Of a stretch of 64,000 nt of DNA, positions 1-64,000 are shown piece by piece; positions within the stretch are counted from its first letter, which is position 1, and each line of letters opens with the position of its first letter. Under the pieces are notes generated by a model. It was not told the origin of the DNA, ran no database searches, and was given only the letters and a program-made list of their open reading frames with translations. Both the position numbers and the translations under genes were made by a program. Source of the stretch: a virus. The stretch lies in the IMG/VR virus record IMGVR_UViG_3300045957_000047, positions 1 to 64,000 of that record. One strand, written 5' to 3'.

Positions 1-120
1 GGATTTTTTGAGCTGGGATTTTTTGAGCTGGGATTTTTTGAGCTGGGATTTTTTGAGCTGGGATTTTTTGAGCTGGGATTTTTTGAGCTGGGATTTTTTG
101 AGCTGGGATTTTTAAAATTG
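1..120. repeat. 15-bp tandem repeat array at window edge
   Basis: Seven exact head-to-tail copies of a 15-bp unit (ggattttttgagctg) fill positions 1-105, followed by a decayed eighth copy to 120. The array is cut by the window edge, so its true length is unknown. No credible gene overlaps it. It could be a genome terminus, an origin-associated iteron array, or the point where an assembly stopped at a repeat. Confidence 0.95.
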
Positions 121-274
121 TCGTGTTTGTATTAGGAAGTTGACCATACCAACACATACCCCTACACACAAGATCGAATGGCCCCCTACACCCCCCTGCC
201 CTGCAACTAGACACACATCAACCAGGATACCTGCAAATCCATCAAAAAGAAGTCTAGACAAATCATTGTTATTT

Positions 275-319
275 CATTCTTTTCATTCTTTTCATTCTTT
301 TCATTCTTTTCATTCTTTT
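275..319. repeat. 9-bp tandem repeat (cattctttt x5)
   Basis: Five consecutive copies of a 9-bp pyrimidine-rich unit. An open frame runs through it on each strand, but the encoded peptides simply repeat three residues (for example FHS), so I do not call a gene. It is part of the repeat cluster at 1-591. Confidence 0.93.
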
Positions 320-320
320 T

Positions 321-389
321 GAAACCAATTACACGCGATCGATGAAACCAGACACACGCGATCAATGAAACCAGACACACGCGATCAAT
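321..389. repeat. 23-bp tandem repeat, three copies
   Basis: Three contiguous 23-bp units start at 321, 344 and 367. The second and third are identical; the first differs at a few bases. Each carries the core cacgcgatc, so GATC sites recur every 23 bp. The next sequence (gaaac...) continues into the 91-bp repeat. Regular spacing of a short core is iteron-like, but no initiator protein is recognised. Confidence 0.9.
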
Positions 390-591
390 GAAACTAATCA
401 CAGTCAACGTAACTCTTTGATTAGTCGATTATTAAAGTATCTAAACTAGTTACTTATGACTATCACTATTAAAAAGAGTGTAAATAGTTAATCATTGCAG
501 CAATGAAACTAATCACAGTCAACGTAACTCTTTGATTAGTCGATTATTAAAGTATCTAAACTAGTTACTTATGACTATCACTATTAAAAAG
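386..591. repeat. 91-bp direct repeat, two copies
   Basis: Positions 386-476 and 501-591 are the same 91-bp sequence, separated by 24 bp. Each is AT-rich with short inverted elements (for example aactctttgattagtcgatt). The motif agagtgtaaatagttaa follows the first copy (475-491) and recurs at 657-673. The array lies directly upstream of two sigma70-like promoters and the first genes, so it may be a regulatory or replication region. Its function is not shown by the sequence. Confidence 0.92.
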
Positions 592-604
592 TTTTGATCA
601 GATG

Positions 605-633
605 TTGACAATGTATTGTTATGATGTTATCGT
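605..633 (+). promoter_or_regulatory. putative sigma70 promoter
   Basis: A perfect -35 hexamer TTGACA (605-610) is followed by 17 bp and TATCGT (628-633), which matches TATAAT at four of six positions. It lies in the gene-free leader upstream of the first genes. Confidence 0.5.
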
Positions 634-731
634 TTGTTTGCTGTCACTAATTACATAGAGTGTAAATAGTTAAGCTGTTAGTAAAGCGCGTGATTTTTTG
701 ATTAAAAACTAACAATCAACACACAAGCAGC

Positions 732-760
732 TTGACAGACATAATTAGATAGCATATTAT
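732..760 (+). promoter_or_regulatory. strong sigma70-like promoter for early genes
   Basis: TTGACA (732-737), a 17-bp spacer and TATTAT (755-760) give six of six and five of six matches to the consensus. It sits 32 bp before the ATG at 792, so the early genes are probably read by host RNA polymerase. Confidence 0.7.
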
Positions 761-791
761 CTGATCACATCCTAACTAAGAGTAACTTATT

Positions 792-1172
792 ATGTTGACT
801 CATCAACTTATCGAAGAACATAACGATGACTGTTGTTACCGAACGAATCCGGATTGCTGGAATTGTAAACCGTCATTTATCATCACAAATGACGGTGAAG
901 TGTGCGGCATCGCTGATGATTTGTCGGAGTATATGAGCGCAGCATCATCTACTGACATGGTACAAGATCATCATGTTATTTATAACGTCGATATCGACGA
1001 TGTAGATACAGAAGAGTGGTCGCTAATGAGGGTTATCGAACTAGCGTACGGCACTGATGTACAAGCTTTGCTGTCTGATTGGGTCTCTCAAATCATAGAC
1101 TTACAAGAAAAATCGGCGGTCTGCTTTATCTCTGTAGACTCACGGACAATCAACGTCTACGCTTGCGATTGA
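792..1172 (+). CDS. hypothetical early protein, 126 aa
   Basis: First gene after the promoter at 732-760. I do not recognise the family. The protein is acidic and has a cysteine cluster near its start (CCYRTNPDCWNC, about residues 14-25) that could bind a metal or form disulfides, followed by an Asp/Glu-rich middle. No signal peptide or membrane segment is visible. The ATG at 792 is the first in frame. Downstream comes a leader hairpin rather than an overlapping start, so the next gene may be controlled separately. Small acidic early proteins of phages often act against host proteins, but nothing here shows that. Confidence 0.8.
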   Translation: MLTHQLIEEHNDDCCYRTNPDCWNCKPSFIITNDGEVCGIADDLSEYMSAASSTDMVQDHHVIYNVDIDDVDTEEWSLMRVIELAYGTDVQALLSDWVSQIIDLQEKSAVCFISVDSRTINVYACD

Positions 1173-1182
1173 TACTAAATGA

Positions 1183-1253
1183 CAGAGTATTGGTGAATTT
1201 TGTCAGTACTCTGCAATGTAGTATCCGTTCAACAACAACAACAAACTGGAGTA
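1183..1253 (+). promoter_or_regulatory. leader hairpin, copy 1 of a conserved 5'UTR element
   Basis: CAGAGTA (1183-1189) and TACTCTG (1207-1213) form a 7-bp stem with a 17-nt loop. The stem is followed by a conserved stretch (tgcaatgtagtatc) and then the ribosome-binding site ctggag just before the ATG at 1254. The same arrangement recurs at 2343-2413, with a compensatory base-pair change in the stem. Confidence 0.75.
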
Positions 1254-1847
1254 ATGAACATGCCTGATTTAACACTCGTAGACGATATTTTTCCGCTTTA
1301 CGACTGGCCTGCGCACGAGTGCACCCCGTGCAATGTCTATATTGTCGTCGATCTCGACGGCGGATTACATGCAGAATACATATATAACCACGAGTTACAA
1401 CATGTCAATTACAAGTACGTACGCGTACCTTGTGATCTGTCAAAAGATCAATACGAGGAAATAATCTCAGAGTATCGAGAAGAATTTCTTGAACTGCTCG
1501 ATGACAATTGCTCTGACAAAGCAGCTCAACTGTTGAGTGAAGAAATCCATCGAGCGTACGCTGCTGAGTATCTTATGATCACTGATCGAGATAATAGTTT
1601 TTTCGAGTCAATGCATCATATTGATTTATCAGACTGCAAGTCTTTCGATGCTTTGTTCGATCTAGTGACTGAAAACTTATGCACAACACACTGTTGGTTA
1701 GATCCGAATCTATGCGACAAAGATTCACTACTCAAAGCTGTAGCTAGTTTTCTAGCGCACAAGCATCGCTATCATTATTGTTGTGATTTCGACGCTGAAT
1801 CAGTGTCGGAGATTGAAAAGCAGTTACTGGAAAAATATGAAGACTAA
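1254..1847 (+). CDS. hypothetical acidic protein, 197 aa
   Basis: Unrecognised protein, rich in Asp, Glu, His and Cys, with no signal peptide or membrane segment. An in-frame ATG exists at 1200, but it lies inside the conserved leader hairpin. The ATG at 1254 is preceded at the right distance by ctggag, so I choose 1254. The N-terminal part contains CTPCNVYIVVDLDGG; the C-terminal half contains a cysteine/histidine-bearing helix-like region around CTTHCW. It is followed after 14 bp by the next small gene, with another ctggag site. Confidence 0.8.
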   Translation: MNMPDLTLVDDIFPLYDWPAHECTPCNVYIVVDLDGGLHAEYIYNHELQHVNYKYVRVPCDLSKDQYEEIISEYREEFLELLDDNCSDKAAQLLSEEIHRAYAAEYLMITDRDNSFFESMHHIDLSDCKSFDALFDLVTENLCTTHCWLDPNLCDKDSLLKAVASFLAHKHRYHYCCDFDAESVSEIEKQLLEKYED

Positions 1848-1861
1848 ACTGGAGCAATAAA

Positions 1862-2107
1862 ATGAGCAAATACATTATAAACGGCATCGATTACTCAGAG
1901 TATGCAGATACTCACGACGTAGATATGCTAGTGAGTGACCACGACAACAACAATATCGTAATAGATCTGGATGACTACCTATTTGAGAACCAAGTTAGGT
2001 TGTCGTTCATTAATGGTCAGTTTAAGCAAGCCAGGCAACAGTGCGATGAATACGGGCTTAATTACGAGCTGGAGCTGTACAAGTTCAAACAAGGTGACCG
2101 AGCATGA
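1862..2107 (+). CDS. hypothetical small protein, 81 aa
   Basis: Small acidic protein with no recognised domain. ATG at 1862 is preceded by ctggag, the ribosome-binding site used repeatedly in this region. The first half is Asp-rich (DTHDVDMLVSDHDNN), the second half basic and aromatic. Its stop overlaps the next start in an ATGA arrangement at 2104, so the two genes are translationally coupled. Confidence 0.75.
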   Translation: MSKYIINGIDYSEYADTHDVDMLVSDHDNNNIVIDLDDYLFENQVRLSFINGQFKQARQQCDEYGLNYELELYKFKQGDRA

Positions 2108-2328
2108 GCGATCAAATAACCGGCACGTACGGCTCACAATATACCTCATGCACAATATTTGTATATGACGGCTGGTATGCAATAGAGGGGAGTTGCAACG
2201 TGAATCGATGTAATCCTGAACTACTAGTCGAAGGTGTGTACGTTGAACAATTACCTGACTATGACCACTTCACAGCTGACAATAGCATTAACTCAATTGA
2301 AGACTTAATACAAGCCATTGAGTCATAA
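2104..2328 (+). CDS. hypothetical small protein, 74 aa
   Basis: Starts within the stop of the preceding gene (ATGA overlap) and is therefore probably its co-translated partner. No family recognised. It contains two cysteines (TSCTIF and GSCNVNRCNP) in an otherwise acidic, aromatic sequence that looks like a compact beta-rich fold. It ends just before the second copy of the conserved leader hairpin. Confidence 0.75.
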   Translation: MSDQITGTYGSQYTSCTIFVYDGWYAIEGSCNVNRCNPELLVEGVYVEQLPDYDHFTADNSINSIEDLIQAIES

Positions 2329-2342
2329 CTGATATTAGATGA

Positions 2343-2413
2343 CAGGGTATTGTGATTATTTGCAGTACCCTGCAATGTAGTATCAGTTCAACAATAACCT
2401 GGAGTAACGAACA
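2343..2413 (+). promoter_or_regulatory. leader hairpin, copy 2 of a conserved 5'UTR element
   Basis: CAGGGTA (2343-2349) pairs with TACCCTG (2366-2372) around a 16-nt loop. Compared with copy 1 at 1183, an A-T pair of the stem is replaced by G-C on both arms while loop bases differ: compensatory change that supports a functional RNA stem. The conserved tgcaatgtagtatc and a ctggag ribosome-binding site follow, before the ATG at 2414. Confidence 0.75.
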
Positions 2414-2842
2414 ATGATCGAAGTCACTAACTTATCAACGCTAGAAACTCAACACTACTATCACGGCAACGAACTGCACGCCGCCTGCATGGCGTATTGT
2501 TTAGAACATAAACGTTTATACTGGCTCAGTGAGCAGATTATGAACGGTGTAGACTTACGTAGCGCTTTACCCGTTGTAGAAACGGAGAATACTCTAGCCT
2601 GTGGTGACTGGTGTGTCACAAAAGTAGGTTACACGGCAGAGGAATACAACACAGCGCTACATTACGTCAAAGTAGCTAACGACTGCATACGTACAGATTG
2701 CGGCGTGGTTTATCAAAACAAGGAAGGTAAGGTAGCGATTGAGTTATATGTCAATCAACATTTTTCAGACCGCGTACATCCACACGCTTTACATGCGGCG
2801 TTAGAAAACCATACAGTAATTACAGGTAATTTTTTCTCATGA
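2414..2842 (+). CDS. hypothetical early protein, 142 aa
   Basis: Second gene carrying the conserved leader hairpin in its 5'UTR. The product is unrecognised, with regularly spaced Cys and His (HGNELHAACMAYC and later DCIRTDCG) that could bind zinc. No signal peptide or membrane segment. ATG at 2414 follows ctggagtaac. The stop overlaps the next start (ATGA at 2839), so the downstream 113-aa protein is co-translated. Confidence 0.8.
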   Translation: MIEVTNLSTLETQHYYHGNELHAACMAYCLEHKRLYWLSEQIMNGVDLRSALPVVETENTLACGDWCVTKVGYTAEEYNTALHYVKVANDCIRTDCGVVYQNKEGKVAIELYVNQHFSDRVHPHALHAALENHTVITGNFFS

Positions 2843-3180
2843 AAATTAAACCCGAACATTTTCAAGTGCTTTCACAAGAATGTATCCATGATATTGGTGC
2901 GTTTATAACAACACTAAAAGTTGAAACGCCCATGGACATTAACGGTGGTTGTGAGTGCAACGCCAAGTATGAGGACGATTGTGAATGCTTAGCAATGACG
3001 TTAACAGTTAGCTGCAACGACGATGGTACACGATGGACTTACCAAACTGGCGACAACAGTTTCTCAGGCGCATGTTATATGCACCCGCATTGGTCAGTGC
3101 AACAGATCGTTAAAGGTGACGATATTGCAGAGTTACTGCAATCAATTGTTAATGATTTGAACGAACGGTTAGTAGACTAA
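2839..3180 (+). CDS. hypothetical cysteine-containing protein, 113 aa
   Basis: Coupled by ATGA overlap to the previous gene. It carries a cysteine group (GGCECNAKYEDDCEC, about residues 36-50) typical of a small metal site or disulfide knot, then a beta-rich stretch. No known family recognised. It is followed by 47 bp containing a small AGCAC/GTGCT hairpin before the clamp-like gene. Confidence 0.75.
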   Translation: MKIKPEHFQVLSQECIHDIGAFITTLKVETPMDINGGCECNAKYEDDCECLAMTLTVSCNDDGTRWTYQTGDNSFSGACYMHPHWSVQQIVKGDDIAELLQSIVNDLNERLVD

Positions 3181-3196
3181 CCTCAAACCATTACCC

Positions 3197-3212
3197 AGCA
3201 CAGGGACGTGCT
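3197..3212 (+). promoter_or_regulatory. small hairpin before the clamp-like gene
   Basis: AGCAC (3197-3201) and GTGCT (3208-3212) enclose a 6-nt loop, 15 bp before the ATG at 3228. An almost identical hairpin stands just after the same gene (3810-3825), and the core cacggacgtg occurs once more at about 4055. Confidence 0.5.
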
Positions 3213-3227
3213 CACCAGGATAAAAAC

Positions 3228-3800
3228 ATGACAAGTATAACACTCGACTCAACACTATTAAAGACCGTACAGCCCTTCATTGCTGTTAAAGATGTACGAC
3301 CGTACCTGAATTATGCGTGCATTCGTAAAAACCATCTGTACGCCAACAACGGCGCAATGGGTATAAAGATACCCCTGAATATTGATGTAGATCTACCTGA
3401 GCAGATCCTTATTCCCCCGGTAAAAATCCCTCAATCTATAGAAAACGTCAAACTCACTGTCAGTGAGGATCAGTTGTTAATTGCTCAATATGACAAAAAC
3501 AACATTCAAAAATCAGTCACTCAACATATGTTAGACGACAAAGTAAAAGGTTACAGATACCCAGACTTAGATCGTATTTTCGATTCAAACATGACAGCAA
3601 AGCACACAGATATCGTACCTTTCACACTAGCAGGCAACATCATAAGACAGCTCGGCACGGCTTTCTCCACGACCAAAAGAAAATATCCGGAACCTTTAAC
3701 CATGCTCTGCCCTAAGTCCGACTCTAACAAAGTATACGTATTACCGGGCGATGACTGGCCGGTCGGCACGGTCGCTATCTGCATGAGATTAAAACGATAA
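3228..3800 (+). CDS. putative sliding-clamp-like (DnaN-like) protein, 190 aa
   Basis: Residues around VRPYLNYACIRKNHLYANNG and the later KGYRYPDLDRIF resemble two conserved spots of bacterial beta clamps: the start of a domain, where a strand leads into the turn 'ATDGHRL', and the 'YPDYERVIP' strand. At 190 aa it is about half of DnaN, which has three domains in about 366 aa, so it would carry roughly one and a half domains or need to oligomerise. If it is a clamp it would raise processivity of the phage PolA at 11590. Assignment rests on motif memory only; a structure search would decide. The gene is flanked on both sides by similar AGCAC/GTGCT hairpins. Confidence 0.5.
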   Translation: MTSITLDSTLLKTVQPFIAVKDVRPYLNYACIRKNHLYANNGAMGIKIPLNIDVDLPEQILIPPVKIPQSIENVKLTVSEDQLLIAQYDKNNIQKSVTQHMLDDKVKGYRYPDLDRIFDSNMTAKHTDIVPFTLAGNIIRQLGTAFSTTKRKYPEPLTMLCPKSDSNKVYVLPGDDWPVGTVAICMRLKR

Positions 3801-4031
3801 CCGCAACCCAGCACACGGACGTGCTCCAGACTTACCGCTAACAGCTGAGTTCTATCTGAACGGTAACACGTATATTAAAAAATCCTCACGAACCGCGTTA
3901 CTCGCTGAGTATGGTCAACGGTTCTATTTTTCACAGTACAGTCTGTGTATCGTCCACAATTATTCGACGATTCAATAATTGAAACTCAAGTATACAGCGA
4001 CTAACTCTCCCTCATCCCGGAAGACTCAAAA
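3801..4031 (+). other. inter-gene region with hairpin and start-less open frame
   Basis: This 231-bp gap begins with the hairpin AGCAC (3810-3814)/GTGCT (3821-3825). A frame shifted +1 from the preceding gene stays open until a TAA at 3976-3978 and reads like protein (for example AEFYLNGNTYIKKSS), yet it has no ATG, GTG or TTG start. It may be the remnant of a gene or the tail of a frameshifted product. No promoter is evident. Confidence 0.35.
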
Positions 4032-4223
4032 ATGACCGACTCTGAAGTCGACACACGGACGTGTTGCTATTGTCTCTCCAATCCCCCCCCATCAACCTGG
4101 CAACAGCCGGAGTGCGACACTTTCTGTGAGACGTGCGAACAATACGTCTGCAGGCGACACAGTGACGCTATGCGCTGCCCTGAGTGCTCAGACACCCTAC
4201 TCCCTACCCACCACCTCTTTTAA
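4032..4223 (+). CDS. small zinc-finger-like protein, 63 aa
   Basis: A 63-aa protein with four cysteine pairs or Cys-His clusters: CCYC near residue 11, CDTFCETCEQYVC in the middle, RRHSDAMRCPEC after it. The spacing resembles cross-braced zinc folds such as B-box or RING-like domains. It has no enzyme motif, so an adaptor or inhibitor binding a host protein is plausible. It is the last gene before the AT-rich gap. Confidence 0.7.
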   Translation: MTDSEVDTRTCCYCLSNPPPSTWQQPECDTFCETCEQYVCRRHSDAMRCPECSDTLLPTHHLF

Positions 4224-4262
4224 AGCCTCAGAGGCGCTCCAGCGTCTTCGCAGGCGACAGGG

Positions 4263-4279
4263 GGAGGCGCTCAGCCTCC
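4263..4279 (+). terminator. GC-rich hairpin, possible terminator
   Basis: GGAGGC (4263-4268) and GCCTCC (4274-4279) pair around a 5-nt loop, 40 bp after the stop of the zinc-protein gene. No T-run follows, so it may only be an RNA-stabilising 3' hairpin. Confidence 0.4.
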
Positions 4280-4589
4280 TGGGGTCAGGTATTGTCTCGG
4301 CTTTTGCTATGGCCCTTCTCACCCCTTGTAGTGTTAATGTTGTAAGTCATTGAAAACTAACTATTTTTTCTATCGAGTTAAATGTACGGATTTAACCTTT
4401 AGACAGCAGTGATTTGGATAAAGTAACCTAAGTTATTGATTTATATAATATATAGTTTACTACATACTACAATAATAATAGATATGGACAACATTCCTAT
4501 ACTCTCTCTAATACAGTCTATATTAATATTATTTTATTATTATTATACTAATATACTTATACTGTCTTACAATCTAAAGACTCCCCTGA

Positions 4590-4614
4590 TAATACATATA
4601 TAACTATAGTGAGG
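4590..4614 (+). promoter_or_regulatory. T7-promoter-like sequence
   Basis: TAATAC (4590-4595), 8 bp, then CTATAGTGAGG (4604-4614). Phage T7 promoters read TAATAC, 6 bp, CTATAGGGAGA, so both halves match closely but the spacing is 2 bp longer. No single-subunit RNA polymerase is present in the window. Confidence 0.25.
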
Positions 4615-4669
4615 CTAAAAATTAATTTTTTATATATTCTCTCTCTCGCACGGGGGGGTGTCCACTGGG

Positions 4670-4685
4670 TGGGCCAAAAGGCCCA
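4670..4685 (+). promoter_or_regulatory. hairpin TGGGCC-AAAA-GGCCCA
   Basis: A perfect 6-bp palindromic stem with an AAAA loop, in the gene-free region 158 bp before the next start at 4843. No T-run directly follows. It could be a terminator variant, a leader structure or a protein-binding palindrome. Confidence 0.45.
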
Positions 4686-4842
4686 TGTCTGCCCTTTTGA
4701 AAAAATCTGAATTTTTCTGAAAAATCAACAACTTATCGAGTTCAGATAGGAAGCTAAAGAAAGTCCGACTTTTTGATAATTTACTACATTACTACCAAAA
4801 TCAGCCTCAAAAAATAAGGCACAACGAAGGAACACGTTTTTT

Positions 4843-6219
4843 ATGAGCCAAAACAACGAACAAAATTTAGTCCTCTACAGCCACACGGTGCGCTATTTTC
4901 ACGCATACCCGACAGCGCCGAAGGATGGTTTTTTCTTCATCGAGGGATTGCTCCAGATAGGAAAAAGTGCCCCAACAGCCATCCCTGTTGCCTGGATCAA
5001 CAATTTTCGTAACCAGTTACAGCTCGAAGTTTTTCCGCTCAAACACTCTCGCCCTTACAACACCAACCACGTTCTCAAGAGTCTCAACAGCAGTATGGCC
5101 ACCTCTTTCGACTCTTTGGATGAAGCGCTAGAACGGCTACACAAAATTCTCCAAGACAAGGCTGCTCACAAAATGCTGACTCGCGAGAAGTGGATGAGTC
5201 ATCAGAAGCGTCGGTACGAGAAGACTCATTTTGCGTGCATGGATGTGGCTATGGCCAGCAAACCGGAGCCTCCGACCGATCTACTTCTGAACCTGCTGGC
5301 AGATCGCCGCGAATACACGCCAGCACAGCGCTCTTTACTGCTGACCAAGGGCGAGGACTCTGCCTTGCCTCAGACCCGCTCAGATAACAAAGAGAAAGCC
5401 AGGACAACAGGCTCGATCTGGGCTGATATACAAAAGAGAGAACCCACGTACTGGACTACCCGATTAGTCCGGGCGTATGCGATGGAAGCCCCTCTTCTGG
5501 TCACTCACCCAGGCGTTGCTAAGGTGCCGCACTACGAGGTGAACGTGCAAAACAGACTGCATCCAAAGGCGTTGGACAACTTTAAAAAAAGACTTGAAGC
5601 CATGCTGGACTTATCTCACAAAATCCCCTTCGCTCCCCCCAAGTATGCCGCCAGCAATCTAAGACTACCGGTAGGCCATCCGCTGAACGTCTGGCGAGTT
5701 CACAACAACCCCCCTTTGACAAACATGACTATGCACTCTTTAGTAGAGCTGCCTCACGAGAAATTCCTTGAGCTGCTGTGCCTACAGGCAAATTGGATGA
5801 CTGACTGGATGATTTTGTTTCACTCCGCCGTAGGCACAGCAGCTCGCGACCGCATTTTGGCTTACAGTAGCCTGTGGGTGAGCACTGGACAGACGATCTC
5901 GGAGACAAAAGTAGACAATGATTACATACAGACTCTTATAAATGAAGTGCTGAAGTCTCCAGAGTTTCTCGAACAGCATGCCCCTAGCGAGATCGATGTC
6001 TCCACCTTGCCGTCTCTGTCAAAGCAGGTCGTACAGGATCTGCCACCGAGAAAGCCTATAGCTCCCGACATGGAAGAAGATCCCGAAGATCCATTGGGGG
6101 TATACCAGCAGGTAGATGTACAAGACTATGAGCAATTACCTCATAGACAAAACCCAGGAAAGGCTAAACCCATCGACTTGTCAGGAATCGATCTTACCGC
6201 CCCAGTTAATAAAAAGTAA
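4843..6219 (+). CDS. hypothetical protein, 458 aa
   Basis: The largest protein of the 4.8-7.6 kb operon, and one I do not recognise. It is mainly soluble: an N-terminal beta-rich part (residues about 1-90) is followed by a long, charged helical region with many Arg/Lys/Glu, then an acidic, proline-rich C-terminal tail (PDMEEDPEDPLG) ending in a basic stretch. No Walker motif is present, so it is not a terminase ATPase or helicase. The ATG at 4843 is preceded by cgaaggaac. As first gene before a winged-helix protein, it may take part in DNA handling, but that is guesswork. Confidence 0.85.
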   Translation: MSQNNEQNLVLYSHTVRYFHAYPTAPKDGFFFIEGLLQIGKSAPTAIPVAWINNFRNQLQLEVFPLKHSRPYNTNHVLKSLNSSMATSFDSLDEALERLHKILQDKAAHKMLTREKWMSHQKRRYEKTHFACMDVAMASKPEPPTDLLLNLLADRREYTPAQRSLLLTKGEDSALPQTRSDNKEKARTTGSIWADIQKREPTYWTTRLVRAYAMEAPLLVTHPGVAKVPHYEVNVQNRLHPKALDNFKKRLEAMLDLSHKIPFAPPKYAASNLRLPVGHPLNVWRVHNNPPLTNMTMHSLVELPHEKFLELLCLQANWMTDWMILFHSAVGTAARDRILAYSSLWVSTGQTISETKVDNDYIQTLINEVLKSPEFLEQHAPSEIDVSTLPSLSKQVVQDLPPRKPIAPDMEEDPEDPLGVYQQVDVQDYEQLPHRQNPGKAKPIDLSGIDLTAPVNKK

Positions 6220-6298
6220 CATTTTATCTGATAGAAGGTTGACATTAATAGAATCTATCACTACTCTAGTTACCATCCTATCGAGTTCTACGATTGTC

Positions 6299-6859
6299 AT
6301 GAACTACAAACTCAAAAAAGACTTGCTCCTGTGCCGCCTGGCTTGGCCCACTACCCCAGAAAGAAGGTCTCAAGCGCTTGAACACCGGCGTGTAATGACC
6401 CAGGCTAGGCGGAAGGTGTTGGCCTATGCACCCATAGAGTTCCACAGCACCGGGCTTCAACTGATGTCACGCGGCTGTCTGGACGATCTCAAGAGGGAGA
6501 TCATGCGGGTGCTCACTCAGGTCCACTACGAGCAGATGCCCCTACTCAGCGCCTTCCCTGCCCCGTCACAACAGGGGTCTGACGCACTCTACCGTCTGAC
6601 AATCAACCGGGAGCTGGCGTTGATCTCGGAAGACTTCGTGGAGATCCAGGAACGCATACGTCAGGCAGGTACCCCGTGTGCCAGAGCCTTTGACAACCCT
6701 CAGAAGCGTATCGAGCAGGTCGCTGGGATCGCAACCTTACCGATGATGCCCAAAGCCCGTCAGTTCTGTGAGCAGATCGCTAAGCTTACCGACGCACAAA
6801 AACAACACCGCCTGGCTGGCAAGCTCAGCCTTTTTATTCAACAAGAGATGACATTGTAA
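6299..6859 (+). CDS. hypothetical helical protein, 186 aa
   Basis: The frame is open from 6116, which would overlap the previous gene by about 100 bp. The ATG at 6299 lies in the gap and begins a basic, helix-rich sequence (MNYKLKKDLLLCRL), so I prefer it. A TTGACA box at 6239-6244, 54 bp before this start, could be a promoter -35 element, but its -10 match is poor. The rest is rich in Arg, Glu and Gln with predicted helices and no recognised motif. The stop overlaps the next start by one base (TAATG). Confidence 0.75.
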   Translation: MNYKLKKDLLLCRLAWPTTPERRSQALEHRRVMTQARRKVLAYAPIEFHSTGLQLMSRGCLDDLKREIMRVLTQVHYEQMPLLSAFPAPSQQGSDALYRLTINRELALISEDFVEIQERIRQAGTPCARAFDNPQKRIEQVAGIATLPMMPKARQFCEQIAKLTDAQKQHRLAGKLSLFIQQEMTL

Positions 6860-7146
6860 TGACGACTATTCTGGATCTACGGATCACGACTTATCTGCTT
6901 TCAGGGCCTAAGACTTTGCAAGACCTGTATGAAAAATTCATGGACTCACACAGCGTGACAGTGCGCTCTCGGGTATGCCGACTGTCCGACATGGGGTACC
7001 TGATAAAAGAGTCAAAGAAAAGAAAATCCGGAGAAGTCGGACGGATGCCGACGGTTGTAAAAATAACGACTTTTGGCCGTCAGGCTGCTAAAGAAGAGCT
7101 GAAGTCTCTTGAAAGCCTCAAGAAAAAAGAGGAGGTCAAAAAATGA
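6859..7146 (+). CDS. winged-helix DNA-binding protein, 95 aa
   Basis: Residues about 5-75 have the pattern of a winged helix-turn-helix: a hydrophobic first helix (ILDLRITTYLL), a second helix after 'GPKTLQDLYEKF', a recognition helix with TVRSRVCRLSDMGYL, then a basic wing (KESKKRKSGEVGR) and a strand. A charged coiled-coil tail (EELKSLESLKKKEE) follows and could mediate dimerisation. It probably binds DNA as a transcription or replication regulator. Start overlaps the previous stop (TAATG), and its own stop overlaps the next start (ATGA at 7143), giving a tightly coupled operon. Confidence 0.75.
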   Translation: MTTILDLRITTYLLSGPKTLQDLYEKFMDSHSVTVRSRVCRLSDMGYLIKESKKRKSGEVGRMPTVVKITTFGRQAAKEELKSLESLKKKEEVKK

Positions 7147-7571
7147 TTGTACAAAGTGGAGATAAAGTGGTGAACATTTTCGAAAAAGCCAGCCGCCAGG
7201 CACTGCGGTTTCAGACCAACAAAGGCGAAATCACCGTCGAGCAACTGTGGAAACTACCACTGACGGGGAGTGCTGATAGTTTCAACTTGGATGACCTGGC
7301 TAAGCTGGTCCACAAGGAGATTAAGGAGTCACAGAAATTTTCGTTTGTCTCCGAAAAGGCGAACCCAGTGGACACCGACAACGAGCTGAGACTGTCAATC
7401 CTTAAGCACATTATTCGTGTGAAGAAAGATTGGAAGAACGAGAAGTCAGAGGCCCTGCGCAAGCAGAAGCTCCGCAAGCAGCTGCTGGATGTACTGGCTG
7501 AAAAAGAAGCCGAGTCTTTACAGAGTCTGACGCCTGAGCAGATCAAACAGAAGCTTGACGAACTCGGATAA
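7143..7571 (+). CDS. conserved phage protein with helical C-terminus, 142 aa
   Basis: Opens with a segment (NIFEKASRQALRFQT, then EQLWKLPL) that I recall from a conserved family in many lytic tailed phages, with no established function. The second half is highly charged and helical (KEAESLQSLTPEQIKQKL), probably a coiled coil. No catalytic motif. Coupled to the winged-helix gene by ATGA overlap, and followed by a GC-rich UUCG hairpin that may end or stabilise the transcript. Confidence 0.8.
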   Translation: MIVQSGDKVVNIFEKASRQALRFQTNKGEITVEQLWKLPLTGSADSFNLDDLAKLVHKEIKESQKFSFVSEKANPVDTDNELRLSILKHIIRVKKDWKNEKSEALRKQKLRKQLLDVLAEKEAESLQSLTPEQIKQKLDELG

Positions 7572-7578
7572 CTGAACC

Positions 7579-7594
7579 GGCCCCTTCGGGGGCC
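7579..7594 (+). terminator. GGCCCC-TTCG-GGGGCC hairpin
   Basis: A perfect 6-bp GC stem closed by a UUCG tetraloop, 7 bp after a stop codon. There is no T-run behind it; the next ribosome-binding site (ctggag) follows within a few bases. It is a terminator-like or 3'-end-stabilising hairpin. Confidence 0.6.
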
Positions 7595-7600
7595 ACCTGG

Positions 7601-7669
7601 AGAATAAACATGAGAATAATCAACATCAACCCCTGTGAGTTTAGGTATCTCGTGCAGAACGCTCGCAGA
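7601..7669 (+). repeat. 69-bp direct repeat, copy A
   Basis: Positions 7601-7669 recur without mismatch at 8670-8738. The repeat spans the leader, the ATG at 7610 and the first 20 codons of the gene at 7610. Copy B gives the same N-terminus to the TnpB remnant. Confidence 0.95.
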
Positions 7670-7987
7670 GGTGAAGGTGTCGAATGGACCGGTCAGCGAG
7701 GCAGTCGCCACCACTTTAAAGTCTACAAACGGTTCACACTTAACACCCCACGCCCCTACTTTTTCGGCGTGTTCATTGAGGCATCACTGCAAGAGTATGC
7801 CAAGACAGCAATCCTGCACAGCGCTATTCCTGACAGCAACGGTGTAGTCTTGTACGACTCTGGCCGTCAGACCTGGACGGATGCGGTGGGTGAATACTCA
7901 CTGCAGGCACTGGTTCACGCTCACTCGGAACTGTTCCGGTTTGACTGTGAGTATGTTAACGAGATGATCCACGGAGAGCTGGCGTGA
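7610..7987 (+). CDS. hypothetical protein, 125 aa
   Basis: Unrecognised small protein. The first 20 residues are encoded by a 69-bp sequence duplicated 1.07 kb downstream. The body is mixed alpha/beta with many aromatic residues and no membrane segment. ATG at 7610 follows ggagaataaac. Its stop overlaps the GTG start of the next gene (GTGA at 7984), so both are co-translated. Because the remainder is a sensible reading frame of normal composition, I take this copy as the original and 8682 as the derived chimera. Confidence 0.75.
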   Translation: MRIININPCEFRYLVQNARRGEGVEWTGQRGSRHHFKVYKRFTLNTPRPYFFGVFIEASLQEYAKTAILHSAIPDSNGVVLYDSGRQTWTDAVGEYSLQALVHAHSELFRFDCEYVNEMIHGELA

Positions 7988-8676
7988 ACACAGCAGATAA
8001 CTTAAACAAACTGGCTGACTTTATAGAAAAGAACGTCAGTCAAAAGCAGTTGGACATGAGCTACTGCCGATTAGATGAGGAGGGGAACAGGGTTCATTTT
8101 ATAAGCCAAGATGACTGTGGGACATCTGGCTGTGCTTTGGGCTGGGCACCGTTCGTACTTGGTTTAGAGCCGGTTGATAGTGACTTCGTTGAGTCAGAAG
8201 AATGGTTTCAAGTCCCGGAGAGTCGTCGTTTTCTTATTTTTCACGTTTATGGCCGGAGGATATTCCCGGACCTCACGGATAGAGACTGGTACGAGGTTTT
8301 TCACGAAAGGCTCTCCTCAGACAAGGCTGAGGTAATCGCCAGACTTCGTGACATGGCAGAACGATTGAAAAGAAAACAATCAGCTGCAAAGATGCGGTGT
8401 TGGATACGCTTGATCGACAGTGCTGAGTGGACTATCTACGAAATAGGCGAAAGCCTCCCCGACATAAGCAGAGTCGCTCGATTGGTCGGGATCGAGTACA
8501 CCGATGGTAGTCGGGTATGGGAAGACTGTCCTCCCCCGGCAGAGTCAGGTCACTATGCATTCTTAAGAGACGACGGGGAGATGGTTGTCACCACGCTTGA
8601 CGGCTCAGAAACGCAAGACTTTGCTGAAGAGAACTGTTACCCGTACTGGTGTCGCCTGACACCTCCAAGAGAATAA
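7984..8676 (+). CDS. hypothetical phage protein, 230 aa
   Basis: GTG start overlapping the previous stop. The N-terminal half (residues about 1-130) has the pattern LADFIEKN...CGTSGCALGWAP...F seen in many uncharacterised phage and prophage proteins; the cysteines of CGTSGC are the most typical feature. After a basic helix (RLKRKQSAAK) a second domain of about 90 aa begins with MRCWIRL and is rich in Tyr/Trp/Asp. This may be two fused small proteins. No enzymatic motif. The 69-bp repeat, copy B, starts 7 bases before its end. Confidence 0.75.
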   Translation: MNTADNLNKLADFIEKNVSQKQLDMSYCRLDEEGNRVHFISQDDCGTSGCALGWAPFVLGLEPVDSDFVESEEWFQVPESRRFLIFHVYGRRIFPDLTDRDWYEVFHERLSSDKAEVIARLRDMAERLKRKQSAAKMRCWIRLIDSAEWTIYEIGESLPDISRVARLVGIEYTDGSRVWEDCPPPAESGHYAFLRDDGEMVVTTLDGSETQDFAEENCYPYWCRLTPPRE

Positions 8677-8738
8677 ACATGAGAATAATCAACATCAACC
8701 CCTGTGAGTTTAGGTATCTCGTGCAGAACGCTCGCAGA
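8670..8738 (+). repeat. 69-bp direct repeat, copy B
   Basis: Exact copy of 7601-7669. Here the duplicated leader and start codon are joined to the 3' part of a TnpB gene. This looks like recombination or repair that brought in an insertion-sequence end. Confidence 0.95.
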
Positions 8739-8927
8739 AATGAGTTGTCGAGTCGAGCGATACGTGAGCGCGGTCTTTTCTTTTCAGGCTTTGACCTTCA
8801 GAACTATACAATAAGAGAATGGAGCTGCACCGCGTGTGGTGCCGAGCATGACAGAGATGTTAATGCAGCCAGGAACATTCTCGCGCTCGGGCATGAGCGT
8901 CTAGCGGTAGGAATCCCCCGGCTTTAG
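8682..8927 (+). pseudogene. tnpB: TnpB (IS200/IS605 OrfB) C-terminal remnant fused to a duplicated phage start
   Basis: The 81-aa frame begins with the same 20 residues as the gene at 7610. It then continues as the extreme C-terminus of TnpB: REWSCTACGAEHDRD followed by NAARNILA. That is the second half of the TnpB zinc ribbon plus the RuvC-III Asp region (DRDVNAA). The first CxxC of the ribbon is missing, and the RuvC-I and RuvC-II parts are absent, so no RNA-guided nuclease activity is possible. The stop lies inside the right-end hairpin, as in many intact IS605-family elements. Expression is likely, since the leader and ATG are intact, but the product is probably a relic. Confidence 0.85.
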
Positions 8928-8935
8928 CCGTGGGG
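8915..8935 (+). mobile_element. IS200/IS605-type right-end hairpin
   Basis: CCCCC-GGC-TTTA-GCC-GT-GGGG forms the imperfect subterminal hairpin typical of IS200/IS605-family ends (ggctttagccgtgggg), overlapping the tnpB stop. In intact elements this is the TnpA recognition structure and, for TnpB, the end of the guide-RNA region. No left end and no tnpA are visible, so the element is a fragment. Confidence 0.75.
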
Positions 8936-8992
8936 AGGGGAACCAGAGCAAGAGAAGAACTTAAAGAACCCGATTTATAACTGGAGAAAAAC

Positions 8993-9205
8993 ATGAAAAT
9001 AACCATCGACGAAACAAGTAAGTCCACCTTCCCTTTTCCAAAGGTCATGACAGGGCCACGCAAAATTATTGTTCTGTTTAAAGAACCGGGTAATGGCACA
9101 ATCCTTGATCCAGGTCGCTCAGGCTTAGAGATGGCCGACCATTTAGATTGTTGGGAGATGGATCAGTTCACTGATTTCGAGAACGCAATAACGCTCAAGA
9201 ACTGA
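8993..9205 (+). CDS. hypothetical protein, 70 aa
   Basis: Small soluble protein of unknown role, preceded by a good ribosome-binding site (ctggagaaaaac). Sequence is mixed, with a beta-like N-terminus (MKITIDETSK) and an acidic C-terminus. It lies just after the insertion-sequence remnant and 10 bp before the GTG of the membrane-protein gene. Confidence 0.65.
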   Translation: MKITIDETSKSTFPFPKVMTGPRKIIVLFKEPGNGTILDPGRSGLEMADHLDCWEMDQFTDFENAITLKN

Positions 9206-9215
9206 GGGGGTCGTT

Positions 9216-9977
9216 GTGAAGGATTTATTTCAAAGGCACCCCATCCTGGCTCCTGTTGCGCTGTTCTCTGGTGCGTGTTGCTTGATCGTGAGTATGTACC
9301 AAGCAGGCCAGTTCCTGCACTCGTTAGGGAGTGTCTGGTCTCGCCCTTCGGTGATGTATCTGATGTCTTTTTGCTTGATAACGTCAGGTGTTGTTATCTC
9401 GATGATCCTAAACTCTGGACGTAAGCAAACCGTTTTTGTTTTTTGCTTCGCAGCGTTAGTGATACTGATGGTCGAGACGTTCTCAATAGGTACATCAGCA
9501 ACAGCTTTACGCGAGACTATTGCCCGTGTCGAGGAGAAACAAAAGTCTGAGTCGCCTGAGTATGTTATCAAGCGAAACCAGCTAATCAGAGCCGAGAATC
9601 GCATTCACACCGTACAGGCAGAGATTGACGCACTGCCTGCGAATTACCATGGGATGAGAGAAAGACGAGCACCTGAGATCGCTGAACTGGAGAAGAAAGT
9701 CGAAAAACTAAGCGATGAGTTAAAAGCGGTTGAAGGCTCAACAGTCGGCACAGCCATCAATGATCTTGAGGAAACAACAGGGATTCACGTGTTCTACTTA
9801 CTCATACTGGCTGCACTTGCACTGTCAGCTATACCGATGGTACTTACGCTGCTGTTGGGAAACCCAAACGGCGGATCGACCGCCAGTACGAAGTTCGGCG
9901 CAAAGACCGGTCCGAAGCCATCCGGTTCCCCCCAGGCACACGGCTCACCTACGCAGTTCTCCAAGCCCAAGGGCTGA
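9216..9977 (+). CDS. membrane protein with four TM segments and coiled coil, 253 aa (zero-frame product)
   Basis: GTG start at 9216 behind gaggggg. Hydrophobic segments lie at residues about 10-32, 45-63 and 70-90, then a 90-residue charged coiled coil (LRETIARVEEKQK to KLSDELKAVE), then a fourth TM segment (FYLLILAALALSAIPMVLTLLL) ending at the frameshift site. The zero-frame tail after it is a low-complexity Gly/Ser/Pro/Lys stretch. The coiled coil between membrane segments suggests an inner-membrane protein, possibly for superinfection exclusion or lysis control, but no family is recognised. A canonical -1 frameshift signal at 9857 would give an alternative, better-structured tail. Confidence 0.8.
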   Translation: MKDLFQRHPILAPVALFSGACCLIVSMYQAGQFLHSLGSVWSRPSVMYLMSFCLITSGVVISMILNSGRKQTVFVFCFAALVILMVETFSIGTSATALRETIARVEEKQKSESPEYVIKRNQLIRAENRIHTVQAEIDALPANYHGMRERRAPEIAELEKKVEKLSDELKAVEGSTVGTAINDLEETTGIHVFYLLILAALALSAIPMVLTLLLGNPNGGSTASTKFGAKTGPKPSGSPQAHGSPTQFSKPKG

Positions 9978-10054
9978 ATAAGCGGGATGCGATGAAGTAC
10001 AGGGAGCGGATGCGAGCACAGGGATTGTGCGATGAGAAATATATAACCTATTGA
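9216..10054 (+). CDS. -1 frameshift product of the membrane protein, 279 aa (join 9216..9863, 9863..10054)
   Basis: If ribosomes slip back one base on GGGAAAC, the first 216 residues are followed by 63 residues read in the -1 frame, to a TGA at 10052-10054. The tail starts PKRRIDRQYEVRRK, contains FPPGTRLTYAVLQAQ and RDAMKYRERMRAQG, and looks like a folded, basic helical domain: quite unlike the low-complexity zero-frame tail. This frame covers what would otherwise be an unexplained gap before the next gene at 10070. Zero-frame and shifted proteins would share the membrane part and differ only in the cytoplasmic tail. Confidence 0.65.
9857..9884 (+). promoter_or_regulatory. programmed -1 ribosomal frameshift signal
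   Basis: Slippery heptamer G GGA AAC (9857-9863) is in the correct phase (zero-frame codons TTG GGA AAC). It is followed by a 6-nt spacer and a GC hairpin, GGCGG (9870-9874) with CCGCC (9880-9884) around a 5-nt loop. Motif, phase and spacing all fit the classical X XXY YYZ plus stem-loop arrangement. Confidence 0.75.
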
Positions 10055-10069
10055 AACGACGGTAGAAAA

Positions 10070-10294
10070 ATGAAAATAGATATAAAGAATATAACGTTAG
10101 AGCAAAAATACTGGCTAGCTGTAACCGGCTGGCTTGTCCTGGGCTGGATACTTACGAGTATGGAACACCCACCGCATCGGTGGGCTTTTATTGCTCTGAC
10201 CCTAGTGTTTTCAGGAGTGATTCTGATGGGGTTAGGCATTGTTAACTACTCGGAAGGGGTTTTTAGTCGCGACAAGAGACAACGAAAACAATGA
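10070..10294 (+). CDS. small membrane protein with two TM segments, 74 aa
   Basis: Two hydrophobic stretches (residues about 14-29, YWLAVTGWLVLGWILT, and 38-58, WAFIALTLVFSGVILMGLGI) separated by a short His/Pro loop, then a basic tail (RDKRQRKQ). This is the topology of small phage holins or membrane-associated inhibitors, though similarity to a known holin is not evident. Its stop overlaps the next start (ATGA at 10291). It follows directly the frameshifting membrane gene, so the two may work together. Confidence 0.75.
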   Translation: MKIDIKNITLEQKYWLAVTGWLVLGWILTSMEHPPHRWAFIALTLVFSGVILMGLGIVNYSEGVFSRDKRQRKQ

Positions 10295-10728
10295 AAATAA
10301 TCAATAAATTGAAAAAACTATTCACAAAAAAGAAGAAGTTCCAGGTACAGGAACACTCGCAGCACTGGGTCATTGTCTTCACTAATCAAGATGAACTTGC
10401 GTACTACCTTCAAGGCATCCAGACACGCTTTAGACAGGGAGGTAAGTTGCTACTCAACGTTGCGACTAAACAAATCCGGATGAACTTATGGGACAGTGCC
10501 GATTATGTAGTCACACTGACGACTGAAAGCAGTAACAAGCGGTTCGAAGGGCATGAACTGACCGGCGTTGTCCTCAGATGTGCCGTCGGTCAAGAGTATT
10601 ACGGGCACCTGGCGAGCAAAGTAAGGGTACCGAGTGAACTCAGCTACAGTGAGTTTTGTCAGGTCGCATCAATCGGTCAACAGATGATCAACGGGTTGGA
10701 AATTAACATTGAGGAGAAGGAATTATGA
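10291..10728 (+). CDS. hypothetical basic protein, 145 aa
   Basis: Unrecognised. N-terminus strongly basic (MKIINKLKKLFTKKKK), which could bind membranes or nucleic acid, followed by a mixed alpha/beta body. No cysteines except one, no signal peptide. Coupled by ATGA overlaps to both neighbours (10291 and 10725), so it is part of a co-translated set of three small genes. Confidence 0.75.
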   Translation: MKIINKLKKLFTKKKKFQVQEHSQHWVIVFTNQDELAYYLQGIQTRFRQGGKLLLNVATKQIRMNLWDSADYVVTLTTESSNKRFEGHELTGVVLRCAVGQEYYGHLASKVRVPSELSYSEFCQVASIGQQMINGLEINIEEKEL

Positions 10729-10955
10729 ACATTCTGGAGAAAGTAAAGGCTATCCAAGAACAATTGGACGAACATTTGGACATTGTCCGCCAGGTCAATG
10801 AGGAGAACAATAACTGGAAACCGGATTGGGAAAACACCCCAAACAGCAAAACGTTTTTAAGTTTGAACAACAGCACAGAAGAAGTAACTTTCAGGACTTA
10901 TTTCCATTGCCAAGCATTCCCTAAAGTTCTTGACTACTTTGTAGAAACCGTTTAA
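10725..10955 (+). CDS. hypothetical small protein, 76 aa
   Basis: Short acidic protein with an N-terminal helix likely to form a coiled coil (VKAIQEQLDEHLDIVRQVNEE) and no known domain. Last gene before the structured RNA at 10987-11117. Starts in ATGA overlap with the preceding gene. Confidence 0.7.
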   Translation: MNILEKVKAIQEQLDEHLDIVRQVNEENNNWKPDWENTPNSKTFLSLNNSTEEVTFRTYFHCQAFPKVLDYFVETV

Positions 10956-10986
10956 TTTATTAAGTCACAAGCAGTGCAACGCTGCA

Positions 10987-11117
10987 GGGTTTTAGCAGAC
11001 CCGACAAGAAACAGGTACAGTCAGTTTGTCAGTGAGAGTTTAGGGAGGGGGAACCCTGCCGTCTTCTTATTCTGCTTTCTTGTACGGTCTGCTAACCCTA
11101 GGCTTTCACTGACAAAC
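10987..11117 (+). ncRNA. structured intergenic RNA with two competing long stems
   Basis: Two long pairings fit this 131-nt gap. Stem 1: 10987-11001 with 11086-11098 (one 2-nt bulge), extended by 11004-11011 pairing with 11076-11083. Stem 2: 11024-11045 with 11096-11117, 22 consecutive pairs including three G-U wobbles. They overlap at 11096-11098 and interleave, so they form either a pseudoknot-like fold or two alternative states. The wobbles imply selection on RNA rather than DNA. The ATG at 11133 follows 15 nt after stem 2. It may be an attenuator, translational switch or small RNA. Confidence 0.7.
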
Positions 11118-11132
11118 CGATTGAGATAAGCG

Positions 11133-11420
11133 ATGAAACAATTCCCCAATCCGTTAATGGTCGCGTACCTTACCAAGACCAGTGCTACTAACAAGAAAGT
11201 ACAGGTTCGCATGTTTGTCCAGAGCCTGTACAAAGGCAGACCTGCTACCTATACCCACCGTATTGATCATGCACTAAAGCTGCCTAGAAACGAGTGGCCC
11301 CGACTGCCTGAGCATACGTTGATGCGCCACGGTTTAGCACATCACAAGCAAAAGATTCACTTAGGATGTGGGAAATACATCACCGAGGTAACCGCACAAG
11401 ACGTGAGTGCCGTGACATGA
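11133..11420 (+). CDS. hypothetical basic protein, 95 aa
   Basis: Small basic protein rich in Lys, Arg and His, starting 15 nt after the structured RNA, which could control its translation. No domain recognised; the C-terminal part has HHKQKIHLGCGKYI. Stop overlaps the next start (ATGA at 11417). It stands at the head of the DNA-polymerase operon. Confidence 0.7.
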   Translation: MKQFPNPLMVAYLTKTSATNKKVQVRMFVQSLYKGRPATYTHRIDHALKLPRNEWPRLPEHTLMRHGLAHHKQKIHLGCGKYITEVTAQDVSAVT

Positions 11421-11590
11421 CTGACCAGGACATACTGGATCAGTTCATCAAGATCCTGGAAGAGGCCTGTGAAACAGATGAGCCTTGTCACACGCTTGAA
11501 CTGGGATACAGCAGCTTCATCGACGACTATTTCGACACGCAAGTACTGGTTAACGGATTGCGTCAACTGATAGAGAGGGTAGGTTTCTGA
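11417..11590 (+). CDS. hypothetical acidic protein, 57 aa
   Basis: Very small acidic helical protein. The frame is open from 11366, but the ATG at 11417 overlaps the previous stop as ATGA, the arrangement used throughout this genome, so I choose it. Sequence is Glu/Asp-rich (IKILEEACETDEPC) with no motif. Its stop overlaps the polymerase start (TGATG), so it is coupled to PolA. Confidence 0.65.
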   Translation: MTDQDILDQFIKILEEACETDEPCHTLELGYSSFIDDYFDTQVLVNGLRQLIERVGF

Positions 11591-13551
11591 TGAAAAAAGA
11601 ACTCTATTCTTTTGATTTGGAGACCTTTTTAATTCACACAGATTACCCGGAACCGTATGGGTACCAGGGGCTGTCACCTATCCCAGTGTGCATGTCTCAC
11701 TTGAGTTCAAAGGATTATAGGCCTCAGGTTATAGAAACGTTCTATGACAAGAAGCTCATTACAGACATTCTTATCAAGAAGCTTGAAGACGACAATGTTC
11801 TCTTTGCAAACCAATACATAGCGTTTGATTTCCTGGTTTCTGTCCGCCACCTGGATGTACCTATCGAACTGGTGTTTGCAAAGTATGACAAGGGATTGGT
11901 CCGAGATACTGCGGTGCGGGAAAGGCTCTTAACGCTGGCTAATGGAGACGCAGTAAAGAACCCTGGTATACGCTATGGTCTGGCGAATCTTGTACAGAAG
12001 TATCTGGACAAGGACATATCGTCTTCAAAGAAAGGTCCTGATGCTTGGCGATTAAAATACTCAGAACTGTACGGAGTACCCTTAAAACAATGGCCACAGG
12101 AAGCCATAGATTACCCTTTGGATGATGTCTCTCATGTCTTTCAGGTGATGGCTAAGCAACATAGAATGCGGCATCTGTTTGAGGCAAATGAGAAGGAGCA
12201 GACCCGTGCCGAGTTTGACTTGATTTTGTTGGCTGAGAAGTGTCCGAGGGTAGACCCCAAAGCAGTCCAAGCTCTTGAGGATCAACATAAGGAAAATGTA
12301 GAGAGAGCCCGACAGCCGTTCATCGACGCAAAGATGATGAAGTGGAATAAGAACAGGTACACCAAGTTTCCGAAAGGGGATAGTCGCAGAGAAGGCTGGA
12401 CTATGGATACCAAGAAACTGCAGAAGGCTATTGACAAGGACTATGCGAAGCAGGGTCGAGTGGTCCCTACAACAGAGGCTGGCTGCATTAAGAAAGATGC
12501 TGAGACCTTGTTGGGCTGCAAGAACAAAGCGCTACGTCAGTATGGGGAGACGGCAGGTGCTATAAAAGTGCTGGACGGTTTCTTGCCGGGTATGAAAACG
12601 GCACTCGACAGGCCAACCCAGAGGATCACAACGCAGTACACAACTATCCTGGTGACGGGCAGAACCTCGTCTCGTAAAGTCAACCTGCAGAACGTTGGCA
12701 AGGCTCCCGGTGCCCGTGAGTGCTTTATGGCAGAGGATGGCCATGTCATTGTATCGATAGACTATGAGGCGCTAGAGATGTTCACCCTGGCGCAGGCTGC
12801 TTATACGTGGCACGGAGCTACAGCACTCCTCAATGCTCTGAACGAAGGATTAGACGCTCACCTGTTGATCGTCGAGACGATTACCGGACGGGCCTATGAG
12901 GAGCTGAATGATGCTAAGAAAGCAGGGGACAAAGAGGTGCTGTCTTATCGAGCGTTGGCGAAGGTGTTTAACTTTGGAGCAGGGGCGTTCTGTGGACCGG
13001 ATACTCTGATCGGTAATATGAACACAGAACAACAGGAGACCCTACAGGGCTTGGAGCCCGATAGTGACCTACAGCAAATTGTTAGACGCATACTCAACCA
13101 GTGGACAGATAAGTGGGAGTTAAGACCTTTTTTAAGCTATTCCCAGAAAGCCTGTAGTAACGGCAGACGGCCCAGCTACACATGCCCCATCACAGGCAGA
13201 ACCAAGGCGCTCAATACCTTTTGTGGCCTCAATAACCTACGCTTTCAGGGACTAGGGGCTGATGCCATGAAGGAAGGTCTGGCACGGGTGCAGAGAGATG
13301 CTCATATTCCAGGGCGTACCCTGCACAGGCACGGGGTGATACCTATGATCGAAGTTCACGATGAGATTATATTCAGTGGACCTGTGGAGGGTCTGGAGGA
13401 GTGGGTGAAGCGAGCTCAGTATCTGATGGAGTCAGGAGCTGAAAGAATGTTACCCGACTGTAGTATGAGAACCGAAGCAGGGGTGTGTGGAACCCATTGG
13501 AGTAAAGAGGATGTCCCTGTCAGCGTGTATTTAGAGAGCCTGGAGAGTTGA
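11590..13551 (+). CDS. polA: family A DNA polymerase with 3'-5' exonuclease domain, 653 aa
   Basis: Replicative phage polymerase. The exonuclease domain starts at once: Exo I is D9-L10-E11, Exo II is in LFANQYIAFDFL (about residue 77), Exo III in YPLDDVSHV (about 174). Polymerase motif A is SIDYEALE with D391, motif B is RALAKVFNFGAG with the nucleotide-selecting aromatic F462, and motif C is EVHDE with D591. The 5' nuclease domain is absent, as in other phage PolA proteins of this size. Motif B is two residues longer after F462 (GAGAFCG) than in E. coli Pol I (GLIYG). Phe at this site is one of the variants seen in lytic viral polymerases. No start ambiguity. Confidence 0.96.
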   Translation: MKKELYSFDLETFLIHTDYPEPYGYQGLSPIPVCMSHLSSKDYRPQVIETFYDKKLITDILIKKLEDDNVLFANQYIAFDFLVSVRHLDVPIELVFAKYDKGLVRDTAVRERLLTLANGDAVKNPGIRYGLANLVQKYLDKDISSSKKGPDAWRLKYSELYGVPLKQWPQEAIDYPLDDVSHVFQVMAKQHRMRHLFEANEKEQTRAEFDLILLAEKCPRVDPKAVQALEDQHKENVERARQPFIDAKMMKWNKNRYTKFPKGDSRREGWTMDTKKLQKAIDKDYAKQGRVVPTTEAGCIKKDAETLLGCKNKALRQYGETAGAIKVLDGFLPGMKTALDRPTQRITTQYTTILVTGRTSSRKVNLQNVGKAPGARECFMAEDGHVIVSIDYEALEMFTLAQAAYTWHGATALLNALNEGLDAHLLIVETITGRAYEELNDAKKAGDKEVLSYRALAKVFNFGAGAFCGPDTLIGNMNTEQQETLQGLEPDSDLQQIVRRILNQWTDKWELRPFLSYSQKACSNGRRPSYTCPITGRTKALNTFCGLNNLRFQGLGADAMKEGLARVQRDAHIPGRTLHRHGVIPMIEVHDEIIFSGPVEGLEEWVKRAQYLMESGAERMLPDCSMRTEAGVCGTHWSKEDVPVSVYLESLES

Positions 13552-13552
13552 G

Positions 13553-13804
13553 ATGAAAAACAATAACCCGCTGATTCCAGAGGAGCCTCTCAAGGCAAAG
13601 CACATGGAGGATTTTGTTTCGGATGCCTTATACGAATGGTGACTGAGACAAAAGAAACCTTTCTTTGTGCAAGGTGACAGGATACATGTGGAGGTCACAG
13701 AGGATCAAATGTTTAGAGTGACCTCTTTATTGAAGGCCATGATCCATCAGAATGCTAATGTTATTGAATCTAAGCTGAACGCTAAACAACCGTTGGAGAA
13801 TTAA
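13553..13804 (+). pseudogene. UGA-interrupted paralogue of the gene at 15285 (83 codons)
   Basis: Starts at ATG 13553, right after polA, and reads for 29 codons to TGG, then TGA (13640-13642), then stays in frame for another 53 codons to TAA at 13804. Both halves align with the intact 75-aa protein at 15285: DALYEW-stop-LRQKKPFFV against DEAFYEW-Y-MKQDKPMYV. The stop therefore replaces one sense codon (TAT in the paralogue). The remainder shows no other damage. Either a recent nonsense mutation, or readthrough of a leaky UGA-C context. Confidence 0.8.
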
Positions 13805-13808
13805 AATT

Positions 13809-14273
13809 ATGAATGAAGACTTGTACCACCACTACGCCGATGAAACTAACTACTGCCAAGAATGTGGGGAGGAGATGCCAGGGTCATGGTCAAGGCTCCT
13901 GTGTGAGGATTGTGATCCCCTTCCGACAGTCCTCCTAATTTTCCCTACTGAAGAGCTGCTTCGGCAAGCACGTCAACCTCTGCTAGCAAATATAGAAAGC
14001 TACTTAGGAGAACCGTGTAGTGTCGTTAGCACTCATCGAATTTTGACGAAGAGGTTTCAGCTACTACTAAAGTCGGGATTGAATGAGCGAAGTTACAAAG
14101 GATTGGTGTTTGAAGCCTTTGTATTTTGGGAGTCTCTTCATTCTTTTAATAGTGATAAGGTTAGACGGTTGTGGGATTACTTATGTCTGTCTAAAAGGAG
14201 GACCACTACTATAGAGGCTAGCAGGGTAGTTGCGGAGGCTGGCAGGGTAGTTGCGGAGTCTCTAACAGAGTAA
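13809..14273 (+). CDS. zinc-ribbon protein, 154 aa
   Basis: The N-terminal 40 residues hold a four-cysteine ribbon: YCQECGEE, then LLCEDCDP. The rest is a helical domain of about 110 aa without catalytic motifs. The C-terminus contains a short exact repeat (two copies of a GRVVAE-like stretch) due to a 24-bp tandem duplication near 14225-14265. Possibly a nucleic-acid or protein-binding adaptor. It sits in the block of duplicated small genes between PolA and the nuclease gene. Confidence 0.75.
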   Translation: MNEDLYHHYADETNYCQECGEEMPGSWSRLLCEDCDPLPTVLLIFPTEELLRQARQPLLANIESYLGEPCSVVSTHRILTKRFQLLLKSGLNERSYKGLVFEAFVFWESLHSFNSDKVRRLWDYLCLSKRRTTTIEASRVVAEAGRVVAESLTE

Positions 14274-14296
14274 ACGGGAACTAAAAAGAGACGACA

Positions 14297-14659
14297 ATGA
14301 AAACTAAACTAACACTACTGACAGCCTTATTACTAGCTGCGTGTGATCACAAACAAACCGATACACAGCTGGATGTACACCAACCTACTCAGGTGGAGCT
14401 GAGTTACTACTACACCCAAGGTTACCAACAAGCAGGCCCTGTTATGGAGCCTGTGATCATTTTCATTGGGGAGATGTTTGTCGATGGCTGGACGGACTAT
14501 GAGATCGTAATCAATGGGGAGACCCTACGAAGACCTTTCACTTGGCATCAGCACGGGACTATCGGTGAGGTGACTATCGTGCTACCAGAAATACAAGTGT
14601 GTCAGTATACTACCTGTGCCTATGTAGACAGATATATTGATAGAGGTGTTAAGCATTGA
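14297..14659 (+). CDS. phage lipoprotein 1, 120 aa
   Basis: Signal peptide with basic start (MKTK), hydrophobic core and lipobox LAAC, Cys16 being the lipidation site. The mature part is an acidic beta-rich domain with the pattern VELSYYY, FVDGWTDYEIVINGE, FTWHQHG and CQYTTCAYVDRYI. It is paralogous to the proteins at 14944 and 15509. Phage lipoproteins made during infection often sit in the outer membrane and block the receptor (as T5 Llp does) or exclude related phages; that role is inferred here. The stop overlaps the TTG of the next gene. Confidence 0.85.
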   Translation: MKTKLTLLTALLLAACDHKQTDTQLDVHQPTQVELSYYYTQGYQQAGPVMEPVIIFIGEMFVDGWTDYEIVINGETLRRPFTWHQHGTIGEVTIVLPEIQVCQYTTCAYVDRYIDRGVKH

Positions 14660-14931
14660 CTTGGGATAGGGTTATAAGTAGTGGCACCCGTGTCGCTAGA
14701 AAAGACTACCACTGTGAAGCCTGTGACTGGCTTGATAACTCATGCATCGAAGGAGAAATGGAACCAGAAGATGAGTTTCTGTGGCAGAAGATACAACAAG
14801 AAGGGTGTAAGATAAGTAAAGGCGAAGAGTACTACTTTGTCACTGGCAGCATTGGAGGTGAAATTAGTACATTCAAAGCACGGATAGATGCTAACAATCT
14901 GTGTAACAAATATGATTTATATCAGGAGTAA
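14656..14931 (+). CDS. zinc-finger-like small protein, 91 aa
   Basis: TTG start overlapping the preceding stop (TTGA). The sequence ARKDYHCEACDWLDNSC and CKISKGEEYYF has the layout of small phage proteins that begin 'ARK-H-C-x-C' and continue with a 'I-KGE-Y' strand, a zinc-knuckle fold. Two further cysteines lie in between and near the end. Function unknown. It is followed by the second lipoprotein gene with a strong ribosome-binding site (aaggagaga). Confidence 0.75.
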   Translation: MTWDRVISSGTRVARKDYHCEACDWLDNSCIEGEMEPEDEFLWQKIQQEGCKISKGEEYYFVTGSIGGEISTFKARIDANNLCNKYDLYQE

Positions 14932-14943
14932 AGGAGAGAAGCC

Positions 14944-15264
14944 ATGAAAAAGAAACTAACAATGCTTGGAGTAGCATTAGTACTGACTGCATGTTCGGAA
15001 GGAGAGATACCTGAGAGTTTCAACGTTACGATAGATGCTGAAGCCATCTCGGAACTCATTCAAGCAACACCTGTGCAGCCTGTTAATCAACAGATAAAAG
15101 ACCCTGAGATCACGGTGTACTATGCTGTTGCTCAAGAGTGGAGGTTCCTTTCAGGAGTACCGTTTCCGATAATGGTGTACTCAGGAACAGTCCAGACACC
15201 TTCCTTAGAGGACTATCAGATTGTGCTCAATGGTGAGGTTGTTGCTGATGTTGCTTTGACCTAA
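14944..15264 (+). CDS. phage lipoprotein 2 (C-terminally shortened), 106 aa
   Basis: Lipobox LTAC with Cys17 after a basic, hydrophobic signal peptide. The mature N-terminus SEGEIPESFNVTID matches lipoprotein 3 (AEGEIPSTFTVDIE). The match to both paralogues runs to DYQIVLNGE and then stops: the last 30 residues with the FxW and paired-Cys region are missing. So this copy is probably a shortened, perhaps decaying duplicate. ATG at 14944 follows aaggagagaagcc. Confidence 0.8.
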   Translation: MKKKLTMLGVALVLTACSEGEIPESFNVTIDAEAISELIQATPVQPVNQQIKDPEITVYYAVAQEWRFLSGVPFPIMVYSGTVQTPSLEDYQIVLNGEVVADVALT

Positions 15265-15284
15265 GACGGTGGAGGCTTTTATAG

Positions 15285-15512
15285 ATGAACAGTAATCCAC
15301 TACGTAAAAAGCCAAGCTTGACACATCACAGTCTAATAAGAATTTTGGATGAAGCTTTTTATGAGTGGTATATGAAGCAAGACAAACCGATGTATGTTGA
15401 TGGCGTAGAGGTTACGCCAGAAGATGCCAGAGTAATAAGCACTATTGTCCGAACGCTTGTAGAGAAAGAAGCAGAAACGATTGATAAATTATTTAGAAGG
15501 AATGACTCATGA
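15285..15512 (+). CDS. small helical protein, 75 aa (intact copy of the 13553 family)
   Basis: Unrecognised small protein with two predicted helices separated by a beta turn (DKPMYVDGVEVTPEDA). Its paralogue at 13553 is split by a UGA. ATG at 15285 follows ggtggagg. Stop overlaps the start of lipoprotein 3 (ATGA). The pairing small protein plus lipoprotein suggests the block was duplicated as a unit. Confidence 0.75.
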   Translation: MNSNPLRKKPSLTHHSLIRILDEAFYEWYMKQDKPMYVDGVEVTPEDARVISTIVRTLVEKEAETIDKLFRRNDS

Positions 15513-15928
15513 AAAACAAAGTATTGGCAATATTCGCAGCAGGTTTTCTTACTGCGTGTGCAGAGGGTGAGATACCCAGCACATTTACTGTAGACATTGA
15601 AGATGATTTTCTATCGTTTTTGAACGACAATGTACAAGTCAGCGAAGGACAGGCAGCTCAGGCACAGCCAGAAGTATTGGCTTTTTATACAAGAAGTCAG
15701 TCGTTCCCTGTTGTATCAGGATCTCCAATAGCGGTGGTCACGCATACAGCCCGACTGGCTGTAACAGGTTTGGATGAATATGAGTTGCTGGTCGACGGGG
15801 ATGTGTCTTTACCCCCTTTCCAGTGGCAAACAGTGGGCGAGCTTGACTACGCGCCACTGAACTTACCCATCGTCCAGCTGTGCAAAGCGGAAAACTGCTA
15901 TGACGTTGACCAATGGATTGAGGAGTAG
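15509..15928 (+). CDS. phage lipoprotein 3, 139 aa
   Basis: Signal peptide MKNKVLAIFAAGFLTAC with Cys17 as lipidation site. Mature part is acidic, with a beta-rich domain ending PPFQWQTVGELDY and a two-cysteine segment CKAENCYDVDQW that corresponds to CQYTTCAYVDRYI in lipoprotein 1, so a conserved disulfide is likely. It is the longest of three paralogues. Predicted to be exported during infection; receptor blocking or superinfection exclusion is an inference from other phage lipoproteins. Confidence 0.85.
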   Translation: MKNKVLAIFAAGFLTACAEGEIPSTFTVDIEDDFLSFLNDNVQVSEGQAAQAQPEVLAFYTRSQSFPVVSGSPIAVVTHTARLAVTGLDEYELLVDGDVSLPPFQWQTVGELDYAPLNLPIVQLCKAENCYDVDQWIEE

Positions 15929-15930
15929 AG

Positions 15931-16701
15931 ATGTCTGAACGTACTCCTCAATTTTCTTACTCTAATACGGATGCCTACAATACCTGTGCCTTACAATGGC
16001 AGGAAGTGGTGTGGTTGAAGAAACACCCCAGTGGTACCAATGAGGCTGCTGAGCGTGGGACCATGATGCACCAGTGGTTAGAGGACTGCATTAAGGACGG
16101 TAGCGCATACCCCGAAGATAAGTATCAGTGGATACTTGATGACGTGAGATCGGAAGTCGGTTTAGTAATGCCCGAGATGAAGCTTGCCATCAATGATGAA
16201 TGGGAGCCGACGACTTTCTTTGCAGACGATGTGTTCTATCGAGCCATTATCGATGTCACTATCTTGAACGGGCACACTGCCAAAGTTCGAGATCTCAAGA
16301 CAGGCAAGCGCAGGTTCAAAAAGCCTGATGTCAAGGATAGATGGTTGATCAAACAACACGATACAGGAGTAAGGTATGCTCCTGATATGCTGACAAATGC
16401 AAGACAGGCCAATGATTATGCGCTGATGATATTTTTGCATTATCACTACATCAAAGAAATTGAGTTCTCGTTTGTGTGGTCAGACGCGGATGAGCAGTAT
16501 GATCATTATTACTTTGATCGTGAGACTCACGAGAAACAGATGTTGGCGACATTACTGAATACACCAAGAAAAATTATAGAGTCCTTGGAAACCGATAACT
16601 TTCCACCCAACCCCAGCGGTTTGTGTTATGCGCATTGCCCTGTGAAAGACTGTGACTATAACGGCAAGCGCTGGGCTGAGATCAAGAAGGTGTTAGCGTA
16701 A
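15931..16701 (+). CDS. PD-(D/E)XK nuclease, RecB/Cas4-like, 256 aa
   Basis: Opens with FSYSNTDAYNTCALQWQ, the 'S-S--L--Y--CP--Y' box of RecB-family exonucleases. It continues with RGTMMHQWLED (G--H--E, Mg site), IIDVTILNGHTAKVRDLKTGK (the core D, 13 residues, D-x-K) and a following Gln-Tyr helix (NARQANDYALMIFL). C-terminal cysteines (GLCYAHCPVKDC) resemble the Fe-S cysteines of Cas4/AddB-type nucleases. Likely role: trimming DNA ends in replication or recombination, or host DNA breakdown. The stop overlaps the next start (TAATG at 16699-16703). Confidence 0.85.
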   Translation: MSERTPQFSYSNTDAYNTCALQWQEVVWLKKHPSGTNEAAERGTMMHQWLEDCIKDGSAYPEDKYQWILDDVRSEVGLVMPEMKLAINDEWEPTTFFADDVFYRAIIDVTILNGHTAKVRDLKTGKRRFKKPDVKDRWLIKQHDTGVRYAPDMLTNARQANDYALMIFLHYHYIKEIEFSFVWSDADEQYDHYYFDRETHEKQMLATLLNTPRKIIESLETDNFPPNPSGLCYAHCPVKDCDYNGKRWAEIKKVLA

Positions 16702-16865
16702 TGGCAAGACTAAAGATAAAAGGGGGATCTCTTTCTTATGAGATTCGCCACTACAACAAAACAAAGCAGGTTATGACTCTAGTGCATCCACATACCGGGC
16801 ATTCTTTCAAAGTCTTTGAGATCAAAGAGTTGTTAAAAACGACGGGCTATTATTTAGTCAAGTGA
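16701..16865 (+). CDS. hypothetical small basic protein, 54 aa
   Basis: A short gene starting within the stop of the nuclease gene (TAATG) and ending in GTGA overlap with the next start. The sequence is basic and beta-rich (SYEIRHYNKTKQVM, then HTGHSFKVFEIKELL) with a plausible fold of three strands and a helix. No family recognised. The perfect fit into the coupled operon on both sides is the main evidence that it is real. Confidence 0.75.
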   Translation: MARLKIKGGSLSYEIRHYNKTKQVMTLVHPHTGHSFKVFEIKELLKTTGYYLVK

Positions 16866-17077
16866 AAGTAAAACGCAGAATGCCCAGGTGGGAGTATCTT
16901 AGTGTTGATGAAAAGAGGGCTTGGCGTTCCATGGGTGTACTTAAAGAAGAGTACAACGGGTGTAGGAGAAAACTAACGTTTGCTAATGCCTATCAAGCAA
17001 GAAAGTTCGACAGAGGCAAAGTTCCTTATCGATGTCTCTATTGTGGGCATACTCATTTGGCAACAAGAAAGGCATGA
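16862..17077 (+). CDS. zinc-binding small protein, 71 aa
   Basis: GTG start in overlap with the preceding stop. C-terminal part CRRKLTFANAYQARKF followed by YRCLYCGHTHLATRK resembles a common family of small phage zinc proteins, in which a helix precedes 'YxCxxCGxWHL'. Very basic, so nucleic-acid binding is likely. Its stop overlaps the start of the next gene (ATGA at 17074). Confidence 0.75.
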   Translation: MKVKRRMPRWEYLSVDEKRAWRSMGVLKEEYNGCRRKLTFANAYQARKFDRGKVPYRCLYCGHTHLATRKA

Positions 17078-17502
17078 TTAAAAAGAAATATCGATCAGAA
17101 CCCAGGGTTATAAGATTCGCATTTATTGAAGCTTGCCTTATTGCCTTTGGGCAATTTAGAAGAGAGATGTTACAAAGGACGATTAACATCACTAATCAGT
17201 CGGGAGTCTCAACGGTACGATTGTTTCTTGCTATCAATCCAGGAGCTATGGAGTACAGTACGATAGCCCGTGCTTATTTTGTATCTGAGAATTTCAAGAG
17301 AGAGATCCTGAAAGCCGATACAGACCCGGCACACTTTCTTAATTTGGTCTGTGTTATTCATGGGACAGAGGTAGATTTTGATGAGATTAATAGCCGGATT
17401 GAGGTCATTCTTCGTAGCCGTGTTGGGGTCGATAGCCCTCGGTACATCAAGGAGCTTGACCAGAGAGAACGAAGACCTAAGAGAAGCAAGAAGAATCTCT
17501 GA
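17074..17502 (+). CDS. helix-turn-helix regulator-like protein, 142 aa
   Basis: I choose ATG 17074, coupled by ATGA overlap, rather than the upstream start at 17032 inside the zinc-protein gene. The region FIEACLIAFGQFRREML, then SGVSTVRLFLAINP, GAMEYSTIARAYFVSENF has the helix-turn-helix plus wing pattern seen at the N-terminus of WYL-type regulators ('SR-Q---D---Y....L-Y----K-Y'). The WYL domain itself is absent. Basic C-terminus (RRPKRSKKN). Likely a phage DNA-binding regulator. Its last 122 bp are overlapped by the next gene in another frame. Confidence 0.65.
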   Translation: MIKKKYRSEPRVIRFAFIEACLIAFGQFRREMLQRTINITNQSGVSTVRLFLAINPGAMEYSTIARAYFVSENFKREILKADTDPAHFLNLVCVIHGTEVDFDEINSRIEVILRSRVGVDSPRYIKELDQRERRPKRSKKNL

Positions 17503-17974
17503 AACACCCGAGCCTCAGAGGGTTCCAGATCTGTGGGATAAGATGATGTCTCACGATGATGTCTCCCGAGAAGAACAAGAAGTATTGTTTGGGGAAGATG
17601 AAGAAGCGAGAAGACAAGCTGAGCTGGCTGTTATGAAAAGGCAGATAGAATTTAATAACATGTGGAATGATACAGAGTTTCGTCGCAAAGCTTTTCAACA
17701 AGCCTACTTAAAAGATGCAGACTTCTCCAAACCTCAAACCGCTACAGAGTTGTTCGATGCACAAGAAGTCGATGAGACGTTTGTAGGAGTGAATGAACAA
17801 GGAGATTTAGTTGAAACCAAATATGAGGACTGTGAAGAATGGCGACACCAGAGACAAGAATTAAGCAACGGCTTAACACCCGCGATGATACGATTACAAG
17901 CAGGCTTGACCAGAAATATAGGCGGCTTACCTTCGGCCCCTACTCGACAGCAGGACTCCCAGACAGATTCGTAA
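17381..17974 (+). CDS. hypothetical protein with N-terminal hydrophobic segment, 197 aa
   Basis: ATG 17381 is preceded by gtagattttg and lies inside the previous gene. The protein starts with a short hydrophobic anchor or uncleaved signal (IAGLRSFFVAVLGSIALG, residues about 4-21), followed by a very charged helical body and a final part that overlaps the VRR-NUC gene by 136 bp. The middle, where no other gene overlaps, reads as ordinary charged protein, so the gene is probably real. It overlaps both neighbours out of frame for more than 100 bp, which is unusual even for phages. Function unknown. Confidence 0.6.
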   Translation: MRLIAGLRSFFVAVLGSIALGTSRSLTRENEDLREARRISETPEPQRVPDLWDKMMSHDDVSREEQEVLFGEDEEARRQAELAVMKRQIEFNNMWNDTEFRRKAFQQAYLKDADFSKPQTATELFDAQEVDETFVGVNEQGDLVETKYEDCEEWRHQRQELSNGLTPAMIRLQAGLTRNIGGLPSAPTRQQDSQTDS

Positions 17975-18231
17975 ACTTTGGATCAGTACAAGTAGCGATT
18001 GAAGTCAAAAGAGAAGGCAAGGAACCTACTGCCTTGCAAAAGAAAAAAATAAGAGACTGTATTGAATTTGGAACACCCGCTTTTGCTGTTGCTGGAGATC
18101 AAGGAGTAGAAAATTACTATGCAGATCTTATCGAGTGGTTTAGTGATGAGAAAATTGAGGGCAGACTAGAGAAGCTAAGACAAGACAGCTACGCATTGCA
18201 GGCTGTATTAAATGAGTTGACAACAGATTGA
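17839..18231 (+). CDS. VRR-NUC domain nuclease, 130 aa
   Basis: The pattern TAGLPDRFVNFG, then VAIEVKREGKEPTALQKKKI and a C-terminal GTPAFAVAGDQGV is that of the stand-alone phage VRR-NUC nuclease: G-x-PDR, E-x-K, P-x-x-x-Q and a final turn. The active-site residues Asp (PDR), Glu and Lys (EVK) and Gln are all present. This family cuts branched DNA such as Holliday junctions and flaps. The N-terminus ATPETRIKQRL is normal for the family, supporting the ATG at 17839. Overlaps the end of the previous gene by 136 bp. Confidence 0.85.
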   Translation: MATPETRIKQRLNTRDDTITSRLDQKYRRLTFGPYSTAGLPDRFVNFGSVQVAIEVKREGKEPTALQKKKIRDCIEFGTPAFAVAGDQGVENYYADLIEWFSDEKIEGRLEKLRQDSYALQAVLNELTTD

Positions 18232-18233
18232 CC

Positions 18234-19814
18234 ATGAAAGCGAAATTCTATCTCAAAAACAATGTTGTACTCATGATCTGGAAGGGAGAAGATTTTGGGT
18301 TTGGTAAGCCCATAAAGATAGGGGTCTATGCAGCGAAGTATTCTGATGTTAAGTACAGACATTTATTAGAACAAGGTGTTACATTTATTAACCGTTTTGT
18401 TGATGTATATCCTTTCCCAGGACATTATAAAAAACCTCGATCTGCACAGGTCGAGATGTTAGATTTCCAGATCCACCACCATCGCCGATACAATCTGTCT
18501 GAAATGCGTACGGGCAAGTCAGGGCCTGTGTGTTGGAATATTGACATAAACATGACGTACAACGGCATCAAACGATCTGTGATTTTTGCACCTCGATCTA
18601 CGATGCTTGATACGTGGAAGACCGAACTGTTTGGTATCTGCATGAAGCGCAGGGTTTTCTATTCGGTCCATAAGACCGACGCTATCAAAAAACTCAAGCG
18701 GGCATTACTTCGAAAAGAGAATCCGTTCGAAGTATTCGTGATCAACGTGGACAAGATCTGGCGTGTGATCGAAGAATTGTTGACGTATGATCCTCAGGAT
18801 GTGTACATTGATGAGGCCAGTGACTATACCGACAGCTCTACTTCTCGGTACCGGGCATTGGCTGAACTGATGAGCAATCCTAAAAGAAGTTTACTGGCGC
18901 TTACTGGCACGCCCATGCCTAACAGGGCACCGGATGTCTGGTGTATTGCCCGGTTGATTAATCCGGAGACTCCTTCGAGTAAGACCATACTCAGGCAGAA
19001 GACTCAAACACAGGTTTTCCTTAAGGGAGGTCGAGCTGTTTGGGAAAACAAACCCACTGCTTCAAGAACTGTGGCCGAGCTGATGCAGCCGAGTATTCGA
19101 TTCCGAACTGATGATGTTGACGATATGCCAGAGCATGAGGGTTTCATGGTCTCTTGTGACCTGACAGCTCAGCAGCAGAAAATGTATGATCAGATGCGCA
19201 AAGATCTGTACACTGAATTAAATGGCAAAGAGATCACTGCCGTGCATGCAGGTGCCAAATTGTGGAAGCTTCTTCAGATCGCCAGTGGTGTCTGTCGGGG
19301 AGAGGAGGGAGAGATTGTCCTGATCGGTGCTGAGCACAAGATGGCTGAGACTAAGCGACTCATTAAAGAGACACCACGCAAGACCGTTATCATGTCAGCC
19401 TTTACAGCTGTTCAGGATTACATCATATCTGAGCTTGAAGGAATGTACCGAGTAGGCCGTATCAATGGTTCGGTCAATGATCGTAATCGTAAGAAGATGT
19501 TAGATGGCTTTCAAGGTGACAAGCTTGACATACTGGTGTGCCACCCTCGTACTACACGCTATGGTTTGAAAATGCACGCAGCCAGTCAGATGTTGTGGTT
19601 TGGTCCTGTTTACTCTGCGTTAGATTTCGAGCAAGGATCATTTCGTATCCGTGGACCTGGTACAGGCAAGACAATGTATGGTAAGCTTGCTGCCACTCCA
19701 TTAGAGAGACAAGTGTTCGATCTGATTGACCGTCGGATGTCAGATCAACAAGAAATGCTGTCGATGACTCAGGTCATTGAACAGACTATACAGCAGTTCA
19801 AAGTAGCTGCATAA
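18234..19814 (+). CDS. SNF2-family DEAD-like helicase, 526 aa
   Basis: ATG 18234 lies 2 bp after the previous stop; a TTG at 18228 is the alternative. Motifs in order: Q-like region PRSAQVEMLDFQ, motif I NLSEMRTGKSGP (Walker A, about residue 95), motif II YIDEASDYTD (DEAS in place of DEAH), motif III LALTGTPMPN, then the second RecA lobe with KTVIMSAFTAV and the last motif region FRIRGPGTGKT. At 526 aa it has the compact two-lobe form of phage SNF2 proteins. An ATP-driven DNA translocase, probably working with the nearby nucleases in replication or recombination. Confidence 0.9.
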   Translation: MKAKFYLKNNVVLMIWKGEDFGFGKPIKIGVYAAKYSDVKYRHLLEQGVTFINRFVDVYPFPGHYKKPRSAQVEMLDFQIHHHRRYNLSEMRTGKSGPVCWNIDINMTYNGIKRSVIFAPRSTMLDTWKTELFGICMKRRVFYSVHKTDAIKKLKRALLRKENPFEVFVINVDKIWRVIEELLTYDPQDVYIDEASDYTDSSTSRYRALAELMSNPKRSLLALTGTPMPNRAPDVWCIARLINPETPSSKTILRQKTQTQVFLKGGRAVWENKPTASRTVAELMQPSIRFRTDDVDDMPEHEGFMVSCDLTAQQQKMYDQMRKDLYTELNGKEITAVHAGAKLWKLLQIASGVCRGEEGEIVLIGAEHKMAETKRLIKETPRKTVIMSAFTAVQDYIISELEGMYRVGRINGSVNDRNRKKMLDGFQGDKLDILVCHPRTTRYGLKMHAASQMLWFGPVYSALDFEQGSFRIRGPGTGKTMYGKLAATPLERQVFDLIDRRMSDQQEMLSMTQVIEQTIQQFKVAA

Positions 19815-19826
19815 TCATCGGGGAAA

Positions 19827-20294
19827 ATGATGGAAGTAAGAAAGATGCACGGGTTGATCCGCCATTGGCGAGATCGACATCTAGCTATTAAAGAGAAGGA
19901 AGATCAGCTGGCGGAGGACACGGCTACAGCTCGATCTGAAATAAAAAGGATTAAAGAGGCTCTCAAGGAGGTAGTATCGAAGAAAGAAGGGGCACAGAAA
20001 AAAGTCCCACTCAACGACAAGTCAGCCACAGTCAGTGCAGTGTGGACCGACAAGTACAACATTGTCGACCGGGATGAGTTGGAAGACTGGATTATGGAGG
20101 GTGTGCCTCAGAAGTATCAGAAGAAACTGCGATCTAGATTGCAAGTTTTTGGTAAGGGTCTTAACGGGGACTACTGCAGGCAGCACCGGGCGGACTCGGG
20201 AGCAGAGGAGATCAACGAGCACTTGCAAGGGGGTACAAACGTACCGGGTACCGGTGTGTACACAAACAAAGACGTGCGTCTTTGGACTAAATAG
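19827..20294 (+). CDS. hypothetical coiled-coil protein, 155 aa
   Basis: Residues 10-55 form a strongly charged coiled coil (IKEKEDQLAEDTATARSEI to KEVVSKK); the C-terminal half is a small alpha/beta domain (ATVSAVWTDKYNIVDRDELEDWI, shortened here) with a final basic tail. Coiled coil plus compact domain resembles Gam-type host-nuclease inhibitors in outline only, so I do not assign that. Position between the helicase and the SSB-like gene suggests a role in DNA metabolism. Two consecutive ATGs start it; ribosome-binding site cggggaaa. Confidence 0.75.
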   Translation: MMEVRKMHGLIRHWRDRHLAIKEKEDQLAEDTATARSEIKRIKEALKEVVSKKEGAQKKVPLNDKSATVSAVWTDKYNIVDRDELEDWIMEGVPQKYQKKLRSRLQVFGKGLNGDYCRQHRADSGAEEINEHLQGGTNVPGTGVYTNKDVRLWTK

Positions 20295-20318
20295 AAATTT
20301 AACTTTCGGGGAAATACA

Positions 20319-21518
20319 ATGACAGAAGATAATCAAGAAATCGTAGTTATATCAAATAAAGCCGTGGAACCCAAGAGGAACTTTGCAGCGTTGGCCAAGA
20401 AGGTCAAGGGACTTGCTGAGGACAGTCCTCTTCGAAAGATTCAGGGAAGTGCCCCCTATCGTCTTACGCTGAACGGTAGTACCTTTCAGGTCAAGCAGGG
20501 AAGTAAAGTTCTTCAAGAGTTGACCACAATCGAAAAACGAGGTACACGGAAAGTCAAAGTTCCGATTAAGGAGTTGGACATTGTCATACACGCAGTAAGC
20601 CCGGTAATTCAACAACAGCTGTTGAAGAAATACGATCCAACTAATCCAACTTTTGAGCCACTGGGTTGCTGGTCTAATGGGGATGAATGGGGTAAACCCG
20701 ATCCTGAGTCCTGGAACATGCAGTCAGAGTCTTGTGATACTTGTGCCTATGGACCGAACGGTACCTCTGAAGAGGCAAATTGCTCGCTCACTAGATCGGC
20801 GGTAGTGAGCATCTACTCAGAGAGTGTGGTACCTGAGCATAGGCTTTTGATGAACTTCAACTGGTCATCTAACAAGGTAAAAGGGAATCTTGGTGAAGAC
20901 CCGGATGAGAATGTGTTTGGTCTGATTAACTACTTAAATACTTTGGCAACATTAGAAGTAGAGACGCACCGGGTCAGGACTCGGCTGATTGTTGATGACT
21001 ACAGTCACGAGAAAAACAACAGCAAGTTGCTATTCCAACCTATAGACATACTGGAAGATGATGATGCGCCGAACATGGTTGCTCACAATAAGTGGTCGAC
21101 TGAAGATGATCTCCAGAAATTGTGCAGGATCACTCAGCGCCGACCGGCATCTGAAGAAGGTCTGCCTGCTACTGGCTTAGAGGATAAACCAGCCGCAAAG
21201 CCCAAGCCCAAGCCCAAGTTTTCCCCCGAACAGGAATTGGAGGATGAGTGGGACGAGGCTCTGGAGGAAGATGAAGTAGAAGAAACACCTCCCGTCCGAA
21301 AGAAGAAGGTGGCGGCCAAGAAGAAAGCAGCAGCCAAGAAGAAACGCGCCCCAGCTCCTGAGCCGGAAGATGAAGAGGAAGATGAGGATGAGGAGCTGTC
21401 ACTCGATGAGCTGGAAAGCTTCGGCGAAGAGGTCGTAGATGAAGAGGACGAAGAAGATCTGGAAGCCGAAGATGAAGATGACTACGGAGGTCTTGAAGAG
21501 CTGTTAGAAGACGACTGA
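20319..21518 (+). CDS. putative single-stranded-DNA-binding protein with acidic tail, 399 aa
   Basis: Residues about 45-180 match, from memory, a phage family often annotated as DNA-binding or SSB-like: PYRLTLNGSTFQV, VVIHAVSP-like strand, GCWSNGDEWGKPDP, and SESCDTCAYG with cysteines that could hold zinc. After about residue 290 come Pro-Lys repeats, a basic stretch (KKKVAAKKKAAAKKKRA) and a 70-residue, almost entirely Asp/Glu tail. An acidic tail is the hallmark of phage and bacterial SSBs, which use it to recruit partners. Coverage of ssDNA during replication is the likely role. ATG 20319 follows cggggaaat. Confidence 0.7.
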   Translation: MTEDNQEIVVISNKAVEPKRNFAALAKKVKGLAEDSPLRKIQGSAPYRLTLNGSTFQVKQGSKVLQELTTIEKRGTRKVKVPIKELDIVIHAVSPVIQQQLLKKYDPTNPTFEPLGCWSNGDEWGKPDPESWNMQSESCDTCAYGPNGTSEEANCSLTRSAVVSIYSESVVPEHRLLMNFNWSSNKVKGNLGEDPDENVFGLINYLNTLATLEVETHRVRTRLIVDDYSHEKNNSKLLFQPIDILEDDDAPNMVAHNKWSTEDDLQKLCRITQRRPASEEGLPATGLEDKPAAKPKPKPKFSPEQELEDEWDEALEEDEVEETPPVRKKKVAAKKKAAAKKKRAPAPEPEDEEEDEDEELSLDELESFGEEVVDEEDEEDLEAEDEDDYGGLEELLEDD

Positions 21519-21565
21519 TTTTCCCCAGGCCAAGGACGGCCTATTACTTTGGAGAGAGTAGATAA

Positions 21566-24532
21566 ATGATCGAAGCTTTTTACCAGGACATCTCTGTCCC
21601 CGGCCAGAAAGTGGTTGCCACAATAGATGACTATAAAGTAATCACGCATTATGTTCTTGGAACGACCGAAGAAATCATTCCCTTCCTTTCTCAGTTCGAA
21701 GAGTTAAACACTTACCATTCAGTAGGGGGATATCAAGGTCTGCCTACCGGGAAGCAATTCGAAAAGAAAGGCTCTTTGAAGAACCTCACGGGCTGCGTAG
21801 GGGCTTCCTCTTTCGTTTTTGATTTGGATGTCGGGGATAAGGATGGGCAGTATGATTCTCTCGAAGAAGCGTTTGACGATATTTCTGCAGCCGTAGAGCA
21901 GGGTAATCTTCCAGAGCCTCGCTGGATCTTGTATTCAGGCGGAGGTCTTCAGATCTATTATGTGGTCGATGAGATACTGGATGAAGTCATCTGGACTCCC
22001 CGATTCCAGCAGCTCAAGCGACATGTCGCACGTTTTTTAAAAGTAGACCCCACGGTAGGCAGTAAGCCCTATCGTTTGGTGAGAAGCCCCTGTACTGCCA
22101 ATTGGAAGTATGAGGAGCCGGTCATGCCTCAGATCATCACGGAGGTACCAGGAGACTATCTGAGTCTGGACTGGCTCGATCAAGTAGCTCCTCAAGGAGT
22201 AAAGCCTAAGGCATCTAAGGTAGCCATAGACCCCACGGAGAGTGAGCTGAAAGTCGACAGCCCCATCTCGGCCAAGCGGATTATAAAAGCTTGTAAGTTT
22301 TTCCAGAACCTGTACCAGCACCGAGGTAGTAATGCCACCTACCCTGTGTGGTTTTCTTCTCTCAATGTAGCCGCGCACACCAAAGAGTTTCGTACCTTTG
22401 CACATATACTGTCTAAGGGTCATTCAGGGTACAGTCGGGAAGAGACAGATCTTCGCTTTGATGAGGTGATTCAAAACGCGAGTGCCGGTCCGCACGGTTG
22501 TCACCACTTTGGTGATACAGATAATCCCGATTCCCCATGTCATGGGTGTTGGGCAGCTAAGGCCGGTCTTAAGAATCCGGTCTCGGCGGCCAGGCATTTC
22601 AATCCGATCGCGCATAACAACACAACTCTGCGGGACATGTTGGGCAAATCGTCTAAGAAAAAACCGGCACCGGTATTGGTCAACTTGGACGAGCCAGAGA
22701 TAGAGACCTCTGTTCCCCTGGTGTCGCTTGACGATATTGCAGTCGATGACGATGATGAAACGCTTGGCCTTAAGAAGAAAGTCGAATATGAATATTTTTT
22801 ACCCGACGGGTGGGAAGTGGTAGAGGGGATCATACAAGACTCTGAACAGAATCCGGTTTGCCAAGACTTATGTATCGGCAGCAAACAGAGATCGTTGACA
22901 CGTAATGATGCCTGTATTCCGATCTCTGCTGACTACGGAGAGAACTGGACAACGATACCGGCGGGAGCTGTTGGCAGTATTGGAGCTGTCGTCACTAACT
23001 TGGCTAATGCAGGTATCTATATTATTAATACAAAGAAAACTCACTTCCTTTTAATGCAGGCGATGAGTCAAAAGTTACACTACCAGATTACCTCGTATGG
23101 GTTCTCTGAAGACCTCAAGCGAATTGTAATCCCTAAACACCAACTGGGCCACATGCCAGATAACGTTTGTCTCTCTCCTCGAATGAGACCTTTGGAAGCC
23201 AAGTGGGGTGGTCAAAGAGGTACGATGAAGAAGTGGCTTAAGGCTGTACAGATTTACGAGAGACCTGGGCAAGAGCCTTACTTGATGGCGTTGTTAGCAA
23301 GCCTGGCAAGCCCTCTTTTGAAGTATCACGATCTTGAAAAAGGGGTACTGCTGTCTCTCATCGGAGCAGGAGGGGCAGGTAAAACTACATCGATGTTGGC
23401 AGCTACTTCAGTGTGGGGTAAGCCTCTGGGTACACTGGCTGTGGCTAACAGTACGTACAACGCTATACGTCATACAATGACTCAGTGCGGGAATCTGCCA
23501 TTTATTCTTGATGACGTGTCACAAACCAAGTCCCAGATCTTGAAAAATCTTGCACTCGATATCAGCCAAGGAGAGAACAAGGCACGGTTAGATCGAAATT
23601 CAGAACGGATGGATGATGAGAACTGGCAATTGATTTGTCTGACGACCAGTAACGTCAGCGTTTTGAAAAGATTGGCAGAGGAAGTCGATCAAGGTGTGGC
23701 TGACATGGACCGGGTATTTGAAGTTCCTGTTACGTTGTCTACATCGGTCTCTATTGAAGAAGGCCGTATGACAGCAACGCTTCTGAAACAAAACTTTGGG
23801 CACATAGGGCCTAAGTGGATGGAGGCTTTAATGGATGCTGACATGGAAGAAGAGCGTAAAAGTTTCAAAGCGTTCAGTGATGGTTTCTGGAGAGAGCATG
23901 GGTTAGAGGGTCGCAACCGGTTCTATGCTTCACTGATTACCAGCTGTTACTGGGCACACAGAAGGATCAAAGAAATGTACCCTGACTTTCCCGGTGATCC
24001 ATTGATGACGCTGCGTTGGATGTCAGGAAAAATCTATACGAATGCCAGCTATGTATCTGATGTACTGAATAGTCGAGTACCGTCTATTGACGATTTTGTT
24101 ACAGAGTTCTCGATAGAGGGTTGTGTGTTGTCACCTACTATCAGCCCCAAAGGGGATCAGACAGCCAGAACGTACATCGGTATGGGCCAAAACATGAAGG
24201 GTTATATATTCGAGTATGGCCAGTATTATGCGATTCCTACGCAAACATTCGACAAGTGGTGTACACGCAATGCGCTCAAGACAAACACAGTGCTAGACTA
24301 CTGGCAAGGATCAGGCCGGGTAGTCAATCATGATAAGAAAGACGGCCACTTCAGAGCGCGAGTCAGGCTTCAGAAGGGATTGATTATTGATGGTGTAAGA
24401 CAAAAACCTACAGTCATTTTAGTCTATCGGGGAGATACTATTGAAAGCGAATCAAGTCCAAAGGGAGCTACGGCAGGTAGCCAGCATCAGAAAGAAACTT
24501 CAAATCCTTACGCATCCGTTGAGGATTACTGA
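21566..24532 (+). CDS. AEP primase-polymerase fused to helicase, 988 aa
   Basis: N-terminal third is an archaeo-eukaryotic primase (AEP): catalytic FDLDVG with D86 and D88, then SGGGLQIYY (S124-Q129), then YRLVRSPCTANWK. The usual His in the second motif (SGxGxH) is Gln129. Around residue 430-500 comes a DUF927-like region, then a helicase core with Walker A GAGGAGKTTS (K606) and Walker B FILDDVS (D649, D650), and a following LTTSN sensor. This is the layout of phage primase-helicases that start DNA synthesis and unwind at the fork. A GGGGAGA site near its 3' end probably starts the next gene at 24441. ATG at 21566 follows ggagaga. Confidence 0.9.
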   Translation: MIEAFYQDISVPGQKVVATIDDYKVITHYVLGTTEEIIPFLSQFEELNTYHSVGGYQGLPTGKQFEKKGSLKNLTGCVGASSFVFDLDVGDKDGQYDSLEEAFDDISAAVEQGNLPEPRWILYSGGGLQIYYVVDEILDEVIWTPRFQQLKRHVARFLKVDPTVGSKPYRLVRSPCTANWKYEEPVMPQIITEVPGDYLSLDWLDQVAPQGVKPKASKVAIDPTESELKVDSPISAKRIIKACKFFQNLYQHRGSNATYPVWFSSLNVAAHTKEFRTFAHILSKGHSGYSREETDLRFDEVIQNASAGPHGCHHFGDTDNPDSPCHGCWAAKAGLKNPVSAARHFNPIAHNNTTLRDMLGKSSKKKPAPVLVNLDEPEIETSVPLVSLDDIAVDDDDETLGLKKKVEYEYFLPDGWEVVEGIIQDSEQNPVCQDLCIGSKQRSLTRNDACIPISADYGENWTTIPAGAVGSIGAVVTNLANAGIYIINTKKTHFLLMQAMSQKLHYQITSYGFSEDLKRIVIPKHQLGHMPDNVCLSPRMRPLEAKWGGQRGTMKKWLKAVQIYERPGQEPYLMALLASLASPLLKYHDLEKGVLLSLIGAGGAGKTTSMLAATSVWGKPLGTLAVANSTYNAIRHTMTQCGNLPFILDDVSQTKSQILKNLALDISQGENKARLDRNSERMDDENWQLICLTTSNVSVLKRLAEEVDQGVADMDRVFEVPVTLSTSVSIEEGRMTATLLKQNFGHIGPKWMEALMDADMEEERKSFKAFSDGFWREHGLEGRNRFYASLITSCYWAHRRIKEMYPDFPGDPLMTLRWMSGKIYTNASYVSDVLNSRVPSIDDFVTEFSIEGCVLSPTISPKGDQTARTYIGMGQNMKGYIFEYGQYYAIPTQTFDKWCTRNALKTNTVLDYWQGSGRVVNHDKKDGHFRARVRLQKGLIIDGVRQKPTVILVYRGDTIESESSPKGATAGSQHQKETSNPYASVEDY

Positions 24533-25028
24533 TCATGTATGGGAGAAGAAATCTGACCCACTGCAAGCCTGTAGGTTGAATAAGCGATACAATAAACTAC
24601 AAAACTGGAAGTCAAATGTCGTCGCTGAGCTTCGCAGAAACTTCGAACATCACACAGAGTTTGGACGTTGGGAAGCCTGGAGGCAGGATCGGTGGGGTGC
24701 CTTGACTGAGGAAGCACAACTTGTTTCAAAGGCCTGGAACCTTAAGTACGGCAAGGACATTCATGTCGCCATCCTGGCAATAGAGGCCAATTTGATGTTT
24801 GCCCATACCAAAGGGAATCGCTTCTTGCTTCGTGAGCCGTTACATGGTTTTCCTTGTATGAGTTATGTGACAGCAGAGGGTCCCAAATTGTTCGACTCTT
24901 ATGAGCAGTTTGGACTTGAGGATTACCACTGCATATTACAGGGAGACGGAGGTCAGTTGTTTTACTTCGAGCCGGAGAAGTACGGGCTGGACCAAGCGTA
25001 TTTCATAGAGCAGGTGGGTAGACCATGA
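24441..25028 (+). CDS. hypothetical protein, 195 aa
   Basis: The frame opens at a TTG (24441) preceded by ggggagata at perfect spacing, inside the end of the primase-helicase gene (92-bp overlap). There is no ATG near the end of that gene in this frame, so I keep the TTG, though a later non-ATG start is possible. The product is basic at its start and aromatic later (LFYFEPEKYGLDQAYFIEQ) and no family is recognised. Its stop overlaps the next start (ATGA at 25025). Confidence 0.75.
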   Translation: MKANQVQRELRQVASIRKKLQILTHPLRITDHVWEKKSDPLQACRLNKRYNKLQNWKSNVVAELRRNFEHHTEFGRWEAWRQDRWGALTEEAQLVSKAWNLKYGKDIHVAILAIEANLMFAHTKGNRFLLREPLHGFPCMSYVTAEGPKLFDSYEQFGLEDYHCILQGDGGQLFYFEPEKYGLDQAYFIEQVGRP

Positions 25029-25258
25029 GTCAAATACCGGGTGTTTTACTGATAGTCGGTATTTGGTTTTTTTGCATACTGTATAAAATGGGTATGCTTT
25101 GTATGTCCGTTGTTGAGGACTATAAAAAAGCCCTTCTTGAGCAGAGAAGTGATAAAGATGAGAAATTTAGAAGAGTCACTTCCACGTTTTTAACCAGTGG
25201 AATAACTCTGCTGGTAGCGACTTCGTACCTTATCTATTTAGCGGATACCTACTTTTGA
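25025..25258 (+). CDS. small membrane protein, 77 aa
   Basis: Two TM segments (residues about 5-24, GVLLIVGIWFFCILYKMG, and 51-72) joined by a charged loop (EDYKKALLEQRSDKDEKFRR). ATGA overlap with the preceding gene, TTGA overlap with the following one. Two consecutive small two-TM proteins at the end of an operon can be holin/antiholin-like or spanin-like. No lysis motif is recognised, so this is not a firm call. Confidence 0.75.
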   Translation: MSQIPGVLLIVGIWFFCILYKMGMLCMSVVEDYKKALLEQRSDKDEKFRRVTSTFLTSGITLLVATSYLIYLADTYF

Positions 25259-25464
25259 CTGCTTTGGGTTTATTAGTAGTGCCCATGGTGTGGCTTCTTT
25301 GTCTGGCTCTGATTATGTTCTTGGAAGGAATCAGAGCCAGACAAGTCTATCGAAAGAGAAAAAATAAAGGTCACTTTAAATACTGGGTATTGGTAAACGT
25401 ATTCAGTACAATAACCTTTCTGTGTGCATTACTGCTCAGTATCTTAATTCCTCACTTGGTCTAA
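25255..25464 (+). CDS. small membrane protein, 69 aa
   Basis: TTG start coupled to the preceding stop. Two TM segments (ALGLLVVPMVWLLCLALIMF and WVLVNVFSTITFLCALLLSI) joined by a very basic loop (RARQVYRKRKNKGH). Its 3' end overlaps the end of the convergent 2374-aa gene by 21 bp, so the two transcription units run into each other with no obvious terminator between them. Holin-like topology, function unproven. Confidence 0.7.
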   Translation: MTALGLLVVPMVWLLCLALIMFLEGIRARQVYRKRKNKGHFKYWVLVNVFSTITFLCALLLSILIPHLV

Positions 25465-28400
25465 GTACAAGTGATACACCTGCATCCTTTCCCGGTCTCT
25501 TACTTCCTGTAAGTTTCTCTTTTGTGCTTTGGTCGTGTTGTCGTTGATAAACTGGGGTCTGTGTCTTCTGTTTATCGCAACCATCTGTCTCTGCGCTCTC
25601 TCAAAAGAACCTTTGTGTTGCCTGTAGAAGTCACTTTGTTCGATAGCCTGTGCTCCTGCAGTATCTCCGACTTGTTTTAAGGCATTAACCCGTTGACTGA
25701 GTTCCTGCATGCGGTTGAAGTGTCTATAGAAATCGGTACTGACTTGGTTGAAGTCAGAGGCTACAAAGTTTCGAGCAAAGTACAGCCCAGCTTTCTGGTT
25801 GTATGCATAGTCTTCATCTCGGGTAGCGTATTTAATATTCTCAAACGCTGATTCGACCAAATAAGTAATGCTGCCACCAAAAGATCTCATCAAATGCCTG
25901 AGTTTATCCGGGTTCATTTCTGCATACCCATTTCTGGATAGATGTTGAGTGATCTGGTCATACATTTCTTGTTGGCTGTTGTAGCGCACACCAAAAGATT
26001 CTGTCATGTCCCCCTGACCTGCTCCCACCACATCGGTGTACACCGGGATACCCAGGCCATTGAGATTCACGGCAACTTCGTAAAAGGGTTTAGTCACAGA
26101 GGGCAGGGCGGTACCTATTAAGGCAAGCGTAGGGTCGGCAGCAAAGAGACCAGCTACAGGGAATGGCGACACGTTGAGCGTAGGTTCGGAAGCTGCAATC
26201 ATATTCTCAAACGTATTGTTCAAGCCCTGGTGGCCCAGAGCGTAGCGCATGGCTTGGACACCGGCACTAAACGCAGAAGCGGGTGCTCCGAAACCCAAAC
26301 CAAATTGCAATTTTTGATCACCAAATTGCATGACAAAGTTTGTGGTGTAAAGCTTACCTTCTACTTTAGCCAGCTCATCGATGCCTTCCTCTTCATCGTA
26401 ACCGGCAATCATGTTGGCCATGAGATATAGCCCAGCGCCTGCACCAAACGTAATGGCCAGGGTCTCTCCAGCGTAGTCACCCGTCAGTACTGAGTTGATC
26501 AAAGCGGAGGTACCTACACCTGCTGAGCGTGCGAACGCATAGAAGACAGACAAGGGGCCTGTGATACTGCCGCGTTGCTCGAAGTTGGCCACACTCTTGG
26601 CAAGACCTGCCGCCACATCTTTGGGCTGGCCTTGGGCTTGCAGGGCTTTGTAGTAGGCAAAACGTGACAGGGTATCGGCTACCGAGTTCATGACAGCAAA
26701 GGTTTGATCCAACTGCTGTAGCCTTTTGGTAGCTGAACCGCGTCCAGGATTGACTTGAGACAGATCAGCGAAGCTGTTGGGTTGGCTGTCTTTAAGTGCT
26801 GCCACAAGGGATGTAGGGCCACCCAGTTTGAAAAACTCGTTGAGTTCTGCAATGGTAGATCCTGGTCCTTCCGAAGCCACCACCTCTGCTAAGCGATCAA
26901 ACTGGTTGGTCTGCCACAGAGTGATGAAACGTGACACGTCTTTACCGTAATTCAAGCCCCCTTCTGTAAAGGTGTTCATATACTGCCTGAAACCTTGGCC
27001 CCCTTCCTGAACACTGATGTTGTATCCCAGGGTCAGGATATTCCTGATGGCGTCGTAGGGGATAAAAGCCGGGTTACGCCATGTTTTCAGAGAGGCAATA
27101 AAAGAGGTGAAATCTCCCAGTCCCTGCCCTGCGGAAGTCGTTAGGGTCTCTCGGAATAGCCGGTCGACGGCATCGGCTGTAGCGTTACGCACACCGGTAA
27201 TCACATCAGCCCCTTCAGGAGTAGACAGCTGACCCACAATAGCTTGGTCTTGCCCTGGGATATAATAAATCACAGTGCCTTTTGTTCGCCGGGCCATAGC
27301 CCTTTTGAACTCACGACTGTTGGTATCGAACAGCTCAATACCGCCTTTGAACAAGTCTCCACCAAAGCCGTCATCAGCCATGCCATCTCGGTATTCAGAG
27401 GACGCTTTGTTTGCGGCCATGTGGGTGAGTAGGGCCAAGGCATAGTCCCCGGACGTGGACTGTTCAAGAGATCCCATGGCCAGCTGCTGTAGCCCACCGA
27501 ACACATCTTGTGCCAGACTCTCCCGGCCTTCAAAGGCTTTGAAGCTTGAGCTGAATACATCGTTACCATAAAACACACTCAAGGCCTCGTCCTCGTTGTC
27601 GGGGTTGAACCCTTTACCGCGCAAAGGCACGTAGTTCTGCCACCCGTAGGCAGCAATCCGATCTTTCAAACTCTGGCTGAACGCACCTTGCCGTTCTCGT
27701 AACGTGTTACTGGCTGCAACTACTTTCTGAGAAGAGGCTGCAATAGCCTCATAGAACTGCAGGTCATTACCTTGGAACTTGCTGAGTACTTGGTCGGCCT
27801 CAGCATCAGTCAGACCCGAACCTTTCCATGACGCCCTTTGCTGGGTGTCGGTGTGGGTGTAGACAATATCCCGGATATCCTGCATGTTCTGAGGAGTCAG
27901 ATTCTCCGCCAAAGCATCCCGTTGACTATTGAGGGCAGAGTCATTGAGTTTGACCTGGAGTAAGAACGAGGTCTCGTTACGCTCTTTGGCATGCTTGGCT
28001 GTCATGTACAAACCGGCACTGGTTTTGGCAGCATCGATACTGACACCCAGAGCATTGGCCAAGTCTGCCACAGAGCTGTTCAGCTCCGCCATGACTTCGA
28101 AAAAGGTCATGTCATTACCTTGAGCATCCTGGCCCACGACTACCATGTCAGCATCTTTATTCTTGGCCAGGGCTTCCGCTCGGGAGGCATATAACGCGCC
28201 CAGCGAGTGAACAGAGAAACGCGACTTGAGTTGCTCTACATGCCCTGTGATCAGATCTCGGAGTTCTTGAGGTATTTGCTCGTTGCTCTGAATCTCGTTG
28301 ACGACTGCCTGGATACGGTTGTCATCAAAGCGTTTGCGAAACAAAGTCTCAACGACCTGAGTTGTGAATTTAGAATCGGCGATAGCCTGCTGCACAGCTC

Positions 28401-31400
28401 TCCAGGTTTTGCTTTTAAAGAACTGCTCTCGTTTGTTGGGGGATCGAGAGAAGTCTAATGCTGCCTGTGCCTGCCTCTGTGCGAAGTCTCGGAAGTCTTC
28501 GAGTGGAGAGTTTACGGAGCTGACAACCTCACTGCTGCCTACTACGATACGTTCTTGCACGGTGTTTCCAGAGCCATCTCGATAGACGATAGCATCAGGC
28601 TGAGGCCTGGCTGCCCGGACTCGTACAGGTTGGTCCAGTGCTCCTGACTCTCTACCCTGTCGGTTTGCCTCGGAGATCATGGCCATCAAGTCAGCATCCG
28701 ATACTTTGTCAAACCATTGAGCAGGTAAGAATCGCTTCAGGTACTTCTTAAACTTGTTGACAATCTGCTTGAGGGTCTTGGCAATGCCTTTGTCTATAAA
28801 AGGACTTTGAGCAAGTTGAGCCAATACCTCATCAGTGAGTTCAATCTGAGAATCGCGATCACCACTCTGGGCTTGAGCAATCAGATTCTGGTAACGAGTT
28901 TCGAAGGTGTTGGTAGGCACATTTTCTCGTAGCAACTCAAGAAGCCCGGTAACACCTCCGCGTGTGCGGAACGTCCGTTGTAGCGTGAGATCGTAGTTGC
29001 CGCCCAGGGATCGTGACAAGCCTCGGTGGAAGAGTTCCTCTGTTAGAACATTACCCACCTCAAAAGCACTCTGAATCTGATCGGCTACCAGGTAGGCGAC
29101 ATTGCCGTCTGTGAAACCAGATACAGGAATATCAGGCCTGATGTCAGAAGGTAGGTCACTGGTCGTTTGGACAATTACAACACCGTCCGTTGCTTTCTTG
29201 GGCCACGAGGCTGTGAAGTCGCGTAATGCCTGGTCTACGTCGGCTGTTGAAAACTGTTGGGGCGCAGGTAACCCGTTAAGATCCGCATCGGGGAGAGTAC
29301 GTGTTCCGTCCGGTATGGCCTGCGCCCCAACAGAGCGGGTTAGAACAGGACGAGCTGCCCGTGTTCGTGCTGGGTTGCCGGTATTATTGCCCCCGGCTTC
29401 AGGGGCGTCGAGCTTTTTTGCATTATCAATAGCTTTGAGGTAAGTAGCAACACCTTTGCGAATCGTATTCGCCTCTTTTTCAGTATACGGACCGTCCGGT
29501 TTTTCTTTTAGAATTTTCCGGTAATCCGTAACTGCTTGTAATTTAGAAATACGAGTACGTTTTTTTCTGGGTATCAGCGTAGCATCAGGGTCTTTGTTTT
29601 TACCTGTGTTAGCAAACGTTCGAAACCTCTTGACCGTGTCGGGATCACTGACGACAAACTGACCTTCACTATCTGTATCGGGTGTAAACAGTTCCTCAAG
29701 AGAAATGATGTTGTCTACAGTGGTCTCTTCCTCTTGCAACGGAGGGGCGTCAAAGTCTACTTCGCCTTGTATTTCCGACTCGATTTCTTCTTCGACTTGT
29801 TCTTGGACATTTTCTTCTTGCTGCGTTGAGGCATTAGGGATCTCGGCAAACGGGTTATAGACAGACGCTACTGTATCTTGAAACTCTCTAGGTGTCATGT
29901 CCTCATTGATTTGAGCAGTCACTTGCTGAGAGAAACTTTGAGCATCTTCAAGAGACAGCCCAGAGTTTAAGGCCATCTGCTCCAGTTCGGAGCCTACAGA
30001 TGTGCGGCGTCCCTGAGTCAAGGATGTGGCTTTCTCCAGATAGTCAGCAATGGCTTTCTTTTGAGGTGCTGCCAGTTGATCAAACTCTAAATCAAGCCTG
30101 AAACTATTGACAACACTGGCAGCAGCCGCTCTTCGACGTTGTGCAGGAGTGATCTCGGCAACATCCACCGCAGGGGAGGCACCCAATAAAGGCTTGAACG
30201 CCGCCCGGATGGATTTGTTGAGGGGCACACTCTCGGGTCGGAACTCTGAAAACTGGTTATCCGCTTCCTGTTGAACTTGAGACAGCAAGTCAGAAGAGGC
30301 TTGCTCGCTAAGCTGTCTTTGGAACTCTATCTCTTGGGCTTGAGCCAGGTTACCCGAACGGACAGCCTCGCTCATCTGACTAAACAGCTCTGCATCTGTC
30401 TGCTGAGAACGAGCCTCTCTACTCTCTAAGGTCGCTTGTCGAGCCACCTGAGCAGACTCTCTACCCTGCTGTACCCTCTCTATCTCATCTCGGATGCTGT
30501 CAGCCAAAGCTTGTCGCTCTTGGGCTTGAGCCAGGTTACCCGAACGGACAGCCTCGGCCATACTCTGAGCTGCTTGCTCAAATTCCAGTTCCTGTTGTCT
30601 TTCTTGTTCTTGTCTTTGCTGGAGCCTTTCTTGTTCTTGTCGCGTCAACTCATCAGAAGCCAGTTGCTGATCCCTACGAGCATCCCTAAATGCTCTCTCT
30701 GAAATACGTGTTCGCAACTGCTCAGTTTGTTCTGCCTGAGTCAGAGGCCTATTAAAATCCAAAGGGTCAGGAGACTGAGGCTCAACTGGAGCGATGTCAG
30801 CACTGGGATTATCCGGGTTGTTGATATCCAGCTCTCTTGATATTCTGCTTTGCTCTCTTTCAGAGCGTACTCTTGCGATCTCAGAAATCAGACTGTTCTG
30901 CTCTTGGGCCAAGCGTTGTAGCCGAGCTTCCCCTCTGGATATAAGATCCTCTTCTGTGTCTCCCGCCTGGCTTCCAGGCAAAGACTGCAGTAAGTTCTGT
31001 TGTTGTTCCTGAGTTCGAGCCTGTGATAGTGCTTCTCTTTGAGCACCTATCTGATCAGCCAATCGAGCGTTGGAAGCGCCTTGCCGAGCATCTAAAGCAA
31101 CACTGCCTGCACCCAATGCCCCTCCCAAACCGGCCCCCAAGGGAGCACCTACGGCCCCACTGGCCAAAGCCTGGCGTTGTGCTTCCTGGTTGGTTAATAC
31201 CTGCCCTACGCTCAGATTGGGATTCTGCTGTGCGAATTGACCTAAAGCCTCACCACCACCTTCAACAAATTCTTGTGCAGCCTCGCCCGTGGCTGACACT
31301 CCCACACGACCAGCTGCCTGCCCAATAGAGGGCGCTGACGATACAACGGGATTCGCACCCGGCTGGATACGGGCAGGCAATACTTGACCGGCCCTTCGAC

Positions 31401-32568
31401 CCAGGTTACCCAAGGCCTGTTCAGCCACCTGCCCACCCAGAGCACCCGTAAGACCGGCAATGGGTGCTGATATGGCCCCTGCTCCAGCCAGAATCCGGGC
31501 TTGTTCAGTGGTCAGATTTTCATCGACTCCTGAGCCCAAGCCAACCCCTATGGCAGGAGTTGCAGCTGCTGTCCCTTGGATAACACCACCTGTAGGAGCG
31601 GCACGGGTACCCAGGTTTGTCAGTGCCTGACCGGTTCCGGTAGCACCTGCCCGACCTGCCACAGACCCTGCCAAGCGAGCACCTGCACGGGCTGCTCCGG
31701 TGACAGCACCGCCACCCAATGCTGCCCCGGCTGTATTGGCCAAGAGATCTGCTGCGAAGTCTCCATCAGTTAATGTCAATGAGCCTACTTGTCGGGCAGC
31801 ATCAAGGAGAGAAATTTTATCGGGATCGTTGTCAGCTAAGCCTGCCCGGCGAATAATTTCAGACGCTTGGAGACTTGCCGCCTCCGAGCCAATATCGGTA
31901 GGGGCTGCGCTTCGAATATCTGAGGCCAATCCGCCTAGTGATTGACCTAAATCTTCAGCCCCGGCGGCACTGGCTGCAATACCGGCAAGTCCTGGAATCC
32001 CGGCAAGTCCGGTAGCGGCTGCTTTTTTTACACCGTCAAAGAAGGTATCGGCACTCGCTAAGTCTTGTCTTCGATCCGTAGGTACGCTGGTATAGGGTTG
32101 AGCATCGGGGTTTTGCTGTAAGAAATCAGCCTCCTCGGCTGCCAGCACCTGTTTAGCCTGCCGAATGATGTTTCTTTCGAACTCTGTATCTGGATCACGC
32201 CCGGCTCTTGAGAGTCTTTGCAGCTCCTCATCGAGTTTGAAATCAATAGTTGCCCCCAAGTCACCGGATAACCTGGACAAGTAAGCTTCGTTGTTGTCCA
32301 GTCCCAGATCTGAGTAGATGGAGCTGACTCGTTCGACGGCTAACTGTTGGATTTGTTGCTGCTCAAGCGCCTGTTCATTGGCCTGCCTGATCTGAGAAGC
32401 ACTGGGTTGATTGGCCTGTTGAAGTCTCAGGGCTTCGTTCTGTTGAGCAAGGGCCTCGGCAATATCATCCAAGCGTTGATCTTGCCGGATTTGCTGGACG
32501 GTATTGTCGGTGGCTCCGAAGTCGATAAGTAGTTTGATCTGTTCTGTTGCGTCGTTCGCATTTGCCAT
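25444..32568 (-). CDS. giant polyvalent virion protein with LPD-type domains, 2374 aa
   Basis: Largest gene of the window and last of the minus-strand operon. Long Gln/Ala/Glu-rich coiled-coil stretches (residues about 1-1000, including a 40-bp duplicated segment) are followed by an EELFHRGLSRSLGG peptidase-like spot near residue 1170. Near residue 1850 begins a region, RNPAFIPYDAIRNILTLGYN to NFEQRG and GAGAGLYLMANM, that resembles the large-polyvalent-protein domain LPD38 known from big podovirus virion proteins. A hydrophobic segment in that part could insert in the host membrane. Probably an internal protein ejected with the DNA, by analogy with T7 gp16-class proteins. Start overlaps the previous stop (TAATG). 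Confidence 0.8.
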   Translation of the reverse strand: MANANDATEQIKLLIDFGATDNTVQQIRQDQRLDDIAEALAQQNEALRLQQANQPSASQIRQANEQALEQQQIQQLAVERVSSIYSDLGLDNNEAYLSRLSGDLGATIDFKLDEELQRLSRAGRDPDTEFERNIIRQAKQVLAAEEADFLQQNPDAQPYTSVPTDRRQDLASADTFFDGVKKAAATGLAGIPGLAGIAASAAGAEDLGQSLGGLASDIRSAAPTDIGSEAASLQASEIIRRAGLADNDPDKISLLDAARQVGSLTLTDGDFAADLLANTAGAALGGGAVTGAARAGARLAGSVAGRAGATGTGQALTNLGTRAAPTGGVIQGTAAATPAIGVGLGSGVDENLTTEQARILAGAGAISAPIAGLTGALGGQVAEQALGNLGRRAGQVLPARIQPGANPVVSSAPSIGQAAGRVGVSATGEAAQEFVEGGGEALGQFAQQNPNLSVGQVLTNQEAQRQALASGAVGAPLGAGLGGALGAGSVALDARQGASNARLADQIGAQREALSQARTQEQQQNLLQSLPGSQAGDTEEDLISRGEARLQRLAQEQNSLISEIARVRSEREQSRISRELDINNPDNPSADIAPVEPQSPDPLDFNRPLTQAEQTEQLRTRISERAFRDARRDQQLASDELTRQEQERLQQRQEQERQQELEFEQAAQSMAEAVRSGNLAQAQERQALADSIRDEIERVQQGRESAQVARQATLESREARSQQTDAELFSQMSEAVRSGNLAQAQEIEFQRQLSEQASSDLLSQVQQEADNQFSEFRPESVPLNKSIRAAFKPLLGASPAVDVAEITPAQRRRAAAASVVNSFRLDLEFDQLAAPQKKAIADYLEKATSLTQGRRTSVGSELEQMALNSGLSLEDAQSFSQQVTAQINEDMTPREFQDTVASVYNPFAEIPNASTQQEENVQEQVEEEIESEIQGEVDFDAPPLQEEETTVDNIISLEELFTPDTDSEGQFVVSDPDTVKRFRTFANTGKNKDPDATLIPRKKRTRISKLQAVTDYRKILKEKPDGPYTEKEANTIRKGVATYLKAIDNAKKLDAPEAGGNNTGNPARTRAARPVLTRSVGAQAIPDGTRTLPDADLNGLPAPQQFSTADVDQALRDFTASWPKKATDGVVIVQTTSDLPSDIRPDIPVSGFTDGNVAYLVADQIQSAFEVGNVLTEELFHRGLSRSLGGNYDLTLQRTFRTRGGVTGLLELLRENVPTNTFETRYQNLIAQAQSGDRDSQIELTDEVLAQLAQSPFIDKGIAKTLKQIVNKFKKYLKRFLPAQWFDKVSDADLMAMISEANRQGRESGALDQPVRVRAARPQPDAIVYRDGSGNTVQERIVVGSSEVVSSVNSPLEDFRDFAQRQAQAALDFSRSPNKREQFFKSKTWRAVQQAIADSKFTTQVVETLFRKRFDDNRIQAVVNEIQSNEQIPQELRDLITGHVEQLKSRFSVHSLGALYASRAEALAKNKDADMVVVGQDAQGNDMTFFEVMAELNSSVADLANALGVSIDAAKTSAGLYMTAKHAKERNETSFLLQVKLNDSALNSQRDALAENLTPQNMQDIRDIVYTHTDTQQRASWKGSGLTDAEADQVLSKFQGNDLQFYEAIAASSQKVVAASNTLRERQGAFSQSLKDRIAAYGWQNYVPLRGKGFNPDNEDEALSVFYGNDVFSSSFKAFEGRESLAQDVFGGLQQLAMGSLEQSTSGDYALALLTHMAANKASSEYRDGMADDGFGGDLFKGGIELFDTNSREFKRAMARRTKGTVIYYIPGQDQAIVGQLSTPEGADVITGVRNATADAVDRLFRETLTTSAGQGLGDFTSFIASLKTWRNPAFIPYDAIRNILTLGYNISVQEGGQGFRQYMNTFTEGGLNYGKDVSRFITLWQTNQFDRLAEVVASEGPGSTIAELNEFFKLGGPTSLVAALKDSQPNSFADLSQVNPGRGSATKRLQQLDQTFAVMNSVADTLSRFAYYKALQAQGQPKDVAAGLAKSVANFEQRGSITGPLSVFYAFARSAGVGTSALINSVLTGDYAGETLAITFGAGAGLYLMANMIAGYDEEEGIDELAKVEGKLYTTNFVMQFGDQKLQFGLGFGAPASAFSAGVQAMRYALGHQGLNNTFENMIAASEPTLNVSPFPVAGLFAADPTLALIGTALPSVTKPFYEVAVNLNGLGIPVYTDVVGAGQGDMTESFGVRYNSQQEMYDQITQHLSRNGYAEMNPDKLRHLMRSFGGSITYLVESAFENIKYATRDEDYAYNQKAGLYFARNFVASDFNQVSTDFYRHFNRMQELSQRVNALKQVGDTAGAQAIEQSDFYRQHKGSFERAQRQMVAINRRHRPQFINDNTTKAQKRNLQEVRDRERMQVYHLYLDQVRN
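30331..30556 (-). repeat. 40-bp direct repeat inside the giant gene
   Basis: Positions 30331-30370 and 30517-30556 are identical 40-bp segments, 186 bp (62 codons) apart. They encode the motif EAVRSGNLAQAQE twice within the coiled-coil part of the giant protein. Together with the surrounding similarity this points to internal duplication of a helical unit. Confidence 0.9.
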
Positions 32569-33704
32569 TATGATCGCCGGTCTTGTAAGATAGGTCTCAC
32601 CGTGTCTCGGGTAAATGCTTGCAAAGCCAACTGTAGAGATTCAAGCTCAGCTTGCCGTAGTCGTCCATCAACACGCTCTTGTGCGTTACTGGTTTGTATA
32701 CGCTGGTTGATGTTAGCACGAGCTGTAGGAACTAAACTGGGCACCTCGGCAGATTGTCCCAACTGTGCCAGCGTAGCAATGTTTTGTTGAATGTTTGCCG
32801 GGTTCACAGAAGCCTGTGCTTGCTGAGCGAATTGGGAAGCCAGTGCCAGGTTATCGTCTACCTGCACAGGGACTTGTAGTTGGATCTGGTCGTTAAGTCT
32901 TCTCAGCTGTAACTGGTCTTGCATCAATTGACCTTGGGCAGCTGATTGAGCGATAACCGCTTGTTGGATCTGTTGGTTGAACGCATCAAGCTGTTGTTGT
33001 CTTTGAGCGTCAGAGGCAATCTGATTGGCTTGAGCGGTGCCTTGAACCTGAGCGGCCAGAGAACTTGGAGGCAGTCCAGCAGGCACGTTCAGAGACTGCA
33101 GTGCCTGGATTTGAGCCTGTTGATCACTGGCAGGCGGTGTGTTCACAAATTGTTGGGGTTGAGCCTGCTCAGCCAGTGCTTGCTGTTCTCTTTGAAAGGC
33201 AGCCTCTCGTTGCCGCGCCTCTATAAAACCCCGCGTCGCGGCATCTTGTGCTTGCTGATTCAGTTGTCTTTGAACAAACCCTTGAGGATCGATGAAACTG
33301 AAAACATCGTTGGCCTCATCAACTATGTTTCGAGGAGCTTCAGTGGGTTGTTGGAAGCCTGCAAACTCATCAACCGGATTAATATTGTTGCGCTGTCCAA
33401 GAGGTTGGTTGATGTTTAGAGCCGATGGTTGCGGTTGTTGGAAGCCTGCAAACTCATCAACCGGATTGATATTGCCGGTACCATCAGCTTGCCATAAGAG
33501 ACTGCGGGCATTCTCTACTCCACGTACTAAACCTTCTCGGGCTTGAACAATACGCAAAAGCCTCTGACCTTCAGCAACACCGTTCTGTCTCTGGTATTCC
33601 TCAAAGGCTTGCCGGGCCAGCTCTTGTTCTTGAGGATCTCCAGACGCTGCTAAGATAGACAGACTGCGAGAGATCTGTTTCTGCTCTTCGGTAAGTTCTG
33701 CCAT
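32568..33704 (-). CDS. Gln-rich internal virion protein, 378 aa
   Basis: Very rich in Gln and Ala, with long amphipathic helices and no membrane segment or enzyme motif. Two copies of NPVDEFAGFQQP lie 29 residues apart. Position directly upstream of the giant gene, in the same operon with TAATG coupling, matches the internal core or ejection proteins of podoviruses, which are Ala/Gln-rich and helical. So an ejected core protein is the best guess. Confidence 0.75.
   Translation of the reverse strand: MAELTEEQKQISRSLSILAASGDPQEQELARQAFEEYQRQNGVAEGQRLLRIVQAREGLVRGVENARSLLWQADGTGNINPVDEFAGFQQPQPSALNINQPLGQRNNINPVDEFAGFQQPTEAPRNIVDEANDVFSFIDPQGFVQRQLNQQAQDAATRGFIEARQREAAFQREQQALAEQAQPQQFVNTPPASDQQAQIQALQSLNVPAGLPPSSLAAQVQGTAQANQIASDAQRQQQLDAFNQQIQQAVIAQSAAQGQLMQDQLQLRRLNDQIQLQVPVQVDDNLALASQFAQQAQASVNPANIQQNIATLAQLGQSAEVPSLVPTARANINQRIQTSNAQERVDGRLRQAELESLQLALQAFTRDTVRPILQDRRS
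33346..33467 (-). repeat. 35-bp direct repeat inside the Gln-rich gene
   Basis: Positions 33346-33380 and 33433-33467 are identical (35 bp), 87 bp or 29 codons apart, and encode NPVDEFAGFQQP twice. A short Asp-Glu-Phe-rich motif repeated in a disordered Gln-rich protein could be a docking motif for another virion protein. Confidence 0.9.
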
Positions 33705-34411
33705 TAGTCAATAGTATAGGTAGGTAGGGTGGAGCGGGTAGGCGCTTGAATAGGCTTTCCAGCCGTACTGCCTACTGTAGGCGTTTGGTTTTGCTGAGCT
33801 TGTAGAGCCTGTTGGCTTTGCTGAGTCACCAATCGTTCCAACTCTTTGATTCTGTTCTGGTAATCTATCTCACGCTGTTGTTGGGCAGCCTCGGCTTGAT
33901 TGCCGAACTCTTGTGCAGTAGCGGATGCAGCTGTGCCTGCAAAGGTACCGGGAGCCAGTTGTGGATTGTTTAATGCCAGTGCTTGCTGGATCTGTAGATT
34001 AGCCTGCTGTTGCAAATAGGGGTTGATTCCGAACCCCAGGCTGTTGATAGCCGGGTTGACTGTAGTGGCCAAGCCTTGTTGTGCTCCAAAGGCCGGGTTA
34101 TTTATCGCTGCCGCAGAGACCAGAGGTGTGATGGCAGCACGTTGAGCCACTGCTTGAGTCAAAGCAAACGGATTACTGGTCGCTCCGGCAAAGTTGTCCA
34201 GCCGATCAAGAATGCTGGTACCTTGAGGCTGGTTCTGGAACCCTTGTCGGAACTCCAGGTTGTCAGACGTGTTGAGACCGGTGTTGAATGCATTGAGAAT
34301 GTCTACAAAAGACCGGGCTCGATTGCTGTCGGCAACGGCTGTATTGTTGAGCTGGTTAATGGCAGAATCTCTGCCAGTGCTGAAATCAAAAAGTCCTGGT
34401 AATACGGCCAC
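33704..34411 (-). CDS. internal virion protein, 235 aa
   Basis: GTG start 1 bp after the stop of the 1326-aa gene. Asn/Gln/Ala-rich, with a helical N-terminal part and a low-complexity Gln/Thr/Pro C-terminus (QSQQALQAQQNQTP). No cysteine and no known domain. Composition and position between the 1326-aa and 378-aa virion proteins suggest another core or ejection protein. Stop and next start overlap (TAATG). Confidence 0.75.
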   Translation of the reverse strand: MAVLPGLFDFSTGRDSAINQLNNTAVADSNRARSFVDILNAFNTGLNTSDNLEFRQGFQNQPQGTSILDRLDNFAGATSNPFALTQAVAQRAAITPLVSAAAINNPAFGAQQGLATTVNPAINSLGFGINPYLQQQANLQIQQALALNNPQLAPGTFAGTAASATAQEFGNQAEAAQQQREIDYQNRIKELERLVTQQSQQALQAQQNQTPTVGSTAGKPIQAPTRSTLPTYTID

Positions 34412-34412
34412 G

Positions 34413-37400
34413 TTAGAAACCTCCTCCGGCGAAAGACAGACCTGTGCCTAATCCTACACCACCTTGCCCAAACCCACCCGTTGGAAATGGCGCTGGTTGA
34501 TTGTTTTGAATAGCCCCTTGTACAGAGTTTCCGAGCAGACCAAAAGAACTGCCGACGGCATTCTCTGCATTGCCCTGCAACAAACGACTGTTGTCTAATA
34601 CATCCTGTCCATGGATAGCTTGGAGGTAGGACAAATGGTTTTTCTGTAGGAAGTTCTTGGCATACGACAGCATTTCGAAATTCATAGAGTAACTGGCTTC
34701 GTTGGCTTGCATTCCAAAAATCCCTTGATCCAGTCCATGACGAAATAGTCCTCGCATCTCTTGTGCTGCGCCCAGTCCATAACTACCAGCGAGCTGATAG
34801 CTGTTTCGCCCTTCTCTCATCAGCTCAACGCCGACACCCATGGAACTGATTCCAGCTTTCAGGTGCTCCAAGCCGTTTAACGTCATGCGATTCTCGTATT
34901 CCAGAGCCTGCTGCAGTTTCTGGTTACCCACCTCTGCTGCCCCTAATCCCATTTGGCTGGCTTGTACGGATGACCCTAAAGCCCCTTGGGTACGATCTCC
35001 GGCAATACGGTTCAGGTTGTGACCTGTCTGAGCAAACTGGTTACCCAATTGGCCGGCACCACTGGCAATAGAGGCGACCTGTGCGTTACTCGATTGAGCC
35101 TGTGCCAAGTAGAACTGACCGAGTTGCGACAATCTTAAGCCGACATCGAAAGCCTGCTGCATGACATCGACCCCTCGATCTTTATTACGCTGAGCATGCT
35201 CTGGCCAGAATCGACCGAGTTGTAACAGGTTCTGACTATCATCCAGAACGTTCTGTACCTGAGCGTTGAACTCACCAGATTCTCGCAATGCCAGCTCCGG
35301 CCAGAAGTGCCACAACTGAACAGTCTGTAACAGGTTATTGATTTGATTCTGTTGCATGTTGGCGGTTAGTCCACCTGAGTTCTGGAACGCATCAATGTAC
35401 ACCCGGCCTCGTTCAACTGACTGATTCAACCGATCGAGGAGGGCCGCAGAGGAACTGCTTTCAGCCTGAGTTAGTTCCAAATGCCGGGTCAAAAGTCCAT
35501 CGACGACCTGTAGGCCACCTGATTGCTCCTCGACCATCCTGCGACGAAGGGCTTCGTTGGCTACAAAGCGCCATCTTTGAGAGGCTTCAAATGCGGCCCC
35601 TTCAGACCTGGCTCCCTGATTTTTCAATTGCATACTGGCGGCAAGGAGATGTCCTGACGCATACCGGGATGTACACCGTTCCAGCTCTTCTTGCGCAGCA
35701 TCAATGCGATCTCTGACGTGAAGAGCCGCAGGCACCTCTAAGGCATAATCAAAAAGATCAGCCTCCTGAAACACTTTGTCCAGGTATGTCTGAGCATGCT
35801 GTATCCCGGACTCAACGACGGGCAGTACCGTAGCGGCCTGCTTGCCTAAGTCTTCAATGTTTCGTTCCAAGACTTGAAGAGGGTCCATACGGTCCCAGAC
35901 CTTTTCATGGTGCAGCAGGTTGTTGATGTCTGCCGGTAACCAGTTATGGTTATACACCTCGTGAAAGTCTCTGGACTTTTGCTCGAACCACTGCCCAAAT
36001 TTAGTCATGTCTTCGGCAGCAGTCTTACCGGTGAACACCAGCTCTTGGGTGGCCTCAACCTCCCGGCTTCTAAAATGGTCGTCATAAAGACTTCTGTCCG
36101 CATTGGACCACTTGTCAATTTTCTCTAACGACTTATTCAGCCCGTCCAAAAGAGTGCATGCATGCCTAAAATGTTGCATGACCAGGTCACATTCTGAGTC
36201 TCGGTAGATACGTTCAAAAAAATCCTGGTCTTTAACCGCTTGATTCTTGAACCACTCGAAACATCGACCAACTTCCGGGGCCAGATTTTCTGCCTGTTGA
36301 AAAAGGGCAGGGTTCAGAGTCGCCTGCGGATCTCCGTAGCAGCTTTTGAAGATACTCTCGACATGTCGGGTGTTGTCTTCGAACCAACGTACTCGGTCAG
36401 CAATCTTCGGGATCAGCTCTGCAGCAGAGGCCATGGCAGCACGGGCTTGTGGCCCTTCTGAAGATCCGTAGTATTCTCGGTATGTGCTGTCGTCACACTG
36501 AGCCTTCTGGTGTAACCAGTCACGAAGCTCGCACACGCGGCTGACCATGCACTCAGTCATATTCATCAGCAGAGGAATCATGGACGCTTCCCCAGGCAGG
36601 TGGTGCTGATCAACGTGGTTGTATACACGCTGGGTTTTATCCCTGACCTCTTGTCGCCAGCCGTTGAGATTGTTGGCAGCACAGTTGGCACTGTCAACGA
36701 AGGCGTTGTAATCCTTTTTGATTGACGGCAGTACGGTTTCTTGCAAGGTGTCGTCGAGGTTCCTTGCCCAGCTCATGGTGTACTCGGAGGTGAACTTGCC
36801 GTTGTCGAGCATCGTGTGTAGCCGGTCAGCCAAGTGTGGAGCTTCTTGGTGCTGGATACCTCTCCAAAGCTGGTAGTACGCATCAAACTCATCGGTTGCA
36901 ACTTGACAAGCGTATTGCCCTCGACAGTTGATCATACCAATACGGTCGTTGTGTCCCTCCAGTAACGCAGTCTCGCACTGCTTAACCAAGCCAGGAGAGT
37001 CTTCAGTACCGATCAACGCATCAGAACAGGCTGCCATCAAATTGAAGTTATCGTTCGATGTACAGATCCTGTCCAGGTTCTTGTCTAAGAGCTTATTGTA
37101 CAAGTCCAGAGACTCAATCAGGCCATAGATAGCCAACGGAATCTGAGCTTGGTACACCCTCTGCTGCAAACATTTGGCTTTTTTCTCTGTCTTCCACCAG
37201 TCTTCCCAGAGCATGTAGTATTGCTCTTGAGGTGTCTTGCCTTTCAGCTCCAGGTGGGTGACGTTATCGCAGGTGATGTAATCGATTAAGTCACTGACCC
37301 CCAGAAAGTTCAGAGCTGTGTCGATAAACCCTTCTTTGGGTACCGCATCACTGGCCTCAGCACCATCCCAAGCAGGACAGTATGCGCCCAGTGCGGTGAA

Positions 37401-38393
37401 AGCCCCCCGAGGGAGGATGCCGTCAATGACCAGTTTCCTGCGCATCGAGATCTGCAGAGGGTGGAAGGCGTCGTCCCCGGCGGGGCAGAACAACGTACTG
37501 CCATCAGCATTGATCGCTCTGTTGGTGGAGTTAATCTGGGTAGGATTGCTTACCGTGTGAGCGGCTACAACAGTACTGTCATTGGTCAAGGCCAGAGTAG
37601 GGAAGCAGAAAAAGTCATCCCCAGCACCATCAGCACCTATCGGTAACGTAGCGTCAGGTTGAGGCAAGACAGTAACATTGCCTTCGTCATCCTCCTCGTA
37701 AGTAATCGTCCCACAAGAATACAAGCGACCGCCTACCTCCGCACGAATAGAGCCTCCAGCAGGTGTGATAAACGGATCATTAAGCTCTGCCAAGCGGTCT
37801 TCGTTATCAGTAATCCATTGTATGAAGCTTTTTGAATCCACCCCTCCCCACGCAAAAGCGTAAGCGTATCCAGGCATACAGAATATGGGATTACCAAAAT
37901 CAGAAACCAGTGGAATGTAGTGTTCTCGGTAAGGCTGGCCAGGTGTGCGCGGTGGGCACGTCGCGTTCGGGTCACCGGTGACAACACAAAGGTTATTGTT
38001 TTCGTCAAAAATGACAGTAGATGCTGTCGGGTCTGCATTGGCGACAATCTTTGTACAGGTGTCCCCGCTGGCATAAGTGATAAAATCAGTGACCTGACCG
38101 TCGTCACAGGTGGTACGCTCTGTTGTATCTCCCGCTTCGGGGGTGTCTACCAGAGTCTCAGTCTGACAACAAACGGGTTGGTTGTTTATCGACGCCAAAG
38201 CCTCTTGCTCTTCTTCACTCGCTCCACACAAGGGAGTTTGTGCAATGTTCTGAAGAGCCTGACCTTGGCAAGCAGCCAAAGCTTCCATAGCTGCTGTCTG
38301 AGCTTCTATCGCTTCGGTAGTCGCATCTACTGACTTGGTGACAGGATCAGCCAGATCCGGTTTGAGGTTACTAACTGTAGTGCTGCCACCCAT
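34413..38393 (-). CDS. large structural protein, 1326 aa
   Basis: Unrecognised, mostly helical protein with a mixed N-terminal region (residues about 1-330) containing many paired cysteines and a Gly/Pro-rich beta-like section. A long helical body with abundant Trp, His and Gln follows, and the C-terminus is a Gly-rich tail (GGFGQGGVGLGTG). No peptidase or glycosylase motif seen. Location between neck/nozzle genes and the ejection proteins, and its size, fit an internal or tail-associated virion protein. Mass spectrometry of virions would settle it. ATG at 38393. Confidence 0.75.
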   Translation of the reverse strand: MGGSTTVSNLKPDLADPVTKSVDATTEAIEAQTAAMEALAACQGQALQNIAQTPLCGASEEEQEALASINNQPVCCQTETLVDTPEAGDTTERTTCDDGQVTDFITYASGDTCTKIVANADPTASTVIFDENNNLCVVTGDPNATCPPRTPGQPYREHYIPLVSDFGNPIFCMPGYAYAFAWGGVDSKSFIQWITDNEDRLAELNDPFITPAGGSIRAEVGGRLYSCGTITYEEDDEGNVTVLPQPDATLPIGADGAGDDFFCFPTLALTNDSTVVAAHTVSNPTQINSTNRAINADGSTLFCPAGDDAFHPLQISMRRKLVIDGILPRGAFTALGAYCPAWDGAEASDAVPKEGFIDTALNFLGVSDLIDYITCDNVTHLELKGKTPQEQYYMLWEDWWKTEKKAKCLQQRVYQAQIPLAIYGLIESLDLYNKLLDKNLDRICTSNDNFNLMAACSDALIGTEDSPGLVKQCETALLEGHNDRIGMINCRGQYACQVATDEFDAYYQLWRGIQHQEAPHLADRLHTMLDNGKFTSEYTMSWARNLDDTLQETVLPSIKKDYNAFVDSANCAANNLNGWRQEVRDKTQRVYNHVDQHHLPGEASMIPLLMNMTECMVSRVCELRDWLHQKAQCDDSTYREYYGSSEGPQARAAMASAAELIPKIADRVRWFEDNTRHVESIFKSCYGDPQATLNPALFQQAENLAPEVGRCFEWFKNQAVKDQDFFERIYRDSECDLVMQHFRHACTLLDGLNKSLEKIDKWSNADRSLYDDHFRSREVEATQELVFTGKTAAEDMTKFGQWFEQKSRDFHEVYNHNWLPADINNLLHHEKVWDRMDPLQVLERNIEDLGKQAATVLPVVESGIQHAQTYLDKVFQEADLFDYALEVPAALHVRDRIDAAQEELERCTSRYASGHLLAASMQLKNQGARSEGAAFEASQRWRFVANEALRRRMVEEQSGGLQVVDGLLTRHLELTQAESSSSAALLDRLNQSVERGRVYIDAFQNSGGLTANMQQNQINNLLQTVQLWHFWPELALRESGEFNAQVQNVLDDSQNLLQLGRFWPEHAQRNKDRGVDVMQQAFDVGLRLSQLGQFYLAQAQSSNAQVASIASGAGQLGNQFAQTGHNLNRIAGDRTQGALGSSVQASQMGLGAAEVGNQKLQQALEYENRMTLNGLEHLKAGISSMGVGVELMREGRNSYQLAGSYGLGAAQEMRGLFRHGLDQGIFGMQANEASYSMNFEMLSYAKNFLQKNHLSYLQAIHGQDVLDNSRLLQGNAENAVGSSFGLLGNSVQGAIQNNQPAPFPTGGFGQGGVGLGTGLSFAGGGF

Positions 38394-38397
38394 GTGA

Positions 38398-38922
38398 TTA
38401 ATCCCAGTCTAAAACATAGACTATCTTATTGTTTCTGGTTTCTTGACGCCAGCCCAACGTGTCGAGGGACTGGTATTTGTCCCGGATCTCCGGGTTTTCT
38501 CCGGCATAATAAGCCACTAACCTCAGTAAACCTCTCTCAGTCAGAGTGTCTTTGAGCCTATTGTTCAACGATCCATGAATCATCAAGCGATAGATCCGAC
38601 GCATGGCCGCAGGGTAATAACTGGAGGATGTCTTGTTGTTGTGATTGGTTATGGCATCAATGTAACTACTGCCGGTAGCCAGTGCCAAGTTGGCCTCTTT
38701 GGTGTGATCAAACAGATCGTTGAAGGGCGTGCAGTGGTGCTGGAAGAACAGCAACCCACAACTGTCGTCAGCTACCTTGGCACAAAAGACTCGAATCCAG
38801 TCAAACTCCTGCTTGTAGTCAATAGTAGTAAAGCCTTGGTCAGTAATCATCGTATTTTCCGCGAGATACCCCGTACTTAGGGAGGGGAGGATGTCAAAAC
38901 TGCTGATATGTTCGAGGATCAC
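38398..38922 (-). CDS. hypothetical virion-region protein, 174 aa
   Basis: GTG start at 38922 overlapping the previous gene by 29 bp. It has an alpha/beta pattern with FDWIRVFCAKVADDSCGLLFFQHH and a C-terminal helical part containing Arg/Tyr-rich segments. This outline is reminiscent of an acetyltransferase-type fold, as in some other podovirus structural operons, but no cofactor loop can be pointed to, so I leave it unnamed. Four bp separate it from the 1326-aa gene. Confidence 0.7.
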   Translation of the reverse strand: MILEHISSFDILPSLSTGYLAENTMITDQGFTTIDYKQEFDWIRVFCAKVADDSCGLLFFQHHCTPFNDLFDHTKEANLALATGSSYIDAITNHNNKTSSSYYPAAMRRIYRLMIHGSLNNRLKDTLTERGLLRLVAYYAGENPEIRDKYQSLDTLGWRQETRNNKIVYVLDWD

Positions 38923-39406
38923 TAATCAAATCAGCGACGCTACGGGCATGCTCCCAGCCCTGTGACGTGTTGGCCAGAATAGGTGCAATCTTTTTTATAA
39001 GAAGTTCAGGTAGCCGGTTCTGTACTTGGTACCCTCGACCCATCAAATGCCAGCTGAAATACTCGGCATGGATGATTTTGGCCAGGTTGTTACTGTATGT
39101 GGCCTCCCACAAATAGGCATTGCCAAACCCGACAAAGGGCGCTTGCATGGCGGCATAGGCCTCGTCGGTCCATTCAATCGGTTTACGCTCCAAGAGGTTT
39201 TGACACAGCACAGACCAGTGAATTACGGAGATAAAGGTGTTGAAAGCATTGGTTGTCATGTGCTTTGCAAACTCATTCAGACCCAGGTTATTTAGAGCGG
39301 GATTCTGATGAGCTGTATCCTGGCTTGCCGGAGTAGGTGTTTGCAAAGTCTCTTGCAGAGCAGTGTCGTCTCCCGCCATCTGTCTCATGTAATCTGCTTT
39401 CTCCAT
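38894..39406 (-). CDS. hypothetical virion-region protein, 170 aa
   Basis: Helical protein with a disordered N-terminus (Thr/Pro/Gln-rich, residues 1-40) and a body rich in Trp, Tyr and His (FISVIHWSVLCQNLLE, HAEYFSWHLMGRGY). No known domain. ATG 39406 shares a base with the stop of the nozzle-like gene. Position suggests a small virion or assembly protein acting with the nozzle. Confidence 0.7.
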   Translation of the reverse strand: MEKADYMRQMAGDDTALQETLQTPTPASQDTAHQNPALNNLGLNEFAKHMTTNAFNTFISVIHWSVLCQNLLERKPIEWTDEAYAAMQAPFVGFGNAYLWEATYSNNLAKIIHAEYFSWHLMGRGYQVQNRLPELLIKKIAPILANTSQGWEHARSVADLISDPRTYQQF

Positions 39407-41043
39407 CAGCTGTCCCCTTTAATGTTAGCGTAACCTTGGCCATAGTATAAAGCACACATAGGACTGTCTCCGAAAACCTGTAACTGGTAGCACGGCAGTA
39501 ACCTACTTCGGATCTTTACAAATCCCTCTTTGAGCTGTTTACTCTGACTCTCACAACCTTCTTTTAACACCGTGATCCTGTTGCCTGGCTGCACTTCTTT
39601 GTCTACATACTCCACACCCAACGTACTGATCTTGTTCAGCACTGAGTCTCTTTGCTCACCTTGCCTCCAACACATGGTCATGTAAGAATCGGCAGCATCA
39701 AACTGATAGACACCTCCATGGACTACAAAGAAAAGGTCATCACAATGATCAACAAACCAGCAATTGACCTCAAAAGTTAAACTGGTTACATCTGGAGGTA
39801 ACAGACCTGAGTCATCAAATCGATAGTCCCAGACCACAATATCTGAGTAACTGCTGACAAATAACCGGCTACGCCACAGGATCAGTTGACTGACTTGTCC
39901 TAACTGCTGCCAGGTATCATCGTCGAAAGCCGCCGTTGAGATAGTTCGGTAATTACCCTGCCTATCAATAGAGACCAGCCCAGTCTCTGAGGCATACAGT
40001 AGCCCGGATGAGGTGTTGACTACGGCAGTACAGTACTGAGGAGAGGGTATTTCTTTAAGTTCCCGAACAGGTCTTTCACTGCTGTTCTTGCAGTCAATGT
40101 CGTCATCAAGCAGGTATATCCCACCTTTTGTGAATACAAAGACACTGTTGTCACAGACTGCCACATTCTCCACAGACTCTGGGAAATCGTGGTAAGTCTT
40201 CAGGGGGAATCCCCAAGGTTTGTTACGTTCCGAGAAGGCAATAGAGTTCTCCCAGAACACAACCACCGAACCTTTGAAAGTCTCGCCAGCTACACAGGCA
40301 CCCATAGCAGGAGGCAGCAGTTCATCGGTCAGTAATGCATTCTGAGGTTCCTGGCACGGAAGTAGTATGATTTGTCTTTCGCATACGTATCCTCGAAACA
40401 CCAGGAACCATTGCTGCTCTTGTAATAGGGGTGTATACCCTTCCTGTACCTGACCCTGGAAGTCAGTCAGTCCTTGACTGCTGTCCCACAAAGATCGAGA
40501 CTCATAGATGTTCACCTCTGTCACACCCCACTTATCTTCCGGTGGGGGAGGTAAGTACAAAGACACTGAGGTCTTCGGGTCTACACACACGGATGCGGAC
40601 ACACAACTCGCTGGTCCCTCTTCGCAGTCAGTACCATAAGTAATCCGGTACGTTCTCTGCTCTGTGTCAGGTCCGTAGCTGGGTGTGTAGCCAGGGTCTA
40701 CCAGCACCTCAGGAGGCTCAGGTACCGGGTATCCCAGATTCTTCCAGTCACCAGAGGATTCAAGACGCTGAACTCTGCCTTGAGCGTTCGAGCGCAAGAG
40801 ACTCTTTGGCAGCTGAGTTTTAAAGAATCGGGTCTGGCTACTCGCATGGCCGTACCACTGACCTTCAAACTGTGTGAACGATCTCGTACTGTCTGGTAAT
40901 TTGTGCTTCAATACAGGCCGATGCCAGGGCTCAAAACGACCACTGGCTAAATTCATATTGACTGCTTCGGCAGCAAACTCTATGGGCAGATTACACGATT
41001 TTGACCGAGGGACCCTACCACGAGGGCGACGAATGGCTACCAC
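39406..41043 (-). CDS. tail nozzle / stabilisation-like protein, 545 aa
   Basis: Beta-rich protein with blade-like repeats. The stretch NKPWGFPLKTYHDFPESV, followed by NSVFVFTKGGIYLLDDD, resembles the propeller-like region of podovirus nozzle or tail-stabilisation proteins, where a 'W-P---y-l-f---I' strand precedes 'l-V-T-gg-y-l-G'. Preceding segments (TYRITYGTDCEEGPAS, WGVTEVNIYESRS) match the Ig-like insert seen in the same families. Unusually many cysteines. GTG start at 41043 overlaps the upstream gene. Likely forms the distal tail tube through which DNA leaves. Confidence 0.65.
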   Translation of the reverse strand: MVAIRRPRGRVPRSKSCNLPIEFAAEAVNMNLASGRFEPWHRPVLKHKLPDSTRSFTQFEGQWYGHASSQTRFFKTQLPKSLLRSNAQGRVQRLESSGDWKNLGYPVPEPPEVLVDPGYTPSYGPDTEQRTYRITYGTDCEEGPASCVSASVCVDPKTSVSLYLPPPPEDKWGVTEVNIYESRSLWDSSQGLTDFQGQVQEGYTPLLQEQQWFLVFRGYVCERQIILLPCQEPQNALLTDELLPPAMGACVAGETFKGSVVVFWENSIAFSERNKPWGFPLKTYHDFPESVENVAVCDNSVFVFTKGGIYLLDDDIDCKNSSERPVRELKEIPSPQYCTAVVNTSSGLLYASETGLVSIDRQGNYRTISTAAFDDDTWQQLGQVSQLILWRSRLFVSSYSDIVVWDYRFDDSGLLPPDVTSLTFEVNCWFVDHCDDLFFVVHGGVYQFDAADSYMTMCWRQGEQRDSVLNKISTLGVEYVDKEVQPGNRITVLKEGCESQSKQLKEGFVKIRSRLLPCYQLQVFGDSPMCALYYGQGYANIKGDS

Positions 41044-41609
41044 TCGAAAGGCCCTTTATCAGTTTTGATCTCGGAGCTACGAGTCATGGAACGTTCGGTA
41101 ATCTCAACAATGTGACCGTCCCTTACAACGACACTGTCCACTTCATAGCGCCCATCTGGAATATAGCCTTTACCGAGAGTTCTCTGGATGGCTACCCCAT
41201 CAGTAAATTCGATCAAACAATTGCCTGATTTAAGGGTACCAGTGAACGTCTGCGTAGGACAGGTCTCTTCCTCTGGATCTACAGGCTTATCTGAGCTGCA
41301 TGATTGGATCGCTTTCTTAGTCCAGCCCCACCGGATATCAGTACCACAGACCCAGTGAGTGGGGATCGTGTTCTCAATCCCTCTTTCAAGAAGCAGGTAG
41401 CCCCCTTTTTGATAGACTTTGACCACCTCAAAGCAAGTACCGTCAGTCAAGGTCAGATACGTGTACCCGGTGTCAGACAGCAGGTGACACAGTTTAGTGC
41501 CTACCTGATGGGGAATAGCGAGCTGACAACTGTCTATTGCCAAGTCTTCGGTCAGAAAAGAACACCAACCGTAGAGGGGGGTGTACTCAGTTGCATGGGC
41601 CATGGTCAT
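41037..41609 (-). CDS. hypothetical tail/neck protein, 190 aa
   Basis: Beta-rich protein with about ten cysteines and no known motif. ATG ACC ATG start at 41609 overlaps the upstream gene by 23 bp. The sequence alternates strands and turns (YTYLTLTDGTCFEVVKVYQ) as in small tail or neck proteins. It sits between the adaptor-like genes and the nozzle-like gene, so a tail-accessory role is likely. Confidence 0.7.
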   Translation of the reverse strand: MTMAHATEYTPLYGWCSFLTEDLAIDSCQLAIPHQVGTKLCHLLSDTGYTYLTLTDGTCFEVVKVYQKGGYLLLERGIENTIPTHWVCGTDIRWGWTKKAIQSCSSDKPVDPEEETCPTQTFTGTLKSGNCLIEFTDGVAIQRTLGKGYIPDGRYEVDSVVVRDGHIVEITERSMTRSSEIKTDKGPFEW

Positions 41610-41934
41610 AGGAGTCCTGTTTCACTGTTGCTTGAGCGATGATACATGGCTGACTGTCTAGCATCACCTCATGCCGACACAGCTCATTGCATTGCTCGTC
41701 GGTGAGCACCACTTCATAGCGGCCAGGACCACACTCGGCTATCTCAGGAGGCAACAATACTGTCAGATGTAGCGAATTACGCGCTGTCTGAGATAGGCCA
41801 CACAGTCGCTCTTCACAATTGAGTTGATGCCAGTCAGATCGGACTTCTACGCTGGGATGGATAGGATGACAGAACTCCAGAGTCAGCCTGGCAGGTAGTT
41901 CCGTGATGACGGTATGGCAAGTCTCCAATCTCAA
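41587..41934 (-). CDS. hypothetical tail/neck protein, 115 aa
   Basis: Small beta-rich protein with spaced cysteines (CHTVIT, CEERLCGL, ECGPGRYEVVLTDEQCNELC). Ig-like or jelly-roll outline. No family recognised. Coupled to the upstream gene by ATGA overlap and to the downstream gene by a 23-bp overlap. Confidence 0.7.
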   Translation of the reverse strand: MRLETCHTVITELPARLTLEFCHPIHPSVEVRSDWHQLNCEERLCGLSQTARNSLHLTVLLPPEIAECGPGRYEVVLTDEQCNELCRHEVMLDSQPCIIAQATVKQDSYDHGPCN

Positions 41935-42578
41935 AATAGACTCCCGGTACAGCGCCCTTTCTTTCTGCCTAACAGAAGCTCAGGCTCTATTCGGTTGTCT
42001 TTGGGATCTACATCAAAGCCATTGCCTATCAGTACCTTGGCAGAAGCCATGCCTCCTTGGAACTGGTTTTCATAGAACTCACCCAATTGTAAGTTGGTCC
42101 AAGGTTTGCCTCCCATCAATAGAAGTTGCGCCATGACGCCATGCCGGAATTCTGTCTCAAACCGTTCCACCAATTCACAGGGATACTCACAAGCCTCAGA
42201 AGTCATTCGCAAAGTGACCTCAACTTCCAAGCTATCTTCATTACACGGGTAATACCCATGCAGTCGAATCGTGTGTAACCCCTCTACTTCATACCCTTGA
42301 GGGCAAGGGTGGCATTTATCCTTGACCTGTTGAAGGCAACACTGGTTGTACCTGACGTTGTGAACATACTGAGTGGTAAAACCTTTTGGCATGAATCGCT
42401 TAAAGGGATAGTGGTGGACTTTCTCTTGAGTCGGTATGGATATCCAGACCCGGTAAGGCTGGGCGCAGCTGAACTCTTGCACCACGCGGGTCAAAGCTCG
42501 TCGAATCAATATCGTGGGAATATTGTCATACTCTGCAGCGATATCGGTAATGATCCACGTTGCATCACACAGTCTCAA
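41931..42578 (-). CDS. neck/tail protein, 215 aa
   Basis: TTG start coupled to the previous gene (TTGA overlap). The C-terminal half carries FETEFRHGVMAQLLLMGGKPW then LGEFYENQFQGGMASAK (split here). That pattern, 'f--al--ga---L--m--kpW-n--la--y---F--g---a', is shared by a family of podovirus neck proteins annotated as virion structural. The N-terminal part has a cysteine-rich insert. Probably a gatekeeper or adaptor-associated protein that joins portal and tail. Confidence 0.7.
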   Translation of the reverse strand: MRLCDATWIITDIAAEYDNIPTILIRRALTRVVQEFSCAQPYRVWISIPTQEKVHHYPFKRFMPKGFTTQYVHNVRYNQCCLQQVKDKCHPCPQGYEVEGLHTIRLHGYYPCNEDSLEVEVTLRMTSEACEYPCELVERFETEFRHGVMAQLLLMGGKPWTNLQLGEFYENQFQGGMASAKVLIGNGFDVDPKDNRIEPELLLGRKKGRCTGSLF

Positions 42579-43246
42579 GAGGTCTGCTCCTGTCGTCGGG
42601 CAACAGGGGCCAAGTCAAAGAAGGAAGATCGGTGTCGGTCAGCTGTTGTTTGAGTGACCCCATTCACGGTGTCCATACTCTGAGCCTGGTACATCACATA
42701 TTCGATGACTGTGTTCACCCACTTCAGAACTTCGCAGTCCAGCTCTTTGGTAGGGTCATCAAAGAAACGTTTCATGTTGGAGCAGTTGATCATGAGATGG
42801 ACCTCTTTGCCTACATTGACCAAAGGTGTCAGTAGTAACCGTTGGGAATCCCCTGGCAGCATGGCGTAGTGGTATAGACCCGAACCACTACAGTCATTAA
42901 TCAACGAGTTGTACAAGAAGCTTGCTTTGAGCGAAGCATAATCTGATTCAAAGACGGGCAGTGGCTTACCGTCAACAGAGACACTGAGAACTTCTAATAG
43001 CCTCTCACACTCTGGGGGTAAGGTGTAAGCCATACCATCCCAAGTTAAAGACACCTCGGTCACATGGCCAAACAGACTAGGTCGTCTGCCCTGTAGCCAC
43101 TTAAAGGTATCGAATAGTCGAGCAGTAATCCATTTCAGAGGGTACTGGGAATAAGGATCTAACGGATCGTCATCCCCCAACTGGAATGCAATACGTTCAG
43201 CAATCCCTTGGATGCTGTTGGCATACTCGTGCTCTTCGATACCCAT
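42575..43246 (-). CDS. head-tail adaptor-like protein, 223 aa
   Basis: N-terminal helical part (IAERIAFQLGDDDP, then LKWITARLFDTFKWLQGRRP) followed by a beta-sandwich with WDGMAYTLPPECERLLEVLSV and a C-terminal helical part that lines up with 'tail tubular A-like/adaptor' proteins of marine podoviruses. In that family the protein forms the ring below the portal. ATG 43246. Partner genes: portal at 58294 and neck protein at 41931. Confidence 0.65.
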   Translation of the reverse strand: MGIEEHEYANSIQGIAERIAFQLGDDDPLDPYSQYPLKWITARLFDTFKWLQGRRPSLFGHVTEVSLTWDGMAYTLPPECERLLEVLSVSVDGKPLPVFESDYASLKASFLYNSLINDCSGSGLYHYAMLPGDSQRLLLTPLVNVGKEVHLMINCSNMKRFFDDPTKELDCEVLKWVNTVIEYVMYQAQSMDTVNGVTQTTADRHRSSFFDLAPVARRQEQTS

Positions 43247-43293
43247 TAACCATTACTCAGAAGCCAGGAGGTCTAGCGATTGCCCTAACCAAA

Positions 43294-43884
43294 TTATTCT
43301 CCTACTACCAAGTCATCAGGACTGGTACGAGCACCTTGAAGCTCCAGAACCTGTGCTCGAAGGGCAAGAAGCTCAGTTTTGTATTCATCAAGCTGTGCCT
43401 GGTACTGGCCAGGTACCTCTCCTTCAAGATCGGGATTACGTGGATTGTCTCCAGCCCCTCCTACCCCATCAAAGTTATGAGGTCCCCCAGAGTGAGTATC
43501 TCGGGCATAAGCGGGTGGCTTGTAATCGAACGGTGGAGGCTGAGCTGCTGGATGATCATCAAACAGAGCACGTTTCTCCCCTTGACTGTTGCCAATAAAG
43601 TACTCAGGAGGCACAGGCGCATCAGGAGCATGTTGCCATATAGGCATGTTGTCCTTGTCCAGAGCCACACACACTTCTCGGACAATGCCTTCTGGAATGT
43701 ACCAAGAAGTAAACAAAAACTCTGGCAGCACTACCTTTACGCCATCCTCTTCCGTCTGAGTGTATCGAAAACGACCGACCCAATACTCCGTCAGTTGCTC
43801 TCGAATACGGCTTTTCTCTATGGCAGTGAGTTTCTTACCTCGCTGTCGGGCTTCAATCTTTTCGTTAAAGGCACTCATAGTCAA
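43294..43884 (-). CDS. hypothetical virion-region protein, 196 aa
   Basis: Helical basic N-terminus (KIEARQRGKKLTAIEKSRI), a short beta part with WYIPEGIV, then a long proline/aspartate-rich, probably disordered stretch and a final coiled coil (YKTELLALRAQVLELQGA). No family recognised. Lies between the capsid and adaptor genes; could be a capsid-associated or assembly protein. Two starts (43884 or 43878) are possible. Confidence 0.7.
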   Translation of the reverse strand: MTMSAFNEKIEARQRGKKLTAIEKSRIREQLTEYWVGRFRYTQTEEDGVKVVLPEFLFTSWYIPEGIVREVCVALDKDNMPIWQHAPDAPVPPEYFIGNSQGEKRALFDDHPAAQPPPFDYKPPAYARDTHSGGPHNFDGVGGAGDNPRNPDLEGEVPGQYQAQLDEYKTELLALRAQVLELQGARTSPDDLVVGE

Positions 43885-43901
43885 TCTCCCCGAATGTTAA
43901 A

Positions 43902-44648
43902 TTACTTGCCTGTCTTGACAGTCATGGTATTGACTGTAGCCGTCAGCACAAAATTATCCAATCGACCTGAAGCCGGGCGACAATCTTCCGCAGGGATATC
44001 ATCAGGCATGGCTTCAATCTCAAACAGGATAACATCATAGCCATCACACAGGCTACTGAACTGAAGATCGGGGTCAATGTCTTTGATGTCTACACACTGC
44101 ATCTTCTCAGTAGTTTGGCCAAAGTCAATACTGCCCGTCAGATCTGTGTTGGCTGCCATCAATTTGAACTTACCCATAACCCCAGGAGTCGGTTTGGTTA
44201 CTGACCAGACGAAGTCAGTAAACTTCTCTTTGGCTGGCACCAAGTGCGTGGCAATACAGTCGCCCACCTTTAACTTGGGTCGCATCGTCTTGCAGTAGTA
44301 GTAATTCAGTCCTACTTGGTTTGGGTGACCCTGGATGTCTTCAATGAACACCGGACAGTTCTTGTCTTCAGGAAGGCAAGATCGAGGGCGCTCGGTCAGA
44401 CATAGAGGTCGACAGTACACAATGTCCTTTGGATCTCTAAAGTCCAAGATACGTTCATTGGCAAAAACGCCGTGTCCTCGGTGTCCTGTAGTAGGACCGT
44501 TCCAAGGCACTCCTTCTTCCACATTGTAACCATATGATTCCGCAGCTGATGGTGGGATCATGGGGTGGGAAGGCCACTGACATAGGCCTTGGTCATCGTT
44601 GACTACTGGCATGCCGCCCAACTGCAACCAGTAAATAGTTCCGCTCAT
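43902..44648 (-). CDS. capsid-associated protein, possible decoration protein, 248 aa
   Basis: Beta-rich, cysteine-rich protein (at least ten Cys) directly after the major capsid gene. Starts MSGTIYWLQLGGMP; contains a central segment with LNYYYCKTMRPKLKVGDCIATH that resembles the beta-tulip folds of decoration proteins in outline only. The C-terminus TATVNTMTVKTGK is strand-like. Immediate position after the capsid gene with its own ribosome-binding site suggests high expression and a head-decoration or head-fibre role. Confidence 0.65.
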   Translation of the reverse strand: MSGTIYWLQLGGMPVVNDDQGLCQWPSHPMIPPSAAESYGYNVEEGVPWNGPTTGHRGHGVFANERILDFRDPKDIVYCRPLCLTERPRSCLPEDKNCPVFIEDIQGHPNQVGLNYYYCKTMRPKLKVGDCIATHLVPAKEKFTDFVWSVTKPTPGVMGKFKLMAANTDLTGSIDFGQTTEKMQCVDIKDIDPDLQFSSLCDGYDVILFEIEAMPDDIPAEDCRPASGRLDNFVLTATVNTMTVKTGK

Positions 44649-44669
44649 TTTGTGTTCCTCTGTTACTGG

Positions 44670-45686
44670 TTATTTAAGGGAAGTGCTTACGAAAGTCACC
44701 CAAGCCAAACCGAGACCTTGACGAGTAATGACCGACTGTCCATAAACAAAAAGACCTTGCATAAAAGACGCGAAATAATCTGGATGATCATTAACTTCCC
44801 GACTTTTATCCAGCGTCACTACAGCTCCAGTAGCGTCTTTGCGACCAAAGATAATGGGGTAGACAATCTCACCAGTAGGCAACTCGTGAGCAAATTCATC
44901 AAGCATTGAACTGGTCCACATATCGAAGTTGCCTAGATCCAATCGAATACTGCCGTCTTCCAAAGCAGAACGCTCCACTGCCGGGCAACATCCTTTTGCT
45001 TGTGATTCTTGCCACACTTCCCAATAACAATCAGGAACCAACATGAATGGATCAGTTCCTGGGTTATTGCTGGTTTGCCCCCGACGTTGAGCCACTACAG
45101 ACGCTGAAGTCAGAACACCATGAGCATGCTGATTGAATTTGGCTATACGGTCACAATCAATACGCAGAGGATCATCACACTCCCCCAGGCAGTATTTCTT
45201 TTTCTTGTGTCCTGCACAGTTACCTCGATTCTTGGGGTGTGCTCCCAAAATCATTTCACGGATAGTAGCAGCTGTCAGTATATCGGCTTTCTGACGCATG
45301 AGATCTGCCATGACCTCATTGAAGATATCTCGACTGTCACACATCATCTGCATGTCAACATCGTCAATCTTCATGTTGTAATACTTAGCATGCCCGATGG
45401 TGACTTCGTTCTTGGACCATTCTGGAAAATCATTCTCCAGCCGCATGTTGATGTAGTAATCTCGGATGACTCCGTGCGGCTGGGTACGCCATTCAATAGT
45501 CTGACCACACCGGCGTAGAGGTTCTAACGTCTGATTTGTCGCCAGCTGAGAGATATCCGTGATGTTGTAAAACTCATCCTCAAACTGTTCCCGGAACAGT
45601 TTTTCCATCGGATATTGGTTATGACCCGCCGCCGTAGGGACACCCCGAGGCTTTGAGTCGTAGTTTAAATCATTTCGTCCTGCCAT
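44670..45686 (-). CDS. major capsid protein, HK97-like, 338 aa
   Basis: Length, position after the scaffold gene and the strand pattern fit a podovirus capsid protein: N-terminal arm (PMEKLFREQFEDEFY), GQTIEWRTQPHGVIRDY at the start of the P-domain, a long helix (DIFNEVMADLMRQKADIL), and a C-terminal strand region (FASFMQGLFVYGQSVI). An insertion around residues 150-180 carries five cysteines (NCAGHKKKKYCLGEC and others), unusual for a cytoplasmically assembled capsid, perhaps a metal site. The ribosome-binding site ends the scaffold gene spacer. Confidence 0.85.
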   Translation of the reverse strand: MAGRNDLNYDSKPRGVPTAAGHNQYPMEKLFREQFEDEFYNITDISQLATNQTLEPLRRCGQTIEWRTQPHGVIRDYYINMRLENDFPEWSKNEVTIGHAKYYNMKIDDVDMQMMCDSRDIFNEVMADLMRQKADILTAATIREMILGAHPKNRGNCAGHKKKKYCLGECDDPLRIDCDRIAKFNQHAHGVLTSASVVAQRRGQTSNNPGTDPFMLVPDCYWEVWQESQAKGCCPAVERSALEDGSIRLDLGNFDMWTSSMLDEFAHELPTGEIVYPIIFGRKDATGAVVTLDKSREVNDHPDYFASFMQGLFVYGQSVITRQGLGLAWVTFVSTSLK

Positions 45687-45707
45687 CAGGGTAAAATCCT
45701 ATGGTGG

Positions 45708-46745
45708 TTATGCGCCCGCTTGGGCTTGTAGAAGGTTGATCTTGGTTTGAATTTCCGCTTGATACTTACGGTACTCAGGTCGAGTCATCGTCTGACCGTT
45801 AGCCTTTTTTGGGAAGTATCCTTGATTAGCGTTGGACATATTCTCACGGTACTTCTCTGTCCAGGCACGAGCCTCTGCCAACTTGGATTGTGCCTCTGAA
45901 CTAAGATCTTGTGCTTGAGGCATACTGCCGGTTGGCACAACAGAGGTATCCGACTGAGACTGCTGGCCTAAATCAGTGTGCTGGTCACGAAAGTCTTGGA
46001 GCATACCAATAGCTGACTGAAAGTCTGCTGGTGTTTTTCCTTTAACGTGTGCTGTCAACTGGTCTCCCCAAGCAATCGTACTGCCAGGATAGAGAGGCTG
46101 ATTGTACCGCTGTTTAAATGCAGGCATATCCACCAGTTTAGCCATAGAGCCTAAGCCCATCTGGGACATCCGATTTAGAAGCTCAGTATCGAAACTGGCA
46201 CGCTGTTGCTGTTGCTGGGATTCCAGGATTGCTTGGGTTTGCTGGAGCTGTTGCTGAAGAGGGCCTGTAGCTTCTTGCTGCCACTTTACCTTCTCTTGCT
46301 CCAGACGCTCTTGGAACATACGCTCCATATCACTCTGAGTTTTAGCAACGGCTTTATTGATAATAGGCAGTACGTCACCATGCTGCTCGATCTCATCATC
46401 TGTGAAGGCAAACTGAGTATCTACCTGTGCTTGACGTTGTGCCTGAGCCTGTGCCTGTTGCATGGCATCAAGTTGTCCAGACAGATGAGAAAAGTTATTC
46501 TGAACTTGATTCAACTGATTAGTAGTCTGACCCAGCTGGGCTTGAAGAGCAGCATTCTGTTGCTCCATTTTCTGTAGTTGATAATTTTCTTCAACACTAC
46601 GTTCCCGGATATCCTGCTCTTGAAAATCAGACAAAATGTCCGTAGGTGGTTGTGTGCCGTCATCCAAGTATTTCTGCTCTTGTGCAGTCAAACCCAGATT
46701 TCGAACATTAACAGGTGGAATGGATGGATCTGTAAGAACGCTCAT
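45708..46745 (-). CDS. scaffolding protein, 345 aa
   Basis: Almost entirely Gln/Glu/Ala-rich coiled coil (LQKMEQQNAALQAQLGQT and similar), acidic N-terminus, and a basic C-terminal part (MTRPEYRKYQAEIQTK) as in T7-like and P22-like scaffolds, where the C-terminal helix-turn-helix binds the capsid protein. It is directly upstream of the capsid gene. Expected to direct procapsid assembly and then leave. ATG 46745 follows cggggagattg. Confidence 0.85.
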   Translation of the reverse strand: MSVLTDPSIPPVNVRNLGLTAQEQKYLDDGTQPPTDILSDFQEQDIRERSVEENYQLQKMEQQNAALQAQLGQTTNQLNQVQNNFSHLSGQLDAMQQAQAQAQRQAQVDTQFAFTDDEIEQHGDVLPIINKAVAKTQSDMERMFQERLEQEKVKWQQEATGPLQQQLQQTQAILESQQQQQRASFDTELLNRMSQMGLGSMAKLVDMPAFKQRYNQPLYPGSTIAWGDQLTAHVKGKTPADFQSAIGMLQDFRDQHTDLGQQSQSDTSVVPTGSMPQAQDLSSEAQSKLAEARAWTEKYRENMSNANQGYFPKKANGQTMTRPEYRKYQAEIQTKINLLQAQAGA

Positions 46746-46770
46746 GATATTTCAATCTCCCCGATTGTAT

Positions 46771-46932
46771 TTAGCGAACGCGATTCTGACGGCATTTGGC
46801 ACAGCCTCGATTACCATTGTTCGAAAGAACACGACGTTGAGTAGGCTGCCGAACAGGAGGCTTGGTTTTACTGTGATCAACAACACGAGAAACACCTGAG
46901 ATCACAGTGTGGTTTGGATTTTCTGTTGTCAT
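46771..46932 (-). CDS. small basic protein, 53 aa
   Basis: Complete small frame between the haloperoxidase-like and scaffold genes, read from ATG 46932 to TAA 46771. Basic, with a CAKC pair near its end (RGCAKCRQNRVR), so it may bind metal or nucleic acid. A promoter-like sequence with TTGACA lies 10-40 bp upstream. First gene of the capsid transcript; could be an assembly factor or a minor capsid protein. Confidence 0.65.
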   Translation of the reverse strand: MTTENPNHTVISGVSRVVDHSKTKPPVRQPTQRRVLSNNGNRGCAKCRQNRVR

Positions 46933-46942
46933 AATAAGACCT

Positions 46943-46971
46943 TAGATACGTGAAACTGGTTACATTGTCAA
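46943..46971 (-). promoter_or_regulatory. putative promoter for the capsid genes
   Basis: On the minus strand, TTGACA (46971-46966), a 17-bp spacer and TATCTA (46948-46943, three of six matches). It begins at the stop codon of the haloperoxidase-like gene and precedes the small basic gene, scaffold and capsid genes, which are needed in large amounts. Confidence 0.45.
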
Positions 46972-46972
46972 G

Positions 46973-47722
46973 TCAGAATATTCTTCCGACTTTAAATCCC
47001 AACACATTATCTTCATGAAAATGTACCCCCAAAAAGGTACGGCCTTGTGCAAAACACCAGCATGCATGTAGCACTTCCTGGTACAAATCAGGACTCAGGT
47101 CGAAGTGATCTTTGACAACATTGGCAGTCACTCCAGATACTGCTCCATGGCCAGCACCATAAGACCAGTGCCCCGGTGCCGGGTACCCATTCACGGTAAA
47201 GATAGTGCCGTGAACTTGGAAGAAATCTTCAGGCCTGGGCTGTTTCCAATAATACTTGATATCAAACATCCGATCCAAAGCTTCAGGCCATCGTCTATTC
47301 AGGTCTCCCATAAAGGCAGCCATCGAGCCATCTTTATCGCAAAACTGAATCGTTCCCGGTTTGTCTACCTTGTAAGGGACATTCAAGCGGCGCAGCTCAT
47401 CGTGTAAGAACTCCCCTAGATGCCAGGGTTTGTCCATGCTTACAGCCTGAGCCAAGGCAACAGGTCTTGGGTTTTTATTGGTACCCAACCGAAGCTTCTG
47501 GGCCAACAGTCGAGGTACTTGACCTTCAAGCTCAGACGGGTTTTGTTTGCTCAGAAAATCACCCGACCACTCACCTGCCTGAGTACGGGCAACAGTCTGC
47601 TCTACTTCTCGCAACGAATCTGCGAACTCAGGAGTCCCCGGAATTAGAGGTGCTGGCGTATTCCAACGCTTGCCTTCCCTTGGAGAGACAACATCACGAG
47701 GTGTTTGAATAAAAGCTTCCAT
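46973..47722 (-). CDS. PAP2 / vanadium-haloperoxidase-like enzyme, 249 aa
   Basis: The three PAP2-superfamily motifs are all visible with exact spacing. K156-x6-R163-P164 (KYYWKQPRP) binds phosphate or vanadate. YGAGH (H192) stands for the PSGH motif, with Ala in place of Ser. R228-x5-H234-x3-D238 (GRTFLGVHFHED) carries the covalent-ligand His. The superfamily includes acid phosphatases, lipid phosphatases and vanadium haloperoxidases. The protein has no TM segments, which argues against a lipid phosphatase and for a soluble phosphatase or haloperoxidase. It sits in the fibre/enzyme cluster of the virion operon, next to the matrixin. ATG 47722, 1 bp after the upstream stop. Confidence 0.85.
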   Translation of the reverse strand: MEAFIQTPRDVVSPREGKRWNTPAPLIPGTPEFADSLREVEQTVARTQAGEWSGDFLSKQNPSELEGQVPRLLAQKLRLGTNKNPRPVALAQAVSMDKPWHLGEFLHDELRRLNVPYKVDKPGTIQFCDKDGSMAAFMGDLNRRWPEALDRMFDIKYYWKQPRPEDFFQVHGTIFTVNGYPAPGHWSYGAGHGAVSGVTANVVKDHFDLSPDLYQEVLHACWCFAQGRTFLGVHFHEDNVLGFKVGRIF

Positions 47723-47723
47723 A

Positions 47724-48422
47724 TCAAGCAGGTCTGTTTTTAGGGTAACGAATCAGAAGTTGTTCAATATCTTCAGGCTGCCAAGATCTTAAGGCAATAA
47801 GCTCAGGATAGAGTAAAGAGTCCCGGTTTCGAGAGTGCGACAACCCTAAAGCATGTCCGATCTCGTGATCCGTTACCGTCTCGAAGAATTGATCGTTGGT
47901 CCAAGTCTCTGAGGTATCGAAGATCATATCTCCGCACAAGGGTCCACAGGCTGACATACGATCCCCGGTACCTGGCACATACGTCACTCCCAGAGTACCT
48001 CCCGCACCATCCAATTCAGCCCACTTAATATGGATGTCCGCATTTCGAAAACCCGTTTGTCGAAACTCAATACCACAAAGGTTCTGAACAATGGCAAACC
48101 GTTCTTGTAAAATTATACCCGCTCTGGAAGTACCTTGATTGATAGGATTATGAGACCAGGTTACCGGCTGTCCTTGGTCTACCTTGTGCCATCGACGCTC
48201 TCGGGGCTCCGGGCAATTACAGACTGGACTCTTTGGCTCTTCATTGTTTTTGAAAAACGTAATCAGCTCATCAATCGCTTCTCGTTCTGTCTTAAAAGAA
48301 ACTCCCAAAAGCATGCGGGCAATGTCGATGCTTTCAGACCACAGAAACATACGCCGAAGACGCAAAGGCGACAAGTTTTTGAAGAGAGAACGAAGATCAT
48401 CAATGTCTTTGTAGCTGTTCAT
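47724..48422 (-). CDS. matrixin-like zinc metalloprotease, 232 aa
   Basis: Metzincin zinc site HEIGHALGLSH with H186, E187, H190 and H196 (HExxHxxGxxH). Before it are the usual beta-sheet and a calcium-site-like Gly/Asp loop (GAGGTLGVTYVPGTGD), as in matrixins. The Met-turn that should follow reads DSLLYP, with Leu in place of Met. An N-terminal helical segment of about 70 aa could be a propeptide or a virion-attachment part. No signal peptide. In the virion it could cut host surface or matrix proteins; alternatively it processes fibres. Start overlaps the previous stop (TAATG). Confidence 0.85.
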   Translation of the reverse strand: MNSYKDIDDLRSLFKNLSPLRLRRMFLWSESIDIARMLLGVSFKTEREAIDELITFFKNNEEPKSPVCNCPEPRERRWHKVDQGQPVTWSHNPINQGTSRAGIILQERFAIVQNLCGIEFRQTGFRNADIHIKWAELDGAGGTLGVTYVPGTGDRMSACGPLCGDMIFDTSETWTNDQFFETVTDHEIGHALGLSHSRNRDSLLYPELIALRSWQPEDIEQLLIRYPKNRPA

Positions 48423-49591
48423 TAAACTGTTCTCGTTTGCCCTTCAGGGTGTAAATAGATTCGAGCATAGGCCACTTCTAAAGAGGCGGGATAATCATTG
48501 ACATCCGCAAAGTTTTCCAGTGCTCCTCCTGGAAGTGCTGCCATAGGATAATTACCTCCGGCGGCGAAGTTGATGATCAGGTACATAAACTGGTCACTGA
48601 TCAAGTCAGAAGAGCCGTTGATGCAGTTGACAATCTGGCCATTCAGATAGAAGTGAATGTAGTCAGGTGCCCAATCAACAGCCACGGTATGCAACTCGTT
48701 ACAAGTAGTGCCCGCCGTATCCAGGAATGTCTTGTCGTTCCCATCGCAATCTTTATATAGCCCGGCATTGGGTTGGCCATCGACCTTGAAGGCTTGGCCG
48801 TCGATAGTCCACCGATTCAAAGTGCCCAGCGCATCCCCGGTAAAATAGTGGTAAGCATTGGTCAGAATAGAGTCACAACCATAGTTGTCAACGTTCTCTT
48901 TGAAATCGATCTCGTGGTTGAACTTATCGGTACCATTGCCGTCGTTCTCTTCTGCATTCTTGTCAAATGCATTATTGTAATATAAGCAATTGAGTAGCCA
49001 AGCAGCTGTCCACATACCTCCGGGACAACACGGATCGCGAAGACAAACTTCTGCATACCCGTATTTGAAACAGGCCGTGTCTCTGGTATTAATCATTCCG
49101 GAGCTGAGAAGAGGGGGTTTGGGCATAGGCTGTAACCCAGAACCGTTGTCAAAAAAAGTATCCGGTGCAGGGCCTTCAATAGGGGCAGCAGTAATCAGAA
49201 GATTACCCTGAGCATTTCGACTGAAGGGGTTTGCGCCTTGCCAGCCTTGTCCACCCAGTGTATCTACGTAATACTGATCTTCGTTGTTGATAACCTGAGT
49301 AGGCCCCCAGATGAATGACGTACTCCACTTGTTGGGGTCTACAGGAGTAGACGGATTGTTAAACAAGTCTTCAAAAATCAGCGTGTAGTTTGACAACACA
49401 TGGGCAGGAGCATCGTTTTTTGTCTGTGGTACGACATTATTGCAATCACTAATCACAGGGTTTCTTCCCAAGGTATCTAAAATGGGATATAGCCGATCCA
49501 GCTGTTTTTTAAGATCAGCTATCAATTCATACCCCTCTTGCTGTAACTCGTTACGAGCATCCATCACAGGATTTATAACTGACTTGTCCAC
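48422..49591 (-). CDS. glycoside hydrolase family 16 endoglycanase, 389 aa
   Basis: Catalytic motif HEIDFKE with E227 (nucleophile), D229 and E232 (acid/base) is the exact GH16 signature. Around it is a jelly-roll pattern: LIFEDLFNNP, NKWSTSFIWG, SSGMINTRD with YGYAEVCLRD, and HTVAVDWAPDYIHFYLNGQ. GH16 enzymes cut beta-1,3(4)-glucans, agar, carrageenan or porphyran, so the natural substrate may be algal or capsular polysaccharide. The N-terminal 60 residues are helical and could trimerise or attach it to the fibre upstream. GTG at 49591 or ATG at 49564 starts it, overlapping the collagen gene. No signal peptide, consistent with a virion depolymerase. Confidence 0.9.
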   Translation of the reverse strand: MDKSVINPVMDARNELQQEGYELIADLKKQLDRLYPILDTLGRNPVISDCNNVVPQTKNDAPAHVLSNYTLIFEDLFNNPSTPVDPNKWSTSFIWGPTQVINNEDQYYVDTLGGQGWQGANPFSRNAQGNLLITAAPIEGPAPDTFFDNGSGLQPMPKPPLLSSGMINTRDTACFKYGYAEVCLRDPCCPGGMWTAAWLLNCLYYNNAFDKNAEENDGNGTDKFNHEIDFKENVDNYGCDSILTNAYHYFTGDALGTLNRWTIDGQAFKVDGQPNAGLYKDCDGNDKTFLDTAGTTCNELHTVAVDWAPDYIHFYLNGQIVNCINGSSDLISDQFMYLIINFAAGGNYPMAALPGGALENFADVNDYPASLEVAYARIYLHPEGQTRTV

Positions 49592-51101
49592 CTACAATAT
49601 CCCAATCTGAAAGCGTGTCACAGGAATCGACAAGACAGAGACTGATTTCATAAACACCTGCCGTAACGTAATTATAGATAGCCGTCTGGCCTGTTTGTAC
49701 CGTGTCTTGCTGATTATTTTCACCCCACGATACTACAAAACCGCTGTTACTGTCTCCGTAAACCTGCACCTCTGTGTTTTCCGACACGGTAATGCAAGCA
49801 CACTTACAACAAGTGGGTGACTCATAGGGAACCACCGACACTTCGTCAACAGTTGCACCTGTGGAGTCCAAAACACGAATGACTGTTTGAGTTGAACAAG
49901 CTGCCGCAGGATCAGCAATGGTCTGTAGAGAGACTGTTTGACTGTTAGTGCCTCCTGTTCCTGGCTCTCCTTGCGGACCTTGTGGTCCTACTTCACCTTG
50001 TGGTCCTTGAGGACCTACTTCCCCTTGTGGACCTACTTCACCTTGTGGACCTGCTGGCCCTTGTGGACCTACAGTACCTCCACCAGTACTTGGAAGAATA
50101 ATAGATGAACTGGTTACAGGATCACAATTTTCCTGAGTCGCACTGACTGACAGTTCATTGCCATTGAGGTTTAAAGACAACGTCTGTAAACACTGACTAA
50201 CCATCTGAGGAATGTTCAAGTAAGGCTCCAAGAAGGGAGCCATAGCTTCCCAGGTAACCAACTGACTGGTCAACTGCGATCCGTCTTCCAAACTCAGTTG
50301 AGTTCGCCAACCTTGATCTGTTGTCAGAACAGCCGTACCAGTGACTCGGGTCGAACTGTTTTGTGCAGCCGCTGTCGAGATTGTTTTGCTGACAGTGCCA
50401 GAATCATCCGAGATATTAAACGTGACGGCAGTATATGGATTGGCTTCTGTACCATCTCCACCGATTCCAGAGCAAGCAACACTGGGGCTGGTACCTGCAA
50501 CACCATTGGTACCGTCAACACCGTCACGACCTGCGGGGCCTTGTGGGCCTACCTCACCTCTGTCACCTTTGTCCCCTTGAGGGCCTTGAGGACCTTGCGA
50601 CCCTATAGCACCTGTAGGGCCTACATCTCCTCGATCACCTTTGACCCCTTGAGGACCTTGAGGACCTTGAGGGCCTGTCTCTCCGCGCTCACCTTTTTCT
50701 CCTTGAGGGCCTTGTGGGCCAGCGCTACCTTCGTCACCACAGCACCCATCTTTGCCGTCTTTACCATTTTGACCCGATTGACCCATCGGACCCATTGGGC
50801 CAATCGGACCTTGTCGACCATCACAGCCGTCTTTACCATGCTGTCCGTCCTGGCCGTCTCGACCGTCTGCGCCGCGCTCTCCCCGAGGGCCTTCTTGACC
50901 CCGTTCACCCCGAGGACCAATATCTCCACGCTCGCCTTTTTGACCTGTCGCACCGCGCTCCCCTTGCTTACCCGTGTCACCTTTCTCGCCAGGCTTACCT
51001 TGAGGGCCTTCTTCGCCTTGAGGACCGGGAGGACAGCGAAGCGTGTCAAGAGTACACTTCAGTTCTTCTCGTGTTACATAATCGTGATGGTGGTTGCTCA
51101 T
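49551..51101 (-). CDS. collagen-like fibre protein, 516 aa
   Basis: After 25 residues (MSNHHHDYVTREELK...) comes a long Gly-X-Y array, residues about 25-210, rich in GPQ, GER, GDR and GKD triplets, then a beta-rich globular domain, a second shorter Gly-X-Y block (GPQGPQGEVGPQ type) and a C-terminal domain with paired cysteines and an Ig-like end (VQVYGDSNSGFVVSW). Triple-helical collagen-like shafts with C-terminal globular tips are known in phage tail fibres. First residues HHH may bind metal. Start overlaps the upstream stop (ATGA). The antisense strand also shows a long open frame because of the 9-bp codon periodicity. Confidence 0.9.
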   Translation of the reverse strand: MSNHHHDYVTREELKCTLDTLRCPPGPQGEEGPQGKPGEKGDTGKQGERGATGQKGERGDIGPRGERGQEGPRGERGADGRDGQDGQHGKDGCDGRQGPIGPMGPMGQSGQNGKDGKDGCCGDEGSAGPQGPQGEKGERGETGPQGPQGPQGVKGDRGDVGPTGAIGSQGPQGPQGDKGDRGEVGPQGPAGRDGVDGTNGVAGTSPSVACSGIGGDGTEANPYTAVTFNISDDSGTVSKTISTAAAQNSSTRVTGTAVLTTDQGWRTQLSLEDGSQLTSQLVTWEAMAPFLEPYLNIPQMVSQCLQTLSLNLNGNELSVSATQENCDPVTSSSIILPSTGGGTVGPQGPAGPQGEVGPQGEVGPQGPQGEVGPQGPQGEPGTGGTNSQTVSLQTIADPAAACSTQTVIRVLDSTGATVDEVSVVPYESPTCCKCACITVSENTEVQVYGDSNSGFVVSWGENNQQDTVQTGQTAIYNYVTAGVYEISLCLVDSCDTLSDWDIVGGQVSYKSCDGCS

Positions 51102-51700
51102 CAGGGATTCTCGATATAGCTAATAGATTGCAGAGGAACTAAAGGATCTTCGCAGACAGCATCTGCTATTTTAGTCAGCAACTCGTTGTTAAGGGTTGTC
51201 AGTGTAACCAGTTCTGTCTGTTGAACCAGCTGTTGTTGTAAGACCTCTTTCTCAGAAGCGATCTCAAGTAATTTAGTGCAGACCGCATCAAGCTGTTCCA
51301 CGATCTTGGCAGTGGCGACAACATCACTGCTGCCTCCTAATAACGTTTTTACTTCCGTCAAACATTCAAGGACTTCTAAATTCCCTACAGTCCCTGTCAC
51401 GCACTCGTAAGAGAAACTGATTTCTTCACCTTCCGTGGGTGTTCTGCCTCCATAGTCAGCACAGTCAATACCAAACCGGTAACTCCCTGGAGTGAACAGG
51501 TACTGCACTCCAGAGCCTTCAATGCTGGCAGGTTCTGCAGGTATCCAAACATCACTATCTACTTGGTACTCAATGGTTGTCAAAGGTAGGTTGGCAAATT
51601 TTAACAACCCTCTACATTTCGGGCCTACCCACAGTTGATCGACCGTGCAGATGTACGTGTTGTTGTAATCAGAAACTCGAATCTGAGGCAAGCAACTCAT
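51101..51700 (-). CDS. fibre-associated protein, 199 aa
   Basis: N-terminal beta-rich domain with cysteines (MSCLPQIRVSDYNNTYIC) followed by a helical coiled-coil C-terminus (EKEVLQQQLVQQTELVTL). This order, beta head then coiled coil, is typical of short trimeric fibre or adhesin parts. No family recognised. Tightly coupled to the collagen gene (ATGA) and to the upstream gene (TAATG). Confidence 0.7.
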   Translation of the reverse strand: MSCLPQIRVSDYNNTYICTVDQLWVGPKCRGLLKFANLPLTTIEYQVDSDVWIPAEPASIEGSGVQYLFTPGSYRFGIDCADYGGRTPTEGEEISFSYECVTGTVGNLEVLECLTEVKTLLGGSSDVVATAKIVEQLDAVCTKLLEIASEKEVLQQQLVQQTELVTLTTLNNELLTKIADAVCEDPLVPLQSISYIENP

Positions 51701-52359
51701 TACACCAACTCCGCATCAACGACAACAGTTCGAGGATAATCCACAGATACCGACCAAGCATTATTCGCAGGATTGTCCGGAGCAGTTCCGTTATCATCTG
51801 TAGTCACCATCAACTGGAATCCGTTGGCTGACTTGGTTGCTTGAACAACGGTGATCTTAGGGTTATCTCGATTGTTAATATCTTCATGACCCCCGACAGT
51901 AATTGAGTAGTCATCTCCATCAGGATGGGGTACATCGAACACAATGGTATAACGCCAAATGTTTCCACCTGAAGGGCCAAAGGGTGTCACGCTTGCTCGA
52001 CGAGCCCATAGCTCGGAACCATTCAAACCATTGGCTCCTACCGCTACAAACCCTTCATAGATCTGCTCTGTTTCCAAGTTTAGCGTCTGAGCAGAAGACC
52101 CTGCACACTTGAACATACCAATCTTCTCAAGAGGTATGGGTCCCCACACAAGACTGCCATCACAAGGATCTACTCCGGCATACACCGGGTTTCCTTCCTC
52201 ATCACAACCTTCAATAACGGCTGCTTTGACTTTCTCACAATGAGCCTCCAGTGCCGTTTCAATAGCTGAGATTTCAGCAGGATCAGTAATACGCTGACTG
52301 TTGGCATCAAAGTAAACAGCCTCCCCGGTTGTCGGGTCTATAAACTTGTTAGCGTACAT
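51700..52359 (-). CDS. fibre/virion protein, 219 aa
   Basis: The N-terminus NKFIDPTTGEAVYFD resembles that of the neighbouring 120-aa protein (IKFLDPNTGLIV), so the two share a small module. After a helical segment comes a beta-sandwich domain (LNLETEQIYEGFVAVGANGL and following strands), as in receptor-binding or collar proteins. Function unknown; the position in the fibre cluster suggests a surface location. Confidence 0.7.
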   Translation of the reverse strand: MYANKFIDPTTGEAVYFDANSQRITDPAEISAIETALEAHCEKVKAAVIEGCDEEGNPVYAGVDPCDGSLVWGPIPLEKIGMFKCAGSSAQTLNLETEQIYEGFVAVGANGLNGSELWARRASVTPFGPSGGNIWRYTIVFDVPHPDGDDYSITVGGHEDINNRDNPKITVVQATKSANGFQLMVTTDDNGTAPDNPANNAWSVSVDYPRTVVVDAELV

Positions 52360-52391
52360 GCGTACTCCTGATCCTGTTAATAGTTACCTAC

Positions 52392-52754
52392 TTAAGCGTA
52401 ACAGATCTCGCCTACAGGCAAGAGGCCAACAGGACATGCTGTCTTCTCGTGAGTCGCTGTGATGTCAGTACCATCTGCAGAGTAGAGTGTTGTACTAACC
52501 AAAATCGTTTCATTGACTGTATTATCGGTGTTATAAGAGATCTCAAAAGTAGAGACTTCTTTGGCACCTTGCTCAATCAAAGTTGGGTCAGTGTTACCTA
52601 CAGTTTGTACACAGACATCTGCTGTCTCTACCGAAGTTGTAGGACAAGGAACTGCTGCGGCAATCTGAGCCGCTGTCAAATCAGCACCGCTGACACAGTC
52701 TTTGGCAACAATAAGGCCTGTATTAGGGTCGAGGAATTTAATCGCTTTTGGCAT
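52392..52754 (-). CDS. fibre/virion protein, 120 aa
   Basis: Starts with the same 'KF-DP-TG' module as the 219-aa neighbour, then a helix (LTAAQIAAAVPC) and a beta-rich part with cysteines (CVQTVG, CPVGLLPVGEICYA). Probably a small surface or tip protein that uses the shared N-terminal module for attachment. No family recognised. Confidence 0.7.
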   Translation of the reverse strand: MPKAIKFLDPNTGLIVAKDCVSGADLTAAQIAAAVPCPTTSVETADVCVQTVGNTDPTLIEQGAKEVSTFEISYNTDNTVNETILVSTTLYSADGTDITATHEKTACPVGLLPVGEICYA

Positions 52755-52769
52755 CGTAATATCTCAAAG

Positions 52770-53273
52770 TTAAGGTGACTCAGATGAGTCGGTTAGATTA
52801 TCTTCAGGGCAGCAAGGTGTATTTGGATCTACCTTGTAGCACTCGTCTTGCGTATATACCGGCAGCATTACCGTCACACAGCCACCATCATCTTTAATCA
52901 GACTTACCAAGACAACCGGCATGCCTTGATAATGCGTCGTATCAACAGAAGACACACGACCGTCTCCAATAGGCCCCTGTTCGCCCTTGGGACCTTGCGG
53001 ACCCAGTTGTCCTTCTGGACCTCTTGGACCGATTGGGCCTCTATCTCCAGGAATGCCCGCAGGTCCCATAAGACCTTGTTCTCCTTTAGGGCCTCGATCT
53101 CCCTGAATACCTTGCTCACCACGAGGGCCTCTATCGCCACGAGGACCTGGTTCTCCTGGACATCCTTTAGGGCCTTGCTCTCCTGGAGGACCTTGGACAA
53201 CCATGGATGTAGGTGTTGGCTCTTCGCAGTGCTGATCTTTAACTGGAGCAGGCCACGGGTTAAGCATTTGCAT
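52770..53273 (-). CDS. collagen-like protein, 167 aa
   Basis: A short N-terminus ([19 protein letters not shown]) is followed by an unbroken Gly-X-Y block of about 28 triplets ([19 protein letters not shown] and so on, residues about 29-115), then a 50-residue acidic, cysteine-bearing end. Smallest of the three collagen-like proteins; it may form a trimeric rod that links neighbouring virion parts. Its start codon lies inside the tiny basic gene at 53260-53397. Confidence 0.85.
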
Positions 53274-53397
53274 TGCGAACTCTCCGGGTAAAAGGTGTTG
53301 GAGAAGTGATCAAAATAGAACGGGGAGTAAATTTCAAAAAGTTCTTCTTCTTAATCAATCTCGCTGTGGAATTACGAATCCTGTACTGTCTCCTCAT
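53260..53397 (-). CDS. tiny basic protein, 45 aa
   Basis: ATG 53397 overlaps the upstream stop (ATGA) and the stop TAA at 53260 lies inside the start of the next collagen-like gene. So this 45-residue frame fills precisely the gap between two collagen-like genes. Extremely basic ([19 protein letters not shown] and TRRVRNANA), net charge about +13. Could be translated only for coupling, or could bind acidic fibres or DNA. The fit on both sides is the main support. Confidence 0.55.
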
Positions 53398-54866
53398 AGC
53401 AAAGTCACCGGAGTATTGACAGGAATAGAACCACCTGGATCACACAGCTCTTGGATTGATCCGCTCACTGTAGTCACCGCCGCTACCGGAGTCAAATACC
53501 GGTGCTCGTAGCACACTTTAATCCGACCGGTGCCAATAAAATCAGCAGAGAAAGTGCCTCCTTGAACATACTGTTCAAAGTTTTGCAGCAAATCAGGTGC
53601 CGGGTACTGCTCTACATATACAGACCCATCGGACTCTGTACCCCCCTGCCAAGCATTAGCCACTGGAGATCCCCCAACCTTTCGATTCAAGAAAACCCCT
53701 GCAGGTGCCTCTAAACGAAGAATAGGCTGGATAGGCGGATAGCAGGTCAAATCATCTTTTTGAGCAATGGGAAGACCTGTCGTATCGACCAAGATATTGA
53801 ACGTGAAAGTTCCATCCAGGTCGAAGGCCACACAGGAGAAGTTACCTTCAACGCTGGCTGTGATATTACTGACCGTACCCGACTGACCTGGTGTTGACTG
53901 CAAGACCATACGAGCTGAGTCTACAGGATGTACAAAGTCAATCTGTGTTTCCCCCGATGTTGCTTGAGGAACAGGCGTACCGGTAGGTGTGACTGTAATT
54001 GGGTTACCGGTGTACCCGCAGCCTAAAAGAGAGACACACCCCTGAACTGTTACCAGTTCTTCTCCATTGGGCGTATTGAACAGCAGGTCCATACAACTGG
54101 GATCTACTGCCGACTGGCTTACAGAGATCAGAGAATCTCGACCGGCAGCCCCATCTGCTCCTTGTATTCCTTGTGGTCCCATCTCACCCTGAATACCTTG
54201 AGGGCCTTGAGGCCCAACATCACCTCGATCTCCTTGAGCACCTCTCTCGCCTTGCGGGCCTACTTCGCCTTGTACACCTTGTGGACCGACTTGCCCTTGC
54301 GGGCCTACCTCTCCTTGAGGACCTTGTGGACCTGTGGCACCCGTGGCTCCTGTCTGACCTCGCACACCTTGCTGGCCTTGCGCACCTGTCTCACCTCGGG
54401 GGCCTTGCTGACCTTGAATACCTTGTGGGCCTTGCGAACCTTCTGAACCTTTGACTCCATCCAGACCTCTGGGACCTGTAGGGCCTGTGTCTCCACGCTC
54501 ACCCCGAGGGCCTTGGGGTCCTGTGTGACCTTGAATACCTTGAGGTCCAGGAGGGCCTTCACAACCCCGAGGTCCTTCATCTCCACGAGGGCCTACAATA
54601 CCTTGAGTACTGCATCCGCTATCGGCAGGTGGCTGAACATTCACTACAGGTGCCGGAGCAGCCGGAGCAGCCGGGGGAGTCACCATAATCACAGGAGGAT
54701 TGATATGACCGTGCCCATGACCGTGACCGTGACCATGACCATGACCATGACCATGACCGTGCCCATGACAATCCTGCTTGTGGTTGTCAGGTGGTGGCAT
54801 GATATACGCCACTTTGGGGTCACAACAATCTTCATGAGGATCGTCGCTTTTCAAATAATTAGTCAC
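53394..54866 (-). CDS. collagen-like fibre protein with His-Gly array, 490 aa
   Basis: N-terminal part has DPHEDCCDP and then an array of 11 His alternating with Gly (residues about 34-54), a strong candidate for Ni, Zn, Cu or Fe binding. A Pro/Ala-rich linker follows, then a Gly-X-Y block of about 170 residues (GPQGPQG, GERGDTG type), and a C-terminal beta-rich domain of about 220 aa that is probably the tip. Start is GTG 54866 behind taggagaaaag. Trimerisation would put 33 histidines side by side. Function as a virion fibre is inferred from the collagen-like shaft. Confidence 0.88.
   Translation of the reverse strand: MTNYLKSDDPHEDCCDPKVAYIMPPPDNHKQDCHGHGHGHGHGHGHGHGHGHGHINPPVIMVTPPAAPAAPAPVVNVQPPADSGCSTQGIVGPRGDEGPRGCEGPPGPQGIQGHTGPQGPRGERGDTGPTGPRGLDGVKGSEGSQGPQGIQGQQGPRGETGAQGQQGVRGQTGATGATGPQGPQGEVGPQGQVGPQGVQGEVGPQGERGAQGDRGDVGPQGPQGIQGEMGPQGIQGADGAAGRDSLISVSQSAVDPSCMDLLFNTPNGEELVTVQGCVSLLGCGYTGNPITVTPTGTPVPQATSGETQIDFVHPVDSARMVLQSTPGQSGTVSNITASVEGNFSCVAFDLDGTFTFNILVDTTGLPIAQKDDLTCYPPIQPILRLEAPAGVFLNRKVGGSPVANAWQGGTESDGSVYVEQYPAPDLLQNFEQYVQGGTFSADFIGTGRIKVCYEHRYLTPVAAVTTVSGSIQELCDPGGSIPVNTPVTLL
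54705..54767 (-). repeat. His-Gly coding hexanucleotide repeat
   Basis: Plus-strand units of six bases (atgacc, gtgacc, gtgccc) encode on the minus strand 11 His and 10 Gly in strict alternation. Codons vary (CAT and CAC, GGT and GGG), so the array is kept at protein level rather than by recent slippage alone. Confidence 0.92.
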
Positions 54867-54875
54867 TCTTTTCTC

Positions 54876-55298
54876 CTAGCAACAACATGGATTCTGCATC
54901 AACCACAATTGGGCATAGTCAGCACTTACCGGGGTTGCTTGATACGCAAAATCCCCATCGAAATCTAAAGACTCATAGTCTGCCAAATGAAAGTGATACT
55001 TGCCTGGCATCGTCAAAACAATATCAGACCTGATATTGGTTAGGAATGCACAATGACTACAAACCATCAACGGAGTAAACAAAGGATCACAATCGTCGTC
55101 GTACACTTTGTCGATATAAAGCTCTTTTCCAGGAGGCAAACCCCATATACTGACATATACAGGAAGCGCTCCAGTACGACTTCTATTCTCTACAGTTACG
55201 TCAAACGAAGACGTATTGGTAACGCACAGAGGGTAGTCTGTAGGGCACTTGGGCTGGTTTACTTTTTTAGTTCTAATTGGAACAGAATGATATGTCAT
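54876..55298 (-). CDS. fibre-associated protein, 140 aa
   Basis: Beta-rich domain (VTVENRSRTGALPVYVSIWG) resembling an Ig-like or beta-sandwich fold, with cysteines at both ends and a CCC terminus. No family recognised. Lies between the collagen gene and a tiny membrane protein in the same operon. Starts 1 bp after the membrane-protein stop. Confidence 0.7.
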   Translation of the reverse strand: MTYHSVPIRTKKVNQPKCPTDYPLCVTNTSSFDVTVENRSRTGALPVYVSIWGLPPGKELYIDKVYDDDCDPLFTPLMVCSHCAFLTNIRSDIVLTMPGKYHFHLADYESLDFDGDFAYQATPVSADYAQLWLMQNPCCC

Positions 55299-55299
55299 T

Positions 55300-55473
55300 T
55301 CAATTTAACCAGTAATAGCAGAGTGCAAAACCAAGCCCAAACCCCAGTAGCCCATGACACATGCAACCAAACAAAAACCAACAAATATCACAAAAACGAT
55401 TCCAACGATTGCTGAAAAGATTGACGTACCATTCCAACGCTTTTCCAAAAGGTTTTTCTGTATCAATAGACAT
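55300..55473 (-). CDS. small membrane protein, 57 aa
   Basis: ATG 55473 overlaps the stop of the upstream carbohydrate-binding gene (TAATG) and the stop at 55300 is 1 bp before the next start. The N-terminal half is polar and basic; residues about 30-55 form a hydrophobic helix rich in Cys and Gly (GFGLGFALCYYW). Single-TM protein: possible small lysis or virion membrane-contact protein. No known family. Confidence 0.6.
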   Translation of the reverse strand: MSIDTEKPFGKALEWYVNLFSNRWNRFCDICWFLFGCMCHGLLGFGLGFALCYYWLN

Positions 55474-57485
55474 TATATGTAGATTCCAGCAAAATCCTCG
55501 ATATCTTCAACAACTTGGCCTTGTCCTTGTGAGATATTCAAGATGTAAAGCAGTTCAACAGTGTCTGAAAAATCTACCAACGCAGGATCACTGAACGCAT
55601 TCCGAGCCTGTTGCCATAATGCACCACACTGCCCAGATACTGCTTGACCCCAAAAATTGCTGTTAGCCCAAGGTTGTATATCTCCGGTGGCGGCATTAGA
55701 ACGGAAATCAGCAGTGCCTCCCTGTCCCTGAGCTGCGTTGAGATTACCATTATCGATTCTGACATAACTGAGGTTGGCCTTGACCCAGGCAAGATTGGAA
55801 GGGTCTGTGTTCTGATCGTTCCATTCTGAATGCTGAACAACGTGTACTCTTCCCAACTGCTCAGCTGTGGCTCCCAGATTATTTTCAAGGTACCGAGCGA
55901 CCAAGTAAGTAAAGTCAGAAGGCCCACCTTCTGCCACCCACACGTCTGCCCCGGTATCCAAAGTCTGTTTCCATCGAGTAGCAAACTCCACAATGTGGTT
56001 GAACGACCCGTCTGTATTGCCTCTGACCTTGAACCAACTACTGCCGTAAGCCTGGTTCAGAACATTTTCGACACCTGGATTGTAGTTACTCCAACGAGTA
56101 CCTCCTGGTGTACTCCCGTTACTCCAGACTCTGAGACCGTAAGCTCCTCCCGCGACCATAATGCGAGAACCTAACGAGTACGTTTGTACGACGCATGCCC
56201 CTGCTGCTGACGCATGAATGTCGTCTGGATCTGGAGCTGAATCATAATGAATAGACAACAGATCATCTGGCGTAAATCTACCAGTAGCCGCAGGCTTTCC
56301 CAAAGGTGTCAGGTTGACAGACGATCCTACGCAACTGAGTTTCGGTACTGCATTGGGGTCTCCAGTTCCATCTTTGAGTAGCGCGACTGCATCTACATAG
56401 AACTGACCTGAACGACCGGCGAACTCTAACGTATGCACACCTGCGGACAAAGCCATCCAGTAGTTACCCCCACCCTCATTGGGATCAATACTGATCTGCC
56501 AATCAAACGGCGTGTTAGGGCCTGGTATGGATCGATATAATTTATGCCAAGATCCGGCTGTTGCTGTCTGTCCGGGTACCGAGCCACCTGAGTGTCTCAC
56601 CCATAAATCGTTATTTTTGTCTGGGGCTTCATCGTATAAAGCACTGTTTCGAATATACAGACGGTAGTTTCCAGCCTCGGACACATTGATTGTGTAACTG
56701 ATTACATCGTTCTGATTAACGTTAATACTGAGCGTCGGTTGTTGGTACACCAAGTGTCCTGAACCGGTAAAACCCGATCGAGCTGTACTGAGCTGCCAGT
56801 TGTTTTTTAACTCTGTATCTTCGGCCTCAAAAGCGATCTGGCCAGAAGTTGCTTCGAAAACACATCCGGTAGCTACTGATCCGCCACCGCCTCCGCCTCC
56901 TGCTGACTGCCCGGTACCTTGATAGGTATGGTTATCGTTATCCACACACGTACCGTTACTGGCAGAAACAGTGATTCCTAATGTCGCAAACGTGCTATAT
57001 ACAGACTCCGGAATGTTGGTAAAAGTGAAAGCATTTTCAATCACTACCGTGCTATAGACGCGACCTTGGATAGTCGTCCACACGGCATTGCCGTTACCCA
57101 GACCTGAAGTCGTCCCTGTCAACTGACCAGCACTGGAAGTGATTGAATCGATTCCTACTCCGGTACCACTACATGAACTGTAATCAGAAGTGCGTACTGA
57201 GAAGGCAACTGTCGACTGTTTCTCACAGCCTGTTGTTGGGTCAAACAAGGTAACGGTTAGAGACTGTCCTTCTAACTGCTGCTGTACGTCAAACGGGATA
57301 CCTGATATCTGAAAAAAATCTCCAACGTATCTACCCACATAAACAACATTGTTAATAGTTACAGTAACCCGTGCGTCATCTCCAAACCCCTCGGAATGTC
57401 CTACGATAATCCCGGCAAAAGAAGTCGTATCCGTAACTGAGAACGCACTACAAGGGTCGATAGGTGGAGAAGGGCAAGTGAACAT
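55473..57485 (-). CDS. carbohydrate-binding fibre protein, 670 aa
   Basis: The frame opens at 57548, but the ATG at 57485 lies 4 bp after the preceding stop and is preferred. Order: two Ig-like or repeat modules (residues about 1-190), a Gly-rich hinge (SAGGGGGGGSVATG), a CBM6-like beta-sandwich (AFEAEDTELKNNW, GNYRLYIRNSA, GVHTLEFAGRSG) and a C-terminal domain of about 260 aa beginning LLSIHYDSAPDPDDIHA. That spot looks like the Asp cluster of nucleoside-hydrolase-like (DUF1593-type) domains. So it probably binds polysaccharide and may cut a glycosidic bond. Likely a receptor-binding fibre or tip. Confidence 0.75.
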   Translation of the reverse strand: MFTCPSPPIDPCSAFSVTDTTSFAGIIVGHSEGFGDDARVTVTINNVVYVGRYVGDFFQISGIPFDVQQQLEGQSLTVTLFDPTTGCEKQSTVAFSVRTSDYSSCSGTGVGIDSITSSAGQLTGTTSGLGNGNAVWTTIQGRVYSTVVIENAFTFTNIPESVYSTFATLGITVSASNGTCVDNDNHTYQGTGQSAGGGGGGGSVATGCVFEATSGQIAFEAEDTELKNNWQLSTARSGFTGSGHLVYQQPTLSINVNQNDVISYTINVSEAGNYRLYIRNSALYDEAPDKNNDLWVRHSGGSVPGQTATAGSWHKLYRSIPGPNTPFDWQISIDPNEGGGNYWMALSAGVHTLEFAGRSGQFYVDAVALLKDGTGDPNAVPKLSCVGSSVNLTPLGKPAATGRFTPDDLLSIHYDSAPDPDDIHASAAGACVVQTYSLGSRIMVAGGAYGLRVWSNGSTPGGTRWSNYNPGVENVLNQAYGSSWFKVRGNTDGSFNHIVEFATRWKQTLDTGADVWVAEGGPSDFTYLVARYLENNLGATAEQLGRVHVVQHSEWNDQNTDPSNLAWVKANLSYVRIDNGNLNAAQGQGGTADFRSNAATGDIQPWANSNFWGQAVSGQCGALWQQARNAFSDPALVDFSDTVELLYILNISQGQGQVVEDIEDFAGIYI

Positions 57486-57489
57486 AATC

Positions 57490-57945
57490 TTATTGGCAGT
57501 ATGTAGGGTAAGAGTCTTCGTCTTTTTCGTGAGCACACACCCATTCAATCAACAGACCTTGAGTGTTCATCGAAATCACTTGTTGCTCTTCTACACGAGC
57601 TAAGCGCTCTATGATAGTGAAAATCTTTTCACCTTGAGCATCCAATCTTGTGACCACTTCATCCAGTGCTTCTATCATTTGATCAAGCTTAACATTCGAT
57701 TCTTGAGTGACCTCAAACTGCATCTCTTGCATTCTCAGCTGAGCTTCAAACTGCATCTTCCTCTGCTCAAGCTCTGCATCTGCAATCTTGTTCATCAGAT
57801 TGCCTAAATCAAATCCGGTAAATACTGACCAGATAGTAAACATAAACATAAAAGCGACCATAGCCTTAGCCCATGGTGGCAATTGTTGCATCCATATTGT
57901 AGCGGCATGAGCATTTCCATGTTCATTATCCTTGCAATCATTCAC
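57490..57945 (-). CDS. membrane-anchored coiled-coil protein, 151 aa
   Basis: GTG start in GTGA overlap with the upstream gene. A TM segment at about residues 26-44 (WAKAMVAFMFMFTIWSVF) is followed by a long coiled coil (LEQRKMQFEAQLRMQEM to ERLARVEEQQ). Topology resembles spanin or holin-associated phage proteins, but no signature is recognised. Its place between portal and fibre genes would be unusual for lysis genes. Confidence 0.7.
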   Translation of the reverse strand: MNDCKDNEHGNAHAATIWMQQLPPWAKAMVAFMFMFTIWSVFTGFDLGNLMNKIADAELEQRKMQFEAQLRMQEMQFEVTQESNVKLDQMIEALDEVVTRLDAQGEKIFTIIERLARVEEQQVISMNTQGLLIEWVCAHEKDEDSYPTYCQ

Positions 57946-58238
57946 TGTTTACAATCCAGAAGATCGTTGAACAGGTCCATAATCTTACACAGAGCTTGAG
58001 TCAAAGCTGCTGCCCGCCGTTCGTCCTTGGGAAACGGAATGATCGCTGGGGGTCTGTGGAACAGCGTAATAATCTGACTGTCTCCGTTGACCCCTCGATT
58101 AGTGAATTTGTAAGGTCGCCCCTTACCAAAAGACACGTAGATATCACAACCGTCAACGCGGGTCACTTTACCCGGACCACGGCAAATATCGTAGACAGTA
58201 TCCTCTGGGTATATTGCTTCGTCGTGTAAAGTAGTCAT
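57942..58238 (-). CDS. hypothetical protein with SH3/KOW-like core, 98 aa
   Basis: Residues about 10-50 (DTVYDICRGPGKVTRVDGC then IYVSFGKGRPYKFT) look like a small beta-barrel (SH3 or KOW-type), followed by a helix. The pattern V-V--G-G-V--i-g-------V-F is seen in many small phage proteins of unknown role. Coupled to the coiled-coil membrane gene by GTGA overlap. Confidence 0.65.
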   Translation of the reverse strand: MTTLHDEAIYPEDTVYDICRGPGKVTRVDGCDIYVSFGKGRPYKFTNRGVNGDSQIITLFHRPPAIIPFPKDERRAAALTQALCKIMDLFNDLLDCKQ

Positions 58239-58293
58239 AAGCTCAGTCTACAAACTTTCTCACCCTTTAGGATACAATTCTACACCTTTGATA

Positions 58294-60429
58294 CTAGGCT
58301 GCTTGGGTAGGCACTTGGGCAGTATCGGCACTCAAGGTAGCAGGCGGCTGACTAACCCCTCCGGCAATCCCGCCACCAGACTGAGCGATACCTAATTGCT
58401 GCTGTCTGAGAAGTCTTTCCTCATTGCGAGCCTCTACGCTGTCTGGATCTTTGACAAACTTATCCGGGTCTTGCCCATGAGTTGAAGCCAACTCTCTAAC
58501 AAGGCAAGCCATACCATATGGCTCAATAAGACCTGGCTGAGTTTGACTGATTGGCGCGAGTGTGTTGAAGAACTGAAGTAGATTGGCCCTGTTGAGCTGC
58601 CTGTCCAAGAGGTGCGAAGACCCCTTAGCCTTGGCTTTGGCATCGGCTTTAAGTAACGGATCTTCGGTCGTGCGCATAATCTGATCGGCCACGGCATTTA
58701 AAACGTTCTCTAACATATCGTCAATAGGTACCAACATAGAGCGAAGTGCGGTCGTAGCATTGGCTTGTAGGATATTGGCCTCCCCCAGCGTCCCGATACC
58801 TGGCTGGGCTTGGCCCAACATCTGGCGATTAAAGCCTGTGTTAATCTCAGCATTAACAAAAAACGTATTGATCAGCCCCATAAATGTAGGTGCTTGAGAA
58901 GTCAATTGCTCGAACGTGATTGCCTTGCCTTGTGCCCCTCTCATTCGAGAGTTCACCAACGTAGTGGAGCCTGCGTGAAACCTTTTTGGTATTGACTGAT
59001 TCTTGTCTAAAAAAGACACATCCACTTGACTGATTGGACCTGACGTGTATCCAATGTCTCGAATGGCAGCACGTAGTGAAGCGTTAGCGGATCGCTGCTC
59101 GTCTTGTGCTCTGTGTGGGATGGCAAAGCCCCAGAAACTCCCTGCTACTGGGTACAAAGATGCAATCTCAAAAGGTCTTTTTTGACCTTTGTCAGGGTAG
59201 ACGGCACGGATTATCTGATCGCATGTCATCCAGACCTCAACTTCGTAGCTGTCTTTATCGTCTATCTGTTTGCTGTCGAGTGTTTTAACGTCTGCCTTTT
59301 TCAAGATGTAGCCAGGAACCTGTCCATAATACTTTATGACATCAGTACCCTCGTAGTCCCTCCACCTTCCGACTCGATCTTCCAAAGCTGCCATCTCAAT
59401 ATCATACTGAGGTGACAGCCAATCTCGTGATTTGAACTCAAATTCGGTCAATACCAAGTCAATATTCTCGGCAACAAAACCATCCATTTTTCGAGCGTCT
59501 TGCAGTTGACCTCGGGTCATTGTGCAAAACTCAAATAAACCGGTTCCTGAATGTGGGTCTTTACTGTCAGGAGTGGGGTAGATATTCTCACAAGGCACGA
59601 CTTCCATGTGCTGATACTTCTTTTTTGGATAGACCTTCTCGCCGTCTTTCCACTCCGAAACTTCCTTCACCCCAATAACAGGGCCTTTCATGACAGCAAT
59701 GGGGTCAACGACTAATCGCTGAAGAAACTCGTCCAAAACCTTATAGAAATCAGCAGTCTCAAGATTGGCATGCATCTGTCGTTGTAGGTTACGAGTATGC
59801 TTTTCCGCTTCTCTATCCAGCATCTGGAACAATTCATCACGAAGCTCTTTAACAATCTCAGTTGCGCGCTCTTCGGTCATGGGAGTTACTTGGCCATCAG
59901 GGCCTGGAGCACGAGACTCTTCTATGATTCTCAGAACGGCAAAATCTTCTGCCCGGCTGACCACAAACTCAGGAAGCTCAGGAATAGGGGATGCCCGTAA
60001 TTCCCAAATGGGGTTGTCAGCATCTGCCTGGTTGAGGATAGAGCGGAGAAAAGCCAATCCGATATTGACCAGAGGTGCCACCAAATGAAACCAGACATCA
60101 ATCTCTGGCATCAACCGCTTTTCTTCTTCTGTGTACTCACCCCGGTATAGTCGTCTGCCACAAGATATCCGGTCGTCAATATCCGCAGAAAGCCTAGCCG
60201 ATTTAGAGTCTTGAAACATCTGCAAGATATAACTCTTGAGTGTCTCGATAGGGGCCTCTTCATCTGCAAGGTCAGACTCCATGAAGTCTTCCCAAGCCTC
60301 GTTGGCTGCCTCTACCCGCTCTTCTTTATCCTGGAACTGAGTCGCCTGTTGTTGTAACTCGTTACTCAGTGGCGCTGCTGTGGCGCTCAGTTCCCCTGTC
60401 AGATCATCAGGGTTTGTCAGTGCTGCCAC
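58294..60429 (-). CDS. portal protein, P22-like, 711 aa
   Basis: Length and pattern of the P22-type portal: an N-terminal acidic, helical part, DVWFHLVAPLVNIGLAFLRSI near residue 110-130 and an RNLQRQMHANLETADFYK region. The wing sequence with VPCENIYPTPDSKDPHSG follows. The long stem and crown part (QDEQRSANASLRAAIRDIG then NRQMLGQAQPGIGTLGEAN, listed separately) contain the channel helix. The Gln/Gly-rich C-terminal barrel is short. Forms the dodecameric DNA gate at one vertex. GTG start at 60429 overlaps the upstream HTH gene by 23 bp. Confidence 0.9.
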   Translation of the reverse strand: MAALTNPDDLTGELSATAAPLSNELQQQATQFQDKEERVEAANEAWEDFMESDLADEEAPIETLKSYILQMFQDSKSARLSADIDDRISCGRRLYRGEYTEEEKRLMPEIDVWFHLVAPLVNIGLAFLRSILNQADADNPIWELRASPIPELPEFVVSRAEDFAVLRIIEESRAPGPDGQVTPMTEERATEIVKELRDELFQMLDREAEKHTRNLQRQMHANLETADFYKVLDEFLQRLVVDPIAVMKGPVIGVKEVSEWKDGEKVYPKKKYQHMEVVPCENIYPTPDSKDPHSGTGLFEFCTMTRGQLQDARKMDGFVAENIDLVLTEFEFKSRDWLSPQYDIEMAALEDRVGRWRDYEGTDVIKYYGQVPGYILKKADVKTLDSKQIDDKDSYEVEVWMTCDQIIRAVYPDKGQKRPFEIASLYPVAGSFWGFAIPHRAQDEQRSANASLRAAIRDIGYTSGPISQVDVSFLDKNQSIPKRFHAGSTTLVNSRMRGAQGKAITFEQLTSQAPTFMGLINTFFVNAEINTGFNRQMLGQAQPGIGTLGEANILQANATTALRSMLVPIDDMLENVLNAVADQIMRTTEDPLLKADAKAKAKGSSHLLDRQLNRANLLQFFNTLAPISQTQPGLIEPYGMACLVRELASTHGQDPDKFVKDPDSVEARNEERLLRQQQLGIAQSGGGIAGGVSQPPATLSADTAQVPTQAA

Positions 60430-60706
60430 TTGCTGAATCCTTTGGTTTGATGTAGACCTCGTATCCTAGCCTATCCATCAGGTAAACAAAACGATTAAAC
60501 CCTGGAGACCTTTGCCCGAGGACGTACTTAGACATCGTACCTTCCCTGATTCCAGCCCTTCGACTGAAGTCTCTGTTCGTCCAAAAATGAATATGCTGGA
60601 TAGCCCAAAAGATATTCACCCCTATGAGGGGGCAGACTTGAGCTGGTTTACCCTCAGCTAATCGACTTTGAAAGTATGCCAACTGCTGTTTTGATTCATC
60701 AATCAT
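60407..60706 (-). CDS. XRE-type helix-turn-helix protein, 99 aa
   Basis: I choose ATG 60706 (MIDESKQQL); an upstream ATG at 60745 in the promoter region is possible. After a helical N-terminus comes a Cro/C1-type HTH: TNRDFSRRAGIREGTMSKYV, then GQRSPGFNRFVYLMDRLGYEV (split here). First gene of the virion operon and divergent from the fibre genes at 60824, so it probably controls the divergent promoter region. This would be the late regulator or a repressor of its own operon. Confidence 0.7.
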   Translation of the reverse strand: MIDESKQQLAYFQSRLAEGKPAQVCPLIGVNIFWAIQHIHFWTNRDFSRRAGIREGTMSKYVLGQRSPGFNRFVYLMDRLGYEVYIKPKDSASGSTDKP

Positions 60707-60823
60707 GCTGTAATTGTAGAAAATAGTTACTAAAGTGTAGCACAATTATCTAATGACTTTTACTTAAGTAGTGTGAACTGTTACGGTCTCTAAGAACTTG
60801 CCTTTTTCAAAGGATGCTTAACC
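60707..60823. promoter_or_regulatory. divergent intergenic region
   Basis: Only 117 bp separate the minus-strand HTH gene from the plus-strand fibre gene at 60824, so promoters for both directions must lie here or be absent. AT-rich, with several TATA-like hexamers but no perfect -35/-10 pair on either strand. It may use a phage-controlled promoter. Confidence 0.45.
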
Positions 60824-61372
60824 ATGTCTACCTCTCCTGTTTTTCAGCCTTTCTGTCCATCCACCAAACCGAACTATTCTATGATGTTACCCTGTGACAT
60901 AACTTCCTTAGTTACAGATGTTTCTGTAATTGTTGACGACAACGCTGACACCGTCTCACTGTCAGTAACAAAAATGACCCAGGCTTCTGGATGCTGGAAA
61001 GAGACTACTGAACTCATCGATGTCTTATCTCCTGACTTAATTGCGAACCTACTGAAGTCTTTTCCTCCTGGAAGCACTGAGACTCTTCCCGACTTCAATG
61101 GAGTTATTACCGTAGATACTCTCAATGAAGACGGCAGTATTGGAACTGTCGATGTCATTGGTGGCTCTGTGTCTCCAAGCAACATGTTAGGCTCTCTTTT
61201 GTTTATCAACGGAGCCATGCATTACATCAACAATACGCCTCCTCCTGAGGCCATCCACACGGGTCCTACAGCCCCCACCAATCCAGACACCTCTTTGTGG
61301 GTCTCAAACAATATTGTTAAAACGAAGAACGCCAGTGGTTTCTGGGTTCAAAACACACCTTTTGGAGCATAA
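60824..61372 (+). CDS. fibre-region protein, 182 aa
   Basis: Beta-rich protein with a Pro/Thr-rich N-terminus (MSTSPVFQPFCPSTKPNYS) and a C-terminal segment AIHTGPTAPTNPDTSLWVS typical of phage neck or fibre proteins whose end contacts another fibre. No enzyme motif. Followed 2 bp later by the repeat-containing 814-aa gene. Transcribed opposite to the main virion operon, suggesting a separately controlled fibre cassette. Confidence 0.7.
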   Translation: MSTSPVFQPFCPSTKPNYSMMLPCDITSLVTDVSVIVDDNADTVSLSVTKMTQASGCWKETTELIDVLSPDLIANLLKSFPPGSTETLPDFNGVITVDTLNEDGSIGTVDVIGGSVSPSNMLGSLLFINGAMHYINNTPPPEAIHTGPTAPTNPDTSLWVSNNIVKTKNASGFWVQNTPFGA

Positions 61373-61374
61373 TA

Positions 61375-63819
61375 ATGATTGATTTTGGTCCCGGTCCTTT
61401 TGTTACAGGGCAAACTTACACAGGTACTAATGGTCTCGACTACGTCTGGGACGGTCAGTGTTTTCTGCTGTCTCTTCCTAACCAGTCGGCAGCTACTCCT
61501 GTTGACACCGACGGAGACGGTACTGTTGATCAGCACGTAGTGATCACAGCAGACGGCGTTGAGACTCCTGTCAACCTCGGCGCTATTAACGCTCTGAGTG
61601 TAAATGGAGTCGCTGTGACGACTACTCCTGAAGGAGGCGCTGACCTGGCTGTACTGACAGGTGCTACTTTAAATGGCGATCCTGTAGCTGTTATCGATGG
61701 TGTTCTCGACATCGAGGCTCTGGAAGGCGCTGTCTCTGGTAATACCGTCGAGCTGTCTATCCCTGGAGAGTCACCTGTCACCCTGTCTACTGATTCTCTT
61801 ACCGGCTTGGTACAAAACCCTGATGGTTCTATTGGTACCTTAGGTGTAGACGGCTCACCGAGTACTGCATCCATGGGTATGACCTCCGTTGTCGATACAG
61901 GTAACGGTACTTCAGGAATTGTCAGTAACTGGGATGGTACCGGCTCTTGTGAGTTTCTGAAAGCTTCCGCCTATCAACCGTCTATGACTGAAGGAGTTGA
62001 TCTGTCAGGAGACGGTAATGTCGATACCAACATTATTACCACGTCCGATGGCGACTCAACTTCCGTTCCTCGCGATCCTGTACGCGATGTCGTAAACTCA
62101 GCAGGCACCAGTTTCAAAGGCGCTTTGGGCGTAGTCACCCTACCTGATATGCCCACCAACATGGTGGAAGATGTTCTTGACTCAAACGGAGTCAGCCTTA
62201 AAGACGCCTCAAACATTGTAACCCTACCCGCTATTGCAGCAGACGAACGCTTGATTGCTCTGCGTGTTGTTGAGAACCCTGCCGGTACTTACACTTGGGA
62301 AGTTGACGTAGGGCCAGGAGATGGGACTGTCAGCAACACTTACAACGCAGGCCCTGTGGTTGATATTGACACCTTTGCTCAAGTAGCACTGGACAACACT
62401 GCGGGTACTGCTACTGTCACAGATCCTCAAGGAAACTCAGTCTCCGTTCCTTTAAATGCCGTTGCGAGCATCACCCCTGACGGCAATGGAGACTACACAA
62501 TAACAAATGCGGATGGTACTTCAAGCACTCTTAGTACCCTAACAACCCTCTCTTCTACAGACAGTTCAGTAACCGTGACACCTACGGTAACCGGTTTCGA
62601 CCTCTCTGTACCTCCAGGAGCCGGAGCGACCACTGTTGTCTCTACTGACAGCTCTGTTACTGTAGCGACCACAGCCACTGGTGTGGATCTGTCTGTACCT
62701 CCGGGAGCCGGAGCCACCACTGTTGTCTCTACTGATAATACGGTTGCTGTAGCAGCCACAGCCACTGGTGTAGATTTATCTGTACCTGCTCCTCCTGTTG
62801 TAGAATCTACTGACAGCTCTGTTACTGTAGCAACCACTGCTTCTGGTTTCGACCTCTCTGTACCTCCAGGAGCCGGAGCGACCACTGTTGTCTCTACTGA
62901 CAGCTCTGTTACTGTAGCGGCCACAGCCACTGGTGTGGATCTGTCTGTACCTCCGGGAGCCGGAGCCACCACTGTTGTCTCTACTGACAACTCTGTTACT
63001 GTAGCTACTACAGCCACCGGTGTAGATTTATCTGTACCTCCGGGAGCCGGAGCAACCACTGTTGTCTCTACTGATAATACGGTTGCTGTAGCAGCCACGG
63101 CAACGGGTGTGGATATCTCTGCTCCACAAGTCACTTTGACTGACTGTGATGGAGCTACGATTCCTACATCTGCCACAATCTCTCCCAGACTACACGGTGA
63201 GCACGGGGGTCTTATTCAGCTTCCCACTATCCCTTCGCCTGCCAGCTGTATTCCTCCTGATGCGCCGTGCGTCTCCGAAGGGTTCATTGTTTACGACGAA
63301 CATGGTGGAGCTTGGGAAAAGGCACCCGGAGCAGCTGTAGACGCATGGGTGCGCACTAAAAAGGCAACTGTTGTTAGCATTGTAGAGGCGGCTACATCAC
63401 CTGGTCCATTAGGTACCTCCTACGATCATGCGGGTCAAGGTGGTGCAAGCCTGGTTAAAATCGTCTCAGTCGATGTAGATTTTCCAAACCCGACCTGCGA
63501 TGAGATGACTTACATTGTAGACTTCACTGCACGTTTGAATTTCTTTCTTCAGGGAACACCCCCTGTCACTCAAGCTGGTGTTTCTTTGGTGATGGGAGGA
63601 TCTTACGTTTGGTTCTACTATGTCCAAGTCAATGCTACTGGAGAGCATAGTTTAGATAACTCTCACATCGGACCTTTGACTGTTGTAGTGCCGCCTAAGA
63701 GTACAGAGACCCGAGAAATGTACTTTGAGACTTGGAACTCTCAGGGATTGGATATTCCTTTGTTTCATGAAAATCTGTTTGGTTTTGCAACAGGTCGTGG
63801 AACGTGTAACAACATCTAA
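61375..63819 (+). CDS. repeat-containing tail fibre protein, 814 aa
   Basis: N-terminal domain (MIDFGPGPFVTGQTYT) followed by beta-rich, Asp/Gly/Thr/Val-dominated modules, some with calcium-binding-like DTDGDGTVDQH. Residues about 394-582 are seven repeats of a 29-aa unit (STDSSVTVATTATGVDLSV type). C-terminal domain of about 230 aa with paired cysteines follows (LPTIPSPASCIPPDAPC, CDEMTYIVDFTARLNFFLQ) and likely forms the host-binding tip. Strongly acidic overall and very low in Lys, as in trimeric fibres. ATG 61375 is 2 bp after the previous stop. Confidence 0.85.
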   Translation: MIDFGPGPFVTGQTYTGTNGLDYVWDGQCFLLSLPNQSAATPVDTDGDGTVDQHVVITADGVETPVNLGAINALSVNGVAVTTTPEGGADLAVLTGATLNGDPVAVIDGVLDIEALEGAVSGNTVELSIPGESPVTLSTDSLTGLVQNPDGSIGTLGVDGSPSTASMGMTSVVDTGNGTSGIVSNWDGTGSCEFLKASAYQPSMTEGVDLSGDGNVDTNIITTSDGDSTSVPRDPVRDVVNSAGTSFKGALGVVTLPDMPTNMVEDVLDSNGVSLKDASNIVTLPAIAADERLIALRVVENPAGTYTWEVDVGPGDGTVSNTYNAGPVVDIDTFAQVALDNTAGTATVTDPQGNSVSVPLNAVASITPDGNGDYTITNADGTSSTLSTLTTLSSTDSSVTVTPTVTGFDLSVPPGAGATTVVSTDSSVTVATTATGVDLSVPPGAGATTVVSTDNTVAVAATATGVDLSVPAPPVVESTDSSVTVATTASGFDLSVPPGAGATTVVSTDSSVTVAATATGVDLSVPPGAGATTVVSTDNSVTVATTATGVDLSVPPGAGATTVVSTDNTVAVAATATGVDISAPQVTLTDCDGATIPTSATISPRLHGEHGGLIQLPTIPSPASCIPPDAPCVSEGFIVYDEHGGAWEKAPGAAVDAWVRTKKATVVSIVEAATSPGPLGTSYDHAGQGGASLVKIVSVDVDFPNPTCDEMTYIVDFTARLNFFLQGTPPVTQAGVSLVMGGSYVWFYYVQVNATGEHSLDNSHIGPLTVVVPPKSTETREMYFETWNSQGLDIPLFHENLFGFATGRGTCNNI
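62554..63120 (+). repeat. seven 87-bp (29-aa) repeats in the fibre gene
   Basis: Units start with ST-D-(S/N) at 62554 and continue with PPGAGATTVV linkers; units 3 and 7 have shortened ends (APPVVE and SAPQ). Unit 2 resembles 6, and unit 3 resembles 7, suggesting duplication of a two- to four-unit block. Copy number could change by recombination and so change fibre length. Confidence 0.93.
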
Positions 63820-63830
63820 TTGATGTACTA

Positions 63831-63860
63831 TTGCTCTCCTTATCCGCTTAGGGAGAGCAA
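63831..63860 (+). terminator. hairpin after the fibre gene, possible terminator
   Basis: TTGCTCTCC (63831-63839) pairs with GGAGAGCAA (63852-63860) around a 12-nt loop, 11 bp after the fibre-gene stop. No clear T-run follows, so termination is possible but not certain. Confidence 0.55.
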
Positions 63861-63880
63861 CTTAGTTAGAGGAACTTTTC

Positions 63881-64000
63881 GTGCCAATCGCTTGTCCTCA
63901 AAAACAGTCTATTACCATTCCCTTAAATGTACTTGATTGTACTGGGACTGATATCTGGTCACTGATAAGGCCCAACCCACAACCGTATATCCCCAAAACT
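63881..64000 (+). CDS. partial gene cut by the window end (at least 40 codons)
   Basis: GTG start at 63881 behind agagga at good spacing; the frame stays open to base 64000. The visible 40 residues (MPIACPQKQSITIPLNV, then DCTGTDIWSLI) resemble the start of a beta-rich virion protein. Probably another member of the fibre cassette. Confidence 0.6.
   Translation, partial: MPIACPQKQSITIPLNVLDCTGTDIWSLIRPNPQPYIPKT

Follow-up and report, generated by a model that had tools for sequence, protein, structure and literature searches.

The 64,000-nucleotide stretch of viral DNA analysed here (the window) carries, inside its block of virion-structure genes, a module in which collagen-like proteins stand beside a GH16 enzyme, a matrixin, a PAP2-superfamily enzyme and a three-part protein with a carbohydrate-binding-like (CBM-like) domain. 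The module is an unusual depolymerase arsenal, known phage depolymerases being mostly single tailspikes with one polysaccharide target each. We consider it probable, though by no means certain, that a phage of the HMO-2011 supergroup has here an expanded locus for fibres and depolymerases, in which rods and virion-borne enzymes loosen the matrix of the host. At least three, and probably four, of the module enzymes look built for cutting sugars and proteins. The features of the locus are as follows.

44670-45686, minus strand: major capsid protein (phrog_267; gene order as in relatives), downstream boundary
45708-46745, minus strand: presumed scaffold (by position and sequence), downstream boundary
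46973..47722, minus strand: soluble PAP2-superfamily enzyme, 249 aa (PF01569, E 7.6e-6; K-X6-RP, GAGH for PSGH, R-X5-H-X3-D)
47724..48422, minus strand: matrixin (M10-type metzincin), 232 aa (PF00413, E 2e-16; HEIGHALGLSH; N-terminal extension of ~100 aa; no signal peptide)
48422..49591, minus strand: GH16 endoglycanase, 389 aa (PF00722, E 9e-7; HEIDFKE; N-terminal extension of ~60 aa; no signal peptide)
49551..51101, minus strand: collagen-like fibre 1, 516 aa (PF01391, E 4e-35; 60 + 13 Gly-X-Y triplets, globular domains)
51101..51700, minus strand: small protein, 199 aa (37% identity to contig 66626-67897 (+), E 8e-26)
51700..52359, minus strand: protein of no known family, 219 aa (ORF; 1-nt overlap with its neighbour)
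52392..52754, minus strand: protein of no known family, 120 aa (ORF)
52770..53273, minus strand: collagen-like fibre 2, 167 aa (PF01391, E 6e-17; 25 triplets)
53394..54866, minus strand: collagen-like fibre 3, 490 aa (PF01391, E 2e-26; 52 triplets; His-Gly repeat near the N-terminus)
54876..55298, minus strand: small protein of no known family, 140 aa (ORF)
55473..57485, minus strand: three-part protein, 670 aa from the ATG chosen in the first-pass annotation (CBM-like domain plus C-terminal domain of an unnamed bacterial family)
55473-56288, minus strand: its C-terminal domain, with a nucleoside-hydrolase-like predicted fold (unnamed marine-bacterial family)
56286-56840, minus strand: its CBM-like domain (weak Golvesin_C, 1e-4, and CBM_35, 2e-3)
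56841-57485, minus strand: its N-terminal region, of no known family
57490..58238, minus strand: a pair of small proteins, of 151 aa (one hydrophobic segment) and 98 aa, that separate module and portal (ORFs starting at 57490 and 57942; hydrophobicity)
58294..60429, minus strand: portal protein (phrog_332, E 9e-27; relatives in HMO-2011, phiM6 and others), upstream boundary of the insertion

The gene order runs from the portal through the module to scaffold and capsid, all co-oriented. The first-pass annotation, made from the letters of the window, had described seven co-oriented products here, and all seven are present in the ORF list at its coordinates and on the minus strand; its count left out the small ORFs 51101, 51700, 52392 and 54876 inside the module, as well as 57490 and 57942 beside it, whose membership of the module is uncertain. 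Its three Gly-X-Y proteins all pass the PF01391 cut-off of 27.2 bits with uninterrupted triplets (the counts above are of perfect Gly-X-Y runs), and its metzincin and GH16 motifs read as it had written them, with Pfam scores well above the cut-off for the former (60.7 bits; cut-off 24) and above it for the latter (28.9 bits; cut-off 22). It was also right that no product has a signal peptide, since a hydrophobicity check revealed no signal-peptide-like hydrophobic N-terminus in any module gene from 46973 to 57485. The GH16 gene has a GTG start and overlaps the adjoining collagen gene 49551 by 41 nt. The small 51101 protein, which has a paralog in a second spike cluster on the 74-kb contig, is possibly a fibre adaptor, and profile searches with the 51700, 52392 and 54876 ORFs returned no family match.

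Judged by portal and capsid homology and by conserved gene order, the virus appears to be a distant, short-tailed phage of HMO-2011 type, a group marked by its own type of DNA polymerase and by a ten-gene core, whose genes are listed in PMC9038755. The portals of HMO-2011-type podoviruses (Puniceispirillum phage HMO-2011, CRP roseophages and Sinorhizobium phiM6) show 22-26% identity to that of this phage, and the order portal, large gene, scaffold and capsid is the same. The portal-capsid interval, however, is longer: 12.6 kb, compared with a median of 3.0 kb and a range of 1.0-5.7 kb among 44 relatives, which vary much at this locus. The phiM6 large gene has a sub-threshold match to a cell-wall hydrolase, and LysM and Hydrolase_2, both sub-threshold or low-scoring cell-wall domains, were seen in the same-position large genes of two of eight relatives. 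Neither GH16 nor matrixin was found in the 41 relative records searched, and a clear collagen-like fibre occurs in only one of them. Nothing was returned from INPHARED by TBLASTN with the GH16, the matrixin, the 51101 protein, the three-part protein or the PAP2 enzyme, and when IMG/VR was scanned for exact peptides of the matrixin, the GH16, the portal, the PAP2 enzyme and the paralog domain of 51101, no close relatives came up. The INPHARED and relative-record searches are consistent with the earlier remark that no described phage has the full set.

Three of the enzymes do recur in a siphophage contig, C107, of a Granulosicoccaceae metagenome-assembled genome (G067; loci L294-L297). Metagenome bins can contain foreign contigs, and C107 is a contig in such a bin. 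Its PAP2 is a full-length homolog of the 46973 protein (35% identity, E 1e-34), its matrixin (C107:9642-10397) is homologous over residues 7-199 (E 4e-14) and its GH16 lies at C107:45495-46430 (E 2e-11); none of the three has a signal-peptide-like N-terminus. INPHARED searches with the C107 PAP2 and matrixin likewise found nothing. C107 also carries a relative of the 60824 gene of this phage, but it has terminase, portal and capsid of lambda-type families, and its head and packaging genes are unrelated to those of this phage. The enzyme genes, clustered here, are scattered in C107, where the matrixin precedes the terminase and the other two lie in the tail region, and neither a collagen-like protein nor a counterpart of the three-part protein was found there. 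Since C107 has no collagen-like protein, the rods are not an obligate partner of the enzymes, and because its genes are scattered, a conserved enzyme set is supported and a physical machine is not.

Phage collagen-like proteins have been described as trimeric side-tail proteins in E. coli O157 prophages (PMC3368898), and one is required for morphogenesis of an Stx2 podophage (PMC5155283). As here, the prophage proteins are Gly-X-Y rods flanked by other domains; a linked matrixin, GH16 or PAP2, as in the present module, is not reported in the available part of PMC3368898. A possible recurrence of the collagen-1 C-terminus in an 885-aa protein of C107 was plausible by eye and failed in phmmer.

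The GH16 enzyme matches GH16 structures in a PDB search and keeps the catalytic ExDxxE (EIDFKE, and EIDIME in the C107 homolog); its nearest named families in NCBIfam are EglC/ExoK-type beta-glycanases, below cut-off. Homologs abound in Granulosicoccaceae, nine genomes of which have 5-17 matches each. In the GH16 tree the enzymes of the two phages sit on long branches and neither is the other's nearest relative; the tree gives no support to their shared ancestry.

The 47724 protein matches MMP-1 and karilysin in a PDB search and keeps the zinc motif HExxHxxGxxH (HEIGHALGLSH; HELFHLLGLDH in C107). The Met-turn methionine is not kept, SLLYP aligning to ALMYP of MMP-1 with Leu for Met, and we therefore read the protein as an atypical matrixin with the fold and zinc motif of the family. 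As to a latency propeptide with a cysteine switch, a cysteine, C68, and an RRW before the catalytic domain are conserved in both phage matrixins, and searches with just the N-terminal 100 aa gave no match. A phage-derived metzincin is known from Listeria (PMC8235301), but that enzyme is secreted, is paired with a TIMP-like lipoprotein and acts on the cell wall, whereas the present one has no signal and no such partner was identified. A matrixin-motif scan of IMG/VR returned many unrelated matrixins; in one actinophage-like contig (L162) a matrixin follows a collagen-like fibre, but it has a signal peptide.

The 46973 protein scores just under the curated PF01569 cut-off (26.2 bits against 27.2). 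Read directly and aligned with its C107 homolog, it keeps K-X6-RP (KYYWKQPRP) and R-X5-H-X3-D (RTFLGVHFHED), but the serine of PSGH is replaced by Ala in both (GAGH here, VANH in C107). It weakly matches PhoN in a single-sequence search and vanadium bromo/haloperoxidases with a two-sequence profile (1qi9, E 0.002). Of the earlier "PAP2/haloperoxidase-like" label, the PAP2 kinship stands, with most of the catalytic motif kept and a sub-cut-off score, and the haloperoxidase part is not established because of the missing serine. With this substitution and score, its activity may be a different one, or it may be inactive. Not one of 50,697 phage records yielded a relative, and of 369 gammaproteobacterial genomes a single one did at E<=1e-8, when searched with a profile to which that genome's own protein had contributed.

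Calling the 55473 product a "CBM6-like fibre" was a fair, if sub-threshold, reading of its middle part but missed the C-terminal 250 aa, a separate domain family with 37 bacterial relatives at 31-43% identity. This family consists mostly of secreted marine-bacterial proteins (signal-peptide-like N-terminus in 33 of 40 bacterial relatives), and CBM and C-terminal domain occur in the same order in L256, L275 and L280. In a tree the phage domain falls inside a Granulosicoccaceae/Acidimicrobiales clade with 100/100 support. Single-sequence structure prediction was too poor, whereas a 38-sequence alignment gave a usable AF2 model (pLDDT 84, pTM 0.87), with which nine of the 11 top Foldseek matches in the PDB were nucleoside hydrolases or their mutants (E ~0.03, TM 0.40-0.46). 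The DxDxxxDD motif of nucleoside hydrolases is absent, the family having D-x3-D-x-DD instead. An enzyme of this predicted kind might have nucleosides, and not polysaccharide, as its substrates. The Sde182 nucleoside-hydrolase-like family (PF07632) was rejected as an assignment, with no profile match in G000 and a profile-profile probability of 0.4%, and the model had no significant match among predicted viral structures.

Granulosicoccaceae, the source of most bacterial homologs, are known from kelp surfaces as epibionts, and an algal or biofilm matrix is for this reason a reasonable setting. The host is likely a Granulosicoccaceae-like marine bacterium on algae, an assignment from gene kinship alone; a portal search of 48 genomes from the presumed host's order gave no relative. 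Under the reading that we favour, the collagen-like proteins would form trimeric rods, as side-tail fibres do in other phages, and the GH16, the three-part protein, the matrixin and the PAP2 enzyme would be carried on or with the virion and do their work from outside, binding and loosening the exopolysaccharide and protein matrix around the host so that the phage could reach its receptor. Virion incorporation, trimer formation, substrates and host are what we infer. The multi-enzyme matrix-clearing machine proposed earlier gains from the position in the virion block, the missing signals and the recurrence in C107; its physical unity does not, given the scatter there. That recurrence in an unrelated phage suggests a shared kit for passing the slime around the host. 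More tentatively, we propose a multi-enzyme virion kit common to phages whose Granulosicoccaceae hosts live on algal surfaces. It would comprise an endoglycanase, a matrix metalloprotease and a soluble PAP2/haloperoxidase-fold enzyme, joined here by the carbohydrate-binding nucleoside-hydrolase-fold protein and the collagen rods; it would move between unrelated phage lineages and, ahead of adsorption, take apart a matrix composed of protein and polysaccharide. If so, phages can attack biofilm protein and carbohydrate together.

A joint function would be illusory if the rods and the CBM protein were ordinary adhesion fibres and the enzymes accessory genes acquired independently at one permissive site. 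The scattered, collagen-free arrangement in C107, the long branches of the two GH16s and the variability of the locus among relatives all speak for this, but the recurrence of the same three rare enzyme types in an unrelated phage and the near-absence of PAP2 relatives from the phage and gammaproteobacterial collections, as counted above, make it unlikely. We give still less credence to the GH16 and its partners serving as auxiliary metabolic genes through which the infected host could better use algal laminarin, as has been argued for kelp-associated viruses, from which 17 GH16 laminarinase genes were reported beside 186 viral laminarinase-like sequences already in NCBI (PMC11126160). Those genes are likewise phage-encoded in a seaweed setting, and the 48422 GH16 and the 55473 C-terminal domain do have close kin in algal-associated bacteria; however, the kelp-virus genes cluster with Flavobacteriaceae, unlike the Granulosicoccaceae-like 48422 enzyme. 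The present genes are, moreover, embedded in a late structural block beside fibres, the matrixin and PAP2 are unsuited to laminarin use, and the nearest GH16 families are those named above. Whether seaweed-phage GH16 genes are metabolic helpers or virion tools is a live question, and here secretion signals are informative: none of the nine phage GH16s compared has one, as against nine of ten bacterial homologs, a contrast more in keeping with depolymerases carried on the virion than with secreted metabolic genes, and one that points to virion tools. Very improbable, finally, is a maturation protease that trims the collagen-like rods of this phage or other proteins of its virion: the matrixin lies two genes from collagen 1 and matrixins include collagenases, but phage capsid proteases normally belong to other families, and we rank this reading low because C107 has a matrixin of the same kind without any collagen-like protein.

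Beyond the phage itself, the module draws attention, through the C-terminal domain of the 55473 protein, to a widespread uncharacterised enzyme-like family of marine bacteria (alignment A4).

The viral contig is 74,198 bases long, and the window covers its bases 1-64000. All of the open reading frames that the first-pass annotation had named in the fibre-and-enzyme module were found, tightly packed as described, with overlaps of 1 nt or 41 nt and otherwise short gaps:

46973-47722, minus strand, PAP2/haloperoxidase-like enzyme
47724-48422, minus strand, matrixin
48422-49591, minus strand, GH16 enzyme
49551-51101, minus strand, collagen-like protein 1
52770-53273, minus strand, collagen-like protein 2
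53394-54866, minus strand, collagen-like protein 3
55473-57485, minus strand, three-part protein with a CBM-like middle domain

Pfam searches bore out the matrixin (E 2e-16), the GH16 enzyme (E 9e-7) and the three collagen-like proteins (E 4e-35, 6e-17 and 2e-26), all above curated cut-offs, and the perfect Gly-X-Y triplets of the latter (60+13, 25 and 52) are far beyond chance. The PAP2 call stands less firmly, its match (E 7.6e-6) scoring one bit under the cut-off. A hydrophobicity scan found no signal-peptide-like N-terminus in the module proteins, as had been claimed. Collagen-like protein 3 carries near its N-terminus a perfect His-Gly repeat of about 10 units, which is possibly metal-binding.

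We searched the phage PAP2 against 36 genomes reached through the C-terminal domain of the 55473-57485 gene and obtained a single match, which spans the full length (35% identity, E 1e-32), on C107, a 55 kb contig in a Granulosicoccaceae metagenome bin. With terminase (phrog_15), portal (phrog_21), capsid (phrog_29), weakly matched tape measure and tail protein genes, C107 is, judged by its gene content, a phage. Its terminase, portal and capsid families are quite different from those of the window's phage, and its terminase is closest to those of Pseudomonas and Escherichia phages (about 27%). When all open reading frames of the two phages were compared, they had in common the PAP2 (E 1e-34), the matrixin (residues 7-199, E 4e-14), the GH16 enzyme (E 2e-11), a gene related to 60824-61372 (E 1e-16) and one further gene. 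Because a different gene had picked the genome set, rare genes coincide independently where matrixin and GH16 share C107 with PAP2. In profile searches, 369 gammaproteobacterial genomes yielded no further PAP2 or matrixin of the phage kind at full length; the profiles include the C107 proteins, so that C107's own match is by construction. Of the gene set that the first-pass annotation had proposed to look for in other phages, matrixin, PAP2 and GH16 recur in C107, scattered at 9.6, 34.5 and 45.5 kb and with no collagen-like run found there. The gene set is conserved between the two phages; the cluster is not. This siphophage contig (L296-L297, L294-L295) also encodes cysteine-rich tail proteins, a ParB-methyltransferase and a serine recombinase.

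Both phage matrixins have a conserved Cys and RRW before the catalytic domain (residues 63-90 in the window's protein), a layout that, as sequence, resembles the MMP cysteine-switch propeptide. In the two PAP2 proteins K-X6-RP and R-X5-H-X3-D are intact and aligned, and the PSGH serine is replaced by Ala. The phage PAP2 alone gave a weak match to PhoN acid phosphatase, and a two-sequence profile gave weak matches to algal and bacterial vanadium haloperoxidases (best E 0.002); the protein may be either kind of enzyme or neither.

The portal (phrog_332), closest among isolates to those of Rhizobium phages, HMO-2011, CRP roseophages and phiM6 (22-26% identity), lies upstream of the module, and a presumed scaffold followed by the major capsid protein (phrog_267) lies downstream, placing the module within the head-structure block. 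The portal-capsid interval is 12.6 kb here, whereas in the 44 HMO-2011-type relatives with both genes identifiable it is 1.0-5.7 kb (median 3.0) and holds the scaffold and often one large protein; two of eight such proteins scanned had low-scoring cell-wall domains (LysM, Hydrolase_2). Neither GH16 nor matrixin was found in 41 relative records, an absence that is only indicative since many are short fragments, and a clear collagen-like fibre occurred in just one (L014, downstream of tail genes). Together these observations make the module a locus enlargement that, within the sample, only this lineage shows. The late block ends in a protein of 2374 aa (25444-32568) that carries an LPD38 polyvalent-protein domain.

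The 55473-57485 product had been called a CBM6-like fibre; its middle domain does match CBM_35/Golvesin_C, weakly, but a separate C-terminal domain family had been overlooked, which no model in Pfam or NCBIfam covers. Two motifs spotted by eye (DPDD and WVAEGGPSD) gave 53 stretches in a pattern scan of bacterial genomes, and phmmer with the C-terminal 271 aa gave 43 domain matches (best E 1e-42). The resulting alignment A4 holds 37 bacterial sequences with 31-43% identity to the phage domain. The relatives are mostly Granulosicoccaceae, the rest Acidimicrobiales, Chromatiales, Flavobacteriia, Saprospiraceae, Planctomycetes and Opitutales; they are fused to CBM_10 or GH42/DUF4832-type regions, and three (L256, L275, L280) have the phage protein's CBM-then-C-domain order. 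In the tree the phage domain sits on a long branch within a clade, supported at 100/100, that unites Granulosicoccaceae, Chromatiales and Acidimicrobiales; the clade of Bacteroidota, Planctomycetota and Verrucomicrobiota is separate from it. In an AlphaFold2 model built from A4 (pLDDT 84, pTM 0.87), nucleoside hydrolases were 9 of the top 11 PDB structure matches (probability 0.75-0.97, E only 0.03-0.07). The invariant acids read D-x3-D-x-DD rather than the classical DxDxxxDD and the Sde182 profile (PF07632) does not match, ruling out that identity, so we describe the modelled domain as nucleoside-hydrolase-like in predicted fold only.

GH16 genes of kelp-associated phages have been read as auxiliary-metabolism genes (PMC11126160), a reading against which we argue here. 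By hydrophobicity scan, not a trained signal-peptide predictor, 9 of 10 GH16 homologs from bacteria begin with a signal- or lipoprotein-type sequence, whereas the GH16s of the window's phage, C107 and seven other IMG/VR phages have none; the contrast is repeated for the C-terminal domain family, where a signal-like stretch precedes the domain in 33 of 40 bacterial members and is absent from the phage protein. For a phage protein that has to work outside the cell and carries no signal, the simplest route is delivery on the virion or release at lysis; the missing signals count against auxiliary metabolism and are no proof of virion location. Seven IMG/VR phage contigs with GH16 genes (L216-L222) form a separate 100/100 clade in the GH16 tree, and in L218, the one inspected, GH16 directly follows a beta-helix tailspike-like gene.

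We lean towards a virion-borne set, in which rods and depolymerases would loosen the protein and polysaccharide surroundings of the host; the presence of all the enzymes in the particle is the main uncertainty. The main elements have precedents: a podophage requires one collagen-like protein for morphogenesis (PMC5155283), and among enzymes there are known or predicted cases of a phage peptidase that degrades a polypeptide capsule and of virion depolymerases of the lipase type (PMC5380687). Collagen-like proteins of phages are also known as side-tail proteins that form trimers (PMC3368898). For the whole set we found no precedent in anything searched, in keeping with the first-pass annotation.

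Granulosicoccaceae are an indirectly indicated candidate host, since kin of the C-terminal domain and GH16 occur there and the gene set is shared with a phage contig from a bin of that family. One study ranked Granulosicoccus first in abundance among genera on the blades of bull kelp (PMC9238374), another placed it among the commonest predicted hosts of kelp phages (PMC11126160), and such a host fits the earlier guess that the matrix is algal or a biofilm.

Elsewhere, an IMG/VR contig (L162:5866-8053) has a collagen-like fibre with a matrixin directly after it, here one that bears a signal; the two kinds of gene are thus neighbours in an independent case. The window's phage itself has further spike genes:

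contig 60824-69275 (824-9275 of L002), plus strand, second spike cluster, between portal and terminase, on the strand opposite to the module

This cluster encodes a 182-aa protein, an 814-aa protein whose repeats read DSSVTV...DLSVPPGAGATTVVST, two beta-helix proteins, of which one is pectate-lyase-like, a LamG-like protein and a 423-aa paralog of the small 51101 protein of the module.
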